From Rhizobium leguminosarum bv. trifolii WSM1325 (GTDB taxonomy: Bacteria; Pseudomonadota; Alphaproteobacteria; Rhizobiales; Rhizobiaceae), in contig CP001622.1 of assembly GCA_000023185.1 (NCBI GenBank), positions 434,001 through 498,000 on the forward strand: a stretch of DNA of 64,000 bases, given 5' to 3'. Both the position numbers and the translations under genes were made by a program. Shown here one piece after another: positions 1 through 64,000 of this stretch; positions within the stretch are counted from its first letter, which is position 1, and every line of letters starts with the position of its first letter. The notes under the pieces were generated by a model. It worked only from the letters and a program-made list of their open reading frames with translations. It was not told the DNA's origin and ran no database searches.

Positions 1-1
1 G

Positions 2-40
2 CGCGCTGCCGAATCGCTGAAGCCGGACAAGTCGTCCTGA
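2..40 (+). CDS. Possible C-terminal end of an upstream gene
   Basis: The frame open from the window edge reads RAAESLKPDKSS and then stops with TGA. Twelve residues are too few for identification. It is listed only because the next gene starts 57 bases later and a gene end is expected here; chance openness cannot be excluded. Confidence 0.25.
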   Translation, partial: RAAESLKPDKSS

Positions 41-96
41 TATCGCTGAGAATCAAGATCACGAAGCAGAACCAAGATCATGAAAGGGAGGCGGTC

Positions 97-264
97 ATGT
101 CCGTGCCCAACGAACCCATTCCCGATCAGCCGCCGATGCCCGCGCCCGGCTGGAAGCCGGTGCCGCCGATCAAGGAACCGGAGCCGGACAGGCTGCCCGA
201 CGAGGCGCCGGTTCCAAATCCCGACGAGAACGACGAGCCGGCAAAACACACTTTCGAGACTTAA
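97..264 (+). CDS. Small proline-rich acidic protein, 55 aa
   Basis: The ATG is preceded by a good Shine-Dalgarno (AAAGGGAGG at 82-90, about 6 nt spacing). The product is 55 residues, about one quarter proline, with repeated Pro-x-Pro and Glu-Pro steps and a single Trp (PAPGWKP). It has no membrane segment, signal peptide or cysteine, so it is probably a disordered soluble peptide. Its TAA lies inside TTAA at 261-264, which also holds the stop of the convergent LysR gene. I do not recognise a family. The strong ribosome site and uninterrupted frame favour a real gene. Confidence 0.55.
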   Translation: MSVPNEPIPDQPPMPAPGWKPVPPIKEPEPDRLPDEAPVPNPDENDEPAKHTFET

Positions 265-1142
265 AGGAAAATGTGCCGTTCGGCGCTGACAAGCTCCTGG
301 AGGAAATCGGCGACGCTCCGGACGCGTAGCAGGTCGCGCGCCGTTTCGTGATAGGTCGTCCAGTAGGCGCGCCGGATCGAAACCTCCGGCAGGATGCGCT
401 GGAGTTCCGGATATTGCCTGGCGATATAATCGTGCAGGATGCCGATGCCGGCACCTGTTCGTACCGCCTCGGTCTGTCCGATCGCCGTCGAAATCTCGAA
501 GCCTGCATCCCAGCTCCGCATGACTGCGCCGGAAAAATTCAGGGACGCGGTGAAGATCAGGTCTTCGACATAGCCGATGCGGCGATGCGCCTTGAGCGCG
601 TCGATATCGGCGGGTGTGCCCTGGGCGGCGAGGTATGCGCGTGAGGCATAGAGACCGAGCGTGTAGTCGGTGAGCTTGGAGGAGACGAGCCGGCCTTGTT
701 CGGGCCGCTCCAGCGTGATGGCGATATCGGCCTCGCGCTGCGACAGCGAGAAAGAGCGCGGCACCGGTACGAGCTGGATCTTCAGCTCCGGATGACGCTC
801 GATCAATCTGCCCATGCGCGGCGCAAGAAAGGAAACGCCGAACCCATCAGGCGCGCCGACGCGCACGGTCCCGGCGATTGCCGTATCGGTGTGGCCGAGG
901 CTGGCCTGTGCTGCGAGCATTTCCGTTTCCATCCGCTCCGCGGATGCCAGGAACACTTCGCCTTCGGCCGTCAGTTCGCAGCCATTCGTGCGGCGGATGA
1001 AAAGCCGCGTCTTCAGCGCCTCTTCGAGCGAAGTCAGTCGACGCGAGAGCGTGGCGTGATTGAGCCCCAGCCGCTTCGAAGCGGCAAGGATCTGCCCGGT
1101 GCGGGCGACGGCGAGGAAAATACGAACATCGTCCCAGTTCAT
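261..1142 (-). CDS. LysR-family transcriptional regulator
   Basis: A 293-residue protein of normal LysR length. Residues 1-60 form the winged helix-turn-helix (WDDVRIFLAVARTG, then LGLNHATLSRRLTSLEEAL), and about 90-290 is the substrate-binding-like effector domain. The start ATG overlaps the TGA of the upstream monooxygenase gene as ATGA, so the two are translationally coupled and the regulator may control that gene or the divergent mmsA. LysR proteins usually bind as tetramers near divergent promoters and respond to a small ligand. The ligand cannot be read from the sequence. It ends tail to tail with the 55-aa ORF, sharing a TTAA. Confidence 0.9.
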   Translation of the reverse strand: MNWDDVRIFLAVARTGQILAASKRLGLNHATLSRRLTSLEEALKTRLFIRRTNGCELTAEGEVFLASAERMETEMLAAQASLGHTDTAIAGTVRVGAPDGFGVSFLAPRMGRLIERHPELKIQLVPVPRSFSLSQREADIAITLERPEQGRLVSSKLTDYTLGLYASRAYLAAQGTPADIDALKAHRRIGYVEDLIFTASLNFSGAVMRSWDAGFEISTAIGQTEAVRTGAGIGILHDYIARQYPELQRILPEVSIRRAYWTTYHETARDLLRVRSVADFLQELVSAERHIFL

Positions 1143-1453
1143 GGCTTGGCACGCATTGCGATCGGATCGACCTCGATAAAAGTCAGCGACGTGACCATGT
1201 GTGCCGTCTGGTTCTTGTATTTAATGAAATGCGGTGTTCGCAGATGGGCCTCGTATGCTTCCTGGTCGGCGTAGACTTCAAGGATACGGATCCGGTTTGG
1301 GTTGTTCCTGATGGAAACGGCGCTCAGGGAAAGGACGCCGTCTTCCAGCGCGATGGATGCTTCGATCTCTTCCGTGAGCAATGCGCGATAGGTTTCAAGC
1401 GTGTCCGGCTCGATCTCCAACTCCGCCATTCTGACGACGGGTTTCCGGTTCAT
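1139..1453 (-). CDS. Antibiotic biosynthesis monooxygenase (ABM/YgiN-like) protein
   Basis: A 104-residue protein of the dimeric alpha-beta ABM fold, whose members are small cofactor-free oxygenases or quinol monooxygenases. Recognisable features are VRMAELEIEPDTLETYRALL at the N-terminus, the internal RILEVYADQEAYEAH segment and HFIKYK near the end. The ATG at 1453 was chosen because GGGGGAGG lies just upstream; an open frame extends further to 1543 but runs through a tandem repeat and has no ribosome site. It is first in a two-gene operon with the LysR gene. The substrate is unknown; a role in aromatic or quinone oxidation is only an inference from the family. Confidence 0.8.
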   Translation of the reverse strand: MNRKPVVRMAELEIEPDTLETYRALLTEEIEASIALEDGVLSLSAVSIRNNPNRIRILEVYADQEAYEAHLRTPHFIKYKNQTAHMVTSLTFIEVDPIAMRAKP

Positions 1454-1472
1454 CGGTTTGACCTCCCCCAGG

Positions 1473-1502
1473 GTTTGACTTGTCGGAGTTTGACTTGTCG
1501 GC
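1473..1502. repeat. Two tandem 15-bp direct repeats in a regulator-operon leader
   Basis: GTTTGACTTGTCGG occurs twice back to back (1473-1487 and 1488-1502; 14 of 15 bases match). It lies 20 bases upstream of the monooxygenase-LysR operon start. It could be a duplicated operator half-site or simple slippage. Confidence 0.7.
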
Positions 1503-1645
1503 GTGCGGTGCCAAGTTTGAAGCAGCCGCAGCGCCCAATGCAACGACAGGGCTATAATTTACGCACAACGGTTGCTTATATCAGCGCATTGATTTGTGCA
1601 AATTGAAGTGCGATTGTCGGCCATCGAAAAACAGGAGGAACACCC

Positions 1646-3142
1646 ATGCGTGAGATCGGTCATTTCATCGGCGGCAAACATGTTGCCGGCACCAGCGGCC
1701 GCGTGAGCAATGTCTACAATCCGGCGACGGGCGAAGTGCAGGCGACGGTCGCACTCGCAAGCGTCGAGGAACTGCGCGCCGCCGTCGAAAACGCCAAGGC
1801 TGCGCAGCCGAAATGGGCTGCCACCAATCCGCAGCGCCGCGCCCGCGTCTTCTTCAAATTCGTCGAACTCCTGAACAAGCACATGGACGAGCTTGCCGAA
1901 ATCCTCTCCAAGGAACACGGCAAGACGATCGAGGATGCCAAGGGCGACGTCATCCGCGGCCTCGAAGTCTGCGAATTCGTCTGCGGCATCCCGCATCTCG
2001 CCAAGGGCGAATTCACCGAGGGCGCAGGCCCGGCGATCGACATGTATTCGATCCGCCAGCCGGTCGGCATCGGCGCCGGCATCACGCCTTTCAACTTCCC
2101 CGGCATGATCCCGATGTGGATGTTTGCGCCGGCGATCGCCTGCGGCAACGCCTTCATCCTGAAGCCCTCCGAGCGTGATCCCTCCCTGCCGATCCGTCTC
2201 GGTGAACTGATGATCGAGGCCGGCCTGCCCGCCGGCATCCTCAACGTCGTCAATGGCGACAAGGGTGCTGTCGACGCGATCCTCACCGATCCCGATATCG
2301 GCGCCGTCTCCTTCGTCGGCTCGACGCCGATCGCCCGCTACGTCTACGGCACCGCGGCGATGAACGGCAAGCGCGCCCAGTGCTTCGGCGGCGCCAAGAA
2401 CCACATGATCATCATGCCGGATGCGGACCTGGATCAGGCCGTCAACGCGCTGATGGGCGCAGGCTACGGTTCGGCCGGCGAGCGCTGCATGGCGATCTCG
2501 GTTGCCGTTCCGGTCGGCGAGGAGACTGCCAACCGCCTCGTCGAGAAGCTGACGCCGAAGATCGAATCCCTGCGTATCGGCCCCTATACCGACGACAAGG
2601 CCGACATGGGCCCGCTCGTCACCAAGGAAGCCTATACCCGTGTTCGCGGCCTGATCGACCGCGGCATCGAGGAAGGCGCCAAGCTCGTCGTCGACGGCCG
2701 CGATTTCAAACTCCAGGGCTATGAAGACGGCTATTTCGTCGGCGGCTGCCTGTTCGATCACGTCACGCCGGAGATGGATATCTACAAGACAGAGATCTTC
2801 GGACCTGTCCTCTCCGTCGTTCGCGCCAACAACTATGAGGAAGCGCTGTCGTTGCCGATGAAGCACGAATACGGCAACGGCGTTGCGATCTACACCCGCG
2901 ACGGCGATGCCGCCCGCGATTTTGCCTCGCGCATCAATATCGGCATGATCGGCATCAACGTTCCGATCCCGGTTCCGCTCGCCTACCACTCCTTCGGCGG
3001 CTGGAAGGCCTCGAGCTTCGGCGACCTCAACCAGCACGGCACGGATTCGATCAAGTTCTGGACGAAGACCAAGACCGTCACTGCTCGTTGGCCCTCCGGC
3101 ATCAAAAGCGGCGCGGAATTCGTCATGCCGACGATGAAGTGA
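1646..3142 (+). CDS. mmsA: CoA-acylating methylmalonate-semialdehyde dehydrogenase
   Basis: A 498-residue aldehyde dehydrogenase of full MmsA length. It converts methylmalonate or malonate semialdehyde to propionyl- or acetyl-CoA in valine, inositol and beta-alanine breakdown. The NAD-binding stretch TPFNFPGMIPMW (about 147-158) and the catalytic Cys281 in SAGERCMA fit MmsA; its active-site motif is GERCMA, not the GQRC of general aldehyde dehydrogenases. A strong AGGAGG precedes the ATG. The gene diverges from the monooxygenase-LysR operon and ends in a perfect terminator, so it is probably monocistronic and possibly LysR-controlled. Confidence 0.93.
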   Translation: MREIGHFIGGKHVAGTSGRVSNVYNPATGEVQATVALASVEELRAAVENAKAAQPKWAATNPQRRARVFFKFVELLNKHMDELAEILSKEHGKTIEDAKGDVIRGLEVCEFVCGIPHLAKGEFTEGAGPAIDMYSIRQPVGIGAGITPFNFPGMIPMWMFAPAIACGNAFILKPSERDPSLPIRLGELMIEAGLPAGILNVVNGDKGAVDAILTDPDIGAVSFVGSTPIARYVYGTAAMNGKRAQCFGGAKNHMIIMPDADLDQAVNALMGAGYGSAGERCMAISVAVPVGEETANRLVEKLTPKIESLRIGPYTDDKADMGPLVTKEAYTRVRGLIDRGIEEGAKLVVDGRDFKLQGYEDGYFVGGCLFDHVTPEMDIYKTEIFGPVLSVVRANNYEEALSLPMKHEYGNGVAIYTRDGDAARDFASRINIGMIGINVPIPVPLAYHSFGGWKASSFGDLNQHGTDSIKFWTKTKTVTARWPSGIKSGAEFVMPTMK

Positions 3143-3171
3143 TCGTCACGACATTCCGATCTGAAATCTGT

Positions 3172-3202
3172 AATTCGGGAGCCTTTTGGCTCCCGAATTT
3201 TT
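3172..3202 (+). terminator. Rho-independent terminator of mmsA
   Basis: A perfect 12-bp stem (AATTCGGGAGCC at 3172-3183 with its complement at 3188-3199) around a TTTT loop is followed by a short T run. It lies 30 bases after the mmsA stop. Confidence 0.92.
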
Positions 3203-3403
3203 CCGCGTCATGCTGATTGCCGGCGATATCGGTCCGGCGCCGAGGATGTTCTGAGACACGGACGCGGTCTGCTGACCATCTCCTATTCCCCCAGTGCCGA
3301 GGTCAAACTGATGCGCAAGGCACGCCCGAGCGCAAGCAGGCGATCCTCGATGACGTCGAGGTCCCGGAGCGGGATTGACGTCGCGGCAAATGGCCTCATA
3401 AGC

Positions 3404-3418
3404 TGAATGAGAATTTCA
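3404..3418 (+). promoter_or_regulatory. Candidate iron-responsive (IRO-like) operator, TGA-N9-TCA
   Basis: TGAATGAGAATTTCA matches the TGA-N9-TCA pattern described for RirA operators in rhizobia. It lies just upstream of the presumed -35 of rirA, a plausible place for autoregulation. By chance such a short pattern would appear in a gap this size less than about one time in ten, so this is suggestive only. Confidence 0.4.
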
Positions 3419-3428
3419 TATTTTGGAA

Positions 3429-3457
3429 TTGTTCAAAACTAGCAAACCGCCTATATA
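3429..3457 (+). promoter_or_regulatory. Probable sigma-70 promoter of rirA
   Basis: TTGTTC (3429-3434) and TATATA (3452-3457) are separated by 17 bases, about 30 bases before the rirA start. An inverted pair TGTTCA/TGAACA (3430-3435 and 3462-3467) surrounds the -10. Confidence 0.5.
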
Positions 3458-3486
3458 GGTCTGAACAGACGAGTCAGGAGAATGGC

Positions 3487-3969
3487 ATGCGGTTGACGAA
3501 GCAGACGAACTATGCGGTTCGCATGTTGATGTATTGTGCTGCCAATGACGGGCATTTGAGCCGGATTCCCGAAATCGCCAGGGCCTATGGCGTTTCCGAG
3601 CTCTTTCTTTTCAAGATCCTTCAGCCGCTGAACAAGGCGGGTCTGGTCGAAACCGTTCGCGGTCGCAATGGCGGCGTGCGCTTGGGCAAGCCGGCCGCCG
3701 ACATTAGTCTTTTCGACGTCGTTCGGGTGACGGAAGACAGCTTCGCCATGGCCGAATGCTTCGAGGATGACGGTGAGGTCGACTGCCCGCTGGTCGATAG
3801 CTGTGGTTTGAATTCGGCGCTGCGCAAGGCGCTCAATGCCTTCTTCGCGGTGCTGTCGGAATATTCCATCGATGACCTCGTTAAGGCGCGTCCGCAGATC
3901 AATTTCCTTCTCGGAATCACCGGCGAGCCAGCCTATCGCAAACCCTCGATCGTTGCCCCCGCCGCCTGA
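3487..3969 (+). CDS. rirA: RirA, Rrf2-family iron-responsive repressor
   Basis: A 160-residue Rrf2-family protein. The N-terminal winged helix starts MRLTKQTNYAVRMLMYC and includes the wing motif RGRNGGVRL (58-66). Three cysteines at 91, 100 and 106 form the Fe-S cluster ligand set of this family. The sequence agrees almost residue for residue with the rhizobial RirA I remember, which represses iron-uptake genes when iron is sufficient and replaces Fur in these bacteria. A ribosome site (AGGAG) lies at 3476-3480. It has its own promoter and terminator and sits directly upstream of the dpp peptide transporter operon. Confidence 0.92.
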   Translation: MRLTKQTNYAVRMLMYCAANDGHLSRIPEIARAYGVSELFLFKILQPLNKAGLVETVRGRNGGVRLGKPAADISLFDVVRVTEDSFAMAECFEDDGEVDCPLVDSCGLNSALRKALNAFFAVLSEYSIDDLVKARPQINFLLGITGEPAYRKPSIVAPAA

Positions 3970-3993
3970 ATTCAAGATCATAATTTGCTTCTG

Positions 3994-4030
3994 AACCGCG
4001 GTTGCCCTGGCCACCGCGGTTTTTGTTTTT
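3994..4030 (+). terminator. Rho-independent terminator of rirA
   Basis: A 9-bp stem (AACCGCGGT 3994-4002 with ACCGCGGTT 4013-4021) is followed by TTTGTTTTT. It lies 25 bases after the rirA stop. Confidence 0.88.
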
Positions 4031-4110
4031 GCAGCGTCTGGGTGGTCTCCGGCATACGGGGAAATGCCGTCGGCATGTCGCGATGGGTGCGTTTTTATAC
4101 CAAATGCGAC

Positions 4111-4200
4111 AAAATTTCGGTCATTTTTGTGCGAAAATTTCCGAATGAGGCTGATTTTTGACGGAAAATTTCTAAAATTGTCCAGGTGGAAAAATTTTCT
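4111..4200 (+). promoter_or_regulatory. Four AAAATTT motifs upstream of dppA
   Basis: AAAATTT-centred near-palindromes occur at about 4111, 4134, 4165 and 4190, most of them flanked by G or C as in GAAAATTTC. The spacing is 23 to 31 bases. The stretch is far more AT-rich than its surroundings. It may be an array of regulator sites or a curved UP-like region driving the dpp operon. Confidence 0.4.
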
Positions 4201-4307
4201 GCGTAGCCCGTTGCTTTCAGTAAATAAATATCGTTCCATCGAGCGTCGACCGAGATGCCAATCTACGGTCTCCAAACATCAAAAAAGAACAACCGGGAAA
4301 CAATATT

Positions 4308-5903
4308 ATGAAAAAGATCTCTGTCCTGCTGGCAGCGACGGCCTTGATTTCCGTCATGGCGACGTCGGCTTGGTCCAAGACCCTTGTTTATTGCTCCGAG
4401 GGCTCGCCGGAGGGCTTCGACCCGAGCCTCTATACGGCAGGCACGACCTTCGACGCGTCGTCGCGCACGGTCTATAGCCGCCTCGTCGAATTCAAGCATG
4501 GCGGTACCGAGATCGAACCGGGCCTGGCCGACAGCTGGAGCGTTTCGGCCGACGGCACGGAATACACCTTCAAGCTTCATCCTGGCGTCAAGTACCAGAC
4601 CACCGACTTCTTCACGCCGACGCGCGATTTCAACGCCGACGACGTCGTGTTCTCCTTCGAGCGCCAGCTGAAATCCGACAATCCGTGGAACAAGTATGTC
4701 GAGGGCGGCTCTTACGAATACGCCGCCGGCATGGGCTTTCCCGAGCTGATCAAGTCTGTCGAGAAGGTCGATGACCTCACCGTCAAGTTCACGCTCAACC
4801 ACCCCGAAGCGCCGTTCCTCGCCGACCTCGCCATGGACTTCGCCTCGATCGTCTCCAAGGAATATGCCGACAAGCTTGCCGCCGACGGCAAGATGGCGCA
4901 GCTCAACCAGCAGCCGCTCGGCACCGGCCCGTACACCTTCGTCGCCTACCAGCCGGATGCCGTCATCCGCTACAAGGCGAACGAAACCTATTTCAAGGGC
5001 AAGGAAAAGATCGACGATCTGGTTTTCGCCATTACCTCTGACGCCGCCGTGCGCGCCCAGAAGCTGAAGGCCGGCGAATGCCACCTGATCCCCTATCCGA
5101 ATGCAGCCGACGTACCCGAACTGAAGAAGGATGAAAATCTGACCGTTCTGGAACAGGCCGGCCTCAATGTCGGCTTCCTCGCTTACAACACCCAGATGGC
5201 CCCGTTCGACAAGCCGGAAGTTCGCCGTGCGCTGAACATGGCGATCAACAAGCAGGCGATCATCGACGCCGTCTTCCAGGGTGCCGCGGCCGTTGCCAAG
5301 AACCCGATCCCGCCGACGATGTGGTCCTATAACGACGCCGTTCAGGACGACAAGTACGATCCGGACGCTGCCAAGAAGGCTCTTGCCGATGCTGGCGTCA
5401 AGGATCTCAGCATGAAGATCTGGGCAATGCCGGTGTCGCGTCCCTACATGCTGAACGCGCGCCGCGCCGCCGAACTGATGCAGGCGGATTTCGCCAAGAT
5501 CGGTGTCAAGGTCGAGATCGTCACCCATGAATGGGCCGAATATCTGAAGCTCTCCTCCGACGTGAAGCGCGACGGCGCCGTCATCCTCGGCTGGACCGGC
5601 GACAACGGCGACCCGGACAACTTCATGGATACGCTGCTTGGCTGCGATGCCGTCGGCGGCAACAACCGTGCTCAGTGGTGCAACAAGGAATATGACGACC
5701 TGATGACCAAGGCCAAGCTGACGGCCGATGTCGGCGAGCGCACCAAGGCCTATGAGCAGGCGCAGCTGATCTTCAAGAAGGAAGCTCCCTGGGCAACCAT
5801 CGACCATTCGCTCGTCTTCGTTCCGATGAGCAAGAAGGTCTCGGGCTTCCAGATGGACCCGCTCGGCATTCACCGTTTCGACGGCGTCGACGTATCCGAA
5901 TAA
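4308..5903 (+). CDS. dppA: Periplasmic dipeptide-binding protein DppA
   Basis: A 531-residue SBP family 5 lipid-free binding protein. A signal peptide spans about residues 1-23 (KKISVLLAATAL, cleavage after AWS). The mature start KTLVYCSEGSPEGFDP closely matches E. coli DppA. The protein captures dipeptides in the periplasm; DppA homologues also bind haem, and the Rhizobium Dpp system is known to import delta-aminolevulinate. It is first of five genes, dppABCDF. A 12-bp stem-loop after the stop separates it from dppB and probably keeps the binding-protein message more abundant. Confidence 0.92.
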   Translation: MKKISVLLAATALISVMATSAWSKTLVYCSEGSPEGFDPSLYTAGTTFDASSRTVYSRLVEFKHGGTEIEPGLADSWSVSADGTEYTFKLHPGVKYQTTDFFTPTRDFNADDVVFSFERQLKSDNPWNKYVEGGSYEYAAGMGFPELIKSVEKVDDLTVKFTLNHPEAPFLADLAMDFASIVSKEYADKLAADGKMAQLNQQPLGTGPYTFVAYQPDAVIRYKANETYFKGKEKIDDLVFAITSDAAVRAQKLKAGECHLIPYPNAADVPELKKDENLTVLEQAGLNVGFLAYNTQMAPFDKPEVRRALNMAINKQAIIDAVFQGAAAVAKNPIPPTMWSYNDAVQDDKYDPDAAKKALADAGVKDLSMKIWAMPVSRPYMLNARRAAELMQADFAKIGVKVEIVTHEWAEYLKLSSDVKRDGAVILGWTGDNGDPDNFMDTLLGCDAVGGNNRAQWCNKEYDDLMTKAKLTADVGERTKAYEQAQLIFKKEAPWATIDHSLVFVPMSKKVSGFQMDPLGIHRFDGVDVSE

Positions 5904-5942
5904 CAAGAATAATGTAAGAATGCCCGGCAAAGCTGGGCGCAG

Positions 5943-5970
5943 CCGGCGGTCAGGGTCTCCTGACCGCCGG
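5943..5970 (+). promoter_or_regulatory. Strong intra-operon stem-loop between dppA and dppB
   Basis: A perfect 12-bp stem (CCGGCGGTCAGG and its complement) with a GTCT loop lies 20 bases before dppB. No T run follows, so it is more likely an mRNA stabiliser or partial attenuator that raises dppA over dppBCDF than a true terminator. Confidence 0.75.
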
Positions 5971-5989
5971 AAACTATTGGACATCTGCC

Positions 5990-6994
5990 ATGTTGCGTTT
6001 TTTTATCGGCCGCCTTGCGGTGCTGATCCCGACATTCCTCGGCGTTTCCCTCATTGCCTTCTCGTTCATCCGCATGCTTCCCGGCGATCCCGTCATGCTC
6101 CTGTCGGGGGAACGCGTCATGGCGCCGGAGCGGCACGCCCAGATCATGCATGATCTCGGTTTCGACCGGCCGATGTATGTGCAGTATTTCGATTATCTCG
6201 GAAAAATCCTGCATGGCGATCTCGGCACCTCGATCGTCACCAAGCGGCCCGTTCTCGGCGAATTCCTGACACTGTTTCCGGCAACGCTCGAGCTTTCGCT
6301 CTGTGCCATCATCCTCGCCGTCTGTCTTGGCGTGCCCGCCGGTATCTTTGCCGCCGTCAAGCGAGGCACGTGGTTCGACCAAAGCGTGATGGGTATTGCC
6401 CTTATCGGATATTCCATGCCGATCTTCTGGTGGGGGCTGCTGCTGATCATCTTCTTCTCCGGCTATCTCGGCTGGACGCCCGTTTCCGGCCGCATCTCGC
6501 TGATGTATTTCTTCAAGCCGGTCACCGGATTCATGCTGGTCGACAGCCTGCTGTCGGGCCAGAAGGGCGCGTTTTCCTCGGCCGTCAGCTACCTCATTCT
6601 GCCGACGATCGTGCTGGCGACCATCCCGCTTGCCGTCATCGCCCGCCAGACGCGTTCGGCGATGCTCGAGGTTCTGGGTGAGGATTATGTCCGCACGGCG
6701 CGCTCGAAGGGCCTGAAGCCGCTGCGCGTCGTCGGCGTGCATGCGCTGCGCAATGCAATGATCCCTGTCATCACCACCATCGGTCTGCAGATCGGCGTTC
6801 TTCTTGCCGGCGCCATCCTCACCGAGACGATCTTCTCCTGGCCGGGCATCGGCAAATGGATGGTCGATTCGGTGTTCAAGCGCGATTACGCCGTGGTCCA
6901 GGGCGGTCTTCTGCTGATCGCCGGCGTCATCATGCTGGTCAACCTGATTGTTGATGTTCTCTACGGCTTCATCAATCCGCGCATTCGTCATTAG
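5990..6994 (+). CDS. dppB: Dipeptide ABC transporter permease DppB
   Basis: A 334-residue inner-membrane permease with six predicted helices, starting MLRFFIGRLAVLIPTFLGVS. The cytoplasmic EAA-type loop that contacts the ATPases reads DYVRTARSKGL (about 228-238). It forms the channel with DppC. The length is typical of the DppB/OppB family. The stop is followed after 9 bases by dppC, indicating one transcript. Confidence 0.92.
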   Translation: MLRFFIGRLAVLIPTFLGVSLIAFSFIRMLPGDPVMLLSGERVMAPERHAQIMHDLGFDRPMYVQYFDYLGKILHGDLGTSIVTKRPVLGEFLTLFPATLELSLCAIILAVCLGVPAGIFAAVKRGTWFDQSVMGIALIGYSMPIFWWGLLLIIFFSGYLGWTPVSGRISLMYFFKPVTGFMLVDSLLSGQKGAFSSAVSYLILPTIVLATIPLAVIARQTRSAMLEVLGEDYVRTARSKGLKPLRVVGVHALRNAMIPVITTIGLQIGVLLAGAILTETIFSWPGIGKWMVDSVFKRDYAVVQGGLLLIAGVIMLVNLIVDVLYGFINPRIRH

Positions 6995-7003
6995 GAGCGG
7001 CCC

Positions 7004-7894
7004 ATGAGCACGGTCACCGTCAAAACCGGCCAGCCATCCGCTCTTGCGGAGTTCTGGCATTATTTCTCCCGCAACAAGGGCGCCGTCATCGGCCTCGTGG
7101 TTTTCACCATCATCCTGGTCGTCGCAGTCCTCGCGCCGCTCTTTGCGCCACATGAACCGAACGAGCAGAACCGCGCGGTACTGCTCGCAGTGCCGTTCTG
7201 GATGGAGGGTGGCAGCGCCTCCTTCCCGCTCGGAACGGATGCCGTCGGCCGCGATATCCTTTCGCGCCTGATCTATGGCGCGCGGTTTTCGCTGTTCATC
7301 GGCGTCGTCGTCGTCACGCTTTCGGTCATTTCAGGCGTCCTGATCGGCCTCGTCGCCGGATTCTTCCGCGGCAAGGTCGATACGGCGATCATGCGCCTGA
7401 TGGATATCATCCTGGCCTTCCCGTCACTGTTGCTCGCTCTCGTTCTGGTGGCCGTGCTTGGGCCTGGTCTGACCAATGCGATGATCGCGATTTCGCTGGT
7501 CAACCAGCCGCATTTCGTGCGGCTGACGCGCGCCTCGGTCATTTCTGAGCGTGAGAAGGAATATGTCATCGCCTCGCGTGTCGCCGGTGCCGGCACCTTC
7601 CGGTTGATGTTCAAGACGATCCTGCCGAACTGTCTGGGCCCACTGATCGTTCAGGCGACGCTCGCCTTCTCGGCGGCGATTCTCGATGCCGCCGCCCTCG
7701 GCTTTCTCGGCATGGGCGCCCAGCCGCCGACGCCCGAATGGGGGACGATGCTGGCCGAATCCCGTGAGTTCATCTCGCGCGCCTGGTGGGTGGTGACATT
7801 CCCGGGTCTTGCCATCCTCATCACCGTTCTTGCCATCAACCTGATGGGCGACGGCCTGCGCGATGCGCTCGATCCCAAACTGAAGAGGTCGTGA
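7004..7894 (+). CDS. dppC: Dipeptide ABC transporter permease DppC
   Basis: A 296-residue partner permease. It has the N-terminal OppC-type membrane segment (VIGLVVFTIILVVAVLAPLF), the family motif GTDAVGRDILSRL (about 75-87) and the EAA loop EYVIASRVAGAG (about 186-197). AGGAG at 6994-6998 precedes the ATG. Its TGA overlaps the dppD ATG (ATGA at 7891-7896), giving translational coupling. Confidence 0.92.
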   Translation: MSTVTVKTGQPSALAEFWHYFSRNKGAVIGLVVFTIILVVAVLAPLFAPHEPNEQNRAVLLAVPFWMEGGSASFPLGTDAVGRDILSRLIYGARFSLFIGVVVVTLSVISGVLIGLVAGFFRGKVDTAIMRLMDIILAFPSLLLALVLVAVLGPGLTNAMIAISLVNQPHFVRLTRASVISEREKEYVIASRVAGAGTFRLMFKTILPNCLGPLIVQATLAFSAAILDAAALGFLGMGAQPPTPEWGTMLAESREFISRAWWVVTFPGLAILITVLAINLMGDGLRDALDPKLKRS

Positions 7895-8910
7895 TGCCGC
7901 TCCTCGAGATTGAAAATCTGACGGTCGAATTCCAGACCTCTTCCGGCCTCTTCCGCGCCGTCGACGGTGTGTCGCTTGCCTGCGACAAGGGCGAGATCCT
8001 GTCGGTCGTCGGCGAATCCGGCTCGGGTAAATCCGTTGCCATGCTGGCCCTGATGGGGCTTCTGCCCTGGACGGCGAAGATCACCGCCGACCGCATGCAG
8101 TTCGACGGCAAGGATCTGCGCGGCATCTCCGGCCGCCAGCGCCGCAGGATTGTCGGCAAGGATATGGCGATGATCTTCCAGGAGCCGATGTCGAGCCTCA
8201 ATCCGTGCTTCACGGTCGGTTTCCAGCTCGGCGAGACCCTGCGCTTCCATATGGGCCTCAACCGCAAGGAGCGCCGCCAACGCTCGATCGAGCTCTTGAA
8301 CCTCGTCGGCATTCCGGCTCCGGAAGACCGCCTGTCGAACTTTCCGCATCAGATGTCCGGCGGCATGAGCCAGCGCGTCATGATCGCCATGGCGCTCGCC
8401 TGCAATCCGAAGCTCTTGATCGCCGACGAGCCGACAACGGCGCTCGACGTGACGATCCAGGCACAGATCCTCGATCTGCTCGTTCGCCTGCAGAAGGAGC
8501 AGGGCATGGCGCTGGTGCTGATCACCCACGACATGGGTGTCGTTGCCGAAACCGCCGAACGCGTGCAGGTGCAATATGCCGGCCAGAAGGTCGAGGAGCA
8601 GCCGGTGAGGGCGCTGTTCCGCGATCCGCATCATCCCTATACCGCAGCCCTGCTCGCAGCCCTTCCCGAACGCGCAAAAGTCGGCCAGCGTCTTCCCTCG
8701 ATCGCCGGTGTCGTTCCCGGCCAGCATGGTCGCCCGACAGGCTGTCTGTTTGCGCCGCGCTGCGGCTTCGCCACGGTCGAATGCGATCGCGGTGTCGTCC
8801 GCCAGGGGCCGGAGCTCGGCCTGGCGCTCTGCAACTATCCCTTGAAGGATGGTAAGCCGCTCGGACATCCCGGCATCATGGCCGTTGAAACTGCAGGAGA
8901 CCTCGTATGA
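7894..8910 (+). CDS. dppD: Dipeptide ABC transporter ATPase DppD
   Basis: A 338-residue ATPase. It has Walker A GESGSGKS (about 40-47), signature MSGGMSQRV, Walker B LLIADEP and the D-loop TALD. The C-terminal oligopeptide-transporter domain carries [10 protein letters not shown], whose cysteines form the Fe-S or metal site typical of Dpp/Opp ATPases. The start at 7894 was chosen because it overlaps the dppC stop and begins [13 protein letters not shown]; a longer upstream frame lies inside dppC. Its end overlaps dppF by four bases. Confidence 0.92.
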
Positions 8911-9860
8911 CGGACGCTGTTCTCGAGGGCAGGGATCTCGCCCGCTTCTACACCGTCAATCGCGGTCTGTTCAAAGCCGATGCCACCGTCAAGGCGCTGA
9001 ACGGCGTCAGCTTCAGCCTGCATTCCGGCAAGACGCTCGCCGTCGTCGGCGAATCCGGCTGCGGCAAGTCGACGCTCGCCCGCCTGGTCACCATGATCGA
9101 GAACCCGACATCGGGGCAGTTACTGATCGACGGCAAGCCCGCCCATGTCGGCGATCGTAGCCTGCGCAGCCAGGTGCAGATCGTTTTCCAGAATCCCTAC
9201 GGCTCGCTCAATCCGCGCCAGAAGGTCGGCTCAATCCTCGAAGAGCCGCTGAAGATCAACACCAATCTCGACGGCGCCGCCCGCCGCCGCAAGGCGGAGG
9301 AGATGATGGCTCGTGTCGGCCTGCGTCCGGAGCATTATGGCCGATATCCCCATATGTTCTCCGGCGGTCAGCGCCAGCGTATCGCCATTGCCCGCGCCCT
9401 GATGCTGCGGCCAAAGGTGCTGGTGCTCGACGAACCGGTCTCGGCGCTTGACCTGTCGATCCAGGCGCAGGTGCTGAACCTGCTGATGGACCTGCAGAAG
9501 GAGATGGGGCTCGCCTATCTCTTCATCTCGCACGGACTGTCCGTCGTCCATCATATCGCCGACGAGGTGATGGTGATGTATCTCGGCCGTCCCGTGGAAA
9601 CCGGTCCCGCCGCCGAGGTCTTCGCCCGGCCACGCCATCCCTACACGGCAGCCTTGCTGTCAGCGACGCCGATCGCCGATCCCGACCGTGCGAAGAACCG
9701 CATCCGCCTGCAGGGTGAACTGCCTTCGCCGCTGAAGCCGCCGACGGGCTGCCACTTCAATCCGCGCTGCTGGAAGGCGCAGGACCATTGCCGTCAGGTT
9801 TCTCCCGAATTAAGTGGAGAAGGCACACATCAATATGCCTGTCACTTCCCGCTCGATTGA
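8907..9860 (+). CDS. dppF: Dipeptide ABC transporter ATPase DppF
   Basis: A 317-residue second ATPase. Walker A is GESGCGKS, the signature FSGGQRQRI, Walker B VLVLDEP, and the C-terminal motif PTGCHFNPRC. It starts at an ATGA overlap with dppD. DppD and DppF form the heterodimeric motor that powers uptake through DppBC. It closes the operon; a RIME-like palindromic element directly follows and may end or stabilise the transcript. Confidence 0.92.
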   Translation: MTDAVLEGRDLARFYTVNRGLFKADATVKALNGVSFSLHSGKTLAVVGESGCGKSTLARLVTMIENPTSGQLLIDGKPAHVGDRSLRSQVQIVFQNPYGSLNPRQKVGSILEEPLKINTNLDGAARRRKAEEMMARVGLRPEHYGRYPHMFSGGQRQRIAIARALMLRPKVLVLDEPVSALDLSIQAQVLNLLMDLQKEMGLAYLFISHGLSVVHHIADEVMVMYLGRPVETGPAAEVFARPRHPYTAALLSATPIADPDRAKNRIRLQGELPSPLKPPTGCHFNPRCWKAQDHCRQVSPELSGEGTHQYACHFPLD

Positions 9861-9870
9861 GCGGGAGTGA

Positions 9871-9965
9871 GCAATTCCAGGAAAAGTGCACAGCGGTTTT
9901 CCGTCCGAGATTGCGTGAAAACAAAGAGATAGAGCATTTTCGTGATCAGAACGAAAATGCTCTAT
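9871..9965. repeat. RIME-like intergenic mosaic element with two palindromes
   Basis: The first palindrome is imperfect (GCAATTCCAGGAAAA at 9871 against GGTTTTCC...ATTGC ending 9914). The second is a perfect 15-bp stem (ATAGAGCATTTTCGT at 9929-9943 with its complement at 9951-9965). Composition and layout match RIME-type elements known from rhizobial intergenic regions, as remembered. Confidence 0.75.
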
Positions 9966-9981
9966 GGCCTGAGGAGGATTT

Positions 9982-10518
9982 ATGCCGGAGCAGATGAACA
10001 AACCCCAGGCGATCATCGTCATGGGAGTCAGCGGCTGCGGCAAATCCTCCGTCGGTGAGAAACTCGCCGAAGCCCTGCACCTGGCCTTCGTCGAAGGTGA
10101 TGCGCTTCATCCGGCCGCCAATGTCGAGAAGATGTCGAAGGGCATTGCGCTGACCGATGAAGACCGGATGCCGTGGCTCGACCGCATCGGCGAAGACATG
10201 AAAGCCTCGCTGGAGAAGAGCAAGGGCATCATCGTTTCCTGCTCGGCGCTGAAGCGCCTCTATCGCGACAGGCTGAGGGCTGCTGCCGGCGGCAATCTCT
10301 TCTTCGTTTATCTCGAAGGTTCCAGGGCGCTGCTGATGAAAAGGATGGGTGAGCGCAAGGGGCACTTCATGCCGGTCTCGCTGCTCGACAGCCAGCTGGC
10401 GACGCTTGAGGTGCCCACAGGCGAGCCTGGTGTCGTCACCGTGGATATCGACGACACGATCGACGGCATCGCGGCAACGGCGCTCAAGAGCCTTGCAGCG
10501 CTCGGCGTCACGGGTTGA
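9982..10518 (+). CDS. gntK: Gluconokinase
   Basis: A 178-residue P-loop kinase of usual GntK length. Walker A is GVSGCGKSSVG (about 15-25). The substrate region EGDALHPAANVEKMSKG and lid residues DRMPWLDRI match the gluconokinase family, which phosphorylates D-gluconate to 6-phosphogluconate for the Entner-Doudoroff pathway. AGGAGG lies at 9972-9977. No gluconate permease or regulator is adjacent. The 3' end overlaps the convergent oxidase gene by 11 bases. Confidence 0.9.
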   Translation: MPEQMNKPQAIIVMGVSGCGKSSVGEKLAEALHLAFVEGDALHPAANVEKMSKGIALTDEDRMPWLDRIGEDMKASLEKSKGIIVSCSALKRLYRDRLRAAAGGNLFFVYLEGSRALLMKRMGERKGHFMPVSLLDSQLATLEVPTGEPGVVTVDIDDTIDGIAATALKSLAALGVTG

Positions 10519-11767
10519 AACGCTGCGGCGAATAGGCCGAAATATCGATGAACGGCGTCTCGCCGGTGATGAGTTCGGCAAGCACGCGGCCGGTTACCGG
10601 CCCGAGCGTCAGCCCATGATGGGCATGGCCGAAGGCAAACCACAGGCCCTGATGGCGCGGCGCCTTGCCGATAACAGGCATCATATCCGGCGTGCAGGGG
10701 CGCGCGCCCATCCAGGGTTCGGGATCGAGCCTGTCTCCGAGCGGGAAGATGGTGCGCGCCACCGCTTCGGCGCGGTCGAGCTGGACCGGCGTCTTGGGCG
10801 CGTCGAGCGTTGCAAACTCCGCCCCTGTCGTCAGGCGGATGCCTCGGTTCATCGGCGCAAGGAGATAGCCGCGTTCGGCATCGAGCATCCAGTTGTTGAG
10901 CACAGCATTGCCTCCGGCGGCATAGTGCATGTGATAGCCGCGCTTGACGCCGAGCGGGAAGGAGTAGCCGAGCCGGCGCGTAGCAACGGCCGCCCAAGGG
11001 CCGAGCGCCATCACCGCATCCTCGGCTTCGAGCGGACCTTCCGCCGTCATGATTTTCCAGCCGGAGCCGAACGGACCGAGCGAGGCGGCGTCACCCGTGA
11101 CGAAGCGGCCGCCGAGGCTCTCGAAATAGCGGCGATAGGCCGATGTCAGCGCATGCGGGTCGAGCACCGACCAGGGGTCGCGCCAGCGGATGCCGCCGGC
11201 GAAATCGCCGGTCATATACGGCTCCATGCGGGCGATATCGGCCGGAGTCAGGCTGTCATACTCCACGCCGAATTCATTCTGCCAAAGTGCTGCCTCTGCA
11301 AGAGCCCCGTCGCGCTTGGCTTCAGTGCGGAAAATCTTTATCCAGCCGTCCTTGCGGATCAGCCCTTCGGCCTGCGACGCCTCGATCAGATCCTTGTGTT
11401 CGACAACCGAATTTTCGATCAGCGGTGCATAGGCCCGGGTAATGATTGCGTGGCGACGCGCATTGGAATTCCACCAGTAGCGAGCGAGAAAGGCGATCTG
11501 GCTCGGCAGTGCGCGCAGATGATAATGCGCGTCGATGCGGTTATTCACAGCATAACGCAGTAAAAGCCCGAGCTGCTGGGGAAAGCCGTAAGGCGCGACA
11601 CCTTCGCGCTGGATCAGGCCGGCATTGCCGAACGAGGTTTCGTTGCCCGGATCCTTGCGGTCGATCAGCGTCACCTGCCGGCCGCGCCGCTGAAGATGGA
11701 TGGCCGTGGAAACCCCGACGATGCCGGCGCCGAGCACGATTGCGTTCTTCGTCATTTCCGCTTGCAT
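10508..11767 (-). CDS. FAD-dependent D-amino-acid dehydrogenase-like oxidase
   Basis: A 419-residue DAO-fold flavoprotein. The dinucleotide-binding motif GAGIVGVSTAIHL is at about 13-25, and the C-terminal FAD contact GHAHHGLTLGP at about 386-396. Length and order fit DadA-type enzymes that oxidise D-amino acids to 2-oxo acids and pass electrons to quinones; related sarcosine or hydroxyproline oxidases cannot be excluded. Two in-frame ATGs (11767 and 11755) are possible and neither has a strong ribosome site. It runs convergent to gntK. Confidence 0.8.
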   Translation of the reverse strand: MQAEMTKNAIVLGAGIVGVSTAIHLQRRGRQVTLIDRKDPGNETSFGNAGLIQREGVAPYGFPQQLGLLLRYAVNNRIDAHYHLRALPSQIAFLARYWWNSNARRHAIITRAYAPLIENSVVEHKDLIEASQAEGLIRKDGWIKIFRTEAKRDGALAEAALWQNEFGVEYDSLTPADIARMEPYMTGDFAGGIRWRDPWSVLDPHALTSAYRRYFESLGGRFVTGDAASLGPFGSGWKIMTAEGPLEAEDAVMALGPWAAVATRRLGYSFPLGVKRGYHMHYAAGGNAVLNNWMLDAERGYLLAPMNRGIRLTTGAEFATLDAPKTPVQLDRAEAVARTIFPLGDRLDPEPWMGARPCTPDMMPVIGKAPRHQGLWFAFGHAHHGLTLGPVTGRVLAELITGETPFIDISAYSPQRFNP

Positions 11768-11831
11768 TCCGCTTTGTTTATCGGGGTGAAAATGCCCGTG
11801 CCGATACCGCGACGCAAACGGAAAATCGCAT

Positions 11832-12335
11832 TCATTTCAAAATCATTGCGCTTTTCAGTGCGGCATTTTCAGCCTTCACGCGGACATGGAGGATAAGCGC
11901 GTTGAGAAGGGAAAAGACGATCGCGTAAAGCGGTAGGCCGAAGGCGAGGGGAAGGACGGCGATCTCGCCGACGACGATCGCATAGTTCGGATGGCGGAGG
12001 AAGCGATAGGGCCCGGATCTGACCAGCGGCGCGCCGGGCAGGACGATGATGCGCGTCGTCCAGCGGCCTTTCAGCGTCGCCAGCACCCAGAGCCGCAGCG
12101 CCTGCAGCCCCATGAACACCAGAAACCAGAAGAACGCGACTGGCCTGCCCGGTGCAAGCAGCCAAAGGCCGATGATCCAGCCTGCATGCAGCGCCACCAT
12201 GGTGGGATAATGCTCGGGTGCCACCTCTCTGGCGCCCCTGGAAAGAAGCGCCGCCGTGTTGCGCCGGGCGAGCACGAGTTCCGCCAGCCGCTGCAGCGTC
12301 ACGAATGCCAGAAGCGCGATCGACGGCCACATCAT
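11832..12335 (-). CDS. Isoprenylcysteine carboxyl methyltransferase-like membrane enzyme
   Basis: A 167-residue protein with four or five hydrophobic helices and the ICMT signature GPYRFLRHPNYAIVVGE (about 109-125), the S-adenosylmethionine site. Its ATG overlaps the TGA of the type III polyketide synthase (ATGA). This pairing parallels BpsA/BpsB in Bacillus and SrsA/SrsB in Streptomyces, where the methyltransferase O-methylates alkylpyrones or alkylresorcinols. The likely role is methylation of the polyketide made by the upstream gene; the product is not known. Confidence 0.82.
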   Translation of the reverse strand: MMWPSIALLAFVTLQRLAELVLARRNTAALLSRGAREVAPEHYPTMVALHAGWIIGLWLLAPGRPVAFFWFLVFMGLQALRLWVLATLKGRWTTRIIVLPGAPLVRSGPYRFLRHPNYAIVVGEIAVLPLAFGLPLYAIVFSLLNALILHVRVKAENAALKSAMILK

Positions 12336-13384
12336 GCGACCCTCCTGAGCGTCACGCAGCTCGCCGAAAAGCCCGGACCCATGGCGATCATCGCGGCGCG
12401 CGCCGGCAACCCGGCGCGGATTGCCCGCTCCAGCACGAACAGGATAGTCGGCGAGGACATGTTGCCGTATTCGGCAAGCACGGCGCGTTCGTGATCGAGC
12501 GTGCCCGGCACCATCGAAAGCGCGCTCTCCATCGCAGCCAGCACCTTCATGCCGCCGGGATGGCAGATGAAGCGGTCTATATCCTCCACCCTCAGCCCGT
12601 TGCGCGCCAGAATGGCCGTTACCGCTGGGCCAAGCTCCTTTTCGGCAAACGGCGGCAGCGATTGCGCCAGCACGATACCGAAGCCGCCGTCATCGATCTT
12701 CCAGCCCATGATATCGAGCGTGTCGGGAAAAAGATGCTCGCCGGTCGATTCCACCTCCGCCAGCCCGTCTTCGCCTGATCGCAGCACGCAGGCGGCAGCG
12801 CCGTCGCCGAAAAGCGCCGTCGCGATGATGTTCGGCCGCGTCAGCTCGTCCAGCCGGAAGGCGAGCGTGCAAAGTTCGATCGAGACGAAAAGCACAACAG
12901 TGCCCGGCCGGCTTCGCGCCAGCCGCGAGGCGATCGCAAAGCCTGATACGCCGGCGGCACAGCCAAGCCCGAAGACCGGAACGCGTTCGATGTCGGGTCT
13001 GAAACCCATCCGGCCGGCAAGCTGTGCATCGAGGCTCGGCGTCGTAAAACCGGTGGAGGAGACCGTCACGACACAATCGACGTCGCCGGTCTCAAGCCCT
13101 GCCTGGCGAAGGGCCGAGCTGGCAGCCTCGACGAAAAGCCCGCCTGCGACCTCTGCAAAGGCCTGCATCCGGTCTTGCCAGCCATGTGGCTCGTCGAACC
13201 AGGCAAGCGGCCGCGCCGCATGGCGCTTGTCGATACCGGCGCTATCGAAGACGCGGGCAAGATGGCGGAAGTCCTCGAAGCGGTCGGCAAACAACCGGGC
13301 CGAGGCTTCGACCGCCTGTTTTTGGAAAATGACATGTTCGGGTGTGGCAACGGCGAGGCTGACGAGTTTGACGGTGTCGGTCAC
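12332..13384 (-). CDS. Type III polyketide synthase (chalcone/stilbene synthase family)
   Basis: A 350-residue ketosynthase homodimer of normal length. The catalytic triad is visible: Cys142 in GLGCAAG, His275 in FICHPGG and Asn308 in YGNMSSP. Such enzymes extend an acyl-CoA or fatty-acyl starter with malonyl-CoA and cyclise it to alkylpyrones or alkylresorcinols. AAGGAG precedes the start. It is first of a two-gene operon with the methyltransferase. A small inverted repeat (CTTCAC/GTGAAG, 13454-13471) lies in the divergent promoter region shared with the TPR gene. Confidence 0.92.
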   Translation of the reverse strand: MTDTVKLVSLAVATPEHVIFQKQAVEASARLFADRFEDFRHLARVFDSAGIDKRHAARPLAWFDEPHGWQDRMQAFAEVAGGLFVEAASSALRQAGLETGDVDCVVTVSSTGFTTPSLDAQLAGRMGFRPDIERVPVFGLGCAAGVSGFAIASRLARSRPGTVVLFVSIELCTLAFRLDELTRPNIIATALFGDGAAACVLRSGEDGLAEVESTGEHLFPDTLDIMGWKIDDGGFGIVLAQSLPPFAEKELGPAVTAILARNGLRVEDIDRFICHPGGMKVLAAMESALSMVPGTLDHERAVLAEYGNMSSPTILFVLERAIRAGLPARAAMIAMGPGFSASCVTLRRVA

Positions 13385-13552
13385 AGAATTCTCCTTGTCC
13401 CTCCGGCGGAACGAAGGAAAACACGCAGACGCCCAAATTATTCAGCTCTGAAGCTTCACGAAAGGGTGAAGAAAGAAATGCAAGCAGTGCCGAATAAAGC
13501 TGGATGCAGCGGTGTTCTCTCGTCGCAACGTTCACTTTCGAGGAGTTTCCCC

Positions 13553-14089
13553 ATGACGATCATGACAGCCCGCATCGCTTCCCTCCTTCTCGGCGGCTGC
13601 CTCGCCGCCTCTGTTGTCTCCGGCCCGGTCTTTGCGATCGGCGATGATAGCAGCACGACACCGGTCTGCAAGAAGGGCGAGATCTACGACCAGAAGACCA
13701 AGAAATGCGTCAAGCAGCAGAGCGCCAACGTCTCCGACGAGAACCGCGCCGACTATGCCTATTCGCTGGCCAAGGCCGGTCGTTATGAGGAGGCGCTTGC
13801 CGTGCTCGACACGGTCAAGGATCAGAACACCGCCGAAGTGCTGAATTACCGCGGTTATGCCACCCGCAAGCTTGGCCGCACCGACGAGGGCATCTCCTAT
13901 TACCTGCAGTCGGTGAAGATGGACCCGCAATACGCTAAGGTCCGCGAATATCTCGGCGAAGCCTATGTCATCAAGGGTCAGCTCGATCTCGCCAAGGATC
14001 AGCTGAAGACCATCAAGGCGATCTGCGGTACCGGCTGCGAGGAATATCAGGATCTGAACGCTGTTATCCTCGATCCCTCGAAGATCTGA
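13553..14089 (+). CDS. Secreted tetratricopeptide-repeat protein
   Basis: 178 residues. A signal peptide spans about 1-28 (ARIASLLLGGCLAASVVSGPVFA). A short mature segment has a cysteine pair (VCKKGEIYDQKTKKC) typical of rhizobial periplasmic proteins, followed by TPR-like helices from about 65 (YAYSLAKAGRYEEALAVLD, then YYLQSVKMDPQY). A second cysteine pair sits at CGTGC near the C-terminus. GAGGAG at 13540 supports the ATG; the open frame extends upstream but lacks a start site. It lies 48 bases before an ECF sigma gene and may be co-transcribed with it. Function unknown. Confidence 0.82.
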   Translation: MTIMTARIASLLLGGCLAASVVSGPVFAIGDDSSTTPVCKKGEIYDQKTKKCVKQQSANVSDENRADYAYSLAKAGRYEEALAVLDTVKDQNTAEVLNYRGYATRKLGRTDEGISYYLQSVKMDPQYAKVREYLGEAYVIKGQLDLAKDQLKTIKAICGTGCEEYQDLNAVILDPSKI

Positions 14090-14137
14090 TCGGTGGGCCA
14101 CGAAGCGGGAAAATGGAAGCACGAAAGGGACGTCAGA

Positions 14138-14743
14138 ATGTCGGTCGCGCGCACCCATTTTCCTGCCTATAGTCACGCGAGAATGGAATCGCCGGTTCAC
14201 CCGGCGGTTTCGAGGGATAGAGGATTGGCGGAGGCGGCCATCGCGAGCGAAGCGGATATCAGGAGCGGCCTGACGGAAAATCTGGCAAGGCTCTGGCGTT
14301 ATGGTCTCGTTCTCTCGCATCAGCGCGATGTCGCCGACGACCTTGTGCAGGCGACCTGCCTTCGCGCACTGGAGCGCGCCGATCAGTTCATCCCCGGCAC
14401 CCGGCTCGACCGCTGGCTGTTTTCGATCCTGCATTCGATCTGGCTGAACGAGATCCGCTCTCGCCGGGTACGCCAGGGCCAGGGTTTCGTCGATGCCGGG
14501 GAGACGCTGACCTTCGACGGCGCGCACGACACCGAAACGCAGGTGATGGCCCATCAGGTGCTGAAACAGGTGAATGCGCTGCCTGAAGCGCAGAGGACGG
14601 TGGTTTTCCTCGCCTATGTGGAGGGACTTTCCTATCGCGAGGTTGCAGGCATATTGGATATCCCGATCGGAACCGTGATGAGCCGGCTGGCGGCTGCCCG
14701 CGCCAAGCTCTCCGGCGCCGGACCGGAAGGGGGACGGCAATGA
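14138..14743 (+). CDS. ECF-type RNA polymerase sigma factor
   Basis: 201 residues from the ATG at 14138, chosen for the AAAGGGA about 8 bases upstream; an in-frame GTG at 14093 is possible. Region 2 reads DVADDLVQATCLRALE with WLFSILHSIWLNEIR (about 63-105), and region 4 is LPEAQRTVVFLAYVEGLSYREVAG with IPIGTVMSRL. The stop overlaps the following gene as ATGA, and that gene encodes a membrane protein with an acidic zinc-free N-terminus, so this is a sigma/anti-sigma pair. The target promoters and signal are unknown. Confidence 0.88.
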   Translation: MSVARTHFPAYSHARMESPVHPAVSRDRGLAEAAIASEADIRSGLTENLARLWRYGLVLSHQRDVADDLVQATCLRALERADQFIPGTRLDRWLFSILHSIWLNEIRSRRVRQGQGFVDAGETLTFDGAHDTETQVMAHQVLKQVNALPEAQRTVVFLAYVEGLSYREVAGILDIPIGTVMSRLAAARAKLSGAGPEGGRQ

Positions 14744-15543
14744 CGACGAAACACACCATTCCCTCCGACGAGGACCTGACCGCCTTCATTGACGGTGAAC
14801 TGACCGCCGAAGAGGCTGCGCGCATCGAGGCCATTGTGAAGGAAGACGAGAGCACCGCCGAGCGGCTGGAATTCCTGGCGCGCGCCAGCCTGCCCTTCAA
14901 GCAAGCCTTCGCCCCGCTGCTCGCCGAAGCCCCGCGCGAGAAACTGGAGACGATGCTTGCCGCCATCCCGCCGCAGCAGAGCGCAAAATCCGGCCCCACG
15001 CCCGCATTCGCCACTCGTCGCCGCTTCCTCGGCGCGCTCGCCGCCTCGCTGGTCGCCGGCATCGCCATCGACCGCGCCGTCATCGGCATCGGAGCACGCT
15101 TTTCGGCAAAGGACGAAAACAGCGAATGGCGCGCCGTGGTCGCCGATTATATCTCGCTCTATTCCGCCGAAACGCTCGCCGGCCCCGTCCCTGGCAGGGA
15201 GGACCAGGCCGCCCAGCTCGCCGGTCTTGACGAAAAGCTCGGCCTGTCGCTCTCCCCAGAAGCCGTCTCGCTCCCGGGGATCGATTTCAAACGCGCCCTG
15301 CTGCTGCAATATGACGGCAAACCGCTCGCCCAGATCGCCTACCTCGACCCCGAAACCGGCCCGATGGCGCTCTGCATCGTCAGGTCTGACGCGGGACCGA
15401 AGGCGCCGGACCTCGAAAGCCGCAAAGGTATGAATGTTGCCTACTGGTCGAACGCGACGCACGCTTTCATGCTGATTGGCCGCATCCCCGTAGACCGTGT
15501 GCAGGAATTGGCGGAGAACGCCCGGAGCAGGCTTTCAGCCTAA
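14740..15543 (+). CDS. Transmembrane anti-sigma factor
   Basis: 267 residues. The N-terminal 75 residues (DEDLTAFIDGELTAEEAARIEAI) match the cytoplasmic sigma-binding domain of anti-ECF factors. A single membrane segment lies at about 92-115 (FLGALAASLVAGIAIDRAVIG), followed by a roughly 150-residue periplasmic domain. No HxxxCxxC zinc motif is seen. Translation is coupled to the sigma factor by a four-base overlap. It probably releases the sigma factor on an envelope signal. Confidence 0.85.
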   Translation: MTTKHTIPSDEDLTAFIDGELTAEEAARIEAIVKEDESTAERLEFLARASLPFKQAFAPLLAEAPREKLETMLAAIPPQQSAKSGPTPAFATRRRFLGALAASLVAGIAIDRAVIGIGARFSAKDENSEWRAVVADYISLYSAETLAGPVPGREDQAAQLAGLDEKLGLSLSPEAVSLPGIDFKRALLLQYDGKPLAQIAYLDPETGPMALCIVRSDAGPKAPDLESRKGMNVAYWSNATHAFMLIGRIPVDRVQELAENARSRLSA

Positions 15544-15571
15544 CCTCTATGTTCTGCCAAATCGCAGCTAT

Positions 15572-16435
15572 CTAATCCACCAGACCACGCAAGTACTGGC
15601 CATAATCGCCTTTGCCCGCTTGGGCGGCAATCTGGGCGAAGCGCTCCTTCGTGATGAAGCCTTTCGCCAGCGCAATTTCCTCCGGGCAAGCGATTTTGAA
15701 GCCCTGGCGTTTTTCAAGCGTGCGGACGAACCCGCCGGCCTCCAGCAGACTTTCGGGTGTGCCGGTATCAAGCCAGGCATATCCGCGGCCCATCATCGAG
15801 ACACGCAGCTTCCCCCGCTCCAGATATGTCTTGTTGACATCGGTGATCTCGTATTCGCCGCGCGCCGACGGCTTTAGATTGGCTGCGATATCAACGACAT
15901 CAGCATCGTAAAAATAAAGGCCGGTGACAGCCCAGTGCGATTTGGGCTTTGCCGGCTTTTCTTCGATTGAGATTGCAGTCATATCGCTGCCGAATTCGAC
16001 GACGCCGTAACGTTCGGGATCGTGCACGTGATAGGCGAATATCGTCGCTCCATCGCCTTTCGATACACCCTCTTCAAGCAGTTCTGGAAGGCCGTGGCCG
16101 AAGTAGATATTGTCTCCGAGGATCAGACAGGATGGTCCGCCCGCCACGAAGTCCGCTCCGATAATGTAGGCTTGGGCCAGCCCATCGGGACTTGGCTGGA
16201 CAGCATAGCTCAGAGACATGCCCCATTCACTGCCGTCACCCAGCAATCGCTGAAAAAGCGGCATGTCGTGCGGCGTGGAGATGATCAAAACTTCCCGTAT
16301 GCCAGCCAGCATCAAAGTCGTCAGCGGGTAGTAGATCATCGGCTTATCATAGATCGGAAGCAACTGCTTCGAGACCGCATGAGTCATCGGGTGCAGGCGA
16401 CTGCCGCTCCCGCCCGCAAGCACAATACCTTTCAT
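15572..16435 (-). CDS. rmlA: Glucose-1-phosphate thymidylyltransferase
   Basis: 287 residues, full RmlA length. The nucleotidyltransferase motif [11 protein letters not shown] (about 8-18) with [10 protein letters not shown], and the catalytic region [19 protein letters not shown], are present. It forms dTDP-glucose, the first step to dTDP-L-rhamnose. The start at 16435 overlaps the rmlD stop as ATGA; a longer upstream frame lies inside rmlD. It is last of the minus-strand series rmlC, rmlB, rmlD, rmlA. Confidence 0.93.
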
Positions 16436-17325
16436 ACGGCCTCCTTCGGCTCTTCCAAGAGCTTTGTCACAGCAGCGCGCGCTGATATCCGCCACTCCGG
16501 CATGCTCACGCTATAAAGGCTCTTCAGCTTATCGCAACACAGTCTGGAATTGGCTGGCCGTTTCGCTGCTGTGGGATAGTCAGCGGTCGCAATGTCCTTG
16601 ACGGTGACGCGCCTGCCGGTCTTTTCCTCATGAATTGACAATATATATCGTGCAAACCCAGCGCAGCTGGTTTCGCCGCTGCCGGCCAAGTGACAAACGC
16701 CCCGCAAGTCCGGGGTGGAATCGTTTGATAGCCTGCCTGCTATTTTGACGATAGCCCCGGCGATGTCGCCGGCGGAGGTCGGGCAACCCAGTTGATCGCT
16801 GACGACGCTCAGCTCTTCTCGTGTCTCTGCGAGCCTCAACATCGTTATCACGAAGTTGTGGCCAAACGTGGAGTAGACCCAGGCCGTCCGCAGGATGACA
16901 TGGTTTTCATTCGCCGCGGCGACCGCATATTCTCCCTCGAGCTTCGATCTGCCATAGACGGATACCGGTCCGACCGGGTCGCTCTCGACATAGCATTCGG
17001 GCTTGTCTCCATCGAAAACATAATCAGTCGAAAGATGGATGACGGGAAGGGATAGCTCGGCCGTTGCTGCGGCGATGGCTTTTGCGCCGTCTCGATTGAT
17101 GGCGAAAGCTGCCGCCTCGTCGCTTTCGGCTTTGTCAACGGCCGTGTAGGCGGCGGATGAGACGACGACGTCGGGCTTAATTTTCGCAATGATTTCACTC
17201 ACCATCGAAGGCTCAAGCAAATCCAGCTCGGGCCTGCCGATGGCGATGATCTCGATACCTGGCACATTCAGCGCCTGCAGCGCAGACGTGACCTGGCCGC
17301 TCTTGCCTGTTACCGCGATGCGCAT
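16432..17325 (-). CDS. rmlD: dTDP-4-dehydrorhamnose reductase
   Basis: 297 residues. It is an NAD(P)-binding extended SDR with [10 protein letters not shown] (about 7-16), [16 protein letters not shown] and YGRSKLEGE (YxxxK catalytic pair). It reduces dTDP-4-keto-L-rhamnose to dTDP-L-rhamnose. It starts two bases after the rmlB stop and overlaps rmlA by four bases, so the rml genes form one operon. Confidence 0.93.
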
Positions 17326-17327
17326 TC

Positions 17328-18382
17328 TCAGACCTTTTTCAACACGCCAAGCCGTTCACCGGAATACACACGCTCACGCAGCGGCTGCCACCACCAAGCG
17401 TTTTCCAGATACCACTCAACGGTCTTGCGAATACCGCTGTCGAAATTCTCCTGTGCTCTCCAGCCGAGTTCGGTCTCGAGCTTGGTGGCATCGATAGCAT
17501 AGCGAGCGTCGTGGCCCGGCCGATCGGCAACATAGCTTATGAGATCGCTATGCGGAGCGGTGCCAGGCCGGACTTCATCCATGATCGCGCACACGCGCTC
17601 GACAACCTCGATGTTTCGACGCTCGTTGCGCCCGCCAACATTGTATTTTTCGCCCGGACGACCGCGTTGCACGACGAGCCAGAGCGCTCGTGCATGGTCA
17701 TCGACATAGAGCCAATCGCGGATGTTTGCGCCGCTTCCATAGACGGGCAATGGCTTCCGTTCCAGCGCGTTCAATATGATGAGAGGAATGAGCTTTTCCG
17801 GGAAATGAAAGGACCGTAATTATTCGAACAGTTGGAAATGATCACCGGCAGGCCGTAAGTCCTTTCCCACGCCGTCGCGAGATGATCGCTCGCTGCCTTG
17901 GATGCGGAGTAGGGAGAGGACGGATCGTAAGCTGTCGTCTCGGCAAAGAACCCGTCTTCACCGAGGGAACCATAGACTTCGTCGGTGGAGACGTGCAGCA
18001 TCTTGAACGCTGCCTTTGCATCCGGGGGTAGGCACTCCCAATATTGCCGCGCGGCCTCCAGGACGCTGAAGGTGCCGTTTACATTCGTTTCAATAAAATC
18101 CGCCGCTCCGGTGATCGACCGGTCGGCGTGGCTTTCCGCCGCCAGATGCATGACATAATCGGGGCGAAATTCCTCGAAGGCATTGCAGACAGCGCTTCTG
18201 TCGCAAATGTCAGCTTTGAGAAACCTGTAGTTGGGAGCATTCTCGATTGTCTTCAGCGAGGCGAGATTGCCGGCATAGGTCAGCTTGTCGATATTGAGCA
18301 CTTCGGCGCCGATGTCGCTGACGAGATAGCGCACCAATGCCGAACCGATGAAGCCCGCGCCACCCGTTACAAGAACACGCAT
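17328..18382 (-). pseudogene. rmlB: dTDP-glucose 4,6-dehydratase, frameshifted
   Basis: The N-terminal part (start 18382, [42 protein letters not shown]) and the C-terminal part ([28 protein letters not shown]) are both well conserved but lie in different frames. The break is at about 17807: after NNYGPF the sequence has TTTCATTTCC where TTTCCATTTCC would restore [11 protein letters not shown], so one C is missing. The intact gene would encode 351 residues. GGAGGG precedes the start. Either the strain lacks this copy of RmlB or the base was lost in sequencing; the surrounding codons show no other decay, which favours a very recent event or an error. Confidence 0.88.
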
Positions 18383-18395
18383 GAGGCCCTCCGTT

Positions 18396-18962
18396 TCACG
18401 AAAATTGAAAATATGTGGGGAGTTCCGAAAGCCGCGGCTGCTTGTTGTCCTTATCAGAAAGAACGTAGCCATCCATCTGCGGCCACTCGATGCCGATTTC
18501 GGCGTCGTTCCACCGCACGCCACAGTCATGCTCCGCGCTGTAGAGAGCTGTGACCTTGTAGCTTATGATCGTATCAGGCTCCAAAGTTACGAACCCATGC
18601 GCAAATCCGGCCGGCACCCAAAGTTGCGAGCCGTTCTCAGGGGACAGTTCTGCTGAGACCCACTTCCCATATGTCGGAGAGCCATGTCTGATATCGACCG
18701 CCACATCCAGGAGCGCGCCGCGCAGGCAGCGTACAAGTTTGCCTTGTGCGAATGGAGGCGATTGGAAATGGAGTCCCCGGACGGTCCCCGGTTGCGCTGA
18801 AAGGGATTCATTATCCTGCACGAAAGAAACGTCGGCCACGTTCGTGCGGAACCAGAAATCTTTGAAGACTTCGCTGAAGTAGCCCCTCGGGTCACCGAAC
18901 CTGGCAGGTGTGACCTTCTTAACGTCGCCGATCTCCAGTTGTTCCACTTTCAAAGCATACAT
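18396..18962 (-). CDS. rmlC: dTDP-4-dehydrorhamnose 3,5-epimerase
   Basis: 188 residues from the ATG at 18962; a 25-residue N-terminal extension in frame has no family counterpart. The cupin-fold signature is intact: [12 protein letters not shown], the catalytic His in RGLHFQ and Asp in [16 protein letters not shown], then VPAGFAHGF. It epimerises C3 and C5 of dTDP-4-keto-6-deoxyglucose. It lies 13 bases upstream of rmlB and appears to open the rml operon. The ribosome site is weak (GCAAGG). Confidence 0.9.
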
Positions 18963-19208
18963 CCTTGCAAGAGGCTCGGTCGCCGGATTGTGACAGCGAT
19001 TGGGGTATGCGATATAGCCAATTGCCCTGCTGAGCACATACGTTGGCGAGGGCGAGACGGCAACTGGGGTGCGGCGTGAGATGATATTCGTTCACGTCGT
19101 CGAGTCCGTCCTGGCGCTGGCGGTAGTTGAGGGGACGATTCGTGCTTATGTCGCAATCGGCCCGGAAGGCGTAGAGGATTTGCTTCAGTCGCGGTGGAAG
19201 TAAAGATA

Positions 19209-20129
19209 TCACGACGCGAAATCGGCATATGCTCGCGCAATACCATCGCCAAGTGATGTGGTCGCCTTCCATCCAAGTGCCGACAAACGGTCAACGCTCA
19301 TCAGTTTGCGCGGCGTTCCGTCCGGCTTCGTCTGGTCGTAAACAATCTCGCCCGTGAAGCCGACAACCCTCATGATGGTTTCGGCAAGTTCGCGGATGGT
19401 AATGTCTTCGCCCGTCCCAATGTTGATGAGCCCCTCGCTGACCTCCTTTTCCATCAAAAAAACGCAGGCGTCAGCCATGTCGTCGACATACAGGAACTCA
19501 CGCATTGGCCGACCGGATCCCCAGACGACCAACTGCCGGTCACCGCGAATTTTGGCCTCATGGACCTTTCTGATCAAGGCCGGCATCACATGGCTACTGT
19601 CCAAATCATAATTGTCATTCGGCCCGTACAGATTAGTCGGCATCCCCGAGACATAGCGGGTTCCATATTGCCGATTGTAGCTCTCGCACAGCTTGACGCC
19701 CGCTATCTTGGCGATCGCATAGGCCTCGTTCGTCTGCTCCAGGGGGCCAGTCAGCAAATACTCCTCGCGAATGGGCTGAGGGCAGTCGCGTGGGTAGATG
19801 CAACTCGAGCCAAGAAAAAGCATGCGTTCCACACCAGCCTGCCAGGCGGCATGAACAACATTCGTCTCGATCATCAGATTCTGGTAGAGGAACTCAGCAC
19901 GATAAACGTTATTTGCATGGATGCCGCCAACCCTTGCCGCGGCCATGAAGATGTAGTCCGGCCGCTCCGCCTTCATGAATTCGGCAACGGCCGCCTGATT
20001 GACGAGATCCAGCTCGGCGTGGCTTCTGGTAACGATGTTCGTGTAGCCGCCAGCCTTCAGCCTCCGGACAATGGCCGACCCCACCATGCCTCGATGGCCT
20101 GCAACATAGATCTTCACGTCTCTGTTCAT
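19209..20129 (-). CDS. fcl: GDP-L-fucose synthase
   Basis: 306 residues of the extended SDR family. Features are [14 protein letters not shown] (about 11-24), the [13 protein letters not shown] active-site Ser/Cys segment, and [10 protein letters not shown] (YxxxK). It epimerises and reduces GDP-4-keto-6-deoxymannose to GDP-L-fucose. It starts four bases after gmd, which makes its substrate. Fucose is a known rhizobial O-antigen sugar, so a surface role is expected. Confidence 0.93.
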
Positions 20130-20133
20130 CGGA

Positions 20134-21216
20134 TCACTCGTGATAGTCGTATGCGGAGAAGCCGTGGCGTTTCACGAGTTCGTCCCGCTCGGCGGACTTA
20201 AGATCCTCGCGCATCATTTCCTCAACAAGCTGCTTAAACGTTATCCTTGGTTCCCAACCGAGCTTTTCCTTCGCCTTCGACGGATCGCCCAGCAGGGTCT
20301 CGACCTCTGTGGGACGGAAGTATCGGGGGTCGACCGCGACGATGCAGCGGCCGTTCTCGTCGTAGCCTTTTTCCTCGGCGCCTGATCCTTTCCATGAGAT
20401 TGGAAGCCCAATCTCATGGGCCGCGGCGTCGACGAATTCGCGGACGCTGTACTGCACGCCAGTGGCGATGACGAAATCCTCCGGCTCGTCCTGCTGCAGC
20501 ATCAGCCATTGCATCTCGACATAGTCTTTGGCATGCCCCCAGTCACGCTTTGCGTCCAGGTTGCCGAGATAGAGGCAGTCCTGAAGGCCAAGCTTGATGC
20601 GCGCCAGTGCACGGGTGATCTTGCGCGTCACAAAGGTCTCGCCCCGCACGGGGCTCTCGTGGTTGAAGAGGATGCCGTTGCAGGCATAAATGCCATAGGC
20701 TTCCCGATAGTTAACCGTGATCCAGTAGGCGTAGAGTTTGGCGACAGCGTAAGGCGAGCGCGGATAGAAAGGGGTCGTTTCGCGTTGCGGGATTTCCTGC
20801 ACCAGGCCGTAGAGTTCGGAGGTGGACGCCTGGTAGAAACGCGTCTTCTTCTCAAGGCCGAGAATGCGGATCGCCTCGAGGATGCGCAGCGCGCCGAGCG
20901 CGTCGGAATTGGCCGTATATTCCGGCTCTTCGAATGAGACGGCGACATGCGACTGTGCCGCGAGGTTATAGATCTCGTCGGGCTGGACCTGCTGGACGAT
21001 GCGAACGAGGCTCGATGAATCCGTCATGTCCCCGTAGTGCAGCACAAGCCTGCGGTTGGTGTCGTGTGGATCCTGGTAGAGGTGGTCGATGCGGTCGGTA
21101 TTGAAGAGGGACGTGCGGCGCTTGATGCCGTGTACCTCATATCCCTTCTCGATGAGAAGCTCTGCAAGATAGGAGCCGTCCTGGCCCGTGATGCCTGTGA
21201 TGAGGGCTCTTTTCAT
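20134..21216 (-). CDS. gmd: GDP-mannose 4,6-dehydratase
   Basis: 360 residues, normal length. The cofactor motif [14 protein letters not shown] (about 7-20), STSELYG and the catalytic [14 protein letters not shown] are present, with [15 protein letters not shown] typical of Gmd. It converts GDP-mannose to GDP-4-keto-6-deoxymannose for fcl. It is first in the gmd-fcl pair, reading away from the NeuB-like gene across a 644-base gap that must hold both promoters. Confidence 0.94.
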
Positions 21217-21860
21217 GTCACATGTCTCTCAGGTAGATTGTCTTTCGAATTGCTGGGCGTTGTATCCGCGCATCTGCGAATTGTAAATGAACAACCTTCG
21301 GGCGGCGCGAACGGGTTGGGCTGGACTATTTTTCGAGCGGATCGTTCTACTGTTTGGTCATCTGCGCGCTTTGCGACGCAACTACGGCTTGTTCACTGAG
21401 TTTTCGACGGCCACACGATTGAGGCCGACACCGGCGTCTTTAATGCGGCACGGTAGGTGATTTTTTTGCTCCTGTCCTGTCGGGCCTTCCCAATCCCGCA
21501 CACGCAGAATCACATGAGTAAAACGTTACGAAACGGCTTGTCATTTCTGCGAGCCGCCGCTATTGGCTGATGCCGAGCTTGATCTGGGCTTGTTGCCAGC
21601 TTTCCTACCCGCGCGTCGGACCGGCAAAGCCATTGATCTCAGATGGCAGTTGCTGTTTCGAACGGTAGCGGCGCTCTAAATGGGGTGATTGAAAGAAGGG
21701 ACTATCCGGCTTTACTCGGCGGCCAAACTTAAAACACAGGTTGCATCTGACACCCCGGCGGCCGAGAGAAGCATAGGAAATTGACGCTGCGTGCCGCCTG
21801 GGCATCCTCCCAAACCAACGAATTTGCTGGCTGCAGAAGAATCCAACGACAGAGGTTAAA
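21217..21860. other. Intergenic region between divergent gmd and the NeuB-like gene
   Basis: No convincing gene. A plus-strand frame 21518-21679 reads VKRYETACHFCEPPLL and ends LLFRTVAAL before a stop; it looks like the decayed end of a coding sequence but I cannot place it. The gap must contain the divergent promoters of both polysaccharide arms; no clear -35/-10 pair stands out. Confidence 0.5.
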
Positions 21861-22889
21861 ATGTTTCGCAAAGATGTTCTCGATGAATCGCCCTTCGTGA
21901 TTGCCGAAGTGGGCCAAAATCATCAGGGAGACCTGGATATCGCCCGAGAATATATCCGAATTTATGCATTCGAAGGCGCGGATGCGATCAAGTTTCAGAC
22001 GCGCAACAATAGGTACCTTTTTTCGGAGGATGCTTATGCGGCGGGGTATGACAGCGAAAATGCTTTTGCAGAAACCTACGGCGCTCATCGAGAGAAGCTC
22101 GAGCTAAAACCGGAATGGCTGCCCATTCTGAAGGCTGATTGCGAAAAGCACGGCGTGAAGTTCATGTCGACACCCTTCGACGAGCCAAGCCTCGAGATCC
22201 TCCAGCAGATTGATGTCGACCTGTTGAAAGTGGCTTCGTTCGATCTTGGCAACCTTCCCTTCCTCAATCGGATCGCGAAACTCGGTAAGCCCGTTGTCAT
22301 GAGCATTGGCGGCGGCAAGATCGAACAGATCCGGTCCAGCGTCGAGGTGGTGTTGAGGCATCACGATCAGTTGGCCATCCTGCACTGCGTCTCCGAATAT
22401 CCGTGCGAGTACAACCGCCTTGGGCTGGACAATATTGAGGTTCTCATCAAGGAGTTTCCGGATTGTATCATCGGCTCGTCCGATCACTTCAACGGGACCT
22501 TGTCAGGCCCGATTGCCTACATGAAGGGCGCGCGCGTGTTCGAAAAGCACGTTACCCTCAACCGCGCCTGGAAGGGCACCGACCATAGCTTTGCACTGGA
22601 GCCTGACGGCTTCCGCAAGTTCGTGCGTGACATCAAGCGCGTCCGCGCGATGATGCCTCAGAAGCCGGCGGACGAGATCGGCAACGAAAGAGTGTTCAAG
22701 AAGCTGGGCAAGTCGATCATCGCATATTCGGACATCCGCGTCGGCGAAGAGCTGACCCTGGATAAGCTTTCGGGTCGCATTTTCAATACCCATTACATAC
22801 CTGTGCGGGAGAGCAATAAGGTTCTCGGAAAGACGGTGAAGCGGGATATTGCAAAGGGTGAACCCATTCAATACTCCGATTTCGGCTGA
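21861..22889 (+). CDS. NeuB-family sialic-acid-type synthase with SAF domain
   Basis: 342 residues. The TIM-barrel NeuB domain (about 8-250) starts PFVIAEVGQNHQGDLDIAREYI and contains GADAIKFQTRN, KVASFDLGNLPFL and FEKHVTLNR; the C-terminal antifreeze-like SAF domain spans about 285-342 (ITDK-type loop replaced by LSGRIFNTHYIPV). The family condenses phosphoenolpyruvate with an aldose to give a nine-carbon or similar ulosonic acid. No NeuC, PseB or LegB-type gene for a usual amino-sugar substrate is nearby, so the aldose partner may be unusual. It starts a five-gene run. Confidence 0.88.
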   Translation: MFRKDVLDESPFVIAEVGQNHQGDLDIAREYIRIYAFEGADAIKFQTRNNRYLFSEDAYAAGYDSENAFAETYGAHREKLELKPEWLPILKADCEKHGVKFMSTPFDEPSLEILQQIDVDLLKVASFDLGNLPFLNRIAKLGKPVVMSIGGGKIEQIRSSVEVVLRHHDQLAILHCVSEYPCEYNRLGLDNIEVLIKEFPDCIIGSSDHFNGTLSGPIAYMKGARVFEKHVTLNRAWKGTDHSFALEPDGFRKFVRDIKRVRAMMPQKPADEIGNERVFKKLGKSIIAYSDIRVGEELTLDKLSGRIFNTHYIPVRESNKVLGKTVKRDIAKGEPIQYSDFG

Positions 22890-23036
22890 GCTTCCGTTCC
22901 GAGGCGTCAAGGGGATACGCACCGAGCCTCAATACGGAACGTCCCCGAAGAACCCACGGGTGGGCAGATCGGGTAAGGAGAGCGGCGCCCAGTCGCTCCC
23001 CGCCTGCCCGGCCTGCATCGAGACGAGGTGGCAATC

Positions 23037-23849
23037 ATGAATGTCGATGGAATTTTTGACGTGAGTGGCGACGTCGTCCTTGTAACCGGTGTTTCCGGCC
23101 AACTGGGCGGCGAGTACGCCAAGGCTTTTCTTGCGCGCAATGCGCGTGTTGTTGGCCTCGATCTCCGTCCCTCTGCCGGCAGCCTCGTGATGCAGGACGA
23201 ATACCCCGACAATTTCATGTTTTGTTCGGCGGATGTAACCAAGAAGGCGTCATTGGAGCAGGCGCTTCAGGACGTGACCGGTAGATTCGGTACGCCCACC
23301 GTCCTCATCAACAATGCCGCTATCGATTCTCCGCCTTCCGCCCCGCCCGAGGAAAACGGCCCGTTTGAAGACTACCCGGAAGCGTCTTGGGACAAGGTTA
23401 TCGACGTGAACCTCAAGGGCGTCTATCTCTCATGCCAGGTATTCGGCGCCGCGATGGCTAATGCCGGCAAGGGATCAATCATCAACGTCGCTTCCATTTA
23501 TGGGCTCGTTTCTCCCGACCAGAGCCTCTACGAATATCGCCGAAAGCGCGGAGAGGTCTTCTTCAAACCCGTGGCCTATTCAGCATCGAAATCCGGTATC
23601 CTGAATCTGACGCGATACCTGGCGACTTATTGGGCGAAGCGCAACGTGCGCGTAAACTCGCTCACGATCGCGGGCGTCTTTAACAACCAGGAGCAGGACT
23701 TCCTCGATGTCTACTGCAGCCGGATCCCGATCGGTCGTATGGCGAGCGTCGATGAATACAACGGCGCTATGTTATTCTTGGCGAGCCCTGCATCCCGATA
23801 TATGACGGGCTCTAATCTCATCATCGACGGCGGCTGGACGGCAATCTGA
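23037..23849 (+). CDS. Short-chain dehydrogenase/reductase of the ulosonate cassette
   Basis: 270 residues of the classical SDR fold: TGVSGQLGGEYA near residue 15, NNAAIDSPPS, INVASIYG with the catalytic Ser and AYSASKSGIL with Tyr and Lys; the C-terminus ends IIDGGWTAI as usual. The ATG at 23037 has GAGGTGG seven bases upstream; a GTG at 23028 is possible. It probably oxidises or reduces a sugar hydroxyl or ketone in the pathway of its neighbours. It begins 147 bases after the synthase, with no recognisable gene between them. Confidence 0.88.
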   Translation: MNVDGIFDVSGDVVLVTGVSGQLGGEYAKAFLARNARVVGLDLRPSAGSLVMQDEYPDNFMFCSADVTKKASLEQALQDVTGRFGTPTVLINNAAIDSPPSAPPEENGPFEDYPEASWDKVIDVNLKGVYLSCQVFGAAMANAGKGSIINVASIYGLVSPDQSLYEYRRKRGEVFFKPVAYSASKSGILNLTRYLATYWAKRNVRVNSLTIAGVFNNQEQDFLDVYCSRIPIGRMASVDEYNGAMLFLASPASRYMTGSNLIIDGGWTAI

Positions 23850-23851
23850 AC

Positions 23852-25312
23852 ATGACGACGCTTCGCATTCTCAATTGGATCAACGGCCAGGCCAGCCACG
23901 CCTCGAGTGAAGGATGGCTTGAGAAATTCAATCCGCACAGTGGCGAACTCCTTTATCACGTGGCTGACTCCTCGCAGGATGATGTTGAGCAAGCAATAAC
24001 GGCAGCGCGTTCGGCGTTCCCAGCCTGGGCGGAGCTTACACCCGTAAAGCGCGGCCAGATTCTGATGGATATCGTCGCCCTGATGAAGCGACGTTCCGAT
24101 GAGCTGGCGGAATGCATTGCGCTTGAAACCGGCAAACCTCCCCAGGACGCCAAAGGCGAGACGGGCGGAGCGATCATGCAGGCGGAATATTTCGCCGGCG
24201 AGGGTATGCGCCTATACGCCCGGTCGCTCACCTCAGGCACGCCCGGCAAATACAGCCACACAGTGCGCCAACCTCGTGGCGTAGCCGGTCTGATCGTGCC
24301 GGCAAATACGCCGATCGCCAATATCGCATGGAAGACTTTTCCTGCGCTTATTTGCGGCAACACGGTGGTTCTGAAAGCTGCCGAGGACTCTCCACGCATA
24401 GCCCAACTCTTTGCCGAGCTGACCAAGGAGGCGGGATTGCCCGACGGCGTATTCAACGTCGTACATGGGCGTGGCGAGCCGGCTGGCTCGACGTTGGTCA
24501 CAGACGAGCGGGTCGACATTATCAGCTTCACGGGCTCGACCGGAGTAGGCCGCAGGATTGCGGAAGTCGCTGGAAAGCGTCTCGCACGTATTTCTCTCGA
24601 ACTGGGCGGCAAGAACCCCTTCGTCGTCTGTGATGACGCCGATCTCGATCAGGCGGTGCACTGGGCGGCGCTGTCGGCCTTCAGCAATGCCGGCCAGCGC
24701 TGCGCCGCAGGTAGCCGCATGCTGGTGTTTAAATCGGTCTACGAGGAGTTTCGGGACCGACTGACCGCAAAGGCCAGAAGCCTCAAGCTAGGTGTTGCCG
24801 CCGGATGCGATCTCGGGCCGCTCGTCAGCCTCCGCCAACAGCAGTCCGTGCTTTCCGCCATCGAACGCGCAAAAGAACAAGGCGGCCAGGTGCTTTGCGG
24901 GGGGCGCACACCGGACGCACCGGAGTTGGCCGGAGGCTATTATGTCGAGCCTACAGTTATCGATGGCCTTGCCACCACGTCGGATCTCAGTTGCAAGGAA
25001 GTCTTCGGTCCGGTGACGACACTCCATCCCGTCGGCAGCATGACCGAGGCGCTGGATGTAGCAAACGCCACCGAATACGGATTGACCGCTGCTGTGCATA
25101 CCCGCAACGTCGATCGCGCGATGTGGTTCGCCCAAAGGGTCAAAGCCGGCGTCGCCAATGTCAACATGGGTACGTATGGCAGCGAGCCGCACATGCCGTT
25201 CGGCGGCTTCGGGTCGTCCGGGAATGGCACGCGCGAGCCTGGAGTCGAGGCGCTCGATGTGTATTCGGAACTGAAAAACATCTCCTTCCTTGTCCGCCCG
25301 GGGATGCTTTGA
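23852..25312 (+). CDS. NAD(P)-dependent aldehyde dehydrogenase in the polysaccharide locus
   Basis: 486 residues of the aldehyde dehydrogenase superfamily. Visible motifs are VPANTPIANIAWKTFPAL (NAD site), FTGSTGVGRRI, ELGGKNPFVV with the general-base Glu, and GQRCAAGSR with catalytic Cys284. It starts two bases after the SDR stop. An aldehyde dehydrogenase is not part of known sialic, pseudaminic or legionaminic pathways; here it may oxidise a sugar aldehyde to an acid. Substrate unknown. Confidence 0.88.
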   Translation: MTTLRILNWINGQASHASSEGWLEKFNPHSGELLYHVADSSQDDVEQAITAARSAFPAWAELTPVKRGQILMDIVALMKRRSDELAECIALETGKPPQDAKGETGGAIMQAEYFAGEGMRLYARSLTSGTPGKYSHTVRQPRGVAGLIVPANTPIANIAWKTFPALICGNTVVLKAAEDSPRIAQLFAELTKEAGLPDGVFNVVHGRGEPAGSTLVTDERVDIISFTGSTGVGRRIAEVAGKRLARISLELGGKNPFVVCDDADLDQAVHWAALSAFSNAGQRCAAGSRMLVFKSVYEEFRDRLTAKARSLKLGVAAGCDLGPLVSLRQQQSVLSAIERAKEQGGQVLCGGRTPDAPELAGGYYVEPTVIDGLATTSDLSCKEVFGPVTTLHPVGSMTEALDVANATEYGLTAAVHTRNVDRAMWFAQRVKAGVANVNMGTYGSEPHMPFGGFGSSGNGTREPGVEALDVYSELKNISFLVRPGML

Positions 25313-25314
25313 TC

Positions 25315-26085
25315 ATGACGACGAAACCGCGCTCTGTTGCCTTTATTCCCGCACGCTCTGGTTCAAAGCGGGTACCCAACAAGAATGTCCGGCCGCTGGC
25401 CGACCATCCCATGATCGCCTATTCGATCCGCGCCGCCATCGACAGCGGTGTTTTTGACGCGGTTATCTGTGCAACGGACAGCGAGATTTATGCGGACATC
25501 GCCCGCCACTATGGCGCCGAAGTGCCGTTTCTGCGCGCCGCGGAGATCTCCACCGACAAATCGCCGGATATCGAATGGGTGGTTTGGATGCTGGAACAAC
25601 TTCGTGCCGAAGGGCGCGAGTTCGACATATTCAGCATTCTGCGCCCCACCAGCCCGTTTCGTCTTCCAGAGACGATCCAGCGCGCATGGCAGCAGTTCAC
25701 GGCCGAACCAAGAGCAGATTCTCTTCGCGCAATCGAGAAATGCAAGCAGCATCCCGGCAAGATGTGGGTCATACGCGAGAACAGGATGCTCCCGCTAATG
25801 CCATTTAGCATCGGCACGACGCCATGGCACAGCAGTCAGTATGCGGCTCTGCCCGAAGTCTATGCGCAGGATGCCAGCCTTGAGATTGCGTGGTCGCGTG
25901 TCCCGCTCGAAAGCAACAGCATCGCCGGCGAATCGATCATCCCTTTCGTCAGCCAAGGCTATGAAGGCTTCGATATCAACGAACCGGACGACTGGTGGAT
26001 GGCCGAGCGATTGCTGGCAACGCAATCGGCGGTTCTCCCAAATATCTCAATCAACCCCTATAACCTATTGAATAGACCGGAGTAA
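25315..26085 (+). CDS. CMP-sugar (acylneuraminate-type) cytidylyltransferase
   Basis: 256 residues from the ATG at 25315, two bases after the dehydrogenase stop. The nucleotide-binding signature IPARSGSKRVPNKNVRPL (about 11-28) is that of NeuA, PseF and KdsB relatives, followed by ILRPTSPFRLPETI. It should transfer CMP to the anomeric hydroxyl of an ulosonic acid. Its presence in one operon with a NeuB-type synthase is the strongest evidence that the cassette makes a CMP-activated keto-acid sugar. Confidence 0.9.
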   Translation: MTTKPRSVAFIPARSGSKRVPNKNVRPLADHPMIAYSIRAAIDSGVFDAVICATDSEIYADIARHYGAEVPFLRAAEISTDKSPDIEWVVWMLEQLRAEGREFDIFSILRPTSPFRLPETIQRAWQQFTAEPRADSLRAIEKCKQHPGKMWVIRENRMLPLMPFSIGTTPWHSSQYAALPEVYAQDASLEIAWSRVPLESNSIAGESIIPFVSQGYEGFDINEPDDWWMAERLLATQSAVLPNISINPYNLLNRPE

Positions 26086-26088
26086 ATC

Positions 26089-27999
26089 GTGGGCGATCTC
26101 GTAGGACAAGCGGTAGAAGGCACCCTTTATTACCTGCCATATAAGGAATTCCAGCGGGTACGTGCGATCAACGCGCCTCGCGAGCAGAGAGCAGCTCTAT
26201 TTTCTGACATGTGTCGCCTGAACGCGCTCTACATGATCGGTCGGGCCGGCTCCGGTCATATCGGCAGCAGTTTCAGCAGTCTCGATATCGTCAGCTGGCT
26301 TCTCCTCGAAGGAATGACGGGCGATGATGTCTATTTCAGCTCCAAGGGGCACGATGCGCCAGGCTATTACGCGGCACTGATTGGCGCCGGTAAGCTCGAT
26401 TTCGAGCTTACCCACAAACTTCGCCAGATTGATGGTCTGCCCGGCCATCCCGACGTCGGCACCCCGGGCATGGTGACAAATACGGGCTCGCTCGGCATGG
26501 GCGTCTCCAAGGCCAAGGGCATGGTGATTGCGAACAGGCTGAACAACCGCCCGGGGCGCATCTTCGTGATGACGGGCGACGGCGAGCTTCAGGAAGGCCA
26601 GTTCTGGGAATCCCTGGTCTCGGCAGCCAATTCTGGGCTGCAGGAGATTACGGTCATCATCGATCACAACAAGCTGCAGTCGGACACTTTCGTGAAGAAC
26701 GTGTCTGACCTTGGTGACCTTGAGGCAAAGCTCAGGGCGTTTGGATGGTGTGTCGCTCGCTGTGATGGAAACGATATCGCTGCTTTTGCCGCCACCCTGG
26801 CCGCCATCCAAGACGATCCGCGTCCGAAGGTTATCGTTGCCGATACCGTCAAGGGCAAGGGCGTCTCCTTCATGGAGCACACGTCACTGGATTCCGATGT
26901 GGCCATGTACCGCTTCCACAGCGGCGCGCCTGATGCGAGTAATTATCGCGCCGCCGCGCAGGAAATCATGGATCGTCTGCAAGCCAATCTGAGCAGCGCC
27001 GGTATCACCGAGCTGGAGTTTGAAACGCTCGAGCGGCCTGCATCCGCGGCCCCGTCGGAAAAGGCTCAGCGCCTGGTTGCCGCCTACAGCAAGGCTCTGA
27101 TCGCACAGGCTAAGAAGCATTCGAACCTCGTTGCACTTGACGCAGACCTGGTGCTGGATACCGGCCTCATCCCATTCCGCGAGCAGTTTCCCGATCGATT
27201 TGTCGAGTGCGGTATCGCAGAACAGGATATGGTTTCTACAGCCGGCGGCATGGCGCTGAACGGCCTGCTGCCGATCGTCCACTCATTCGCGTGCTTCCTG
27301 TCGACGCGGCCAAATGAGCAGATCTACAACAACGCCACGGAAAAGACGAAGATTATATATGTCGGCTCCCTTGCAGGCGTCGTTCCCGGCGGCCCGGGCC
27401 ACTCGCATCAATCCGTTCGAGACATCTCTGCGCTGGCAGCCATGCCTGGAATGACGCTGGTCGAGCCGTCTTGCGATGCGGAAGTTGGTCTGCTCCTGGA
27501 TTGGTGCGTGAACGAAGCTCCTGGCAGCAGCTACATTCGGCTGATTTCACTACCTTGGGAAATCCCGTATTCACTTCCGGCCGACTACCGGCCAACAAAC
27601 GGCCGAGGACTCACTTTGGCTGAAGGAGAGGATGTCGCCATTATCGCTTACGGACCGGTGCTCCTGAGCAATGCGATCGCCGCCTCAAAAGTGCTCGCTG
27701 AGAAGCACGGTATCAGTGCCAAGGTCATCAACCTACCTTGGCTAAATCACGTGGATGCGGAGTGGCTGCAATCGACGGTTTCAGCTTGCAAGGCAATTGT
27801 TTGCCTCGACAACCACTATGTCATCGGTGGTCAAGGCGATACGATCGCGCGTGCGCTTGCCGAAGCCGGAACCGGAATTCCCGTCAAGCACATCGGGATC
27901 ACAGGGGTTCCTCCTAGCGGAACCAACGTCCAAGTCCTCGGCGCAGTTGGCCTCGATGCCTCGGCGATCGCCGAGACGGTCGCGTCGGTAATCGGTTGA
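26089..27999 (+). CDS. Transketolase in the polysaccharide locus
   Basis: 636 residues with both thiamine-diphosphate halves. The N-terminal domain has SGHIGSSFSSLDIVSW and the ThDP/Mg motif GDGELQEGQFWES...NK; the second half has VALDADLVLDTG and FVECGIAEQDMVSTAGG. A GTG start with CGGAG upstream follows the cytidylyltransferase by three bases. The length and split resemble catalytic transketolases, not the housekeeping Tkt of about 660. It probably moves a two-carbon unit to build a long-chain ketose or aldose used by the synthase. Such a gene beside neuB-like and neuA-like genes is unusual. Confidence 0.88.
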   Translation: MGDLVGQAVEGTLYYLPYKEFQRVRAINAPREQRAALFSDMCRLNALYMIGRAGSGHIGSSFSSLDIVSWLLLEGMTGDDVYFSSKGHDAPGYYAALIGAGKLDFELTHKLRQIDGLPGHPDVGTPGMVTNTGSLGMGVSKAKGMVIANRLNNRPGRIFVMTGDGELQEGQFWESLVSAANSGLQEITVIIDHNKLQSDTFVKNVSDLGDLEAKLRAFGWCVARCDGNDIAAFAATLAAIQDDPRPKVIVADTVKGKGVSFMEHTSLDSDVAMYRFHSGAPDASNYRAAAQEIMDRLQANLSSAGITELEFETLERPASAAPSEKAQRLVAAYSKALIAQAKKHSNLVALDADLVLDTGLIPFREQFPDRFVECGIAEQDMVSTAGGMALNGLLPIVHSFACFLSTRPNEQIYNNATEKTKIIYVGSLAGVVPGGPGHSHQSVRDISALAAMPGMTLVEPSCDAEVGLLLDWCVNEAPGSSYIRLISLPWEIPYSLPADYRPTNGRGLTLAEGEDVAIIAYGPVLLSNAIAASKVLAEKHGISAKVINLPWLNHVDAEWLQSTVSACKAIVCLDNHYVIGGQGDTIARALAEAGTGIPVKHIGITGVPPSGTNVQVLGAVGLDASAIAETVASVIG

Positions 28000-28009
28000 T
28001 GCGGGTGTC

Positions 28010-28092
28010 GCGCGCGTACGGGCTCTCTATGAGGGTGGCCACGGCAAGCGTCGTGGCCAGGTTGGTCTTGCCATGTCGTGGCTCGCCGACCG
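28010..28092 (-). pseudogene. Remnant of an IS21-type IstB ATPase
   Basis: The minus strand reads PVGEPRHGKTNLATTLAVA, a recognisable P-loop (GxxxxGKT) with the LAT-LAV context of IstB helper ATPases. It covers fewer than 30 codons squeezed between two plus-strand genes, so it is a fossil of an IS21-family insertion. The match is short and from memory. Confidence 0.35.
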
Positions 28093-28120
28093 GCCAGCTA
28101 GCCGCGGAGGCACGTGACTG

Positions 28121-29842
28121 ATGAGCATGCATTTTATTCGCAGGGCGATCAGATTTGCCAAGAGAGTTGTGAGTTCGAAGCTGTCGCTGCAACAAAGTTC
28201 TGCGCCCGCGGCGGCTCAGCAGTTTTCGGACTGGCGCCGCCATCTCGGCACGTCCATCGATTGGAAAAGGGCCTTATCCTCTGTTTCGAAAGGCCAGGAG
28301 GTTCTTATCGCGACGAGCGTCGGCGGTCTGTCGGCCGCGACGATCCTCGAAGGAATGCTTGGCGTCGCTCTTACCTTGCGCGGTGCGCGGGTTCGCTTTC
28401 TCTTATGTGACGCAGTTCTTCCGGCCTGTCTTCACATACATGCCGGAAAAATCAGGGATCCGGCCGTCATCACAGAGTACAGGCTCAACAAGGAAATCTG
28501 TCCAGGTTGCATCGGAAGGGGTAGATCGCATTACGGCTCTCTTGGACTGCCGGTCTCCTACTACAGCGACTTCATTTCTGAAGAAGAGAGACGTGCATTG
28601 CGCAAGACAGCCCGCGAGATGCCGGTTTCGGAAATTCGCGGCTTTCGGCTGAAAGATATGAATCTGGGCGAGCACGCGATGGCAGGCACCTTGCGCTTCT
28701 TCGCTTCGGGAAACCTCCCGGCAACCCAGGAAGCCGAAGATGTATTGCGGCGCTATTTTGAGGCGGCTCTGATCACGGAGACGGTCATTCAGAGATACCA
28801 TGAGCAGTTTTCGCCGGAAGTCGCCGTGTTTCACCATGGTATCTACGTCCCTCAGGGGGTAATCGGGGAAGTCTGTCGTGCCCATGGCACCCGAGTCGCC
28901 AACTGGCAGGTCGGCTATCGCAAGAAGACCTTCATTTTCTCGCACAAGGAAACCTACCACCATACTCTGATAAACGAGTCTACCGACTGCTGGACAGACG
29001 TTCCTTGGAGCGAGGCCACGGAAAACGAGATCATGTCCTATCTCAAGAGCCGCTGGTACGGCAGCAATGACTGGATATGGTTTCATGATCAGCCGAAGCA
29101 TGACGCAGAACTTATCGCCAAGGAGACCGGCATCGACTTTTCGAAGCCCACCATCAGTCTCCTGACCAATGTCTTTTGGGATGCGCAACTCCATTTCAAG
29201 GCCAATGCCTTCAGGGACATGCTCGACTGGGTGCTGCAGAGTATTGAGTATTTTAAGGGGCGTCCCGATCTTCAACTGGCTATTCGGATCCATCCTGCCG
29301 AAGTCCGTGGCGCCATCCCCTCACGGCAGCCGCTTGTGGATGAAATCCGCAAGGTTTATCCGACCCTGCCGGACAATGTTTACGTCATACCGCCGGACAG
29401 CCAGGTCAGTACCTATGTTCTCTGTGAGAACAGTGACACTGTAGTTATCTATGGGACAAAAACCGGCGTGGAGCTGACCGCCATGGGAATTCCCGTGGTC
29501 GTTGCAGGTGAGGCGTGGATACGTAATAAGGGCCTCACCATGGATGCGACCTCGCCGGAGAATTATTTTGACTTGCTCGACCGGCTGCCGGTCGGCAAGC
29601 GGTTGGACGCCGATACGATCAATCGGGCTAGAAAATACGCATTCCATTTCTTTTTTCGACGCTTCATCCCTATCGAGTTCATGGAACCATCGAGCAATGA
29701 CGCTCCCTACGAAATTAGGATCAACGACCTGCAGGATCTGCTTCCGGGCAGGGATGCGGGCCTTGATGTCCTATGCAACGGCATTCTTGATGGAAGCGAG
29801 TTCGTGTATCCGGCGGAAAAGTATATCGGGAGAACGCAGTGA
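28121..29842 (+). CDS. KpsC/KpsS-like capsule polysaccharide protein, paralogue 1
   Basis: 573 residues. A central-to-C-terminal region resembles the capsule Kdo-transferase type of KpsC/KpsS: HGIYVPQGVIGEV, RIHPAEVRGAIPSRQP, VIPPDSQVSTY and IYGTKTGVELTAMGIP then VVAGEAWIR. An N-terminal domain with CPGCIGRG-type cysteines precedes it. It shares this whole architecture with the 590-residue protein at 38699. GGAGG about 10 bases upstream supports the ATG. Its role is probably transfer of a keto-acid or other sugar to the polysaccharide; this is inference. Confidence 0.72.
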   Translation: MSMHFIRRAIRFAKRVVSSKLSLQQSSAPAAAQQFSDWRRHLGTSIDWKRALSSVSKGQEVLIATSVGGLSAATILEGMLGVALTLRGARVRFLLCDAVLPACLHIHAGKIRDPAVITEYRLNKEICPGCIGRGRSHYGSLGLPVSYYSDFISEEERRALRKTAREMPVSEIRGFRLKDMNLGEHAMAGTLRFFASGNLPATQEAEDVLRRYFEAALITETVIQRYHEQFSPEVAVFHHGIYVPQGVIGEVCRAHGTRVANWQVGYRKKTFIFSHKETYHHTLINESTDCWTDVPWSEATENEIMSYLKSRWYGSNDWIWFHDQPKHDAELIAKETGIDFSKPTISLLTNVFWDAQLHFKANAFRDMLDWVLQSIEYFKGRPDLQLAIRIHPAEVRGAIPSRQPLVDEIRKVYPTLPDNVYVIPPDSQVSTYVLCENSDTVVIYGTKTGVELTAMGIPVVVAGEAWIRNKGLTMDATSPENYFDLLDRLPVGKRLDADTINRARKYAFHFFFRRFIPIEFMEPSSNDAPYEIRINDLQDLLPGRDAGLDVLCNGILDGSEFVYPAEKYIGRTQ

Positions 29843-30504
29843 GACCGCATTGGGATCACGCCTTCGCAAGTGGCGGCGTCTACCAGGAATCGGACAATTG
29901 GTCCAAACTGCTGGATCCTGTCTTCCGCGTAGGAGAAAGGCTCTACGGCCAATATTCCATGCGGCGGATCTGGGCTGCCTGGAAGAAGGCGGCGCTGCTG
30001 GAACCGGGCGTCAGACTTGGCGGAAATGCTAGATTGATCAACAAGCACACCAGGGATGCAGCCCGTATTGGCGAGAACACAGTGTGCCGAGGGATCATCC
30101 GGGTCGAGCGCGGCGCACGTGTCGATATCGGCAAAGAGGTCTATCTGGGCGATGAGGCCATCATCAGCGCCATGGAGTCCGTCACCATCGGCCGGGGAAC
30201 GCTGATTGCGCATGGCGTCCAGATTTTCGACAATACCTCTCATCCGATCGATTGGAGAGGTCGCGAGCGCCATTTCAAAAGGATCCTGGGGCAACCTGTT
30301 GATGGAAGTATCGAAATCCCTACAGCGCCCGTGTCTATTGGGGAGCATTGCTGGCTGGGATTCGGTTCGGCAGTGCTGAAAGGTGTGACAATCGGTGATC
30401 GTTCTATTGTCGCCGCTGGCTGTGTTGTGACAAAAGACGTGCCACCAGACACCCTGGTTGTCTCCTCGATGGCAACTTTTATCGATCTGAACAAGCAAGG
30501 TTAG
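29839..30504 (+). CDS. Left-handed beta-helix acyl- or acetyltransferase
   Basis: 221 residues. Hexapeptide repeats run through the middle (VDIGKEVYLGDEAIIS, then IGRGTLIAHGVQIFD), with NTSHPIDW and the closing IGEHCWLGFGSAVLKGVTIGDRSIVAAG. The family O-acetylates sugars using acetyl-CoA. A GTG start overlaps the upstream stop (GTGA). It probably adds an acetyl group to a residue of the polysaccharide. Confidence 0.85.
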   Translation: MRPHWDHAFASGGVYQESDNWSKLLDPVFRVGERLYGQYSMRRIWAAWKKAALLEPGVRLGGNARLINKHTRDAARIGENTVCRGIIRVERGARVDIGKEVYLGDEAIISAMESVTIGRGTLIAHGVQIFDNTSHPIDWRGRERHFKRILGQPVDGSIEIPTAPVSIGEHCWLGFGSAVLKGVTIGDRSIVAAGCVVTKDVPPDTLVVSSMATFIDLNKQG

Positions 30505-30518
30505 GAAAGGTCTGCCAA

Positions 30519-31313
30519 ATGCTAGCAACTCAACAGATGCCTCAATATTCGGTTATGGATCAATTCGTGGAGTCGATCTGCTACAGGGCGCCGGAAAACC
30601 GGACACAGTGGTACCCTCCCTTAATGAGATCCGCGGAATCCCTGGGGAAGCGTGCGATCAGTGCCGACGCAGCGGAGGATGCACTCGCAGTGCTGCGGAA
30701 ACTGGAGCCTGATGACTACTCCGAATATCTCTCGGCCTATTATGCAGAAGGCATCAGGCGCTTTGGCGCGAATTGGCGCTATGCAGACATCGTCACGGTC
30801 TTGCTGGCTCTGGCAGTCGACTTGAAGCCGAAGAGTTATCTGGAGATCGGCGTGCGCCGCGGGCGCAGCGTCTGCACTGTTGCGTCGAAGGCACCCACTT
30901 GCGACATCTATATGTTCGACATGTGGGTTGCGAATTATGCGGGCATGGAAAACCCGGGCGAATCGCTTGTCTCCAGCGAACTGGACAAGGTTTCGCACAC
31001 GGGAAAACGCGTTTTCACCAACGGCAACTCCCACTCCACGCTAAAGACCTTCTTCCGCCAAAATAGCGATCTCGCCTTCGACATGATCACCGTCGACGGC
31101 GACCATACACGCAACGGCGCAATCGAGGACCTGTGCGACGTGCTGCCCCGTCTCAAGATCGGCGGCGCGGTCGTATTCGACGATATCTGCCATCCGAAGC
31201 ATCGCTATCTGGAAGATGTCTGGAAAGAGCTGGTCGTCAACGACAACCGGTTCACCTCGTGGAGCTGTGCCGATATTGGTTACGGCGTTGGATTCGCCTT
31301 GCGGAAATGGTGA
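30519..31313 (+). CDS. SAM-dependent methyltransferase (class I, sugar type)
   Basis: 264 residues. An N-terminal helical region is followed by YLEIGVRRGRSVCTV (about 109-123), the SAM-binding first strand, and FDMITVDGDHTRNG with PRLKIGGAVVFDDICHP, a pattern typical of methyltransferase families in polysaccharide loci. Fifteen bases separate it from the acyltransferase. The methyl acceptor is unknown; O-methylated deoxysugars occur in rhizobial O-antigens. Confidence 0.8.
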   Translation: MLATQQMPQYSVMDQFVESICYRAPENRTQWYPPLMRSAESLGKRAISADAAEDALAVLRKLEPDDYSEYLSAYYAEGIRRFGANWRYADIVTVLLALAVDLKPKSYLEIGVRRGRSVCTVASKAPTCDIYMFDMWVANYAGMENPGESLVSSELDKVSHTGKRVFTNGNSHSTLKTFFRQNSDLAFDMITVDGDHTRNGAIEDLCDVLPRLKIGGAVVFDDICHPKHRYLEDVWKELVVNDNRFTSWSCADIGYGVGFALRKW

Positions 31314-32230
31314 ACACTTCAGAACGGCTGCTGGTTCTCGGGGCGTCCGGTTTTCTGGGCACAGTCATTTCGACCTATTTCTCGTCGCTCGGTATTCCGG
31401 TGATGGGTATCGACGTTGTTCCGCCACAGGACAAGCACATCTACAGTGATTTTTATCAGTCCGAACGGATGGAAGAGATTCTGGAGACTGCGCTTGCCAG
31501 GCATCAACCGACGTACCTTGTCCACGTCGCGGGCAACGCCAACGTCGGTCGTTCGATTGAAGACCCTCGCTACGACTTCGTTAATTCCGTCGATCTTTTC
31601 TCCCTCGTGCTAGATCAGGTCAGGCGGGTGTCGCTCGGAACAAAGGTTCTCTTCACGTCAAGTGCTGCGGTATACGGACAGCCGAAGGTTTTGCCCATAA
31701 CGGAGGAGCTTGCGCCGTCCCCCATATCACCGTATGGCTATCACAAGTGGATGTGCGAGCAACTTTCTCGCGAGTATAGCTCGCTTTACGAAGTTTCAGT
31801 TGCGTCCATTCGGATATTTTCCGCCTATGGCGCCGGCCTTCGAAAGCAGATCCTGTGGGATTTGTGTGAGAAGTGCCGCAGCGATGGCCCAGTTCAACTC
31901 GGCGGCGACGGGAGTGAGACGAGAGATTTCATTCACGCGAAAGACATCGCGCGAGCCATATCATGCGTCGTCCGCGGAGGCACCTTCAACGGTGAAGTCT
32001 ACAACGTCGCCAGCGGCGTGGAGACATCCATATCGGATCTCGCGCATCATGTTCTCTCAGCCTACGGCATTCCATTCGACCGTTTAGGATTCAGCGGCTC
32101 AAGCCGCGTTGGTGATCCCAAGAACTGGCGCGCCGATGTCAGTAGGCTTGAGGCGCTCGGTTTCTCGCCAACGATCGATTTCGTTGCGGGGGTTGCCGAG
32201 TACGTGGATTGGTACAAGAAACTGCGATGA
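31307..32230 (+). CDS. NAD-dependent nucleotide-sugar epimerase/dehydratase
   Basis: 307 residues of the extended SDR family: LVLGASGFLGTVI (about 9-21), TSSAAVYGQPKVLP and the catalytic pair in YGYHKWMCEQ, then DFIHAKDIARA. It starts within the end of the methyltransferase gene (ATG 31307, or GTG 31310 overlapping TGA). It acts on a nucleotide sugar, changing configuration or making a keto group; the exact substrate cannot be told. Confidence 0.85.
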   Translation: MVNTSERLLVLGASGFLGTVISTYFSSLGIPVMGIDVVPPQDKHIYSDFYQSERMEEILETALARHQPTYLVHVAGNANVGRSIEDPRYDFVNSVDLFSLVLDQVRRVSLGTKVLFTSSAAVYGQPKVLPITEELAPSPISPYGYHKWMCEQLSREYSSLYEVSVASIRIFSAYGAGLRKQILWDLCEKCRSDGPVQLGGDGSETRDFIHAKDIARAISCVVRGGTFNGEVYNVASGVETSISDLAHHVLSAYGIPFDRLGFSGSSRVGDPKNWRADVSRLEALGFSPTIDFVAGVAEYVDWYKKLR

Positions 32231-33411
32231 AGATATTGATCTATCTCACCGGCGGTACCCACTGGATTGGCGGTGTCCAGTACACTCGCAACCTGTTGCG
32301 CGCTGTTTCGCTGCTGCCAGCGCAGGAACGCCCCGCGCTCGTGCTTCAGATAGGTCGGAAGAATGCTGGCCAAGGATACGAGGAGGAATTCTCGCACTAT
32401 CCCGGGGTGGTCATCGATGGGCCACTTGAGCGGGGTTCGGCGATCCGGTCAAGAATATTGGATCTCGCGCGGCGCGCATGGAAGAGGTCGACCGGCAAGG
32501 ATCTACGTCAGAAGCTTCTGCACTCCGACGAGTGTGACGTCGCATTTCCTGCAAAAGGTCCAAACATTCCGGGTTTGGCACAGAAGGTCTATTGGGTTCC
32601 TGATTTTCAGTACAAGCATTTCCCACAGTTTTTCTCCGAAGACGAGCGACGTAGCCGTGACGCCTTTTACGGAAAGATGTTTGATGAGAGCGGCATTCTT
32701 GTCCTGAGCAGTGAAGCGGTGAAAGCCGACTTCATACGGTTTTTCCCGACCTATTCCCAAAAACCGGTGCGCATCCTCCACTTTTCAAGCACGCTTCATG
32801 ACGAGGAGTATGCCCTGGATCCAGTCGCGGTCTGTGCTAAACATGGCTTGCCGGAAAAATTTGTGTATCTGCCCAATCAGATGTGGCAACACAAGGGCTT
32901 CGACGCCGCCTTTCGTGCGCTGGGCATTCTGAAACGCGCGGGGGTTATCATCCCCCTTGTCCTGACGGGGAGCTCAGAGGATTATCGCAGTAATGACTAC
33001 GCTCGCCAACTCGAAGAAATCCTGACGGAATATGACCTTCAGGATCAGATCTACCGTCTGGGCGTCCTGCCGCGAAGCGAGCAACTTCAGCTTTTCCGCC
33101 GCGCTGCCGTTGTTCTTCAGCCATCACGGTTCGAAGGGTGGAGCACGACAGTCGAAGATACCCGCGCCCTGGGGAGGCCGATCGTGTTGTCGAACATCGA
33201 TGTTCATCTGGAGCAGGCCCCCCCAAACGCGAGCTATTTTGTTGTCGGGGATCAAAAAGATCTTGCGGATAAGCTCGGCAAAGCTTGGCTCACCGCCGAG
33301 GCGGGGCCTGATTTCAAACAGGAAGATGCCGCACGCAAGGCGGCAAACCTCAACAGTTTGGCGTATGCGAGGACCTTTCTTTCAATTATGAGACAGGCTC
33401 ATCGCGAGTGA
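32227..33411 (+). CDS. GT4-family glycosyltransferase
   Basis: 394 residues with a GT-B fold. The N-terminal Rossmann half opens KILIYLTGGTHWIGGVQYT; the C-terminal half has YLPNQMWQHKGFDAAFRAL and the family motif PSRFEGWSTTVEDTRALGRPIV with the nucleotide-binding Glu. ATG overlaps the upstream TGA as ATGA. It adds one sugar to the growing chain. Donor unknown. Confidence 0.86.
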   Translation: MKILIYLTGGTHWIGGVQYTRNLLRAVSLLPAQERPALVLQIGRKNAGQGYEEEFSHYPGVVIDGPLERGSAIRSRILDLARRAWKRSTGKDLRQKLLHSDECDVAFPAKGPNIPGLAQKVYWVPDFQYKHFPQFFSEDERRSRDAFYGKMFDESGILVLSSEAVKADFIRFFPTYSQKPVRILHFSSTLHDEEYALDPVAVCAKHGLPEKFVYLPNQMWQHKGFDAAFRALGILKRAGVIIPLVLTGSSEDYRSNDYARQLEEILTEYDLQDQIYRLGVLPRSEQLQLFRRAAVVLQPSRFEGWSTTVEDTRALGRPIVLSNIDVHLEQAPPNASYFVVGDQKDLADKLGKAWLTAEAGPDFKQEDAARKAANLNSLAYARTFLSIMRQAHRE

Positions 33412-33448
33412 ATTGAGCTCAGCGCGAAACAGATCCGGCAGATACGCA

Positions 33449-34279
33449 ATGAAAAATCAAGAGAAAATAACGTATATCAAACCCGCAGGGCGCTTCGCCA
33501 AAATAGATTTAGAGGAGCATTGGCGCGCGCGCTACATGTTCACAATGCTGGTCTGGAAGAAAATTCGCGCCTCTTTCGGGGAGATGTACTTCTGGTTCAT
33601 CTGGGTTTGCGCCAAGCCTCTGTTGTACGTGATGATATTTTCGCTCTTCAAGCACTGGTCGCAGGCTCGGACCGGGGTGGAAATACCATATGTTCTTTAT
33701 ATTTATAGCGGGCTTATCCTTTGGTACTACTTCCTCGAAACCGCCATCGACGTATCGTTGAATATCAAGGCCAATGCGGCTCTCGTGACGAAAATATACC
33801 TTCCTCGGATGATCACGCCCACGGTGCCGTTGCTGGCCAATCTGATGGACCTGGCAATATCCATGATACCGCTGATCCTGATGATGATCTATTATGGGGT
33901 CTATCCCGGATGGCAGATCTTGATGATCATTCCAACGCTCTTGGTTGTGATGATCACAGCCATGGGGACCGGCCTTATTATAGCGACGATCACTCTGCGG
34001 CTGCGCGACTTTCAGAAAATATTTGAGTTTTCGCTCTACCTCGCGATGTTTATCTCGCCGGTCATCTTCTCGCCCAGCATGATTCCCGAAGCCTTCCATT
34101 GGGTCTACCATATGAATCCGATGGTCGGTGCATTGATCGGTTGGCGAGAAGCGCTCTTCGGATCGGCCTCATTCCCATGGGGAGCTTGGGTTTATTCCTG
34201 CTCCTTTGCAGTGCTGGCTCTCATTGTCGGCCTCTATCTCTATCTCAGGTTCGAACATGAAATGATCGAGGCGATCTAA
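33449..34279 (+). CDS. wzm: ABC-2 type polysaccharide exporter permease (Wzm-like)
   Basis: 276 residues with six predicted membrane helices (for example LYVMIFSLFKHW, LYIYSGLILWYYF and IPTLLVVMITAMGTG), ending LYLYLRFEHEMIEAI. It is typical of the Wzm/KpsM class that carries lipid-linked O-antigen or capsule across the inner membrane. The ATG at 33449 was chosen over a TTG at 33413. The ATPase follows after four bases. Confidence 0.9.
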   Translation: MKNQEKITYIKPAGRFAKIDLEEHWRARYMFTMLVWKKIRASFGEMYFWFIWVCAKPLLYVMIFSLFKHWSQARTGVEIPYVLYIYSGLILWYYFLETAIDVSLNIKANAALVTKIYLPRMITPTVPLLANLMDLAISMIPLILMMIYYGVYPGWQILMIIPTLLVVMITAMGTGLIIATITLRLRDFQKIFEFSLYLAMFISPVIFSPSMIPEAFHWVYHMNPMVGALIGWREALFGSASFPWGAWVYSCSFAVLALIVGLYLYLRFEHEMIEAI

Positions 34280-34283
34280 GAAC

Positions 34284-35552
34284 ATGGCAGAGTCGGTCAT
34301 CGAAGTTTTCGATATTTCCAAGCAGTATGAAATTGGTTCAGGCGGAGGCCTGAGTATGAGCAAACTTGCTCGTGAGACAGCATTGTGGCCGTATCGCAAG
34401 ATGCGTGGCCAGTCTGTTCCGCCCCTCTACAGGAAAAGGCAGAATTTCTGGCCGCTGCGTGACGTCTCGTTTTCTGTGGATCGCGGCGAAGTTGTCGGAA
34501 TTATCGGCGCGAATGGCGCCGGTAAAAGCACACTTCTGAAGATATTATCCCGCATTGTCACTCCAACATCGGGAAGTGCGACCATTCGAGGGCGCGTCAG
34601 CTCGCTGATTGAAGTGGGCACCGGCTTCAACGCCAATCTTTCCGGACGTGAAAACGTCTTCTTGAATGCGTCGTTGCATGGGCTGTCACGTGAAGAAGTC
34701 GCCGCACGTTTCGACGAGATCGTCGACTTTTCCGGGGTCGGCAAATTCATCGACACCCCGGTCAAGCACTACTCGAGTGGCATGTACAGCCGGCTGGCCT
34801 TCTCCGTTGCAGCGCACCTCGACCCAGATCTTCTGTTCGTGGATGAAGTGCTCGCCGTGGGCGACATGGCGTTCCAGCAGAAATGCCTCAACCGCTTTTC
34901 CGAGATGGTGGGCGGCAACCGAACCGTGCTGTTCGTCAGCCACAACCTTAGCGCCGTCTCGAACATCTGTTCAAAGGTACTATGGCTGGATCAGGGGCGC
35001 GTCCGGTATTTTGGTCCGACCGAAGAGGGTATCGCGGCCTATTATGAAGCGACTATGCCTTCAACGGCGCAGACGCTCGAAACCCGCTTCGACCGGACAG
35101 GCACCGGCGATTTCATGTTCAATAAGATCTCCTTCTATGACTCTTCGATGCAGCCCTCCGAACGGGTGACGACCGGACAAGAACTCATCATCGGGCTGGA
35201 GTATCGCGCTAAACTGGAAATGATCGGGGATATCCGCGATATGAGTTTGGTGGTCATTTTCAAGAATGATAAAGGTCACCGGCTGTTTGGCTTGCCAAGC
35301 GACGTGCTTGCGCATGGTGAGACGCCGCGCTTGACAGAAACAGGAGAATATCTCGTCAAGATCCCAAGCCTTCCGCTGCTTCCGGGCATCTACGACTTGG
35401 ATCTGGGATGCATAATCAACCGTGCGACAACAGACAAGATCGTATCCGCCAAGCGCTTGATTGTCACCGAATCGGATTTTTTTGGCTCCGGAAAGCTTCC
35501 GCCGGTTCAGCAAGGTGATCTCCTGGTGCGTTTCGACAATGAATGGCGCTGA
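34284..35552 (+). CDS. wzt: Polysaccharide exporter ATPase with C-terminal sugar-binding domain (Wzt-like)
   Basis: 422 residues. The ABC domain (about 1-245) has Walker A GANGAGKST, the Wzt-type signature YSSGMYSRL and Walker B LLFVDEV. A C-terminal region (about 260-422) has the beta-rich Wzt carbohydrate-binding type and includes LLPGIYDLDLGCI. In Wzt systems this domain recognises the chain terminus and so ties export to chain capping; the methyltransferases nearby could supply the cap. It pairs with wzm. Confidence 0.92.
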   Translation: MAESVIEVFDISKQYEIGSGGGLSMSKLARETALWPYRKMRGQSVPPLYRKRQNFWPLRDVSFSVDRGEVVGIIGANGAGKSTLLKILSRIVTPTSGSATIRGRVSSLIEVGTGFNANLSGRENVFLNASLHGLSREEVAARFDEIVDFSGVGKFIDTPVKHYSSGMYSRLAFSVAAHLDPDLLFVDEVLAVGDMAFQQKCLNRFSEMVGGNRTVLFVSHNLSAVSNICSKVLWLDQGRVRYFGPTEEGIAAYYEATMPSTAQTLETRFDRTGTGDFMFNKISFYDSSMQPSERVTTGQELIIGLEYRAKLEMIGDIRDMSLVVIFKNDKGHRLFGLPSDVLAHGETPRLTETGEYLVKIPSLPLLPGIYDLDLGCIINRATTDKIVSAKRLIVTESDFFGSGKLPPVQQGDLLVRFDNEWR

Positions 35553-35567
35553 GCCTCGGGTGTAAAT

Positions 35568-36608
35568 GTGAACAAGATTTTTGATAGAACGAAGCTTTGG
35601 CTGCTTGATTATCTCCTTCGAGATGATTGGAACGACGGCAACAACAAGGTCGCGAAATTCGATGCCCAAAAGGCCTTGAAGGGCCTTGAGAACATGAAAG
35701 CCGGGCGAATCCTGCTGAAGCAGTTCGTAGAAGTGCTCTTCTCCTCGGGTGCCATGATAGGACGGATCGAACGTATCCTCCAGTCGATGCGGATACCGAC
35801 ATATTTGCTGATGCACTCCGTTCTGGCCAAGTGCCTTCTGCTCCTTGATGTTCATCCTAAGGCGCGACTGGCGGAACTTCATGCCGCTGGAATGCTGGAA
35901 GAGGAATTCGGCATCGCACTCAACACTCATCTGGCAGCTGTGGCTTTCGAGAAAACCCGCCAGATCAGCAAGATAAGGGAACTGTATGCAGAAGAGATCT
36001 TCGACGGCATCAGTCGTATCTCGCTGCCGTTGAGCATCAGCAACGAGGCCAGTCATCACGAAAACCACATGGACATGATGTTCGTGGTGGCGGCAGCGAA
36101 GCATCGCGGTGCAAAACGGATCTTCGAATTCGGAACTTATATGGGGCGCACGACCGTAGGGCTTGCGTCAATAGATGCGGATGCCACTGTCACCACATTG
36201 AACCTCGATCCGGCTGAGGACACGCGATACGGGCCGTACATAGGGAAACTGATCAAGGACAGCCCCTATCGCGACCGAATTACGCAAATATTTTCGGACT
36301 CCAAAAAATTCGACACGACACCCTATGCCAAAAGCATGGATTACATCTTCATCGACGCGGATCACAGCTACGACGCCGTCAAGAACGACACGGAGAAGTC
36401 TCTGGAGATGCTCGCTCCCGGTGGTGTCATTATATGGCATGATTATGCTCCGAAAAGCCCCGGTGTATTCGGGTACCTGCAGGAGCTCAGCCTCCAGCGT
36501 TCGCTGTTCAGGATCAGGAATACCTGTCTAGTGCTTTATATTGATGGTGTGGATGCCGACGAGTTCGAGCCCAAAAGCGATGCTGGATTTCTGGAAGACG
36601 TATCTTGA
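35568..36608 (+). CDS. SAM-dependent methyltransferase with N-terminal helical domain
   Basis: 346 residues. A GTG start lies 15 bases after wzt. Residues 1-180 are mostly helical with no recognised domain; the methyltransferase core begins at IFEFGTYMGRTTVGL (about 186-200) and contains YIFIDADHSYDAVKNDT and LAPGGVIIWHDY. It probably methylates a sugar in the polysaccharide. Directly after wzt, it could be a chain-terminating methyltransferase that caps the non-reducing end. Confidence 0.8.
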   Translation: MNKIFDRTKLWLLDYLLRDDWNDGNNKVAKFDAQKALKGLENMKAGRILLKQFVEVLFSSGAMIGRIERILQSMRIPTYLLMHSVLAKCLLLLDVHPKARLAELHAAGMLEEEFGIALNTHLAAVAFEKTRQISKIRELYAEEIFDGISRISLPLSISNEASHHENHMDMMFVVAAAKHRGAKRIFEFGTYMGRTTVGLASIDADATVTTLNLDPAEDTRYGPYIGKLIKDSPYRDRITQIFSDSKKFDTTPYAKSMDYIFIDADHSYDAVKNDTEKSLEMLAPGGVIIWHDYAPKSPGVFGYLQELSLQRSLFRIRNTCLVLYIDGVDADEFEPKSDAGFLEDVS

Positions 36609-36622
36609 CCGGAGGCGACGAA

Positions 36623-37375
36623 GTGACAGCAAATTCGCACGAGTATCCAGTTGCGGTCGATGACCAGCAATTCCTAGTTCGATGCATCAACGACGTAGAA
36701 CGGGGGCGAGCGGCCTCCTTCCTGAGTAAGGAACCTGAAACGGTTCGGTGGCTCAAGGCGGAAATGGTGCCAGCTACCGTTTTCTGGGATGTCGGCGCCA
36801 ATGTGGGGCTCTTTTCACTTTATGCCGCGATTCTTCAGCCGACTGCTCAAATACTTGCGTTCGAGCCAGCGGCCCATAACTATGCGAGCCTCTGCGATAA
36901 CATCGTGATTAACGGGTTCACCAACATTGTTCCCTTCAGTGTGGCTCTCGGCCAAGGTAATTTGGCTTTTGATGAGCTTCATCTATCGAAGGTAGAAGCG
37001 GGAAGCTCGATCCATCATGTTGGGGCGAAGAGTCCGTGGGCAGAGAGCGAGCCAGTCTTCCGGCAACCTTGCGTTAAAGTCTCCATCGACTCCATGGTGC
37101 TTGATCATGATTTTCCGCCACCGACGTTACTGAAAATCGACGTCGACGGGCTTGAACTGGGCATCCTCGACGGTGCTCGTACCGTGTTAAACCAAGTAAA
37201 AAGCGTGCTTGTCGAGCTTGACGCGAATGACCCGTCGGAAATCTCAGCAGCGACAAATCTGCTGGAACAAGCCGGCTTCCGGCTTACTGAAACGAGCAGA
37301 CGTGAAAAGACCATCAATCGAAAACTTCCCAGAAATCATATTTGGATGAACGCTGCACTGCGTCCATTAGATTAG
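36623..37375 (+). CDS. FkbM-family methyltransferase
   Basis: 250 residues. FkbM motifs are visible: FWDVGANVGLFSLYAA (about 54-69), AFEPAAHNYASLCDNIVINGF and LLKIDVDGLELGIL. The GTG at 36623 was chosen because GGAGG (36611-36615) sits seven bases upstream; a TTG at 36605 is the alternative. FkbM enzymes O-methylate sugars and polyketides. It lies directly after another methyltransferase. Confidence 0.84.
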   Translation: MTANSHEYPVAVDDQQFLVRCINDVERGRAASFLSKEPETVRWLKAEMVPATVFWDVGANVGLFSLYAAILQPTAQILAFEPAAHNYASLCDNIVINGFTNIVPFSVALGQGNLAFDELHLSKVEAGSSIHHVGAKSPWAESEPVFRQPCVKVSIDSMVLDHDFPPPTLLKIDVDGLELGILDGARTVLNQVKSVLVELDANDPSEISAATNLLEQAGFRLTETSRREKTINRKLPRNHIWMNAALRPLD

Positions 37376-37454
37376 CGAAAATAAGCCAGGTTCCTCGTGT
37401 CGATGTTTGCCTGGCGAACCGTTACCTTTCGAAAATACTGGAGAGATTTCCGCA

Positions 37455-38354
37455 ATGGAGCATCAGCTATCGATTGTTTTAGGCACATATAACCGGCTGG
37501 ATCAACTCCAGAGGTGTGTCGAAAGCATCGTCAGCCAGACCAAGACAGTCTTTCGTCTTTACGTAACCGACGCGGGTTCGACGGATGGCACAGTGGAGTA
37601 CCTCCAAAGCATTGCTGGAGAAAACATAATACCCGTGCTGGTCGGCAAGAAGCTGGGCCAGGCCAAGGCGTATAACGATGTTTTTAACATTGTGACGACG
37701 CCCTATGTATGCTGGCTGAGCGACGATAACGAAGTCATCGATCATGGCCTGGACCGTGCTGTCTCTATCATTCGAACGGATCCGTCGATCGGCATGGTGG
37801 CTCTTAAGACCAAAGATCTTCAGGGGCCTTTCGTCGACGCGCCCTTTATTGGCGGCGTTTCTTCGACGGGCATATTGAATGTCAACCAAGGGCTGCTGCC
37901 CACCGCTCTGTTGAAGAAAATAGGGGGATTTTCTGAAGAGTTTCGCGATTACGGCATCGACAACGCGTTGACAGCAGAGGTCCTGTTTGCGGGGTACAAG
38001 GTGGTATACAGCCGCAAGGTTGCGCTACAGCACTATAGGAACTGGAGCGAGGATCCGACCTCCGAAAACTATCAGTGGCTCAAGCAGCGCCACGAAGCCG
38101 CAAAGGTGCTGTATGAGGAACGGTACGGCAATCAGAATACCCAGGAGTTGTCTGGCTCGTACCGGATGAAGACAAAGGTCGCCCGCAGGGTCAAGGCGGG
38201 GGCAAAGCGCTATCTGACAAGCGATTATGTCCGAACCAGCGCAGCAGTGCGGACATGTTTTATTATTCTCTCATCTCGGTACATCAGCATTCTGGACCCA
38301 ATCCTCACCTTCGGTAGGGACTATCATCTCGTCCAAAAAAGAAGGACCGGGTGA
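37455..38354 (+). CDS. GT2-family glycosyltransferase
   Basis: 299 residues with a GT-A fold. LSIVLGTYNRLDQLQRCVESI is the donor-site start, YVTDAGSTDGT the second strand and CWLSDDNEV (DxD-like) the metal site. GGAGAG at 37443 supports the ATG at 37455; the 16 extra upstream codons have no ribosome site. It adds a sugar to the polysaccharide. The last gene before a 344-base gap. Confidence 0.86.
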   Translation: MEHQLSIVLGTYNRLDQLQRCVESIVSQTKTVFRLYVTDAGSTDGTVEYLQSIAGENIIPVLVGKKLGQAKAYNDVFNIVTTPYVCWLSDDNEVIDHGLDRAVSIIRTDPSIGMVALKTKDLQGPFVDAPFIGGVSSTGILNVNQGLLPTALLKKIGGFSEEFRDYGIDNALTAEVLFAGYKVVYSRKVALQHYRNWSEDPTSENYQWLKQRHEAAKVLYEERYGNQNTQELSGSYRMKTKVARRVKAGAKRYLTSDYVRTSAAVRTCFIILSSRYISILDPILTFGRDYHLVQKRRTG

Positions 38355-38698
38355 ACTACTCTAAAGTAGAAACCGGACACACTTGTTTTGAAGCTGCTCC
38401 CCCGGCTGCTGTTGAGCATCCAAGAGGGCGTGAGGCAACATCGTGCCGCAGCCTGAACTTCGCTGTGGTAGCGCGCCATTCTGATTCTGCATGCATGGCT
38501 GAACTTTGGCGTTCAGTCACTTGAGAAGGGGATTGCGCTAACCAATGGACACGGAATAGAGACTACTATCTACCGCAGGCACTTGAAGGAGAGAGCTAGT
38601 TCGCAAGAGTACTCCGGCTTCGCCGGCACCTGAAACGAGCAGGCCAGGGCAACCGTTCATCCAGTCCGCGCGGCGATCGGTGAGTTAACGGAGATCAA
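38355..38698. other. Gene-free gap inside the polysaccharide locus
   Basis: No gene is seen. It holds a short GC hairpin (CCGGC TTC GCCGG, 38614-38626) and near its left end a stretch (TAAAGTAGAAACCGGACAC) that recalls the termini of rhizobial IS21-like elements, but no transposase frame. A promoter for the genes to the right is likely here though none is clear. Confidence 0.5.
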
Positions 38699-40471
38699 GT
38701 GAAATATCGCCACCCCATTGCTGCCTTAACCGTGCCTACGAGGCCGCTGTTGTCTCGCATTCGCGACAGGCTTAGCCGACATGGTTGGTATCGCCGCTTT
38801 CATCTCGCATATGTAAGATGGCGTGCCCGCCATGGTGGACTGCCCGACTGGGCGGCATGGCAACCACAAGCGGGACTCGAGCCGGTACGCCCACCTTTGA
38901 TCGACGGCGCCAAGCGCGTCTTGGTTGCAACAGGCACTGCCGGACATCTGCCGTCCATGACGATGGAAAGCCTGCTTGGAATGGCATTGGCGATTCGTGA
39001 CGCCAGTATTGACTTCCTCATTTGCGATGCGGCGCTGCCTGCCTGCATGATGTGCGAGATCAGTTGGTATTCTGATGTCGACAAGCTGGCTAAGCATGGC
39101 CCAAAAGACCGCTGTCTGACCTGCTATCGACCATCCGCTGAAATGCTCGACCGGGCCGGACTCAACGCGATCGGACTCAACTCGAAACTCACTGACGCCG
39201 ATCGCTTCAAGGCAAAGACGACTTCAACGCAGATGCCGCAAAGCGAGATCGCGGCGTATATAGAGGACGGCATTCCCATCGGGGAGCACGCCGTGGCGGG
39301 CGCTCTCCGTTTTTTTTCAAGAGGCGACCTTGAGAAGGTGTCTGGAGCCGACGTGATCCTTAGGCGTTACCTGGAAGCGGCGATTCTGACCTATTACGGC
39401 ACCCGACGCCTGCTTGCCGAAGGTCACTATGATGCCGTGGTGTTAAATCACGGGATATATGTTCCCCAGGGCATCATATCGGAAACAGCCCGACACCTCG
39501 GCGTGCGCGTGGTGACGTGGCATCCAGCCTACAGACGGGGATGCTTTATCTTCAATCACCATGAAACCTATCATCATGGCTTGATGACCGAACCGGTATC
39601 GTCTTGGGAGGATATGTCTTGGAACGGTATGCAGCAGCAGCAGATCACGCAGTATCTCCGTAGCAGATGGGTTGGCCAGCAAGACTGGGTGAAGTTTCAC
39701 GATCAGCCGGAGTTCGATACCCGCTCGATTGAGGAGGAAATCGGCATTGATTTCCGACGTCCGACCATCGGGTTGCTCACAAACGTGATTTGGGACGCGC
39801 AGCTGCATTACAAGGCAAACGCCTTTCCGAACATGGTTGACTGGTTGATCAAGACCATTGCCTACTTCGAAAAGCGGCCCGACCTGCAGTTGCTGATACG
39901 GGTTCATCCGGCCGAACTTACAGGGACGCTTCCATCCCGGCAGCCTGCCGTCGACGAAATTCGGCGCCAGTTTCCTAACCTGCCGGCAAATGTCTTCATC
40001 ATTCCGCCCGAAAGCAAAGCAAGTACCTACGTCGCCATGTCTCACTGCAACGCCGTCCTGATCTATGGCACGAAAATGGGCGTTGAGCTTTCGGCGATGG
40101 GAATACCGGTCATTGTCGCCGGTGAGGCCTGGATTCGTGGCAAAGGCGTTACGATGGATGCAACCTCGGAAGAAAATTATCTGCGCTTGCTCGATGCTCT
40201 GCCGCTGCGGGAAAGGCTGAATGACGCCACGATCGAACGGGCGCAGAAATATGCTTATCACTTCTTCTTTCGGCGCATGGTCCCGCTGGATTGTATTAAG
40301 GAGCGAAAGGGCTGGCCGCCATTCGCCGTGCATATAGATAGTCTGGACGACCTTGCACCCGGCAAGTCGCCCGGGCTCGACATCGTTTGCAACGGCATCA
40401 TCGCGGGGACACCCTTCATCTATCCCGCAGAGGACCTCATGGGAGCGCCCTCAGACCGGAGAGCGACGTGA
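38699..40471 (+). CDS. KpsC/KpsS-like capsule polysaccharide protein, paralogue 2
   Basis: 590 residues, clearly related to the protein at 28121: shared blocks include HGIYVPQGII, HPAELTGTLPSRQP, VIYGTK-type GTKMGVELSAMGIPV and GEAWIRGKGVTMDATS. A cysteine-bearing segment (CLTCYRPSAEM) matches the same place in paralogue 1. GGAG lies six bases before the GTG start. Both may build successive linkages of an acidic sugar or act at the two ends of the chain. Not a fragment. Confidence 0.72.
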   Translation: MKYRHPIAALTVPTRPLLSRIRDRLSRHGWYRRFHLAYVRWRARHGGLPDWAAWQPQAGLEPVRPPLIDGAKRVLVATGTAGHLPSMTMESLLGMALAIRDASIDFLICDAALPACMMCEISWYSDVDKLAKHGPKDRCLTCYRPSAEMLDRAGLNAIGLNSKLTDADRFKAKTTSTQMPQSEIAAYIEDGIPIGEHAVAGALRFFSRGDLEKVSGADVILRRYLEAAILTYYGTRRLLAEGHYDAVVLNHGIYVPQGIISETARHLGVRVVTWHPAYRRGCFIFNHHETYHHGLMTEPVSSWEDMSWNGMQQQQITQYLRSRWVGQQDWVKFHDQPEFDTRSIEEEIGIDFRRPTIGLLTNVIWDAQLHYKANAFPNMVDWLIKTIAYFEKRPDLQLLIRVHPAELTGTLPSRQPAVDEIRRQFPNLPANVFIIPPESKASTYVAMSHCNAVLIYGTKMGVELSAMGIPVIVAGEAWIRGKGVTMDATSEENYLRLLDALPLRERLNDATIERAQKYAYHFFFRRMVPLDCIKERKGWPPFAVHIDSLDDLAPGKSPGLDIVCNGIIAGTPFIYPAEDLMGAPSDRRAT

Positions 40472-41568
40472 GAATTAGTATTGACGCAACCGGATTGGGC
40501 GGCCCCAAGACAGGAACATCAGTCTATCTTATAGAGATTTTGTCGCGCTGGAGCCGCAATACGTCCATCAACCACGAGTTCACGATCTTCGCGAGCGAGA
40601 AGGCCGTTTCCCTCTGCTCGGAAGCCGGATTGGACCATCGGTTTCGTTTCGTCCGCGCGCCCAACAACCGCCATATCAGAGTGATCTGGCAGCAGCTAAT
40701 GATTCCGTGGCATATGCGCCGACTTGGAATCGATGTGCATTGGGGGACGGCCTTCGTATTACCGGTGGCTTCGCAAAGGCCAATGGCCGTTACAATACAT
40801 GACCTAACCTTCCAACTGTTTCCCGAGGTGCACGAGCGCTTAAAGCGCTTTTACTTTCCGGCTATTATGCAACGTTCAGTGGCAAAGGCGCAGGCTGTAT
40901 TTGCGGTGTCTCGGACCACAGAAACGGACCTAAAACGCATCATTCCAGAGAGTAGAGGAAAGACAACCGTCACGCTGCTGGCTGCACGCAAGCTGGGCTC
41001 GGATTCGCAGGCTCCCCGCGACCAACGTAACTCAGGCGACTACCTGCTCTTCGTCGGAACCTTAGAGCCACGAAAGAATCTTCCACGATTGCTGGCCGCC
41101 TGGCAGATGCTCGATGATGCCACCCGGGGCAACACGCGGCTTGTTATCGTCGGCGCCACGGGATGGATGGTAAGCGACTTGCTACAAAGCCTCAAGACGA
41201 ACGATACCATAGATTTTCTGGGGCACGTCAGCGATTCTTCTCTAGCAGAACTGATGCAAGGCGCTAGGGCCCTTCTCTATCCATCACTCTACGAGGGGTT
41301 TGGTTTGCCGGTGGTTGAAGCGATGGCGCGCGGAATACCGCTGTTGACCAGCAATACCGGCGCTACCGCGGAGATCGCCGAAGGCGCGGCGATCCTTGTC
41401 GACCCGACGAATGTGGATGACATCCGTGGCGGACTTGTGAGGCTGCTGACGGAACCAGAGCTGCTTGGCGCCCTGTCCGCCCAAGGCCGCGAGCGGGCAA
41501 AATCATTCTCCTGGGAACGCACGGCCCAACTGACATTGGAAACCCTGGAAGGGTTGAAGCGAGCATGA
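40468..41568 (+). CDS. GT4-family glycosyltransferase
   Basis: 366 residues from a GTG that overlaps the upstream TGA (GTGA) with GGAG eight bases before it. The N-terminal half opens RISIDATGLGGPKTGTSVYL; the C-terminal half has LLFVGTLEPRKNLPRLL and the nucleotide-sugar motif EGFGLPVVEAMARGIPL. The product resembles mannosyl- or rhamnosyltransferases of O-antigen clusters; donor not determined. Confidence 0.87.
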   Translation: MRISIDATGLGGPKTGTSVYLIEILSRWSRNTSINHEFTIFASEKAVSLCSEAGLDHRFRFVRAPNNRHIRVIWQQLMIPWHMRRLGIDVHWGTAFVLPVASQRPMAVTIHDLTFQLFPEVHERLKRFYFPAIMQRSVAKAQAVFAVSRTTETDLKRIIPESRGKTTVTLLAARKLGSDSQAPRDQRNSGDYLLFVGTLEPRKNLPRLLAAWQMLDDATRGNTRLVIVGATGWMVSDLLQSLKTNDTIDFLGHVSDSSLAELMQGARALLYPSLYEGFGLPVVEAMARGIPLLTSNTGATAEIAEGAAILVDPTNVDDIRGGLVRLLTEPELLGALSAQGRERAKSFSWERTAQLTLETLEGLKRA

Positions 41569-42308
41569 GCGATATATGCGTGTCCATCGTGAGCCACGGA
41601 CAGGGGGAGATTGCGAACCTGCTGCTGGACGATTTAGACAGTCGCTGTTCCGGGCTCAATGTTGTCCTGACCAAAAACATTCCGGAAGAATTGCCTATTC
41701 GAGACAGACGGTATCCGTTCCTACAAATCGAGAACCCTTCTCCCAAGGGCTTCGCAGCAAACCATAACCAGGCATTTAGGCGCTGCGACAGTGGTTTGTT
41801 CTGCGTCGCAAATCCTGACATCCGGCTTCAGGCGGATCCGTTTGGCCATCTCAAAGCGGCGATGAGTGACCCCAGGGTCGGCCTTGTGGCCCCTCTGATA
41901 GTCAATCCCGGGGGAACCATCGAAGACAGCGCTCGATACTTTCCGACGCCTTTCGGTCTTCTCAGGAAGGCGTTGGGCAAGAGTGACGGAAGATTTCCGA
42001 TAGATCCCAACCGATCTTCAGCGGTTGATTGGACTGCAGGCATGTTCATGCTTTTTCGGTCCGAAGCATTCGCGGAAGTCGGCGGGTTTGATGAAGGTTT
42101 TTTCCTCTACTACGAGGATGTGGACATCTGTGCTAGGCTATGGAAGGCAGGCTGGAAGGTCATTCTGCTGCCAACAGTCTCCGTGGTTCACGACGCTCGC
42201 CGCGCGAGTCACGCCGATGCGAAATACATGCGATGGCATGTCTCGAGCATGATGCGATACTTCACAAAGCATCTCGGCCGCACGCCCGACATAAGCAGGA
42301 TGACCTGA
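41565..42308 (+). CDS. GT2-family glycosyltransferase, rhamnosyltransferase-like
   Basis: 247 residues of the GT2 family. Characteristic segments are KGFAANHNQAFRRC, FCVANPDIRLQ and GGFDEGFFLYYEDVDIC, with WTAGMFMLFR, a pattern common in dTDP-rhamnosyltransferases. ATG overlaps the upstream stop. It is the last gene of the plus-strand polysaccharide run. If rmlB is truly broken, its donor may be lost. Confidence 0.84.
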   Translation: MSDICVSIVSHGQGEIANLLLDDLDSRCSGLNVVLTKNIPEELPIRDRRYPFLQIENPSPKGFAANHNQAFRRCDSGLFCVANPDIRLQADPFGHLKAAMSDPRVGLVAPLIVNPGGTIEDSARYFPTPFGLLRKALGKSDGRFPIDPNRSSAVDWTAGMFMLFRSEAFAEVGGFDEGFFLYYEDVDICARLWKAGWKVILLPTVSVVHDARRASHADAKYMRWHVSSMMRYFTKHLGRTPDISRMT

Positions 42309-42343
42309 TCCCCCAAACGTGAAGCAAATTCTTAAATCACTTG

Positions 42344-42426
42344 CTACTGAAGTTTCATCCGGCATGCGACGATGATCCCGGCGTAGCCTGCCTGGGTCAG
42401 GTATCCGAGCGACGAGTGTGGCCGAA
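42344..42426 (-). pseudogene. IS3-family transposase OrfB tail remnant
   Basis: The minus strand reads RPHSSLGYLTQAGYAGII and stops at 42344. The RPHSSLGYLT block is the hallmark near the end of IS3-family OrfB proteins. The frame upstream has no further similarity, so this is only the last 25 or so codons of an old insertion, right at the edge of the polysaccharide locus. Confidence 0.75.
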
Positions 42427-42560
42427 CTTCGCAGCTTCGAAAGCTGCTGTCGGATTGCACTTCGAGCTCTTCGCGTTGGCCCGGCAGCGAAGAAAATGCC
42501 TTGCCATCGCCTTACGCCTTTGCAATGTCACCGGTGACTGAAGCAAATCGGGAAATCGGA

Positions 42561-43409
42561 ATGGCCAAGCGGATAGAAAACTTCTCGGAGATATCAGGTC
42601 ACTATGATGTGGTGCTCTGCGATGTCTGGGGCGTCGTTCACAACGGCGTCGATCCGTTCCCGAAGGCGGCCGCAGCCCTTGAAGCGGCACGCGAGGCCGG
42701 CCTCGCCGTCGTCCTCATCACCAATTCTCCGCGCCTTTCCTGGCAGGTGGTCGAGCAGCTGCGCCAGATCGGCGTTCCCGACAGCGCCTATGACAGGATC
42801 GTCACCTCTGGCGACGTCACGCGCGGCTTGATCGCCGAAGGGCCGAAGACCGTCTTTCTGCTCGGCCACGAGAGAAATAGCCCGCTCCTCGACGGCCTCG
42901 ACATCGAGCGCCGGCCGGCGGGCGAAGCGCAATCGCTGGTCTGCACCGGCTTTTTCGACGACGAGACGGAGAAGCCGGAAGATTACACCGACATGCTTCT
43001 CGATTTCAAAGCCCGAGACGTGCCGATGATCTGCGCCAATCCCGACCTCATCGTCGAGCGCGGCCATCGCATCATCCCCTGCGCCGGCGCCATAGCTGCC
43101 TATTACGAGCAGCTCGGCGGCAGCACCCGCATCGCCGGCAAGCCGCATCGGCCGATCTACGAGGCAACGCTTGCGGCTGCCCGCGAGCTTCGCGGCGATT
43201 TCCCCGTCGATCGCGTGCTGGCGATCGGCGACGGCATGCCGACCGATGTGCGCGGCGCCTTGAATTACGGCCTCGACCTCCTCTACATCAGCGGCGGTAT
43301 CCACGCCAAGGAATATACCCTCAACGGCGAGACCGACGAGGCGATCCTCAACGCCTATCTCGAACGGGAAAACGCCGCGCCGAAGTGGTGGATGCCCCGC
43401 CTTGCATGA
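42561..43409 (+). CDS. HAD-superfamily class IIA hydrolase (TIGR01459 type)
   Basis: 282 residues. The HAD motifs are DVWGVVHNG (I, nucleophile Asp), LITNSPR (II), a C2-type cap and IGDGMPTDVRGA (IV). The start at 42561 gives the usual MAKRIENFSEISGHYD opening; the frame extends 20 codons upstream without a ribosome site. In rhizobia this gene normally precedes ribF, and here the start of ribF does follow, but only as a stub. Base composition returns to the GC-rich core type. Confidence 0.87.
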   Translation: MAKRIENFSEISGHYDVVLCDVWGVVHNGVDPFPKAAAALEAAREAGLAVVLITNSPRLSWQVVEQLRQIGVPDSAYDRIVTSGDVTRGLIAEGPKTVFLLGHERNSPLLDGLDIERRPAGEAQSLVCTGFFDDETEKPEDYTDMLLDFKARDVPMICANPDLIVERGHRIIPCAGAIAAYYEQLGGSTRIAGKPHRPIYEATLAAARELRGDFPVDRVLAIGDGMPTDVRGALNYGLDLLYISGGIHAKEYTLNGETDEAILNAYLERENAAPKWWMPRLA

Positions 43410-43429
43410 AGACACGCCTTGCATGAAGA
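43398..43429. repeat. 15-bp direct repeat across the HAD gene stop
   Basis: CGCCTTGCATGAAGA occurs at 43398-43412 and 43415-43429, offset by 17 bases, spanning the HAD stop codon. It could be a scar of short duplication next to the ribF stub. Confidence 0.7.
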
Positions 43430-43440
43430 GAAGCCAGCCG

Positions 43441-43503
43441 ATGACTGTCTTCCACCGCAATGAAACCCGCGAACCCTTGCCCGCCCATCTGAAGGGCGGC
43501 GTC
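43441..43503 (+). pseudogene. ribF: 5' fragment of ribF (riboflavin kinase/FAD synthetase)
   Basis: The frame opens MTVFHRNETREPLPAHLKGG, which is how rhizobial RibF proteins begin as I remember them, and sits in the expected place after the HAD gene. After GGV (about 43503) the sequence no longer follows RibF; the frame continues with unrelated codons to a stop at 43599. The nucleotidyltransferase and kinase domains are absent. RibF is essential, so an intact copy must exist elsewhere. Confidence 0.65.
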
Positions 43504-43722
43504 GCCAGAAGGCCGAGCATGGCACCGAAGAAGATGAGTGATCCCATCGGAATCGGCTTGGCCAGGAACTGGCGCCGGGCGTCGTGCTCGCCGGGTTGAA
43601 CAGCGCACTTAGGGCCAGTTCGACTGGCGAAATAATAGAGAGATCGGCAACTGCGGCATCATTGAACGTCGGCAAGATGGTGATGCCCTATACCGCCAGT
43701 CCGGCCGGCGCGATCACCGCGT

Positions 43723-43923
43723 CAGCCCGAACTGGCCTCGTTAAGTGGCACGTCGGTGTCGACCATCAGAGACGTTGAGACGGGCAAGCGCACGCCTATC
43801 TCCAACAACCTCACCGCAATCCAGAGCGCTCTCGAATCTGCCGGCATAACCTTCCTCGCCGACGGCGAGGTTGCCGCAGGGTCGGGCGTTTGGTTGCGTG
43901 TCGAGGTTTTGAGCTGCCACTGA
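43723..43923 (+). pseudogene. Degraded XRE-type helix-turn-helix regulator
   Basis: The readable frame gives QPELASLSGTSVSTIRDVE, then TPISNNLTAIQSALESAGITF and a C-terminus GSGVWLRV. This is the usual layout of small rhizobial XRE regulators (Q-x-E-L-A helix, recognition helix, then LxxAGxxF and GVxL end). No start codon or intact first helix lies in frame upstream, where pieces appear in other frames, so the gene has decayed. Confidence 0.6.
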
Positions 43924-44290
43924 ACTTTCATCCAGCGGCGGTTAGAGCCTCGGCGGCTCCGGAAGAGTTCTGACAACAACTTTGTCGCTGGATCGAGCGG
44001 CGCGGAAAACGGGACGCGCGAAGCTGTGGACAAATAGAATTCAAGCAACATGGGCCTTCCGGCTTCACGAAGCAAAGTGGGACGACTCGTCACGGAACTA
44101 CCAAGGTGATAATCTTCAGCAAGCCGTTGGGTTTTCGCACCAATTAGGTTTCCTCAGCTTTTTGGGCGGGCCGTTCGCGTGCGTCATGATGTCCGAAACG
44201 ACCACGACGCAGTAAACACGCAACGCCATCCAATCTTGACAGTTTTGTGACAGGTGCTATGCAATTTTTAGTCTTTGAAAGGTTGCTTCT
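43924..44290. other. Non-coding gap before the LDPGTGS operon
   Basis: No gene is seen. Composition shifts here toward AT-richer DNA. The right end carries the promoter listed next. Confidence 0.55.
44238..44265 (+). promoter_or_regulatory. Sigma-70-like promoter of the LDPGTGS operon
   Basis: TTGACA (44238-44243) and TATGCA (44260-44265) with a 16-base spacer; a start about seven bases later would leave a 20-base leader holding AAAGG before the ATG at 44291. Confidence 0.6.
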
Positions 44291-44515
44291 ATGCATGTCG
44301 CAAGACTTCTGGTTTTAACTCCGCTTTTTGCTCTCATAGTCACCCCAGCTTATGCATATCTCGATCCAGGCACGGGGAGCATCATTATCCAATCTGTCAT
44401 TGGAGCTTTCGCCGTTGGCGCGGCTTCAATTTCGTTGTTTTGGCAAAGGGTAAAAAGCTTCCTCTGTCGCACCGGAGACAACCAGAGACAGAAAAGCGGC
44501 CGCGAGCGGAAATGA
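44291..44515 (+). CDS. Small membrane protein with LDPGTGS motif
   Basis: 74 residues. A signal-like segment (RLLVLTPLFALIVTPAYA) is followed by YLDPGTGSIIIQ and a second membrane helix (VIGAFAVGAASISLFW), ending in a basic tail. Small proteins with this LDPGTGS motif are frequent beside sulfatase-like and methyltransferase genes in polysaccharide loci; function unknown. Its TGA overlaps the next ATG (ATGA). Confidence 0.82.
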   Translation: MHVARLLVLTPLFALIVTPAYAYLDPGTGSIIIQSVIGAFAVGAASISLFWQRVKSFLCRTGDNQRQKSGRERK

Positions 44516-45879
44516 TGCTATCGCGTGTTTCGGGCTCATTTCGCGATCCGTCAGGCCATGTTTACGAAGGCACCGAACATATATATCGGACGGTCGAGTC
44601 ATCGGCCGCTGCTGATTATGAGGCTGCCAGGAACGCTGGCATTTTCGAATCACCGATGATTGTCTCAACCACCGAATCGACGGCTCCATCACCGTCCAAG
44701 ACCGCAAGCTACTTGCTGGAGCATCCGAGAATACCCTTAATTTCGTATCCGTACGAATGGTCGTTTTCAATGCTGAAAGATGCGGCTCTTTTACACCTAG
44801 ATTTCCATCTGCATTTGCTTGGCCGAGGTTTCACGCTATCTGATGCTACTGCCTATAATGTGCAATTCCTTGGCCCGACGCCGGTTTTTATAGATCACCT
44901 TTCCGTTCGTCGCTATCGCGACGGAGAGTATTGGGAAGGGCACAGGCAGTTTTGCGAACAGTTCCTTGTTCCGCTACTGCTTCGATCATTCTTCGGCATT
45001 TCTCACAACGCCTGGTACCGTGGCGCGCTTGAGGGAATCTCGATTGCCGATTTCGTAAAAATGCTGAGATTTCGGCAAAAGGTTTCGTGGCGCGTCCTCG
45101 CTCATTTGGTGCTCCAGGATAAATTTCAGCGTAGCGCTTCTGCCGGACAAGCCGAAAAAGCACAACATCGCCAGCTTCCCCGCAACGCATATACGGCGAC
45201 GCTGCAGCAACTTCGCAACTGGATCGCTGGCTTGTCACCTCGCGATACCGATCCCACGACATGGGCCAACTACGCCACGGCAAATACTTATAGCAATACG
45301 GAAGCAACACTAAAAAAACAGTTCGTCGGCGATTTCATCAGACGTAGCGGCGCTACAACGGTCATAGATCTTGGCTGCAACACGGGCGACTATTCTGAGG
45401 TAGCCTTGCACAATGGTGCTCAACGCGTCTTTGGTTTCGATTTCGATCAGCAAGCGCTGGACAGCGCCTATCATCGTGCTAAAAACAAATCGCTGAATCT
45501 CCTCCCGCTATTTCTCGATGCTCGAAATCAGTCGCCTTCGCAGGGTTGGCTTCAGGAAGAACGAACTGGTTTCGCGTCAAGAGCGAAAGCGGATGCCGCC
45601 CTGGCGCTCGCATTCGAGCATCACTTAGCGATCGCGCACAACATCCCGTTGGAGCAGGTCGTTGACTGGTTAATTTCCGTCGCCCCCACCGGGGTCGTGG
45701 AATTCGTGCCGAAGGATGATCCCACAGTACGGACAATGTTGGCGCTGCGTAGGGATATTTTCCCTGACTACAATTATGATCACTTTATCTCGCTAATTGG
45801 ACGACGCGCTCGTGTGTTGGAGAATCTCGTTGTTTCCAGCACGGGAAGAACGTTGATATCCTATTCCAGAAATGGATGA
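44512..45879 (+). CDS. NoeA-like SAM-dependent methyltransferase
   Basis: 455 residues from ATG 44512, overlapping the small membrane gene. An N-terminal region of about 270 residues (FRDPSGHVYEGTEHIYRTV, ISYPYEWSFSMLKDAALLHL) precedes a class I methyltransferase core: TVIDLGCNTGDYSEVAL (about 281-297), VFGFDFDQQALD and ADAALALAFEHHLA. It resembles the nodulation-associated NoeA type as remembered. The codons are AT-richer than in the flanking core. It probably modifies a surface glycan together with its neighbours. Confidence 0.75.
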   Translation: MMLSRVSGSFRDPSGHVYEGTEHIYRTVESSAAADYEAARNAGIFESPMIVSTTESTAPSPSKTASYLLEHPRIPLISYPYEWSFSMLKDAALLHLDFHLHLLGRGFTLSDATAYNVQFLGPTPVFIDHLSVRRYRDGEYWEGHRQFCEQFLVPLLLRSFFGISHNAWYRGALEGISIADFVKMLRFRQKVSWRVLAHLVLQDKFQRSASAGQAEKAQHRQLPRNAYTATLQQLRNWIAGLSPRDTDPTTWANYATANTYSNTEATLKKQFVGDFIRRSGATTVIDLGCNTGDYSEVALHNGAQRVFGFDFDQQALDSAYHRAKNKSLNLLPLFLDARNQSPSQGWLQEERTGFASRAKADAALALAFEHHLAIAHNIPLEQVVDWLISVAPTGVVEFVPKDDPTVRTMLALRRDIFPDYNYDHFISLIGRRARVLENLVVSSTGRTLISYSRNG

Positions 45880-47909
45880 CTAATTTGGCTGGCCACACCG
45901 GATCGTGGAGAGGCCACGCTCTTGCCTCAGCGCTTCTAGCTGTAACTCTGTTTACGGTCGCGCTAGATGTCTATTCCAGAAACATCAGTGAGTTCGCTGG
46001 AAGCTCCATCTTACAGCTCCTGCCGCCGGTGCTCATATCCATCGTTGTAGGGTGTGTGGCTTTTGTGATCACTGGCATTACGGGCTTCAAGCCCGTTGGG
46101 ATGTCGGTGGTGCTCGGGGCTGCTACTTGTGTGATAGCAGCGAGTCAAGGAGTCACGACAAGCGTTATACCGCCTATCGATGGCGGTACCCATCCTTATA
46201 TCGTTAGTAGCGGGAGGGGCGTGGTCGAATTCATCCTGCTTTTCGTCATTTTCTTATTGACGGCAGGCTTCGCAATCTTGCGGCTTCGCGAAGCATTGAT
46301 GATCCTCTCCGGATTGACTTTCCTAGCCCTATTAATTCCCATCTACAACTTGGCGGCCCGCGATCGGATATCGACTTCTCTCGGTCCCCTGATGACCCTT
46401 TCTCGCGACGTCAACGTCATTCACATTATGTTCGATAGCCTTCAATCGGATGCTTTCAAACAAATTGCTGAGCAACAGCCGGATCTATTGTCTGAATTTG
46501 ATGGTTTTGCCTATTATCCGGACCACGCGGGCTATGCGAACTGGACGACGCTCTCCATCGCTGCCATTCAGACTGGGCGGCTGTTCTTCGACCAGCATCA
46601 GGACGGTATGGATCCGATAGAAGAAATCGGTGAATGGCTTCGCTCGAGCAGCATGATGTCTCACCTCGCCGACAAGGGCTGGGATGTCAGCGCCGTCCAG
46701 CCATCGAATGCCTTCTGCTTCAGGACCAAGTATTACTGCTCGACACTACCGTTTCTTTCTAATTCAATTGGACAACGTCTTGGGAAGCAGCGCAAATCAA
46801 ATCCGTTGATTGTTGTCGATCTCGCGCTGTTACGCCTGGCGCCGACCTTGCTGAAGCCGCTCGTATATAATGAGGGGAAACTGCTTTGGTCTGATGCGAC
46901 AGGACCAGCGAACGCGGATAGCAGCACTGCCAACGACATCGCCTTGTCGATGGACTTTGCGAAAATATTGACGGAAGACATCGCCGTTACAGATGACAAT
47001 CCAGTGTATAAATTTCTGCATTTCTATCCGCCGCACAAACCCTTTATTCTTGACGAGGACTGTCGGATAGGTGTTGCCAGAACGGAAGATTGGCCGAACT
47101 ATTTGCCGCAAGCTACGTGTGCGGTTAAGCAGATGGCCGGTATCCTGCGGGCACTTAAGCGCTTAGGTGCATACGACAACAGCGTTATCATTTTCCAGTC
47201 AGATACTGGACTTGGGATGGTGCGACCCACTGAAAATGCCGATCCGAAGATAACCTCTGTCGTTGAGTATTCCTCCCCTCAGTTAGTTGGGTACGCACGT
47301 CCAACACTGTTAATAAAGCCGCTTGGCGCTACAGGGCCTCTACGGGTTTCTTCGGTGCAAACAAGCCATCTGAACACGTTCTCCTTGATCAACGATGCTA
47401 CCGCAGGGCGTACAAATCTTCCAAACGTGACAGCTCCCAAAGACCGGAGCTTCGTCGTGAGTCGTATCATCCGTGCTGGCACGACGTCGGTCTCGCCTTA
47501 TGAACAGTTCATCATAGTCGGGAATGTGGCTGACTCGGCAGCATGGCAATACGGTGGGATGCTATCTCGCCCCGGAGTTCCCTACCTTGCGCGCCCCATT
47601 CAATCAGCCACGTTCTCGATCGACGCAGACGAACCACTCAATCCTAACCAATCAATAAGGCTCGTGGGTTCGGTCAGCGGCGGCAACGATGTCGAATATA
47701 CTTTCCTACGTAGAATTAAGGATGACAAGCTCGAGATTATCAAGGACTGGTCCCCCGACAATACTGCTACATGGGAGGTCGATGAAAACGGCAAGACGCC
47801 GTGCGTCGCCAATATATTGATGGCAGCGCGCAATCGAGTCATGGGGCCTTCAGAGCACCAGATCAACGTCGAAAAGGTGGCGAAAATATCCACGTCTGCA
47901 TGCCATTGA
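45876..47909 (+). CDS. Sulfatase-like (alkaline phosphatase superfamily) membrane protein
   Basis: 677 residues. Five N-terminal membrane segments (about 15-165) are followed by a large periplasmic domain. Sulfatase-fold landmarks are VIHIMFDSLQSDAF (first metal Asp), a candidate nucleophile Thr in NWTTLSIAAIQTG, FYPPHKPF and VIIFQSDTG. The last is normally SDHG; replacement of the His suggests altered or lost metal binding. The layout recalls phosphoglycerol or phosphoethanolamine transferases acting on surface glycans. It overlaps the methyltransferase stop as ATGA. Confidence 0.75.
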   Translation: MTNLAGHTGSWRGHALASALLAVTLFTVALDVYSRNISEFAGSSILQLLPPVLISIVVGCVAFVITGITGFKPVGMSVVLGAATCVIAASQGVTTSVIPPIDGGTHPYIVSSGRGVVEFILLFVIFLLTAGFAILRLREALMILSGLTFLALLIPIYNLAARDRISTSLGPLMTLSRDVNVIHIMFDSLQSDAFKQIAEQQPDLLSEFDGFAYYPDHAGYANWTTLSIAAIQTGRLFFDQHQDGMDPIEEIGEWLRSSSMMSHLADKGWDVSAVQPSNAFCFRTKYYCSTLPFLSNSIGQRLGKQRKSNPLIVVDLALLRLAPTLLKPLVYNEGKLLWSDATGPANADSSTANDIALSMDFAKILTEDIAVTDDNPVYKFLHFYPPHKPFILDEDCRIGVARTEDWPNYLPQATCAVKQMAGILRALKRLGAYDNSVIIFQSDTGLGMVRPTENADPKITSVVEYSSPQLVGYARPTLLIKPLGATGPLRVSSVQTSHLNTFSLINDATAGRTNLPNVTAPKDRSFVVSRIIRAGTTSVSPYEQFIIVGNVADSAAWQYGGMLSRPGVPYLARPIQSATFSIDADEPLNPNQSIRLVGSVSGGNDVEYTFLRRIKDDKLEIIKDWSPDNTATWEVDENGKTPCVANILMAARNRVMGPSEHQINVEKVAKISTSACH

Positions 47910-47969
47910 AATCGAGAGCGGAAGCGTGCCGCTGCGCGAGCCTTGGCGCCACTGAAGCTTAGCCCTAGG

Positions 47970-48025
47970 TGACCTTGCCCCCAAGTTTTATCCAGTTTGA
48001 CCTTGCCCCCAAGTTTTATCCAGTT
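47970..48025. repeat. 28-bp tandem duplication of the IS left terminus
   Basis: TGACCTTGCCCCCAAGTTTT begins at 47970 and again at 47998; the 28-base unit is repeated exactly. The second copy matches the inverted repeat at the other IS end (49234-49265). Confidence 0.88.
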
Positions 48026-48938
48026 TTGAGTTCGCTCCAGCGGTTTTTGGTTGCTGTTGTTGGTTCGCGGCGGGTTGCGGTGCGGAGCCATTTCGGCTGC
48101 GCAGCACCGCATCACGTCGCGGGTTGAGTGTCTGAGCGAATTCGGCCGGTGTCAGCCAGCCAAGGCCTGAATGCGGGCGTTGATCGTTGTAGTCGCTACG
48201 CCAGTTTGAAAGCGCAGACCGGGCGTGAGCAAGCGACGAGAACAGAGAGTTTCATTCAAGAACTCGTCTCGCAGCCGCCCGTTGAAACTTTCGATAAAAG
48301 CGTTCTGGATAGGCATGCCAGGCGCAATGTAATGCCAGTCAACCTTGGTCCGGTCCGCCCATTGCAGGATCGCGTTGCTGGTGAACTCTGCCGTTGTCAC
48401 TGACGATCATCCTCGGCTTGCCGCGCTCCTCGATAATCCGGTCAAGCTCCCGTGCGACGCGAAGACCGGAAAGCGATGTATCGGCGACGAGCGCCAGGCA
48501 CTCCCTCGTGCAATCATCGACGACGGTCAGAATCCGCAACCTGCGCCCATCGGTGAACTGATCCGACACGAAGTCCAGCGACCAACGATCATTGGCCACC
48601 ATCGGCACCAGCATCGGCGCTCGCGTGCCTATCGCTCGCTTGCGACCACCGCGCTTGCGCACCGTCAGTTTCTCCTCCCGATAGAGCCGGAAGAGCCTCT
48701 TGTGGTTCACGAGGTGACCCTCCCGCCGGAGCAGCACATGAATGCGTCGATATCCGAAGCGGCGACGTTCATGCGCCAACGCCTTCATTCGCTCGCGAAG
48801 CTCATGATCATCGTCGCGCCTGGTCTCGTAACGGACCGTCATTCGGCAAAAACCAATGGTTTTACACGCCCGCCGTTCGCTCATCTCATGATGGCTCATC
48901 AGATGCGCGACAGCTTTCCGCTTGGCCGCGGGCGTCAC
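47988..48938 (-). pseudogene. IS3 transposase OrfB with two frameshifts
   Basis: The start GTG (48938) overlaps the OrfA stop. The protein is readable in pieces: MSHHEMSERRACKTIGFCRM, FVSDQFTDGRRLRILTVVDD (first Asp), IVSDNG (second Asp), then in another frame FTSNAILQWADRT and FIESFNGRLRDEFLNETL (catalytic Glu), and back in the first frame for the C-terminus. Two bases are missing near 48390 (AACGGCAGAG where AACGGCACAGAG fits), and CT is duplicated near 48246. The two shifts cancel overall but place the catalytic Glu out of frame. Confidence 0.88.
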
Positions 48939-49201
48939 CACTTCTTTCCCAAAAGGTCTTTCAAAGCGGCATTGTCGAGCATGGCATCTGCCAGAAGCCG
49001 CTTCAGCTTCGTGTTCTCGTCCTCCAGCGTCTTCAGTCGCTTGGCTTCGGATACCTCCATGCCGCCGAATTTGGCCTTCCATTTATAGATGCTAGCATCG
49101 CTGACGCCATGCTTGCGGCAAAGCTCCGAGACCGGCGTGCCTGCCTCGTGCTCCTTCAATATGCCGATGATCTGTTCGTCTGTGAAACGATTGCGCTTCA
49201 T
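48935..49201 (-). CDS. IS3 transposase OrfA
   Basis: 88 residues. A helix-turn-helix (RFTDEQIIGILKEHEAG, then SELCRKHGVSDASIYKWK) is followed by a leucine-zipper-like segment (KTLEDENTKLKRLLADAML). It is intact. It overlaps OrfB (GTGA), where IS3 elements usually use a programmed frameshift to make the OrfAB transposase. Confidence 0.92.
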   Translation of the reverse strand: MKRNRFTDEQIIGILKEHEAGTPVSELCRKHGVSDASIYKWKAKFGGMEVSEAKRLKTLEDENTKLKRLLADAMLDNAALKDLLGKKW

Positions 49202-49265
49202 TCTCTGGTCCTCTCAATGGGCCAGAGCTTACTTCAAAATGGATTATTTCAACGGCGCAAGGTCA

Positions 49266-49755
49266 AACTTCTTAGAGATGAGTCCAGAGAGCGAGTGGCT
49301 GACCACTACCTCGATCGTGTTTGCTCTACAATTTGACTATCGTGTATAAGTCTCTATAATGCGATCCGGTGACCGAATCGATCGAATAGAATAACGAGAA
49401 GGCGCAGGAAAAACAAAGATATCTGGCGTCAATTTTGTAAATGTGAGTCTTATAAAATGTATTAAACTGATTTTTTTAAAACATCAAAATTCGGACCATC
49501 GGTGGGAGTCACATTTTGTTTTATGCCTTCAGAATTCCGGCGGGCCACTGCGTTGCCGTATTCCCGCCCTTCGAAGAGCGAGCTATCGCGGCACTTGACA
49601 ACGGAAATTTCTTTGCGAGGTGCGGCGTTTCCGTTCTCACAGTTCACGATCTGGATGGCAGTCGCTTCTGGAAAGGTGGCATTCGGCCCGCGTCACGCCA
49701 TTGATGGAGAAAAGCAAGCCGCCGTCGCTTTGTGCCCCAAGAGTTGGAGACGTCA
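49266..49755 (+). other. AT-rich gap with a possible short coding remnant before traA
   Basis: The left part (49350-49500) is very AT-rich with no gene. From about 49480 to 49704 an open plus frame reads IRTIGGSHILFYAFRIPAGH and later VSVLTVHDLDGSRFW; it looks protein-like but has no good start and I cannot name it. No relaxase nick site could be recognised with confidence, though an oriT would be expected here. Confidence 0.4.
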
Positions 49756-52700
49756 ATGGCGATTATGTTCGTCAAAGCACGGGTGATCAGTAGGGGGGCT
49801 GGACGGAGGATTGTCCCGGCCGCGGCCTATCGCCATCGCGCCCGGATGATGGACGAACAGGCCGGCACGTCCTTCAGCTACCGAGGCGGGAGGGCCGAAC
49901 TGGTGCATGAGGAGCTGGCTTTGCCGACGCAGGTACCGGAATGGCTGCGCACGGCAATCGATTGCCGCACCGTTGCAGCGGCGAGCGAGGCGCTGTGGAA
50001 TGCCGTGGAGGCGTTCGAAAAACGGCCGGACGCGCAGCTCGCCCGCGAACTGATCATCGCGCTGCCAGAGGAGTTGACGCAAGCCGAAAACATCGCGCTG
50101 GTGCGCGAATTCGTCCATGACAACCTGACCTCGAGGGGGATGGTTGCGGACTGGGTCTATCACGACAAGGACGACAACCCACACATCCATTTGATGATGA
50201 CATTGAGGCCCTTGAAGGAGGAGGGCTTCGGCGCGAAGACGGTTCAAGTGCTCGACGAAGGCGGTAAGCCGCTGCGCGTGGTCACGCTCGACCGGCCGAA
50301 GGGCAGGATCGTTAGCAAGGCCTGGGCCGGCGACAAGGAAACCATGAAGGGCTGGAAGATCGCCTGGGCGGACACGGCCAACCGGCACCTGGCGTTTGCC
50401 GGCCACGAGATCCGGCTCGATGGCCGCTCCTATGCCGAGCAGGGTCTCGATGGCATCGCGCAAAGACATCTCGGTCCGGAGAAGGCAGCACACTCCCGCA
50501 GGGGCAGGCAACCTTATTACGCGTCGGCCGGTCTTGCCCGGCGGCAAGGGGTGGTCGATCGGCTGCTCTCCGAACCGGAGTTTCTGTTGAAGCGGCTCGG
50601 GAATGAACGCTCCACCTTCGATGAGCGCGATATTGCCAAGGCTCTGCATCGATATGTCGACGATCCTTCGGACTTCGCTAATATCCGCGCGCGGCTGATG
50701 GCGTCGGACGACCTGGTCATGTTGAAGCCGCAGGAGGTCGATCCTGAAACGGGTAATGCGTCGGAACCCGCTGTCTTCACCACGCGCGAGATACTGCGCA
50801 TCGAGTATGACATGGCGCGGTCGGCACAGGTGTTGTCAGAGCACAAAGGTTTTGCCGTTCCGTCACGGTATATCGCGGCCGCCGTCAAAAGCGTCGAAGC
50901 TGGCGATCTCGACAAACCCTTCAAGCTCGATGCGGAACAGATCAATGCCATCAGTCATATCACCGGTGACAGCGGCATTGCTGCGGTGGTCGGCCTTGCC
51001 GGTGCCGGCAAGTCGACCCTGCTTGCCGCGGCACGTGTCGCCTGGGAAGGCGAAGGTCGCCGGGTGATCGGCGCGGCCCTTGCGGGCAAGGCCGCTGAGG
51101 GGCTGGAAGACAGTTCCGGCATCAGGTCGCGAACGCTCGCCGCCTGGGAACTTATATGGGCCAATGGACACGAGACGCTCCGTCGTGGTGATGTGCTTGT
51201 CGTCGACGAGGCCGGAATGGTGTCGTCGCAGCAGATGGCGCGTGTGTTGAAGATTGCTGAAGATGCAGGCACCAAAGTCGTTCTGGTCGGCGATGCGATG
51301 CAACTGCAGCCGATCCAGGCGGGTGCGGCGTTCCGGGCGATCACCGAGCGGATCGGTTTTGCCGAACTCGCCGGCGTACGACGGCAGCGCCAGCAATGGG
51401 CGCGCGAGGCGTCGCGGCTCTTTGCTCGTGGCGAGATCGAGAAAGGTCTCGACGTCTATGCGCAGCAGGGCCATCTCATCGAGGCTGGGACACGGGACGA
51501 AGTCATCGGGCGGATTGTTGGCGATTGGAGCGAAGCGCGCCGACAGGCGATCGAGACGTCGGTCCTCAAAGTCAATGGTGGCCGTCTTCGCGGCGATGAG
51601 CTGCTGGTACTCGCCCACACAAATCAAGACGTGAAGCGTCTGAACGAGGCACTGCGATCGGTGATATCGGACGCGGGCGCGCTGGGTGAGAACCGCTCTT
51701 TCCGGACCGAACGCGGAGCGCGGGAATTCGCCGCCGGCGACCGCATCATCTTCCTGGAGAATGCCCGTTTCCTTGAGCCACGTGCTCCCCGTCTCGGCCC
51801 GCAATATGTGAAGAACGGCATGCTCGGCACGGTCGTTTCCACCGGCGACAAACGTGGCGACACACTGCTGTCGGTCCGTCTCGACAATGGCCGCGATGTC
51901 GTCATCAGTGAGGACAGCTATCGCAATGTCGATCATGGCTACGCCGCGACCATCCACAAATCACAAGGTGCCACCGTCGAGCGAACCTTCGTGCTCGCCA
52001 CCGGCATGATGGACCAGCACCTGACCTATGTGTCGATGACCCGGCATCGCGGCCGCGCAGACCTCTATGCCGCGAAGGAAGACTTTGAAGCGAAGCCGGA
52101 ATGGGGACGAAAGCAGCGTGCCGATCATGCCGCCGGCGTGACCGGTGAGCTCGTGGAAAGCGGACAAGCCAAGTTCCGGCCGAATGACGAGGATGCCGAC
52201 GACAGTCCTTATGCCGACGTCAGAACGGATGACGGAACCGTCCATCGTCTCTGGGGTGTGAGCTTGCCGAAGGCGCTCGAAGAAGGTGGTGTCTCAGAAG
52301 GCGACTCGGTGACCCTGCGCAAGGACGGTGTCGAGAAGGTCAAGGTTCAGGTTCCGGTCGTCGATGAACAAACCGGGCAGAAGCGTTACGAGGAACGTGA
52401 GGTCGACCGCAATGTCTGGACCGCCAAACGCATCGAAACCGCCGAAGCCCGCCTGGAACGCATCGAGCAGGAAAGCCATCGGCCGCATGTGTTCAAGCAG
52501 TTGGTCCTGCGCCTGTCGCGCTCCGGTGCCAAGACGACGACACTCGATTTCGAGAGCGAGGCCAGCTACCAGGCTCATGCCGACGATTTCGCCCGGCGTC
52601 GTGGGATCGACACTCTTTCTCAAACTGCGGCCGGCATGGAGGAAGGCGTCTCCCGCCGGTTGGCGTGGATTGCCGAGAAGCGCGAGCAGGTGGCTGAGCT

Positions 52701-54366
52701 CTGGGAGCGGGCCAGCGTTGCGCTCGGATTTGCGATCGAGCGGGAACGGCGTGTTTCGTACAATGAGGCGCGAATTGAAACGCAAACTGTCTCGGATGCA
52801 GATGCTGGCGGTGTGCGGTATCTGATCGCACCCACCACGGAATTCGCCAGAAGCGCGGAGGAAGATGCGCGCCTGGCTCAGCTTTCTTCGCTGGCGTGGA
52901 AGGAACGGGAAGCCATCCTGCGGCCGCTGTTGGAGAAGATCTATCGTGACCCGGATGCAGCACTTGTCGCCCTGAACGCCATGGCATCGGATGTGAAGAT
53001 CGAACCCCGCAGGCTTGCCGACGATCTTGCCGCAGCGCCGGATCGGCTCGGCCGCCTGCGTGGTTCCGATCTGATCGTCGACGGCCGTGCGGCACGCGAC
53101 GAGCGCAGCATCGCGACCGCGGCATTGACGGAACTGATACCGTTGGCCCGCGCCCATGCGACGGAGTTCCGCAGGAATGCTGAACGGTTTGGTGTCCGTG
53201 AGCAACAGCGCCGCGCTCACATGTCATTGCCGATCCCGGCTCTTTCCAGGCAGGTGATGGCGCGTCTCGTAGAGATCGAAGCAGTGCGAGAAAGGGGTGG
53301 TGACGACGCCTACAAGACCGCCTTTGCGCTTGCCACCGAAGACCGCTCGCTCGTGCAGGAGGTCAAGGCGATCAGCGAGGCGCTGACGGAACGCTTCGGC
53401 TGGAGCGCCTTCACATCCAAAGCCGATGCAGTTGCCGAACGCAACATGGTCGAGCGTATGCCGGAAGACCTCACAGGCATGAGAGGCGAGAAGTTGACCC
53501 GGCCGTTTGAAGCCGTGAAGCATTTTGCCGACGAGCAGCATCTCGTCGAGCGGCGGGATCGTTCGAAGATTGTTGCCGGCGCCAATGCCGATCCCGAGAG
53601 GGAGAATGTCCCCATGCTCGCCGCAGTCACCGAATTCAAGACCCCGATCGACGAGGAGGCGAGATCGCGCGCTCTCGCCACGCCGCTGTATCGCCAGCAG
53701 CGCGTAGCGCTGGCGGCCGTGGCAAGCGCGATCTGGCGCGATCCGGCCGGCGCCGTCGGCAAGATCGAAGAGCTGCTCCAGAAAGGTTTTGCTGCCGAGC
53801 GCATCGCCGCGGCTGTGACCAACGATCCGGCCGCCTATGGTGCGCTCCGCGGCTCCAATCGCCTCATGGACCGGATGCTGGCTTCTGGCCGGGAGCGGAA
53901 GGCGGCAGTGCAGGCCACGCCTGAAGTCGCCGCTCGCCTGCGGTCACTCGGTTCGGCCTACGTCAATGTGCTCAATGCCGAACGCCAGGCTATTGCCGAA
54001 GAACGACGGCGCATGGCAGTCGCCATTCCCGGCCTCTCGAAGGCGGCGGAAGAGGTACTCACGCGGCTAGCTGCCGAGTCGAAGAGCAACGCTCGCAAGC
54101 TGAACGCATCGGCCTTTTTTCTCGATCCAAATATTCGCCAGGAATTTGCCGCTGTCAGCAGGGCGCTCGACGAGCGCTTTGGTCGTGATGCGATCCTCCG
54201 CCAAGCGAAGGATCGCATCAACCGTGTTCCACCGCCACATCGCACGGCCTTCGAGGCGATGCAGGACAGGCTGAAAATCCTGCAGCAGGCCGTTCGTATT
54301 GAAAGCAGCGACAGGATTATCTCGGAGCGGCGCCAGCGCACCGCCAACCGCGGCGTCGATCTCTAA
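49756..54366 (+). CDS. traA: TraA-type conjugative relaxase/helicase
   Basis: 1536 residues. The MobA/MobL (MOBQ) relaxase domain (about 1-230) holds the metal-binding HDKDDNPHIHLMM (136-148). A TraI-like helicase follows: Walker A GLAGAGKST (about 413-421), Walker B VVDEAGM (around 484) and a C-terminal UvrD-like motif GYAATIHKSQGATVERTF with YVSMTRHRGR. The long C-terminal part (about 900-1536) is rich in Arg and Glu like other rhizobial TraA. The ATG at 49756 has GGAGA five bases upstream. No traC, traD, traG or mating-pair genes are adjacent, so it is an orphan of a plasmid or integrative element. Confidence 0.92.
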   Translation: MAIMFVKARVISRGAGRRIVPAAAYRHRARMMDEQAGTSFSYRGGRAELVHEELALPTQVPEWLRTAIDCRTVAAASEALWNAVEAFEKRPDAQLARELIIALPEELTQAENIALVREFVHDNLTSRGMVADWVYHDKDDNPHIHLMMTLRPLKEEGFGAKTVQVLDEGGKPLRVVTLDRPKGRIVSKAWAGDKETMKGWKIAWADTANRHLAFAGHEIRLDGRSYAEQGLDGIAQRHLGPEKAAHSRRGRQPYYASAGLARRQGVVDRLLSEPEFLLKRLGNERSTFDERDIAKALHRYVDDPSDFANIRARLMASDDLVMLKPQEVDPETGNASEPAVFTTREILRIEYDMARSAQVLSEHKGFAVPSRYIAAAVKSVEAGDLDKPFKLDAEQINAISHITGDSGIAAVVGLAGAGKSTLLAAARVAWEGEGRRVIGAALAGKAAEGLEDSSGIRSRTLAAWELIWANGHETLRRGDVLVVDEAGMVSSQQMARVLKIAEDAGTKVVLVGDAMQLQPIQAGAAFRAITERIGFAELAGVRRQRQQWAREASRLFARGEIEKGLDVYAQQGHLIEAGTRDEVIGRIVGDWSEARRQAIETSVLKVNGGRLRGDELLVLAHTNQDVKRLNEALRSVISDAGALGENRSFRTERGAREFAAGDRIIFLENARFLEPRAPRLGPQYVKNGMLGTVVSTGDKRGDTLLSVRLDNGRDVVISEDSYRNVDHGYAATIHKSQGATVERTFVLATGMMDQHLTYVSMTRHRGRADLYAAKEDFEAKPEWGRKQRADHAAGVTGELVESGQAKFRPNDEDADDSPYADVRTDDGTVHRLWGVSLPKALEEGGVSEGDSVTLRKDGVEKVKVQVPVVDEQTGQKRYEEREVDRNVWTAKRIETAEARLERIEQESHRPHVFKQLVLRLSRSGAKTTTLDFESEASYQAHADDFARRRGIDTLSQTAAGMEEGVSRRLAWIAEKREQVAELWERASVALGFAIERERRVSYNEARIETQTVSDADAGGVRYLIAPTTEFARSAEEDARLAQLSSLAWKEREAILRPLLEKIYRDPDAALVALNAMASDVKIEPRRLADDLAAAPDRLGRLRGSDLIVDGRAARDERSIATAALTELIPLARAHATEFRRNAERFGVREQQRRAHMSLPIPALSRQVMARLVEIEAVRERGGDDAYKTAFALATEDRSLVQEVKAISEALTERFGWSAFTSKADAVAERNMVERMPEDLTGMRGEKLTRPFEAVKHFADEQHLVERRDRSKIVAGANADPERENVPMLAAVTEFKTPIDEEARSRALATPLYRQQRVALAAVASAIWRDPAGAVGKIEELLQKGFAAERIAAAVTNDPAAYGALRGSNRLMDRMLASGRERKAAVQATPEVAARLRSLGSAYVNVLNAERQAIAEERRRMAVAIPGLSKAAEEVLTRLAAESKSNARKLNASAFFLDPNIRQEFAAVSRALDERFGRDAILRQAKDRINRVPPPHRTAFEAMQDRLKILQQAVRIESSDRIISERRQRTANRGVDL

Positions 54367-54418
54367 AACCATTGAAGAAGCGAAACGAGCGCGTCACCTT
54401 CGAAATACAACGGCAGGT

Positions 54419-55333
54419 TCAATAATCTGTAGCGTCTGTTCGAAGTCTCGTGAGATGTTCCTTGCATACAATTTTGACCAGCACATGCAGTTCGGCTGTC
54501 TGTTCTCCGAGCCAGATCAACGCCTCTTCGCTGACTTCATAGTGATTCGAATAACGCGCCTTTACGTATGCTTCATTGATCGTATTGAACCAGGCGCGAT
54601 AGCGTTGCTGGTCACGCGGCCAGGCATCCACGAGGCGACGATCACGGCCCTCCGCCAACTTACGCAGGAAAGTCAGATTATGGGAGGCGGGGCTATAATT
54701 GGATAACGTCAAAAGTGCAGCCGAGTAAGCATGCTCAATAACTTGATGGAGGAAAAAGGCTGCGTGTTTGTAGCGCCGCCTTTCAACGTATAACGTGAAT
54801 CCATCCAACAAGTCAGTTGAGAATGGAAATCTCTCTTCAAAATGCTCCTTGGCGATTAGGTACTCCTCGGCCTTAGAGCGTGGCTTCGGTTCGGGCAGCG
54901 GTTCATCATCGAGTTCATAAAGAACGATCCCCTCGCGGCGGATGTCTGAGAAGAAGTATTGTCCCTCGTGAAGCGCCGTGTTGACCTCGCGCCGCGAGTG
55001 AACAATGAGGCTAACCGGCGTTTTGATGCCGGGATCGTGGAGAAAGCGGTCCGCCGCCTTATACCAATACGTGGCGAAGTCAGACAGCTTCCTGTTGTTG
55101 ACGATTACCAGCAGATCATAATCAGAACGATAGCCCTTGAGCGTGTGCGGCTCGTCAACCCAGTCACCGCGAGCATATGATCCAAACAAGATGACCTTGA
55201 GGATCCGCCCCATTTTCTTGAACTCCGCTGAGCTGTCCTTGAGTGCATCCTGAAATTCCTCATGCAGGATATCGACAACGCGGGCAAGCTCGCGCTGTTT
55301 GCGTTCGGGCAGGTGGTCGAGGTTGGATTTCAT
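54419..55333 (-). CDS. Nucleotidyltransferase-HEPN fusion protein
   Basis: 304 residues. The N-terminal half is a minimal nucleotidyltransferase: LFGSYARGDW (about 50-59) and SDYDLLVIV with the two metal-binding Asp. The C-terminal half (about 155-290) is a HEPN-type helical bundle with RRYKHAAFFLHQVIEHAYSA and KARYSNHY. As separate proteins such pairs (MntA/HepT) form toxin-antitoxin systems, in which the transferase AMPylates and silences the HEPN RNase. A fusion suggests self-control or another role. It runs convergent to traA. Confidence 0.84.
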   Translation of the reverse strand: MKSNLDHLPERKQRELARVVDILHEEFQDALKDSSAEFKKMGRILKVILFGSYARGDWVDEPHTLKGYRSDYDLLVIVNNRKLSDFATYWYKAADRFLHDPGIKTPVSLIVHSRREVNTALHEGQYFFSDIRREGIVLYELDDEPLPEPKPRSKAEEYLIAKEHFEERFPFSTDLLDGFTLYVERRRYKHAAFFLHQVIEHAYSAALLTLSNYSPASHNLTFLRKLAEGRDRRLVDAWPRDQQRYRAWFNTINEAYVKARYSNHYEVSEEALIWLGEQTAELHVLVKIVCKEHLTRLRTDATDY

Positions 55334-56943
55334 CGGCGGCGGGCATCTTTCGTAGCGAAATTATCTTGGCTGTAGCACTCCACAAAAATAAGTCTCAATG
55401 CTCTTACAATGCATATCGGGATCCTCGCTCCGGCGTACGGTCTGCTAGAAGACGGCAAAATCGCTTCACTTGTCGCACTGGTCCCCATTACGCTTCCACA
55501 CTCTTTCCTGATCTGACGCCTGAGCGCGCGTAAGTCGCGCCGGTGCAGTGATATTATTTCCGTGTGGTGCATAACGTGAGTGAGCGGTAGCGATGACATC
55601 CTCTACATCTGCGTCAGGCGAATTCTAGATGCGGCTGCGCGTTCATACGCAAACCTTTCGAACATTTCGCATCTAGTTTTCCTGTCAGTGCAGTTCGCTG
55701 CAATATTATGTTGTAACAAAACCAAAAACAAGCTCGAGAGCTGCCCGCAAAGCACCCTGGCATCAGTTTGTTTAAGACCGACGAGCGGCGTGAGATGCCA
55801 ATAGATGAGGCGTTCCGGCGAGAATTATGAAAATCGCGATCAATCCCAGTCGAGGAAGCGTCCCAGCGAGAGAGCTTCGGCATCCTGAACGGCACCTCCC
55901 CGTGCTCAGCCGTTAAAAGCGCGTTGACGATGTTCAGTTTTGGCGCGAATCGCGCTGCAGAAGCTTCAGGCTGGGCGCCGAGATGTCGATCGGACAGATG
56001 TGCATGAAGGCCAAGCCGTCAATGCTGCGGAACGATTTTGCGAGGGCACGGCCACAGTCGAACGTTATATCACTGATTGGATCATCCAGCGGCATTCCCC
56101 GACAGCGTCCTCGAGATATTGTGGAACGCCACTAAAGTCACTTCATGCTGAGGGTGGGATGGGCTTCAGGTGAGGGTGACAAATATGAATACCACAGCCA
56201 TGGCTGCTACGGCCGTGACGAGCCCGTCAACCAAACTGCCTTGCCCGCTTCCGACGACAAAGCCAGCTATACCCGCGACCGCAACAAAACCGATTTCCAT
56301 ACGCGTCCGTGTTGGCGTCCCAAACACCTCATGTTGGATAGAAAATCATACTTAGCGTCAAGACACTTCTCGGCCAGCGGTATGGCTCGATCGCGACGTT
56401 CAAACTCGTCTCATCCGCTGATTTGCCGCCTGATTGTCGGATCTCCAAGCTACTTGGTTTCAGCGCGGGGCAGTGTTGGCAAGTGATACTCACGTCACAA
56501 CTTACGCCTTCCAGCTCGATCGAGGTGGCTGGAATGCGCGGCGATTGAAGTGTACGTCGCAGACGTTGCAGACCTAATTGAAGTTAATCGATGAGACGGC
56601 GGCAGCGGTGATCAGCTCGGGCGGTCACGAGACGTACGCAAGCCTGCGCAGCGCAGAGCGTAGCTGCAGGCGATGTGCGAGAACCGAAAGCCTATTCGGA
56701 ACGGAAGACAAAGCAGCGCAATACGGTGGCCTTCGGCCAGCAACTCACGGTGCCTAACAAGGGTCGGCATCTTTTCCACTGAATACCGAGAATGCGCCAA
56801 TCGATAGCCCAAACTGTCGGCTCGTTCGTACGCGTCCCCACTCATTCCTCCGTGTTCGAAGCGAATTAGGTTGCGAATGATATAGCACGAAATCACTCAC
56901 CGACCTCTGGTCGGTTAAAGAATTACATTCGTCTTCGGAAGAT
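55334..56943. other. Gene-poor 1.6-kb region between the relaxase side and tRNA-Gln
   Basis: Mostly no gene. Short frames exist: a 35-codon frame from 55409 (MHIGILAPAYGLLEDG), the membrane-like ORF listed separately, and a 94-codon minus frame at 56612-56896 with GGAGGA too close to an internal ATG to be convincing. A 7-bp hairpin (ACCGACC TCT GGTCGGT, 56899-56915) lies 28 bases beyond the tRNA 3' end. The region looks like decayed island DNA. Confidence 0.5.
56166..56300 (-). CDS. Possible 44-aa hydrophobic peptide
   Basis: The minus frame encodes MEIGFVAVAGIAGFVVGSG and a second hydrophobic stretch (VTAVAAMAVVFIFVTLT), suggesting two short membrane helices. The frame is open for a further 17 codons upstream to a stop, with a possible GTG start, and no clear ribosome site is seen. 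It may be a relic of a longer membrane protein. Confidence 0.35.
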   Translation of the reverse strand: MEIGFVAVAGIAGFVVGSGQGSLVDGLVTAVAAMAVVFIFVTLT

Positions 56944-57017
56944 TGGCTGGGGAACCTGGATTCGAACCAAGATTAACGGAGTCAGAGTCCGTCGTTCTAC
57001 CATTGAACTATTCCCCA
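56944..57017 (-). tRNA. tRNA-Gln (anticodon CUG)
   Basis: 74 bases including an encoded CCA. The minus strand gives a 7-bp acceptor stem (TGGGGAA with TTCCCCA), a GTTC/GAAC D stem, the anticodon stem ACGGA/TCCGT with loop CTCTGAC (CTG anticodon reads CAG) and the T arm with GGTTCGAATCC. It borders a region rich in mobile-element traces and is a possible integration target. Confidence 0.95.
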
Positions 57018-57056
57018 GCATAAGCGAACCGGCGGGCGGTCGGCTGGTGTGCGGCG

Positions 57057-57084
57057 CTTATAACCAAAAGCCGGGGGATTGCAA
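57057..57084 (-). promoter_or_regulatory. Promoter of tRNA-Gln
   Basis: On the minus strand TTGCAA (57079-57084) and TATAAG (57057-57062) are separated by 16 bases, about 40 bases before the mature tRNA 5' end. Confidence 0.6.
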
Positions 57085-57259
57085 ATACCCGATTTGAAAA
57101 AAATCGGTGCTGCCGCGGAAAGGTGAAACCGCTGCAAATCCCCTGTCCAAAAAAGAATTTGGCGATTTCGGCGGGCGCTGATATTCTTGCCGCAACGCAA
57201 AAATCGAATGAGCGCCTGCTGCATATCTCAAGACTTGCGCGGCGCGATGGAAAAACAAC

Positions 57260-58828
57260 GTGGAAGACCCCGAAGGCGGCGCAAAGCTGCAATTTGACGG
57301 GGCGTCGGCGGCAGGGCGCAAGGACGGCAAGAAGTCCAGGCGCCGCAAGGGCAAACGTGGCGGGCAATCCCGCAACGGTGCTCATCCCGCTTCGCATGAG
57401 CCTTCCGGCGGTGCCGGACAGCCTGCGCGCCCGATGGAAGATGCAGCCGGCAATCCGGCCCGCAAGCGCAAGCGTCGCCGTCGTGGCGGCCATGGTGCTG
57501 TGCAGGATGGTTCACCTCAACCTCATATGATGGAACAGGCCGGAGCGGCAGATCATGCCGCCCGCTCCGATGGCGATTCGGCGCCGAGCCGTCGCAACCG
57601 CCGCAAGCATCGCGGCAAGCGCGGTCTGCAGGGCCGGCCGCTAACACCGGCAAAACCATCAGGTGCCCCGCAGCAGGAACGCCGCGCGGAAGAGACGGCG
57701 CTCGGTGGCGAACTGCGTGAAACACTGAATGGCGCGAGCGCCAACCGCAGGGGTCGCCAGGAAAGCCATGCCCATCCCGGGCATCAGGGGGATCGTCAGG
57801 CCGGCGAACATGTGTGGCCGGAGGAGCTCTATGCTGCCCTCGATCTCGGCACCAACAATTGCCGTCTCCTCATTGCCCAGCCGACTCGTCCGGGACAATT
57901 TCGCGTCGTCGACGCCTTTTCCCGCATCGTGCGCCTCGGCGAAGGTCTTGCGGCCAGCGGCCGTCTGTCCGATGAGGCGATGGAGAGGGCGATCGAGGCG
58001 CTGAGGATCTGCGCCTCCAAGCTCAGGAACCGGGAGATCCGCCGCATGCGGCTGATCGCCACCGAAGCCTGCCGCCAGGCCGTCAATGGCGAGGAATTCC
58101 TCAGCCGGGTCGTTGCCGAAACCGGCCTCGCGCTTGAGATCATCGATCGCGAGACAGAGGCGCGGCTTGCCGTCTCCGGCTGCTCCTCGCTGGTCGGTCG
58201 CGAGACGCGCTCCGTCGTGCTCTTCGATATCGGCGGCGGCTCGTCGGAGATTGCCGTCATCCGCATCGGCGACAATCGCTTCAGCCGCCTTGCCAATCAC
58301 ATCACCCACTGGACCTCGTTGCCGGTCGGCGTCGTGACCCTGTCGGAGCGCCATGGCGGGCACGACGTCACGCCGGAGGCCTTCGAAGGCATGGTGCGTG
58401 AAGTCGAAGGCATGCTTGGAAGCTTCGATTGCCCGGAGATCGAGGTCGCCCAGACCGGCGACTTTCACCTGATCGGCACATCGGGCACGGTGACAACGCT
58501 TGCCGGCGTGCATCTCGACCTGCCGCGTTATGACCGGCGCAAGGTCGATGGCATCTGGCTGTCCGACGACGAGGTCTCCGCCATGCAGGCAAAGCTGCTC
58601 TCCTGGGATTTCGCAAGCCGCGCCGCCAATCCCTGCATTGGGCCCGATCGGGCCGATCTGGTGCTCGCCGGCTGCGCCATTCTCGAGGCGATCCGCCGCC
58701 GTTGGCCGAGCCCGCGCATGCGGGTTGCCGATCGCGGCTTGAGGGAAGGTCTGCTCACCGACATGATGGCCGATGACGGCGTGTGGCGGCGCAATCGTAA
58801 CCGCCGCGGCCAGCGCGTGAGATCGTGA
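57260..58828 (+). CDS. Ppx/GppA-family phosphatase with long basic N-terminal extension
   Basis: 522 residues from a GTG. Residues 1-180 are low-complexity and strongly basic (KKSRRRKGKRGG, RKRKRRRRGGHG, RRNRRKHRGKRG) and probably bind RNA or polyphosphate. The actin-like Ppx/GppA domain follows, with LDLGTNNCRLLIA (about 193-205), RLIATEACRQA and VLFDIGGGSSE. The family hydrolyses polyphosphate or guanosine pentaphosphate. The rRNA methyltransferase rlmE follows after 14 bases, so the two are likely co-transcribed. Confidence 0.88.
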   Translation: MEDPEGGAKLQFDGASAAGRKDGKKSRRRKGKRGGQSRNGAHPASHEPSGGAGQPARPMEDAAGNPARKRKRRRRGGHGAVQDGSPQPHMMEQAGAADHAARSDGDSAPSRRNRRKHRGKRGLQGRPLTPAKPSGAPQQERRAEETALGGELRETLNGASANRRGRQESHAHPGHQGDRQAGEHVWPEELYAALDLGTNNCRLLIAQPTRPGQFRVVDAFSRIVRLGEGLAASGRLSDEAMERAIEALRICASKLRNREIRRMRLIATEACRQAVNGEEFLSRVVAETGLALEIIDRETEARLAVSGCSSLVGRETRSVVLFDIGGGSSEIAVIRIGDNRFSRLANHITHWTSLPVGVVTLSERHGGHDVTPEAFEGMVREVEGMLGSFDCPEIEVAQTGDFHLIGTSGTVTTLAGVHLDLPRYDRRKVDGIWLSDDEVSAMQAKLLSWDFASRAANPCIGPDRADLVLAGCAILEAIRRRWPSPRMRVADRGLREGLLTDMMADDGVWRRNRNRRGQRVRS

Positions 58829-58842
58829 GATAAGGAATAGGC

Positions 58843-59562
58843 ATGACCAAGGCACCGATCGCGGGAAACCGCACCGGCCGCAAGCTCGGCCAGCGCGTCA
58901 AGAACAAGAAGATGAAGGCCTCCTCCCGCCAATGGCTGGAGCGCCACATCAACGATCCCTATGTGCAACGCGCCCAGCTTGAAGGCTATCGCGCCCGGGC
59001 CGCCTTCAAGCTGCTGGAGATCGACGAGAAACATCACATCCTGCGCGGCGCCAGGCGCATCATCGATCTGGGGGCCGCTCCCGGCAGCTGGTCGCAGATC
59101 GCCGCCAAGGTCACCGGCTCGACGGATGATGATATTCGTGTGGCTGCGATCGATTTCCTCGAAATGACCCAGCTGCCGGGGGTCAAGATCCTGCAGCTCG
59201 ATTTCCTCGATCCGACAGCGCCGGAAAAGCTGTTGGAGGCCGTCGGGGGCACGCCTGATCTCGTCATCTCCGACATGGCGGCGCCCACCACCGGCCACCA
59301 CCGCACCGACCATCTGCGCACCATGCATCTGTGCGAAGTCGCGGCCCATTTCGCCGTCGAAGTCCTGGGGGAGGGCGGGCACTTCCTGACCAAGACCTTT
59401 CAGGGCGGCACCGAGCGTGAGCTGCTCGCCATGCTCAAGCAGAATTTCCGCCAGGTCGTCCATGTCAAACCGAACTCGTCGCGCGCCGAATCAGTCGAGA
59501 TGTTCCTGCTGGCCAAGGGGTTCAAGGGACGCAAGGCCGAAGGCAACGCAGAGGAAGCTTGA
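58843..59562 (+). CDS. rlmE: 23S rRNA 2'-O-methyltransferase RlmE (FtsJ/RrmJ)
   Basis: 239 residues. It methylates U2552 of 23S rRNA in late 50S assembly. The SAM motif is [15 protein letters not shown] (about 68-82), and the K-D-K-E catalytic set lies in [28 protein letters not shown] and SRAESVE. AAGGA lies before the ATG. The basic N-terminal tail (about 1-25) is common in alphaproteobacterial members. Confidence 0.93.
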
Positions 59563-59607
59563 TCTTCGGGCCGGTCCCGACGGATGATGGCGATCAACTG
59601 CATAACT

Positions 59608-59631
59608 CCTTAAAACGGTATCGATTTAAGG
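59608..59631. repeat. Short inverted repeat after rlmE
   Basis: CCTTAAA (59608-59614) pairs with TTTAAGG (59625-59631) around a 10-base loop. It may be part of a rhizobial mosaic element; no T run follows. Confidence 0.5.
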
Positions 59632-59719
59632 ATAAGATATGCAGCAATGGAAAGCGTTGCCGCGTCCTTTGCGTGTCTGAAGGGCGCACCGCGCTGTCAG
59701 GATTTGAACCGCTGATCCC

Positions 59720-60103
59720 ATGCTTCTTTACGTCACGCTCGGAACCAACGACCTTTATCGCGCAGGGCATTTTTATGATGCCGTGCTGTCTCCCCTCGGC
59801 TATCGCCGTCAGCGCTCTTCCGAAGAGGAAATCGGCTATTCCGCCGAGGGCGATACGCGCTGCCGCTTCTGGGTGGTGACGCCGTTCAATCACCGCCGGG
59901 CAACCTCAGGCAATGGCGCCATGGTGGCGCTTGCAGCCGAAACGCGGGCTGATGTCGATGCCTTCCATGCGGCGGCAATCGCGGCAGGCGCCGTGGATGA
60001 GGGCGAGCCCGGCCTGCGCTCCTACCATGCCCAATTCTATGCCGCCTATGTGCGTGATCTCGACGGTAACAAGCTCTCTGCGGTCTGCGAAAACCCGCAG
60101 TAG
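59720..60103 (+). CDS. VOC-family (glyoxalase/bleomycin-resistance-like) protein
   Basis: 127 residues of one VOC domain: YVTLGTNDLYRAGHFYDAVL at the N-terminus, FNHRRATSGNGAMVALAAE in the middle and YAAYVRDLDGNKLSAVCE at the end. The paired beta-alpha-beta modules often coordinate a metal with His and Glu. Members range from dioxygenases to resistance proteins; this one cannot be assigned. No clear ribosome site is seen before the ATG. Confidence 0.85.
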   Translation: MLLYVTLGTNDLYRAGHFYDAVLSPLGYRRQRSSEEEIGYSAEGDTRCRFWVVTPFNHRRATSGNGAMVALAAETRADVDAFHAAAIAAGAVDEGEPGLRSYHAQFYAAYVRDLDGNKLSAVCENPQ

Positions 60104-60142
60104 CGGTGCCTTCGCTCCTCGCGCTTTAGGTCTTGTTTCCAC

Positions 60143-60187
60143 GCATGTCGTTCCCGCAAAACTGCTGCACACTTTTGCGCGACATGC
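60143..60187. repeat. RIME-like palindrome between convergent genes
   Basis: GCATGTCG (60143-60150) pairs with CGACATGC (60180-60187), and inside it CGCAAAA (60155-60161) pairs with TTTTGCG (60173-60179). It sits between the VOC and MFS gene ends and could act as a two-way terminator. Confidence 0.75.
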
Positions 60188-60188
60188 T

Positions 60189-61613
60189 TTATTTCACCGC
60201 GTGCTGTTCGGCTTCAACAGTTGCGGCCGTCATCGTCTTCAAGCGGTGGCCGGAAACGAGTGCGCCGGCATTGCGGTCCATTCGGATGAAGGGAATGGTC
60301 GCAATGACCGTCAGTCCGGCGATGATGTAGAAGGCAAGGTGGAAATCGGCCACCTGCAGCGCTTCGCCGCGGAAATAGATCGAGCTCTCCAGGATCGCGG
60401 CGGCGACCGCAACACCGAGCGCCAGGCTGACCTGCTGCATCACCGAGCTCATCGATGTCGCCTGGCTAGCTTCGGCATCATCGATGTCGGCGAAGGCAAG
60501 CGCATTCACCCCGGTGAACATGAAGGAGCGGGAGAAGCCGCCGAGCAGCAGCACGCCGATGATGACGAGATGCGGCGTCGACGGCGTGAACAGGCCGGTG
60601 ACGACAGTCACCAGGGTCGTTACCATGGCGGCGCCGAGAAGCGTTGTGCGGAAGCCGGCGGCGGCGAAGACGCGCTTCGCCATGAACTTGGTGGTGATCG
60701 CCCCGATCGCGCCTGCAAAGGTGATGAGGCCGGATTGGAACGGCGTCAGCCCGAAGCCGAGCTGCAGCATCAGCGGCGTCAGGAATGGCATGGCGCCGAC
60801 GCAAATGCGAAAGAGCATGCCGCCCAAGGTGGAGGCCCGAAACGTCGGGTTCTTGAACAGGTTGAGATTGAGGATCGGCGCCGGATGACGCTTGGCATGG
60901 CGCACGTAGAGGACGCCGCAGATGAGGCCGATCAAGGTGGCGGTGACGCCGATGATCGGGGGCAGGGCCGGCAGACTGACCACCGACAGGCCGAAGACGA
61001 CGCCCGCAGCCGATAGCGAAGTCAGCACGAAACCGGTGAAATCGAGCCGCGGCGGCGCCGTCGCTTCCACCTCCGGCAGGAAGATCGTCGCAAGCGAGAT
61101 GCCGATGATGCCGACTGGCACGTTGATCAGGAAGATCCAGTGCCAGCTGAAATAGGTGGTGATGAAACCGCCGAGCGGCGGTCCGGTGAGCGGGCCGACA
61201 AGTGCGGGTATGGTGAGCAGCGCCATGGCCGAGACAAGATCGCTACGCTGCGTCGTGCGCACCAGCACGAGGCGGCCGACCGGCGTCATCATCGCGCCGC
61301 CCATGCCCTGCAGGAAGCGGGCAAACACGAATTCGACGAGGTTGGACGAAATTGCGCAGAAGATCGAGCCGATGACGAAGACCGAGATGGCAAGGCGGAA
61401 GATTTTCTTGGCGCCGAACCTGTCGGCCATCCAGCCGCTGACCGGGATGAACACCGCCAGCGCCACCATGTAGGAGGTCAACGCCAGCTTCAGCGTGATC
61501 GGCCCGACATTGAGATCCGCCGCGATCGCCGGCAGCGCCGTCGCAATGACAGTCGAGTCCATCTGTTCCATGAAGAGGGCGACGGCAAGGATCAGCGGGA
61601 CGATGCGATTCAT
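60189..61613 (-). CDS. MFS multidrug exporter (DHA2/EmrB type, 14 TM)
   Basis: 474 residues from the ATG at 61613; a longer frame upstream lacks the family start. The first helix ends with the DHA2-type sequence MEQMDSTVIATALPAIAADL. Motif A is SGWMADRFGAKKIF, and motif C-like GPLTGPPLGGFI follows with WHWIFLINVP. About 14 helices are expected. It exports drugs or dyes with proton antiport. It is divergent from the metallo-hydrolase gene across 248 bases; no regulator is adjacent. Confidence 0.88.
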   Translation of the reverse strand: MNRIVPLILAVALFMEQMDSTVIATALPAIAADLNVGPITLKLALTSYMVALAVFIPVSGWMADRFGAKKIFRLAISVFVIGSIFCAISSNLVEFVFARFLQGMGGAMMTPVGRLVLVRTTQRSDLVSAMALLTIPALVGPLTGPPLGGFITTYFSWHWIFLINVPVGIIGISLATIFLPEVEATAPPRLDFTGFVLTSLSAAGVVFGLSVVSLPALPPIIGVTATLIGLICGVLYVRHAKRHPAPILNLNLFKNPTFRASTLGGMLFRICVGAMPFLTPLMLQLGFGLTPFQSGLITFAGAIGAITTKFMAKRVFAAAGFRTTLLGAAMVTTLVTVVTGLFTPSTPHLVIIGVLLLGGFSRSFMFTGVNALAFADIDDAEASQATSMSSVMQQVSLALGVAVAAAILESSIYFRGEALQVADFHLAFYIIAGLTVIATIPFIRMDRNAGALVSGHRLKTMTAATVEAEQHAVK

Positions 61614-61861
61614 AGGCGGGAGCCTTGATGGGCGCGGAATGGAGCTGGAAAGGCCGGTGCTGTTTAGTCCCAGCTGCAGGTTCTGCCAATCCCCAAATCC
61701 GGGTCGACGACACGTTTGCTTCACGTCTGCGTGAGACGGCTTGCGCATTAACGTCGCTTGTCAAGATTGACATATGTTTACCTGGCGGGAGCAAGAAATC
61801 CGGCCGGAATCGACACTGGGGGCCGTGCGGCGACGCTTCGCACGTCATGAAGGATGGACAT

Positions 61862-62854
61862 ATGACAATTTCGTCGGGAATAAAGCGGCGCACCCTTTTT
61901 GCCGCAGGCCTTGGCCTGCTGGGGGCGCCGGTCATTTTGCGAGAGAAGGCCGAAGCGGCCGCAACTGGAGAACGCAATCATATGGATGGAACGCTTTTGC
62001 CCGAGATCAATCAATTCAAGCTCGGTTCCTATACGTTCACCGTCGTCCGTGACGGCACCAGCATTGTCGAAAAGCCCTATGAAACCTTCGGCACCAATCA
62101 GGACCCCGAAACCGTCAAGGGATTGCTGACCGCAAACTTCCTGCCGGCCGACAAGTTCATGAATGGCTATACGCCGGCTCTCATCGATACCGGGTCGGAT
62201 GTCATCCTCGTCGATACCGGCTTCGGCGCTGCCGGCCGCGCACGTGGCGCCGGTCAACTGACCGAAGGCTTGAAGGCGGCGGGATATTCGGCCGACGACG
62301 TCACGCTGGTAGCGCTGACCCATCTGCACGGTGATCATATCGGCGGCCTGATGGAAGACGGCGCGGCTGCCTTCAAGAATGCTCGCTATGTCGTCGGCCA
62401 GGCGGAATATGATTTCTGGTCGGACAAGGCACGTGAGGGCACACCTGCCGAGGGCGGCCACAAGGCGGTGCTCGCCAATGTCGTACCGTTCGCCGAGAAG
62501 ACTACTTTTATCAAAGAAGGTGATAGCGTCGCGCCCGGTGTGACTGCGGTGCTGGCGGCCGGCCACTCGCCGGGACATATGGTGTTCCACGTCGAATCCG
62601 AGGGCAAACGCCTTGTGCTCACCGGCGATACCGCCAACCATTATATCCTGTCGCTGCTGCGGCCGGATTGGGAGGTGCGCTTCGACATGGACAAGGCGCA
62701 GGCTGCCGCCACCCGCCGCAAGGTCTTCGAGATGATTGCGAGCGAGAAGATCGCCTTCCTTGGCTACCACATGCCCTTCCCGGCGGTCGGCTTCGTCGAA
62801 AGGCAGGATGGCGGTTATCGCTTCGTGCCGAAGAGCTATCAGTTCGACATCTGA
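61862..62854 (+). CDS. Exported metallo-beta-lactamase-fold hydrolase
   Basis: 330 residues. The N-terminus carries a twin-arginine-type signal (KRRTLFAAGLGLLGAPV), so export in folded form is likely. The metal motif THLHGDHIGG (HxHxDH) is at about 157-166, with GHSPGHMVFH and LTGDT further on. AAGGATGGA precedes ATG 61862; an earlier in-frame ATG is less likely. The family includes lactonases and other hydrolases; the substrate is not known. It is divergent from the MFS exporter. Confidence 0.88.
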   Translation: MTISSGIKRRTLFAAGLGLLGAPVILREKAEAAATGERNHMDGTLLPEINQFKLGSYTFTVVRDGTSIVEKPYETFGTNQDPETVKGLLTANFLPADKFMNGYTPALIDTGSDVILVDTGFGAAGRARGAGQLTEGLKAAGYSADDVTLVALTHLHGDHIGGLMEDGAAAFKNARYVVGQAEYDFWSDKAREGTPAEGGHKAVLANVVPFAEKTTFIKEGDSVAPGVTAVLAAGHSPGHMVFHVESEGKRLVLTGDTANHYILSLLRPDWEVRFDMDKAQAAATRRKVFEMIASEKIAFLGYHMPFPAVGFVERQDGGYRFVPKSYQFDI

Positions 62855-62858
62855 TCGG

Positions 62859-62957
62859 GAGCGGTTCCGCCTTTCGCGGAAGCGCTGGGCCGCTCTAACT
62901 TCTTGTTTTTATGCAATTCCGGACGGAAAAGTGCTGAGCGCTTTTCCCGCAATGCTC
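62859..62957. repeat. RIME-like element between the hydrolase gene and guaB
   Basis: A first hairpin nests TTCCGC/GCGGAA (62865-62881) inside AGCGG/CCGCT (62860-62894). A second part (GCAATTCCGGACGGAAAA...CTTTTCC, 62913-62947) shares wording with the element at 9871. Confidence 0.7.
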
Positions 62958-63134
62958 CTGGCGCATGGCACCCATGACGAGCCTGGCGGACATGCCGGGC
63001 TTTTTGCTATTTCCTTCCTGTCATAGACGTGTTACCAGCCCTCGCCAACTTCCAAGCAACTTAATGCAGACCGCCGGGGCGGACGATTCGTTTCCGGACA
63101 GGGTCGCATTTTTATTAAACGAAGGAATTTGGCC

Positions 63135-64000
63135 ATGGCACGCATCATTGAAACGGCAACCGGCGCAGATGCGCTTACCTTCGACGACGTGCTGCTGCAG
63201 CCGGGACATTCCGAGGTCATGCCCGGCCAGACGAATATCTCTACCCGTATCGCTCGGGATTTCGAACTCAACATCCCGATCATCTCATCCGCCATGGATA
63301 CCGTCACTGAGAGCCGCCTGGCGATCGCCATGGCCCAGGCCGGCGGCCTCGGCGTCATCCATCGCAACCTGACGCCGATCGAGCAGGCCGAGCAGGTCCG
63401 GCAAGTGAAGAAGTTTGAAAGCGGCATGGTCGTCAATCCGGTGACGATCGGCCCGGATGAAACACTTGCCGATGCGCTCGGGCTCATGAAGTCCTACAGC
63501 ATTTCCGGCATCCCTGTCGTGGAGAAGTCCGGCCGCCTCGTCGGGATCCTGACCAACCGCGACGTCCGTTTCGCTACCGATCAGGAACAGAAGATCCATG
63601 AGCTGATGACCAAGGACAAACTGGTCACCGTCAAGGAAAACGTCGATCAGCAGGAGGCCAAGCGCCTGCTGCATTCGCATCGCATCGAGAAGCTGCTGGT
63701 GGTCGATACCGAAGGCCGTTGCGTCGGTCTCATCACCGTCAAGGACATCGAGAAGTCGCAGCTGAACCCGAACGCTTCCAAGGATGCGCAGGGCAGGCTT
63801 CGCGCGGCCGCCGCCATCAGCGTCGGTGACGACGGCTTCGAGCGCGCCGAGCGTCTGATAGAGGCCGGCGTCGACCTTCTGGTCGTCGATACAGCCCATG
63901 GCCACTCGCAGCGCGTCCTCGATGCCGTCAGCCGCGTCAAGAAGCTTTCCAACTCGGTGCGCATCATGGCCGGCAACGTCGCCACCTATGACGGCACCAG
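63135..64000 (+). CDS. guaB: Inosine-5'-monophosphate dehydrogenase (5' part)
   Basis: The first 288 codons are present; the gene runs off the window. It oxidises IMP to XMP, the committed step of GMP synthesis. The N-terminal TIM-barrel segment (LTFDDVLLQPGHSEVMPG, then IPIISSAMDTVTE) and the paired CBS domains (about 95-210, MKSYSISGIPVVEKSGRLVGIL and HRIEKLLVVD) are intact. The catalytic Cys loop lies beyond the window. AAGGA at 63122 serves the ATG. Confidence 0.95.
   Translation, partial: MARIIETATGADALTFDDVLLQPGHSEVMPGQTNISTRIARDFELNIPIISSAMDTVTESRLAIAMAQAGGLGVIHRNLTPIEQAEQVRQVKKFESGMVVNPVTIGPDETLADALGLMKSYSISGIPVVEKSGRLVGILTNRDVRFATDQEQKIHELMTKDKLVTVKENVDQQEAKRLLHSHRIEKLLVVDTEGRCVGLITVKDIEKSQLNPNASKDAQGRLRAAAAISVGDDGFERAERLIEAGVDLLVVDTAHGHSQRVLDAVSRVKKLSNSVRIMAGNVATYDGT

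Follow-up and report, generated by a model that had tools for sequence, protein, structure and literature searches.

The locus considered here, part of a 64,000-nucleotide stretch of DNA analysed as a whole (the window), raises the question of which sugar is activated when a NeuB-type synthase and a CMP-sugar cytidylyltransferase (CMPT) are encoded side by side with an SDR, an aldehyde dehydrogenase (ALDH) and a transketolase (TK). The cassette very probably encodes a dedicated CMP-ulosonic-type pathway that is distinct from those of Neu, Leg, Pse and Kdo, and its product would serve an exported surface polysaccharide. A chain-shortening route to a CMP-activated sugar acid, predicted from the genes in its reactions, their order and its product alike, is put forward tentatively.

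The cassette in the window

The first-pass annotation had described NeuB, SDR, ALDH, cytidylyltransferase and a full transketolase in one run, and all five are intact open reading frames on the forward strand, at the positions it had assigned to them and with matching Pfam families:

21861..22889, + strand: NeuB-type ulosonate synthase, 342 amino acids (PF03102, 224.5 bits); putative condensation of PEP with an aldehyde sugar
22890..23027, + strand: gap in which an HAD phosphatase sits in 18 of 24 module loci; HAD absent in the window
23028..23849, + strand: classical SDR (PF13561, adh_short_C2, 144.4 bits); proposed oxidation of the penultimate hydroxyl
23852..25312, + strand: ALDH (PF00171, Aldedh, 515.6 bits); proposed conversion of an omega-aldehyde to a carboxylate
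25315..26085, + strand: CMPT of a cassette-specific subfamily (PF02348, CTP_transf_3, 78.1 bits)
26089..27999, + strand: full-length TK with a GTG start and all three transketolase domains

The intergenic gaps measure 138, 2, 2 and 3 bases, in agreement with the earlier remark that the last four genes lie 2 to 3 bases apart. The SDR starts with GTG at 23028, with an ATG at 23037, and the CMPT start is the ATG at 25315, taken from the sequence, as the open reading frame list opens the frame upstream, at 24805; the CMPT profile scan began at base 25327, four residues past this ATG. A promoter and terminator scan of the window returned no more sites than shuffled sequence.

Subfamily identity of the synthase and the cytidylyltransferase

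NeuB and CMPT belong to the superfamilies that also supply the Neu5Ac, legionaminic acid and pseudaminic acid pathways, but both stay below the equivalog cut-offs, the window NeuB reaching 247 bits on the NCBIfam NeuB model (cut-off 399.65) and 205.6 on PseI (cut-off 340.25), and the CMPT 136.9 bits on PseF (cut-off 205.7). There is one NeuB in the window strain's own genome, and NeuC (UDP-GlcNAc 2-epimerase) gave no match there at E <= 0.001, with a control positive in 10 of 14 genomes. Neither an aminotransferase nor an N-acetyltransferase is among the five cassette genes, and no aminotransferase family appeared among the window proteins scanned. An ordinary Neu, Leg or Pse locus was rejected on the scores below cut-off, the single NeuB and the lack of a NeuC match. 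That the cassette is a diverged form of one of these pathways, with its missing steps supplied elsewhere, would agree with the superfamilies of its two enzymes, yet it is very improbable, as the same observations and the want of an aminotransferase family among the scanned window proteins speak against it. The earlier statement that acetyltransferases are absent holds for the five genes, but a hexapeptide acyltransferase is encoded in the neighbourhood.

The Kdo pathway (KdsD, KdsA, KdsC, KdsB) resembles the cassette in CMP activation, in a phosphatase and in a phosphorylated 3-deoxyulosonate, which is putative for the cassette, whereas the cassette synthase is of the NeuB family and its CMPT scores 41.6 bits on the best Kdo cytidylyltransferase model against a cut-off of 193, far from KdsB. 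The proposal of a non-canonical CMP-ulosonic sugar is thus upheld by the scores far below the Neu, Pse and Kdo cut-offs, together with the single NeuB and the missing NeuC. Another, stronger CTP_transf_3 match sits elsewhere in the genome. The position of NmNeuB R314 is occupied by I307 in the window NeuB, and this exchange was rejected as a module-wide marker because L059 and L061 have an Arg in that stretch.

Spread and gene order

A NeuB-guided scan of named genomes yielded 37 loci, in which genes were scored as present by author-chosen identity thresholds and as absent below them. An SDR accompanies NeuB in 24 of the 37. Among the genes present, the order NeuB-(HAD)-SDR-ALDH-CMPT-TK is kept on one strand in all 24 module loci; 18 of the 24 hold the complete five-gene set and 14 hold the five genes with the HAD phosphatase. 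L060 departs from this order through a NeuB match (31%) of a different type. The same five-gene order, which the first-pass annotation had suggested looking for, therefore recurs elsewhere, and a chance run of metabolic genes is ruled out by its conservation. One of the 24 loci, L005 (R. leguminosarum Tri-43), is 98-100% identical to the window locus, of which it is the copy in a closely related strain, and does not count as an independent case.

Module loci were found in Proteobacteria, Bdellovibrionota, Bacteroidetes and Zixibacteria. NeuB relatives at least 80% identical occur in other phyla (Zixibacteria, for example, 83%), and the window CMPT is 55-85% identical to 19 counterparts, while the cassette CMPT is found in only 2 of 394 genomes of the family. 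On this sequence evidence, the cassette is a unit travelling between phyla. Searches of plasmid and phage records gave one informative TK match, a Streptomyces protein 51% identical; the other TK matches (six plasmid and four phage records) are at 30-36% identity, and the CMPT search returned one plasmid record at 39%. The Streptomyces SDR, at 44%, lies just below the identity threshold.

Incomplete loci and the order of action

The first-pass annotation had the transketolase and aldehyde dehydrogenase build the acceptor for NeuB. In its broader form, this reading has SDR, TK and ALDH produce an unusual aldose or acid acceptor to which NeuB adds three carbons, the resulting full-length octulosonic or nonulosonic acid then being CMP-activated. 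Transketolase is indeed an enzyme of carbon-chain chemistry and its gene is clustered with NeuB. However, transketolase products are ketoses, a NeuB-type synthase needs an aldehyde, and an ALDH consumes that aldehyde; moreover, NeuB and HAD are present in the L021 and L022 assemblies, in which a cassette-type SDR and TK were not found, with the reservation that both assemblies may be incomplete. Acceptor building by TK and ALDH is consequently not sustained, and the precursor-supply reading as a whole is unlikely. Since the two assemblies have NeuB and HAD without SDR and TK, the acceptor is probably made without the SDR/ALDH/TK trio, which would act later. The split transketolase of the L021 genome was considered as a cassette-type enzyme and rejected, being only 28-31% identical.

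By the same thresholds, and with the ALDH search confined to the fetched loci, ALDH is missing from L027, L059, L061 and L063. The search for a cassette-type TK in the L061 genome (91% complete, 230 contigs) was negative.

The HAD phosphatase of related loci

A KdsC-like HAD phosphatase is encoded between NeuB and SDR in 18 of the 24 module loci, whereas the gene is missing from the 138-bp gap of the window, where a search for a remnant was negative. Three of these HADs were tested and scored 109-112 bits on the KdsC model and 80.5 to 88.9 bits on the KDN-9-phosphate phosphatase model (cut-off 180), below the cut-offs. Their likeness to KdsC and KDN-9-phosphate phosphatase points to a phosphorylated ulosonate as the putative intermediate. 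In the genome of the window strain, KdsC (TIGR01670) gave no match at E <= 0.001, the control matching in 11 of 14 genomes, four of them over the cut-off.

The Bacteroides KDN route consists of a NeuB-type KDN-9-P synthase, a KDN-9-P phosphatase and a CMP-KDN synthetase. The cassette resembles it in combining NeuB, a KdsC-like HAD and a cytidylyltransferase without amino-sugar genes, and differs in that it adds and keeps SDR, ALDH and TK, that the window has no HAD and that the relatives' three tested HADs stay below the KDN-9-phosphatase cut-off. This make-up, and the scores that those HADs do reach on the KDN model, would suit a product no more elaborate than a Kdn-type acid, for which NeuB, phosphatase and cytidylyltransferase suffice, with the trio only topping up central metabolism or balancing redox. 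Such a division of labour is rather doubtful in view of the retention of trio and gene order across phyla and of the separate Tkt and Dxs enzymes that the window strain has by our reading of the matches, both outside the cassette clade. Nor does any of the five close NeuB loci that lack the SDR have a CMPT of at least 50% identity within the limited flanks: the values are 32% in L021 and 44% in L030, with none found in L022, L025 and L029.

Transketolase, SDR and ALDH

The cassette transketolases form a separate clade in a quick tree, with the strain's own Tkt and Dxs falling outside it; L063, L058, L096 and L085 drew long-branch warnings and L092 was left out. By alignment, these enzymes have a conserved N-terminal extension and an altered substrate pocket. 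The catalytic residues H37, H110, K244, H258 and E366 of human TK correspond to H57, H120, K255, H277 and E378, all five unchanged across 19 cassette transketolases, whereas H416 is replaced by L428, D424 by P436, S345 by D357 and R474 by S487, and R318 falls in a gap. The changes at H416, D424 and R474 are also seen against the strain's own Tkt, while those at R318 and S345 come from the human TK alignment alone, the Tkt alignment being poor around both. We take R318, S345, H416 and R474 of the human enzyme to be phosphate ligands, and the cassette TK does not retain this signature of a phosphosugar transketolase. Such changes would be expected with a donor other than a sugar phosphate. The available part of PMC8016368 places R318, S345, H416, D424 and R474 in its active-site model. 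Loss of the phosphate residues is compatible with any unphosphorylated transketolase substrate.

For the SDR, the best 25 of 194 NCBIfam matches are led by GolD/DthD and include gluconate 5-dehydrogenase and KduD, no model among these 25 reaching its cut-off; S156, Y184 and K188 are invariant in 17 sequences. Gluconate 5-dehydrogenase and KduD act at the penultimate carbon. The nearest NCBIfam model for the ALDH is alpha-ketoglutaric semialdehyde dehydrogenase (422 against a cut-off of 770), an enzyme acting on a 2-keto acid that ends in an aldehyde.

Proposed route

In the chain-shortening route, NeuB would join PEP and an aldose, probably an aldose phosphate, to give an ulosonate phosphate. 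This would be dephosphorylated by the cassette's KdsC-like HAD where it is present and, in the window strain, by an enzyme encoded elsewhere. The SDR would then oxidise the penultimate carbon, creating the CH2OH-CO end of a transketolase donor; TK would take off this two-carbon end and leave an omega-aldehyde two carbons shorter, and ALDH would convert the aldehyde to a carboxylate, yielding a diacid of the ulosaric type, which for a hexose acceptor would be heptulosaric. The cytidylyltransferase would form the CMP-sugar, and a KpsC-like transferase encoded nearby would attach it to the chain. By structural reasoning, 8-keto-Kdn viewed from its C9 end would match D-fructose in C3/C4 configuration, which is the usual form of a transketolase donor.

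A more specific version, more tentative still, envisages a chain-shortening branch of sialic-acid-type metabolism in which the SDR and a non-phosphosugar TK cut a nonulosonic acid and ALDH caps the product, leading to CMP-heptulosaric acids. As part of this reading, the NeuB-SDR-TK triad may also be used in a Streptomyces peptide gene cluster. The class-III aminotransferase encoded next to that triad was considered as an aldehyde-aminating substitute for ALDH and rejected, as its score on the NCBIfam model for L-lysine 6-transaminase (569.3 bits) lies above the cut-off (520.8).

At L010, an MR/MLE enzyme resembling sugar-acid dehydratases and a ketopantoate-reductase-like enzyme are encoded alongside SDR, ALDH and TK, and both would suit a distal carboxylate. 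Their link with ALDH is loose, because the L021 locus has an MR/MLE enzyme, a reductase and a second CMPT type (59, 34 and 61% identical to their L010 counterparts) without SDR, ALDH and TK.

Several observations run counter to the route. In the four loci without ALDH the product would be left as a free aldehyde, barring the help of a different ALDH; the L025 genome has a cassette-type TK (823.7 bits), and a cassette-type SDR was not found in it; a phosphatase gene is missing from the window's cassette, and KdsC went unmatched in the strain's genome. Heptulosaric acid is known in the D-lyxo form, whereas a TK-cleaved Kdn would yield another isomer.

Neighbouring polysaccharide genes

Further genes for glycan assembly and export lie downstream of the cassette:

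28121..29842, + strand: KpsC-like glycosyltransferase that may use the CMP-sugar (predicted fold aligned with KpsC)
29839..30504, + strand: hexapeptide acyltransferase (PF00132; best NCBIfam match WbbJ, 66.5 against a cut-off of 243); possible glycan O-acetylation
33413..35552, + strand: ABC export pair, an ABC-2 permease (PF01061) and an ATPase with a Wzt C-terminal domain (PF00005 and PF14524)
38699..40471, + strand: second KpsC-like glycosyltransferase (PF05159), 45% identical to the first

The ABC pair, with its Wzt C-terminal domain, points to an O-polysaccharide of the ABC-exported type as the probable glycan. For the predicted fold of the first KpsC-like transferase, the best alignment is with KpsC, a CMP-Kdo transferase (11% identity to 6mgb), while KpsC stands fifth by Foldseek E-value behind four other GT-B enzymes. 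It shares with the retaining beta-Kdo transferases KpsC and WbbB the predicted fold, an HP motif (H391-P392) and an aligned catalytic Asp (Asp354), motif and Asp both being present in 11 of 11 aligned KpsC-like sequences, which for the motif include both window proteins. The available text of PMC10148158 gives QXXXD as invariant in KpsC-like beta-Kdo transferases; in the aligned sequences, by contrast, the motif reads NXXXD in 10 and SXXXD in one (L032).

Methyltransferase genes also lie downstream, besides the acyltransferase, and could accord with a trio that makes a separate substituent, such as an acyl group or an ether carried by the CMP-sugar or by another residue, instead of the sugar skeleton, as could the lack of ALDH in some loci. 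This is very unlikely, for genes spaced 2 to 3 bases apart, with CMPT placed between ALDH and TK, favour one pathway, and no ligase or transferase was common to the locus maps inspected by eye.

Relation to heptulosaric acids

Dha (3-deoxy-D-lyxo-hept-2-ulosaric acid), a constituent of RG-II and Rhizobiaceae LPS, belongs to the class of products to which the chain-shortening route would lead, but its isomer and distribution do not fit simple identity with the cassette product; with the CMPT in so few genomes of the family, core heptulosaric acid across Rhizobiaceae is not explained by the cassette. If the route is correct, it would be, to our knowledge, the first genetic route to the CMP-heptulosaric acid class, and, with a transketolase that works on a sugar acid, it would bring an uncommon kind of carbon chemistry to the small set of routes known for CMP-ulosonic sugars. 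A search of the open-licence literature by title and abstract opening retrieved no paper on Dha biosynthesis (PMC5713287, available in part) and nothing on a cassette of transketolase with an ulosonic or sialic acid synthase (PMC12925313 and PMC5713287, both available in part). The locus offers a testable candidate for bacterial heptulosaric acid synthesis. Database names call such genes sialic acid genes, a label that annotators could drop for those of the cassette should the pathway be borne out.

Genomic setting of the cassette

The first-pass annotation described five genes at 21861-27999 as a NeuB-type synthase, a short-chain dehydrogenase (SDR), an aldehyde dehydrogenase (ALDH), a CMP-sugar cytidylyltransferase (CMPT) and a transketolase (TK), and checks of open reading frames, families and spacing bear this out, all five being intact. 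The window (G000:C1:434001-498000) belongs to a genome of 7.42 Mb, and its closest named locus is that of Rhizobium leguminosarum Tri-43 (L005), whose cassette proteins are 98-100% identical. The cassette lies inside a surface-polysaccharide island whose G+C is lower (about 0.52-0.60 at 16-50 kb, versus 0.58-0.63 in the first 16 kb of the window). On one side of the cassette are:

15572-21216, minus strand: dTDP-rhamnose and GDP-fucose type genes (family matches; the pathway names are interpretation)

The other side of the cassette carries two KpsC-like transferases, a hexapeptide acyltransferase, methyltransferases and glycosyltransferases, together with an ABC-2 permease and a Wzt-type ATPase. 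An rmlB-like dehydratase (17328-18529, minus strand) is split into two ORFs here versus one open frame in L005, and at the island edge lies a large relaxase of MobA/MobL type (49732-54366, plus strand), which has AAA and BID domains.

Elsewhere, the genome holds no second NeuB and gave no match to NeuC or KdsC. Despite the lack of a KdsC match, a gene away from the cassette matches CTP_transf_3 strongly and may be KdsB. The genome also has, as we interpret the matches, a Tkt and a Dxs separate from the cassette TK.

Conservation and spread

An alignment of 16 NeuB sequences (the window's and 15 chosen among 120 matches listed), used as query against named genome contigs, returned 37 loci. The cassette SDR is present in 24 of these (one of them, L005, being this very locus in a close relative), all with conserved gene order and strand, accompanied by ALDH in 23, cassette-type CMPT in 22, cassette-type TK in 21 and a HAD gene between NeuB and SDR in 18. 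In L016 and L026 a split TK occupies the corresponding position in the locus, and the L034 genome carries its TK on a different contig. The remaining 13 loci comprise seven distant NeuBs (L035-L041), L031, truncated by a contig end, and five close loci without SDR (L021, L022, L025, L029, L030).

The cassette CMPT is rare in samples of whole genomes, occurring in 2/394 genomes of the family and 5/398 of the phylum (E <= 1e-60). At E <= 1e-40 it matched in 10/385 genomes of the class, four of them scoring over 390 bits and the others at most 213. WSM1325 itself is included in all three counts. In a quick TK tree the rows nearest to the window come from Zixibacteria and from other Proteobacteria rather than from Ciceribacter, the Rhizobiaceae row, which makes acquisition of the cassette by horizontal transfer likely.

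Searches of the open-licence literature, judged by titles and abstract openings, yielded no paper on this cassette. In passages of a recent paper on Accumulibacter glycans (PMC12925313), the only CMP-sugars named are Pse, Leg and Kdo, and the term transketolase is absent from its main text.

Cassette enzymes

All five proteins score below every curated NCBIfam cut-off compared (best 25 of 194 families for SDR, best 25 of 44 for ALDH). The SDR matches among those 25 include GolD/DthD, gluconate 5-dehydrogenase and KduD, and the nearest ALDH family is alpha-ketoglutaric semialdehyde dehydrogenase.

The gene between NeuB and SDR in relatives encodes a KdsC-like HAD protein with the motif DFDGVFT in nine of ten sequences compared and DFDGVLT in the tenth. 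Three of these proteins reached 109-112 bits against the KdsC model (cut-off 208), 91-96 against the YrbI subfamily (cut-off 106.95) and 80-89 against KDN-9-phosphatase (cut-off 180). KdsC-like HAD phosphatases accompany phosphorylated ulosonate intermediates. The window's NeuB-SDR gap contains neither this gene nor a remnant. The same island encodes a HAD-IIA hydrolase (42501-43409, plus strand; TIGR01460 and TIGR01459 both above cut-off); that it replaces the missing phosphatase is possible but unsupported.

Cassette-type TKs, 27 including one from Streptomyces, form a single clade (SH-aLRT 100) apart from four Tkt and four Dxs rows in the quick tree, which leaves out split TKs and human TK; the genome's own Tkt and Dxs fall outside it. 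An N-terminal extension is common to the 19 TKs aligned, with M1, G2, G6 and V9 invariant. Alignment with human TK (4kxu) shows the catalytic residues conserved, with H416 replaced by L428, D424 by P436, S345 by D357 and R474 by S487, and R318 facing a gap. The changes at H416, D424 and R474 are seen also in alignment with the genome's own Tkt. These human residues have a role in phosphate binding, and their alteration suggests a substrate other than a normal sugar phosphate. The human residues are included in the active-site model of PMC8016368.

Order of steps and a possible route

Two genomes, G1123 (locus L021) and G1124 (L022), possess cassette-type NeuB and HAD. Genome-wide searches covering SDR and TK in these small, possibly incomplete assemblies found no cassette-type SDR (0 matches at 1e-45). 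Cassette-type TK was not found either: the best scores were 167.5 and 85.4 bits, whereas the four genomes in that comparison with a clear cassette TK gave at least 823.7. If this absence is real, the NeuB acceptor is made independently of SDR, ALDH and TK, and the three would tailor the NeuB product rather than build its acceptor.

With these enzymes acting after NeuB, their ordinary chemistry leads to a chain-shortening route, which we regard as possible rather than probable. After dephosphorylation of the NeuB product, SDR would create a CH2OH-CO end, the form cleaved by TK; removal of C2 by TK would leave an aldehyde remainder, which ALDH would oxidise to a heptulosaric-type diacid for CMPT. 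L010 fits such a product: beside SDR, ALDH and TK, its locus holds an ApbA-type reductase and an MR/MLE enzyme whose closest family is galactonate dehydratase (160.9 bits against a cut-off of 311). L021, which has the MR/MLE enzyme and reductase with the three genes missing from the locus, is left unexplained by the route. Also against chain shortening, ALDH is absent from L027, L059, L061 and L063, the L061 genome gave no match to a cassette-type TK, and the L025 genome carries TK without SDR. Heptulosaric acid as known so far is, partly by reasoning, a different isomer from TK-cleaved Kdn. It reportedly occurs in the core across Rhizobiaceae, going by the title of a 1991 paper by Russa cited in PMC5713287, a distribution that so rare a cassette cannot account for.

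Related loci

Near NeuB-HAD, L010:13880-16729 and L021:10023-12843 each have a CMPT of a second type, along with an ApbA-type reductase and an MR/MLE gene resembling sugar-acid dehydratases. A plasmid of Streptomyces sp. NBC_01237 bears a NeuB-SDR-TK triad (L058:13123-16971) whose TK is 51% identical, with the same active-site signature. The triad shares a gene cluster with an NRPS, a glyoxalase-fold protein (HPPD-like by interpretation), an FMN dehydrogenase and aminotransferases; neither cassette CMPT nor ALDH matched in the 32 kb covered. Cupin-like small proteins of about 142 aa (L022:6778-7206, L029:2837-3268, L030:11001-11426) adjoin or stand near cassette-type NeuB, and that of L022, the one scanned, matches Cupin_2.
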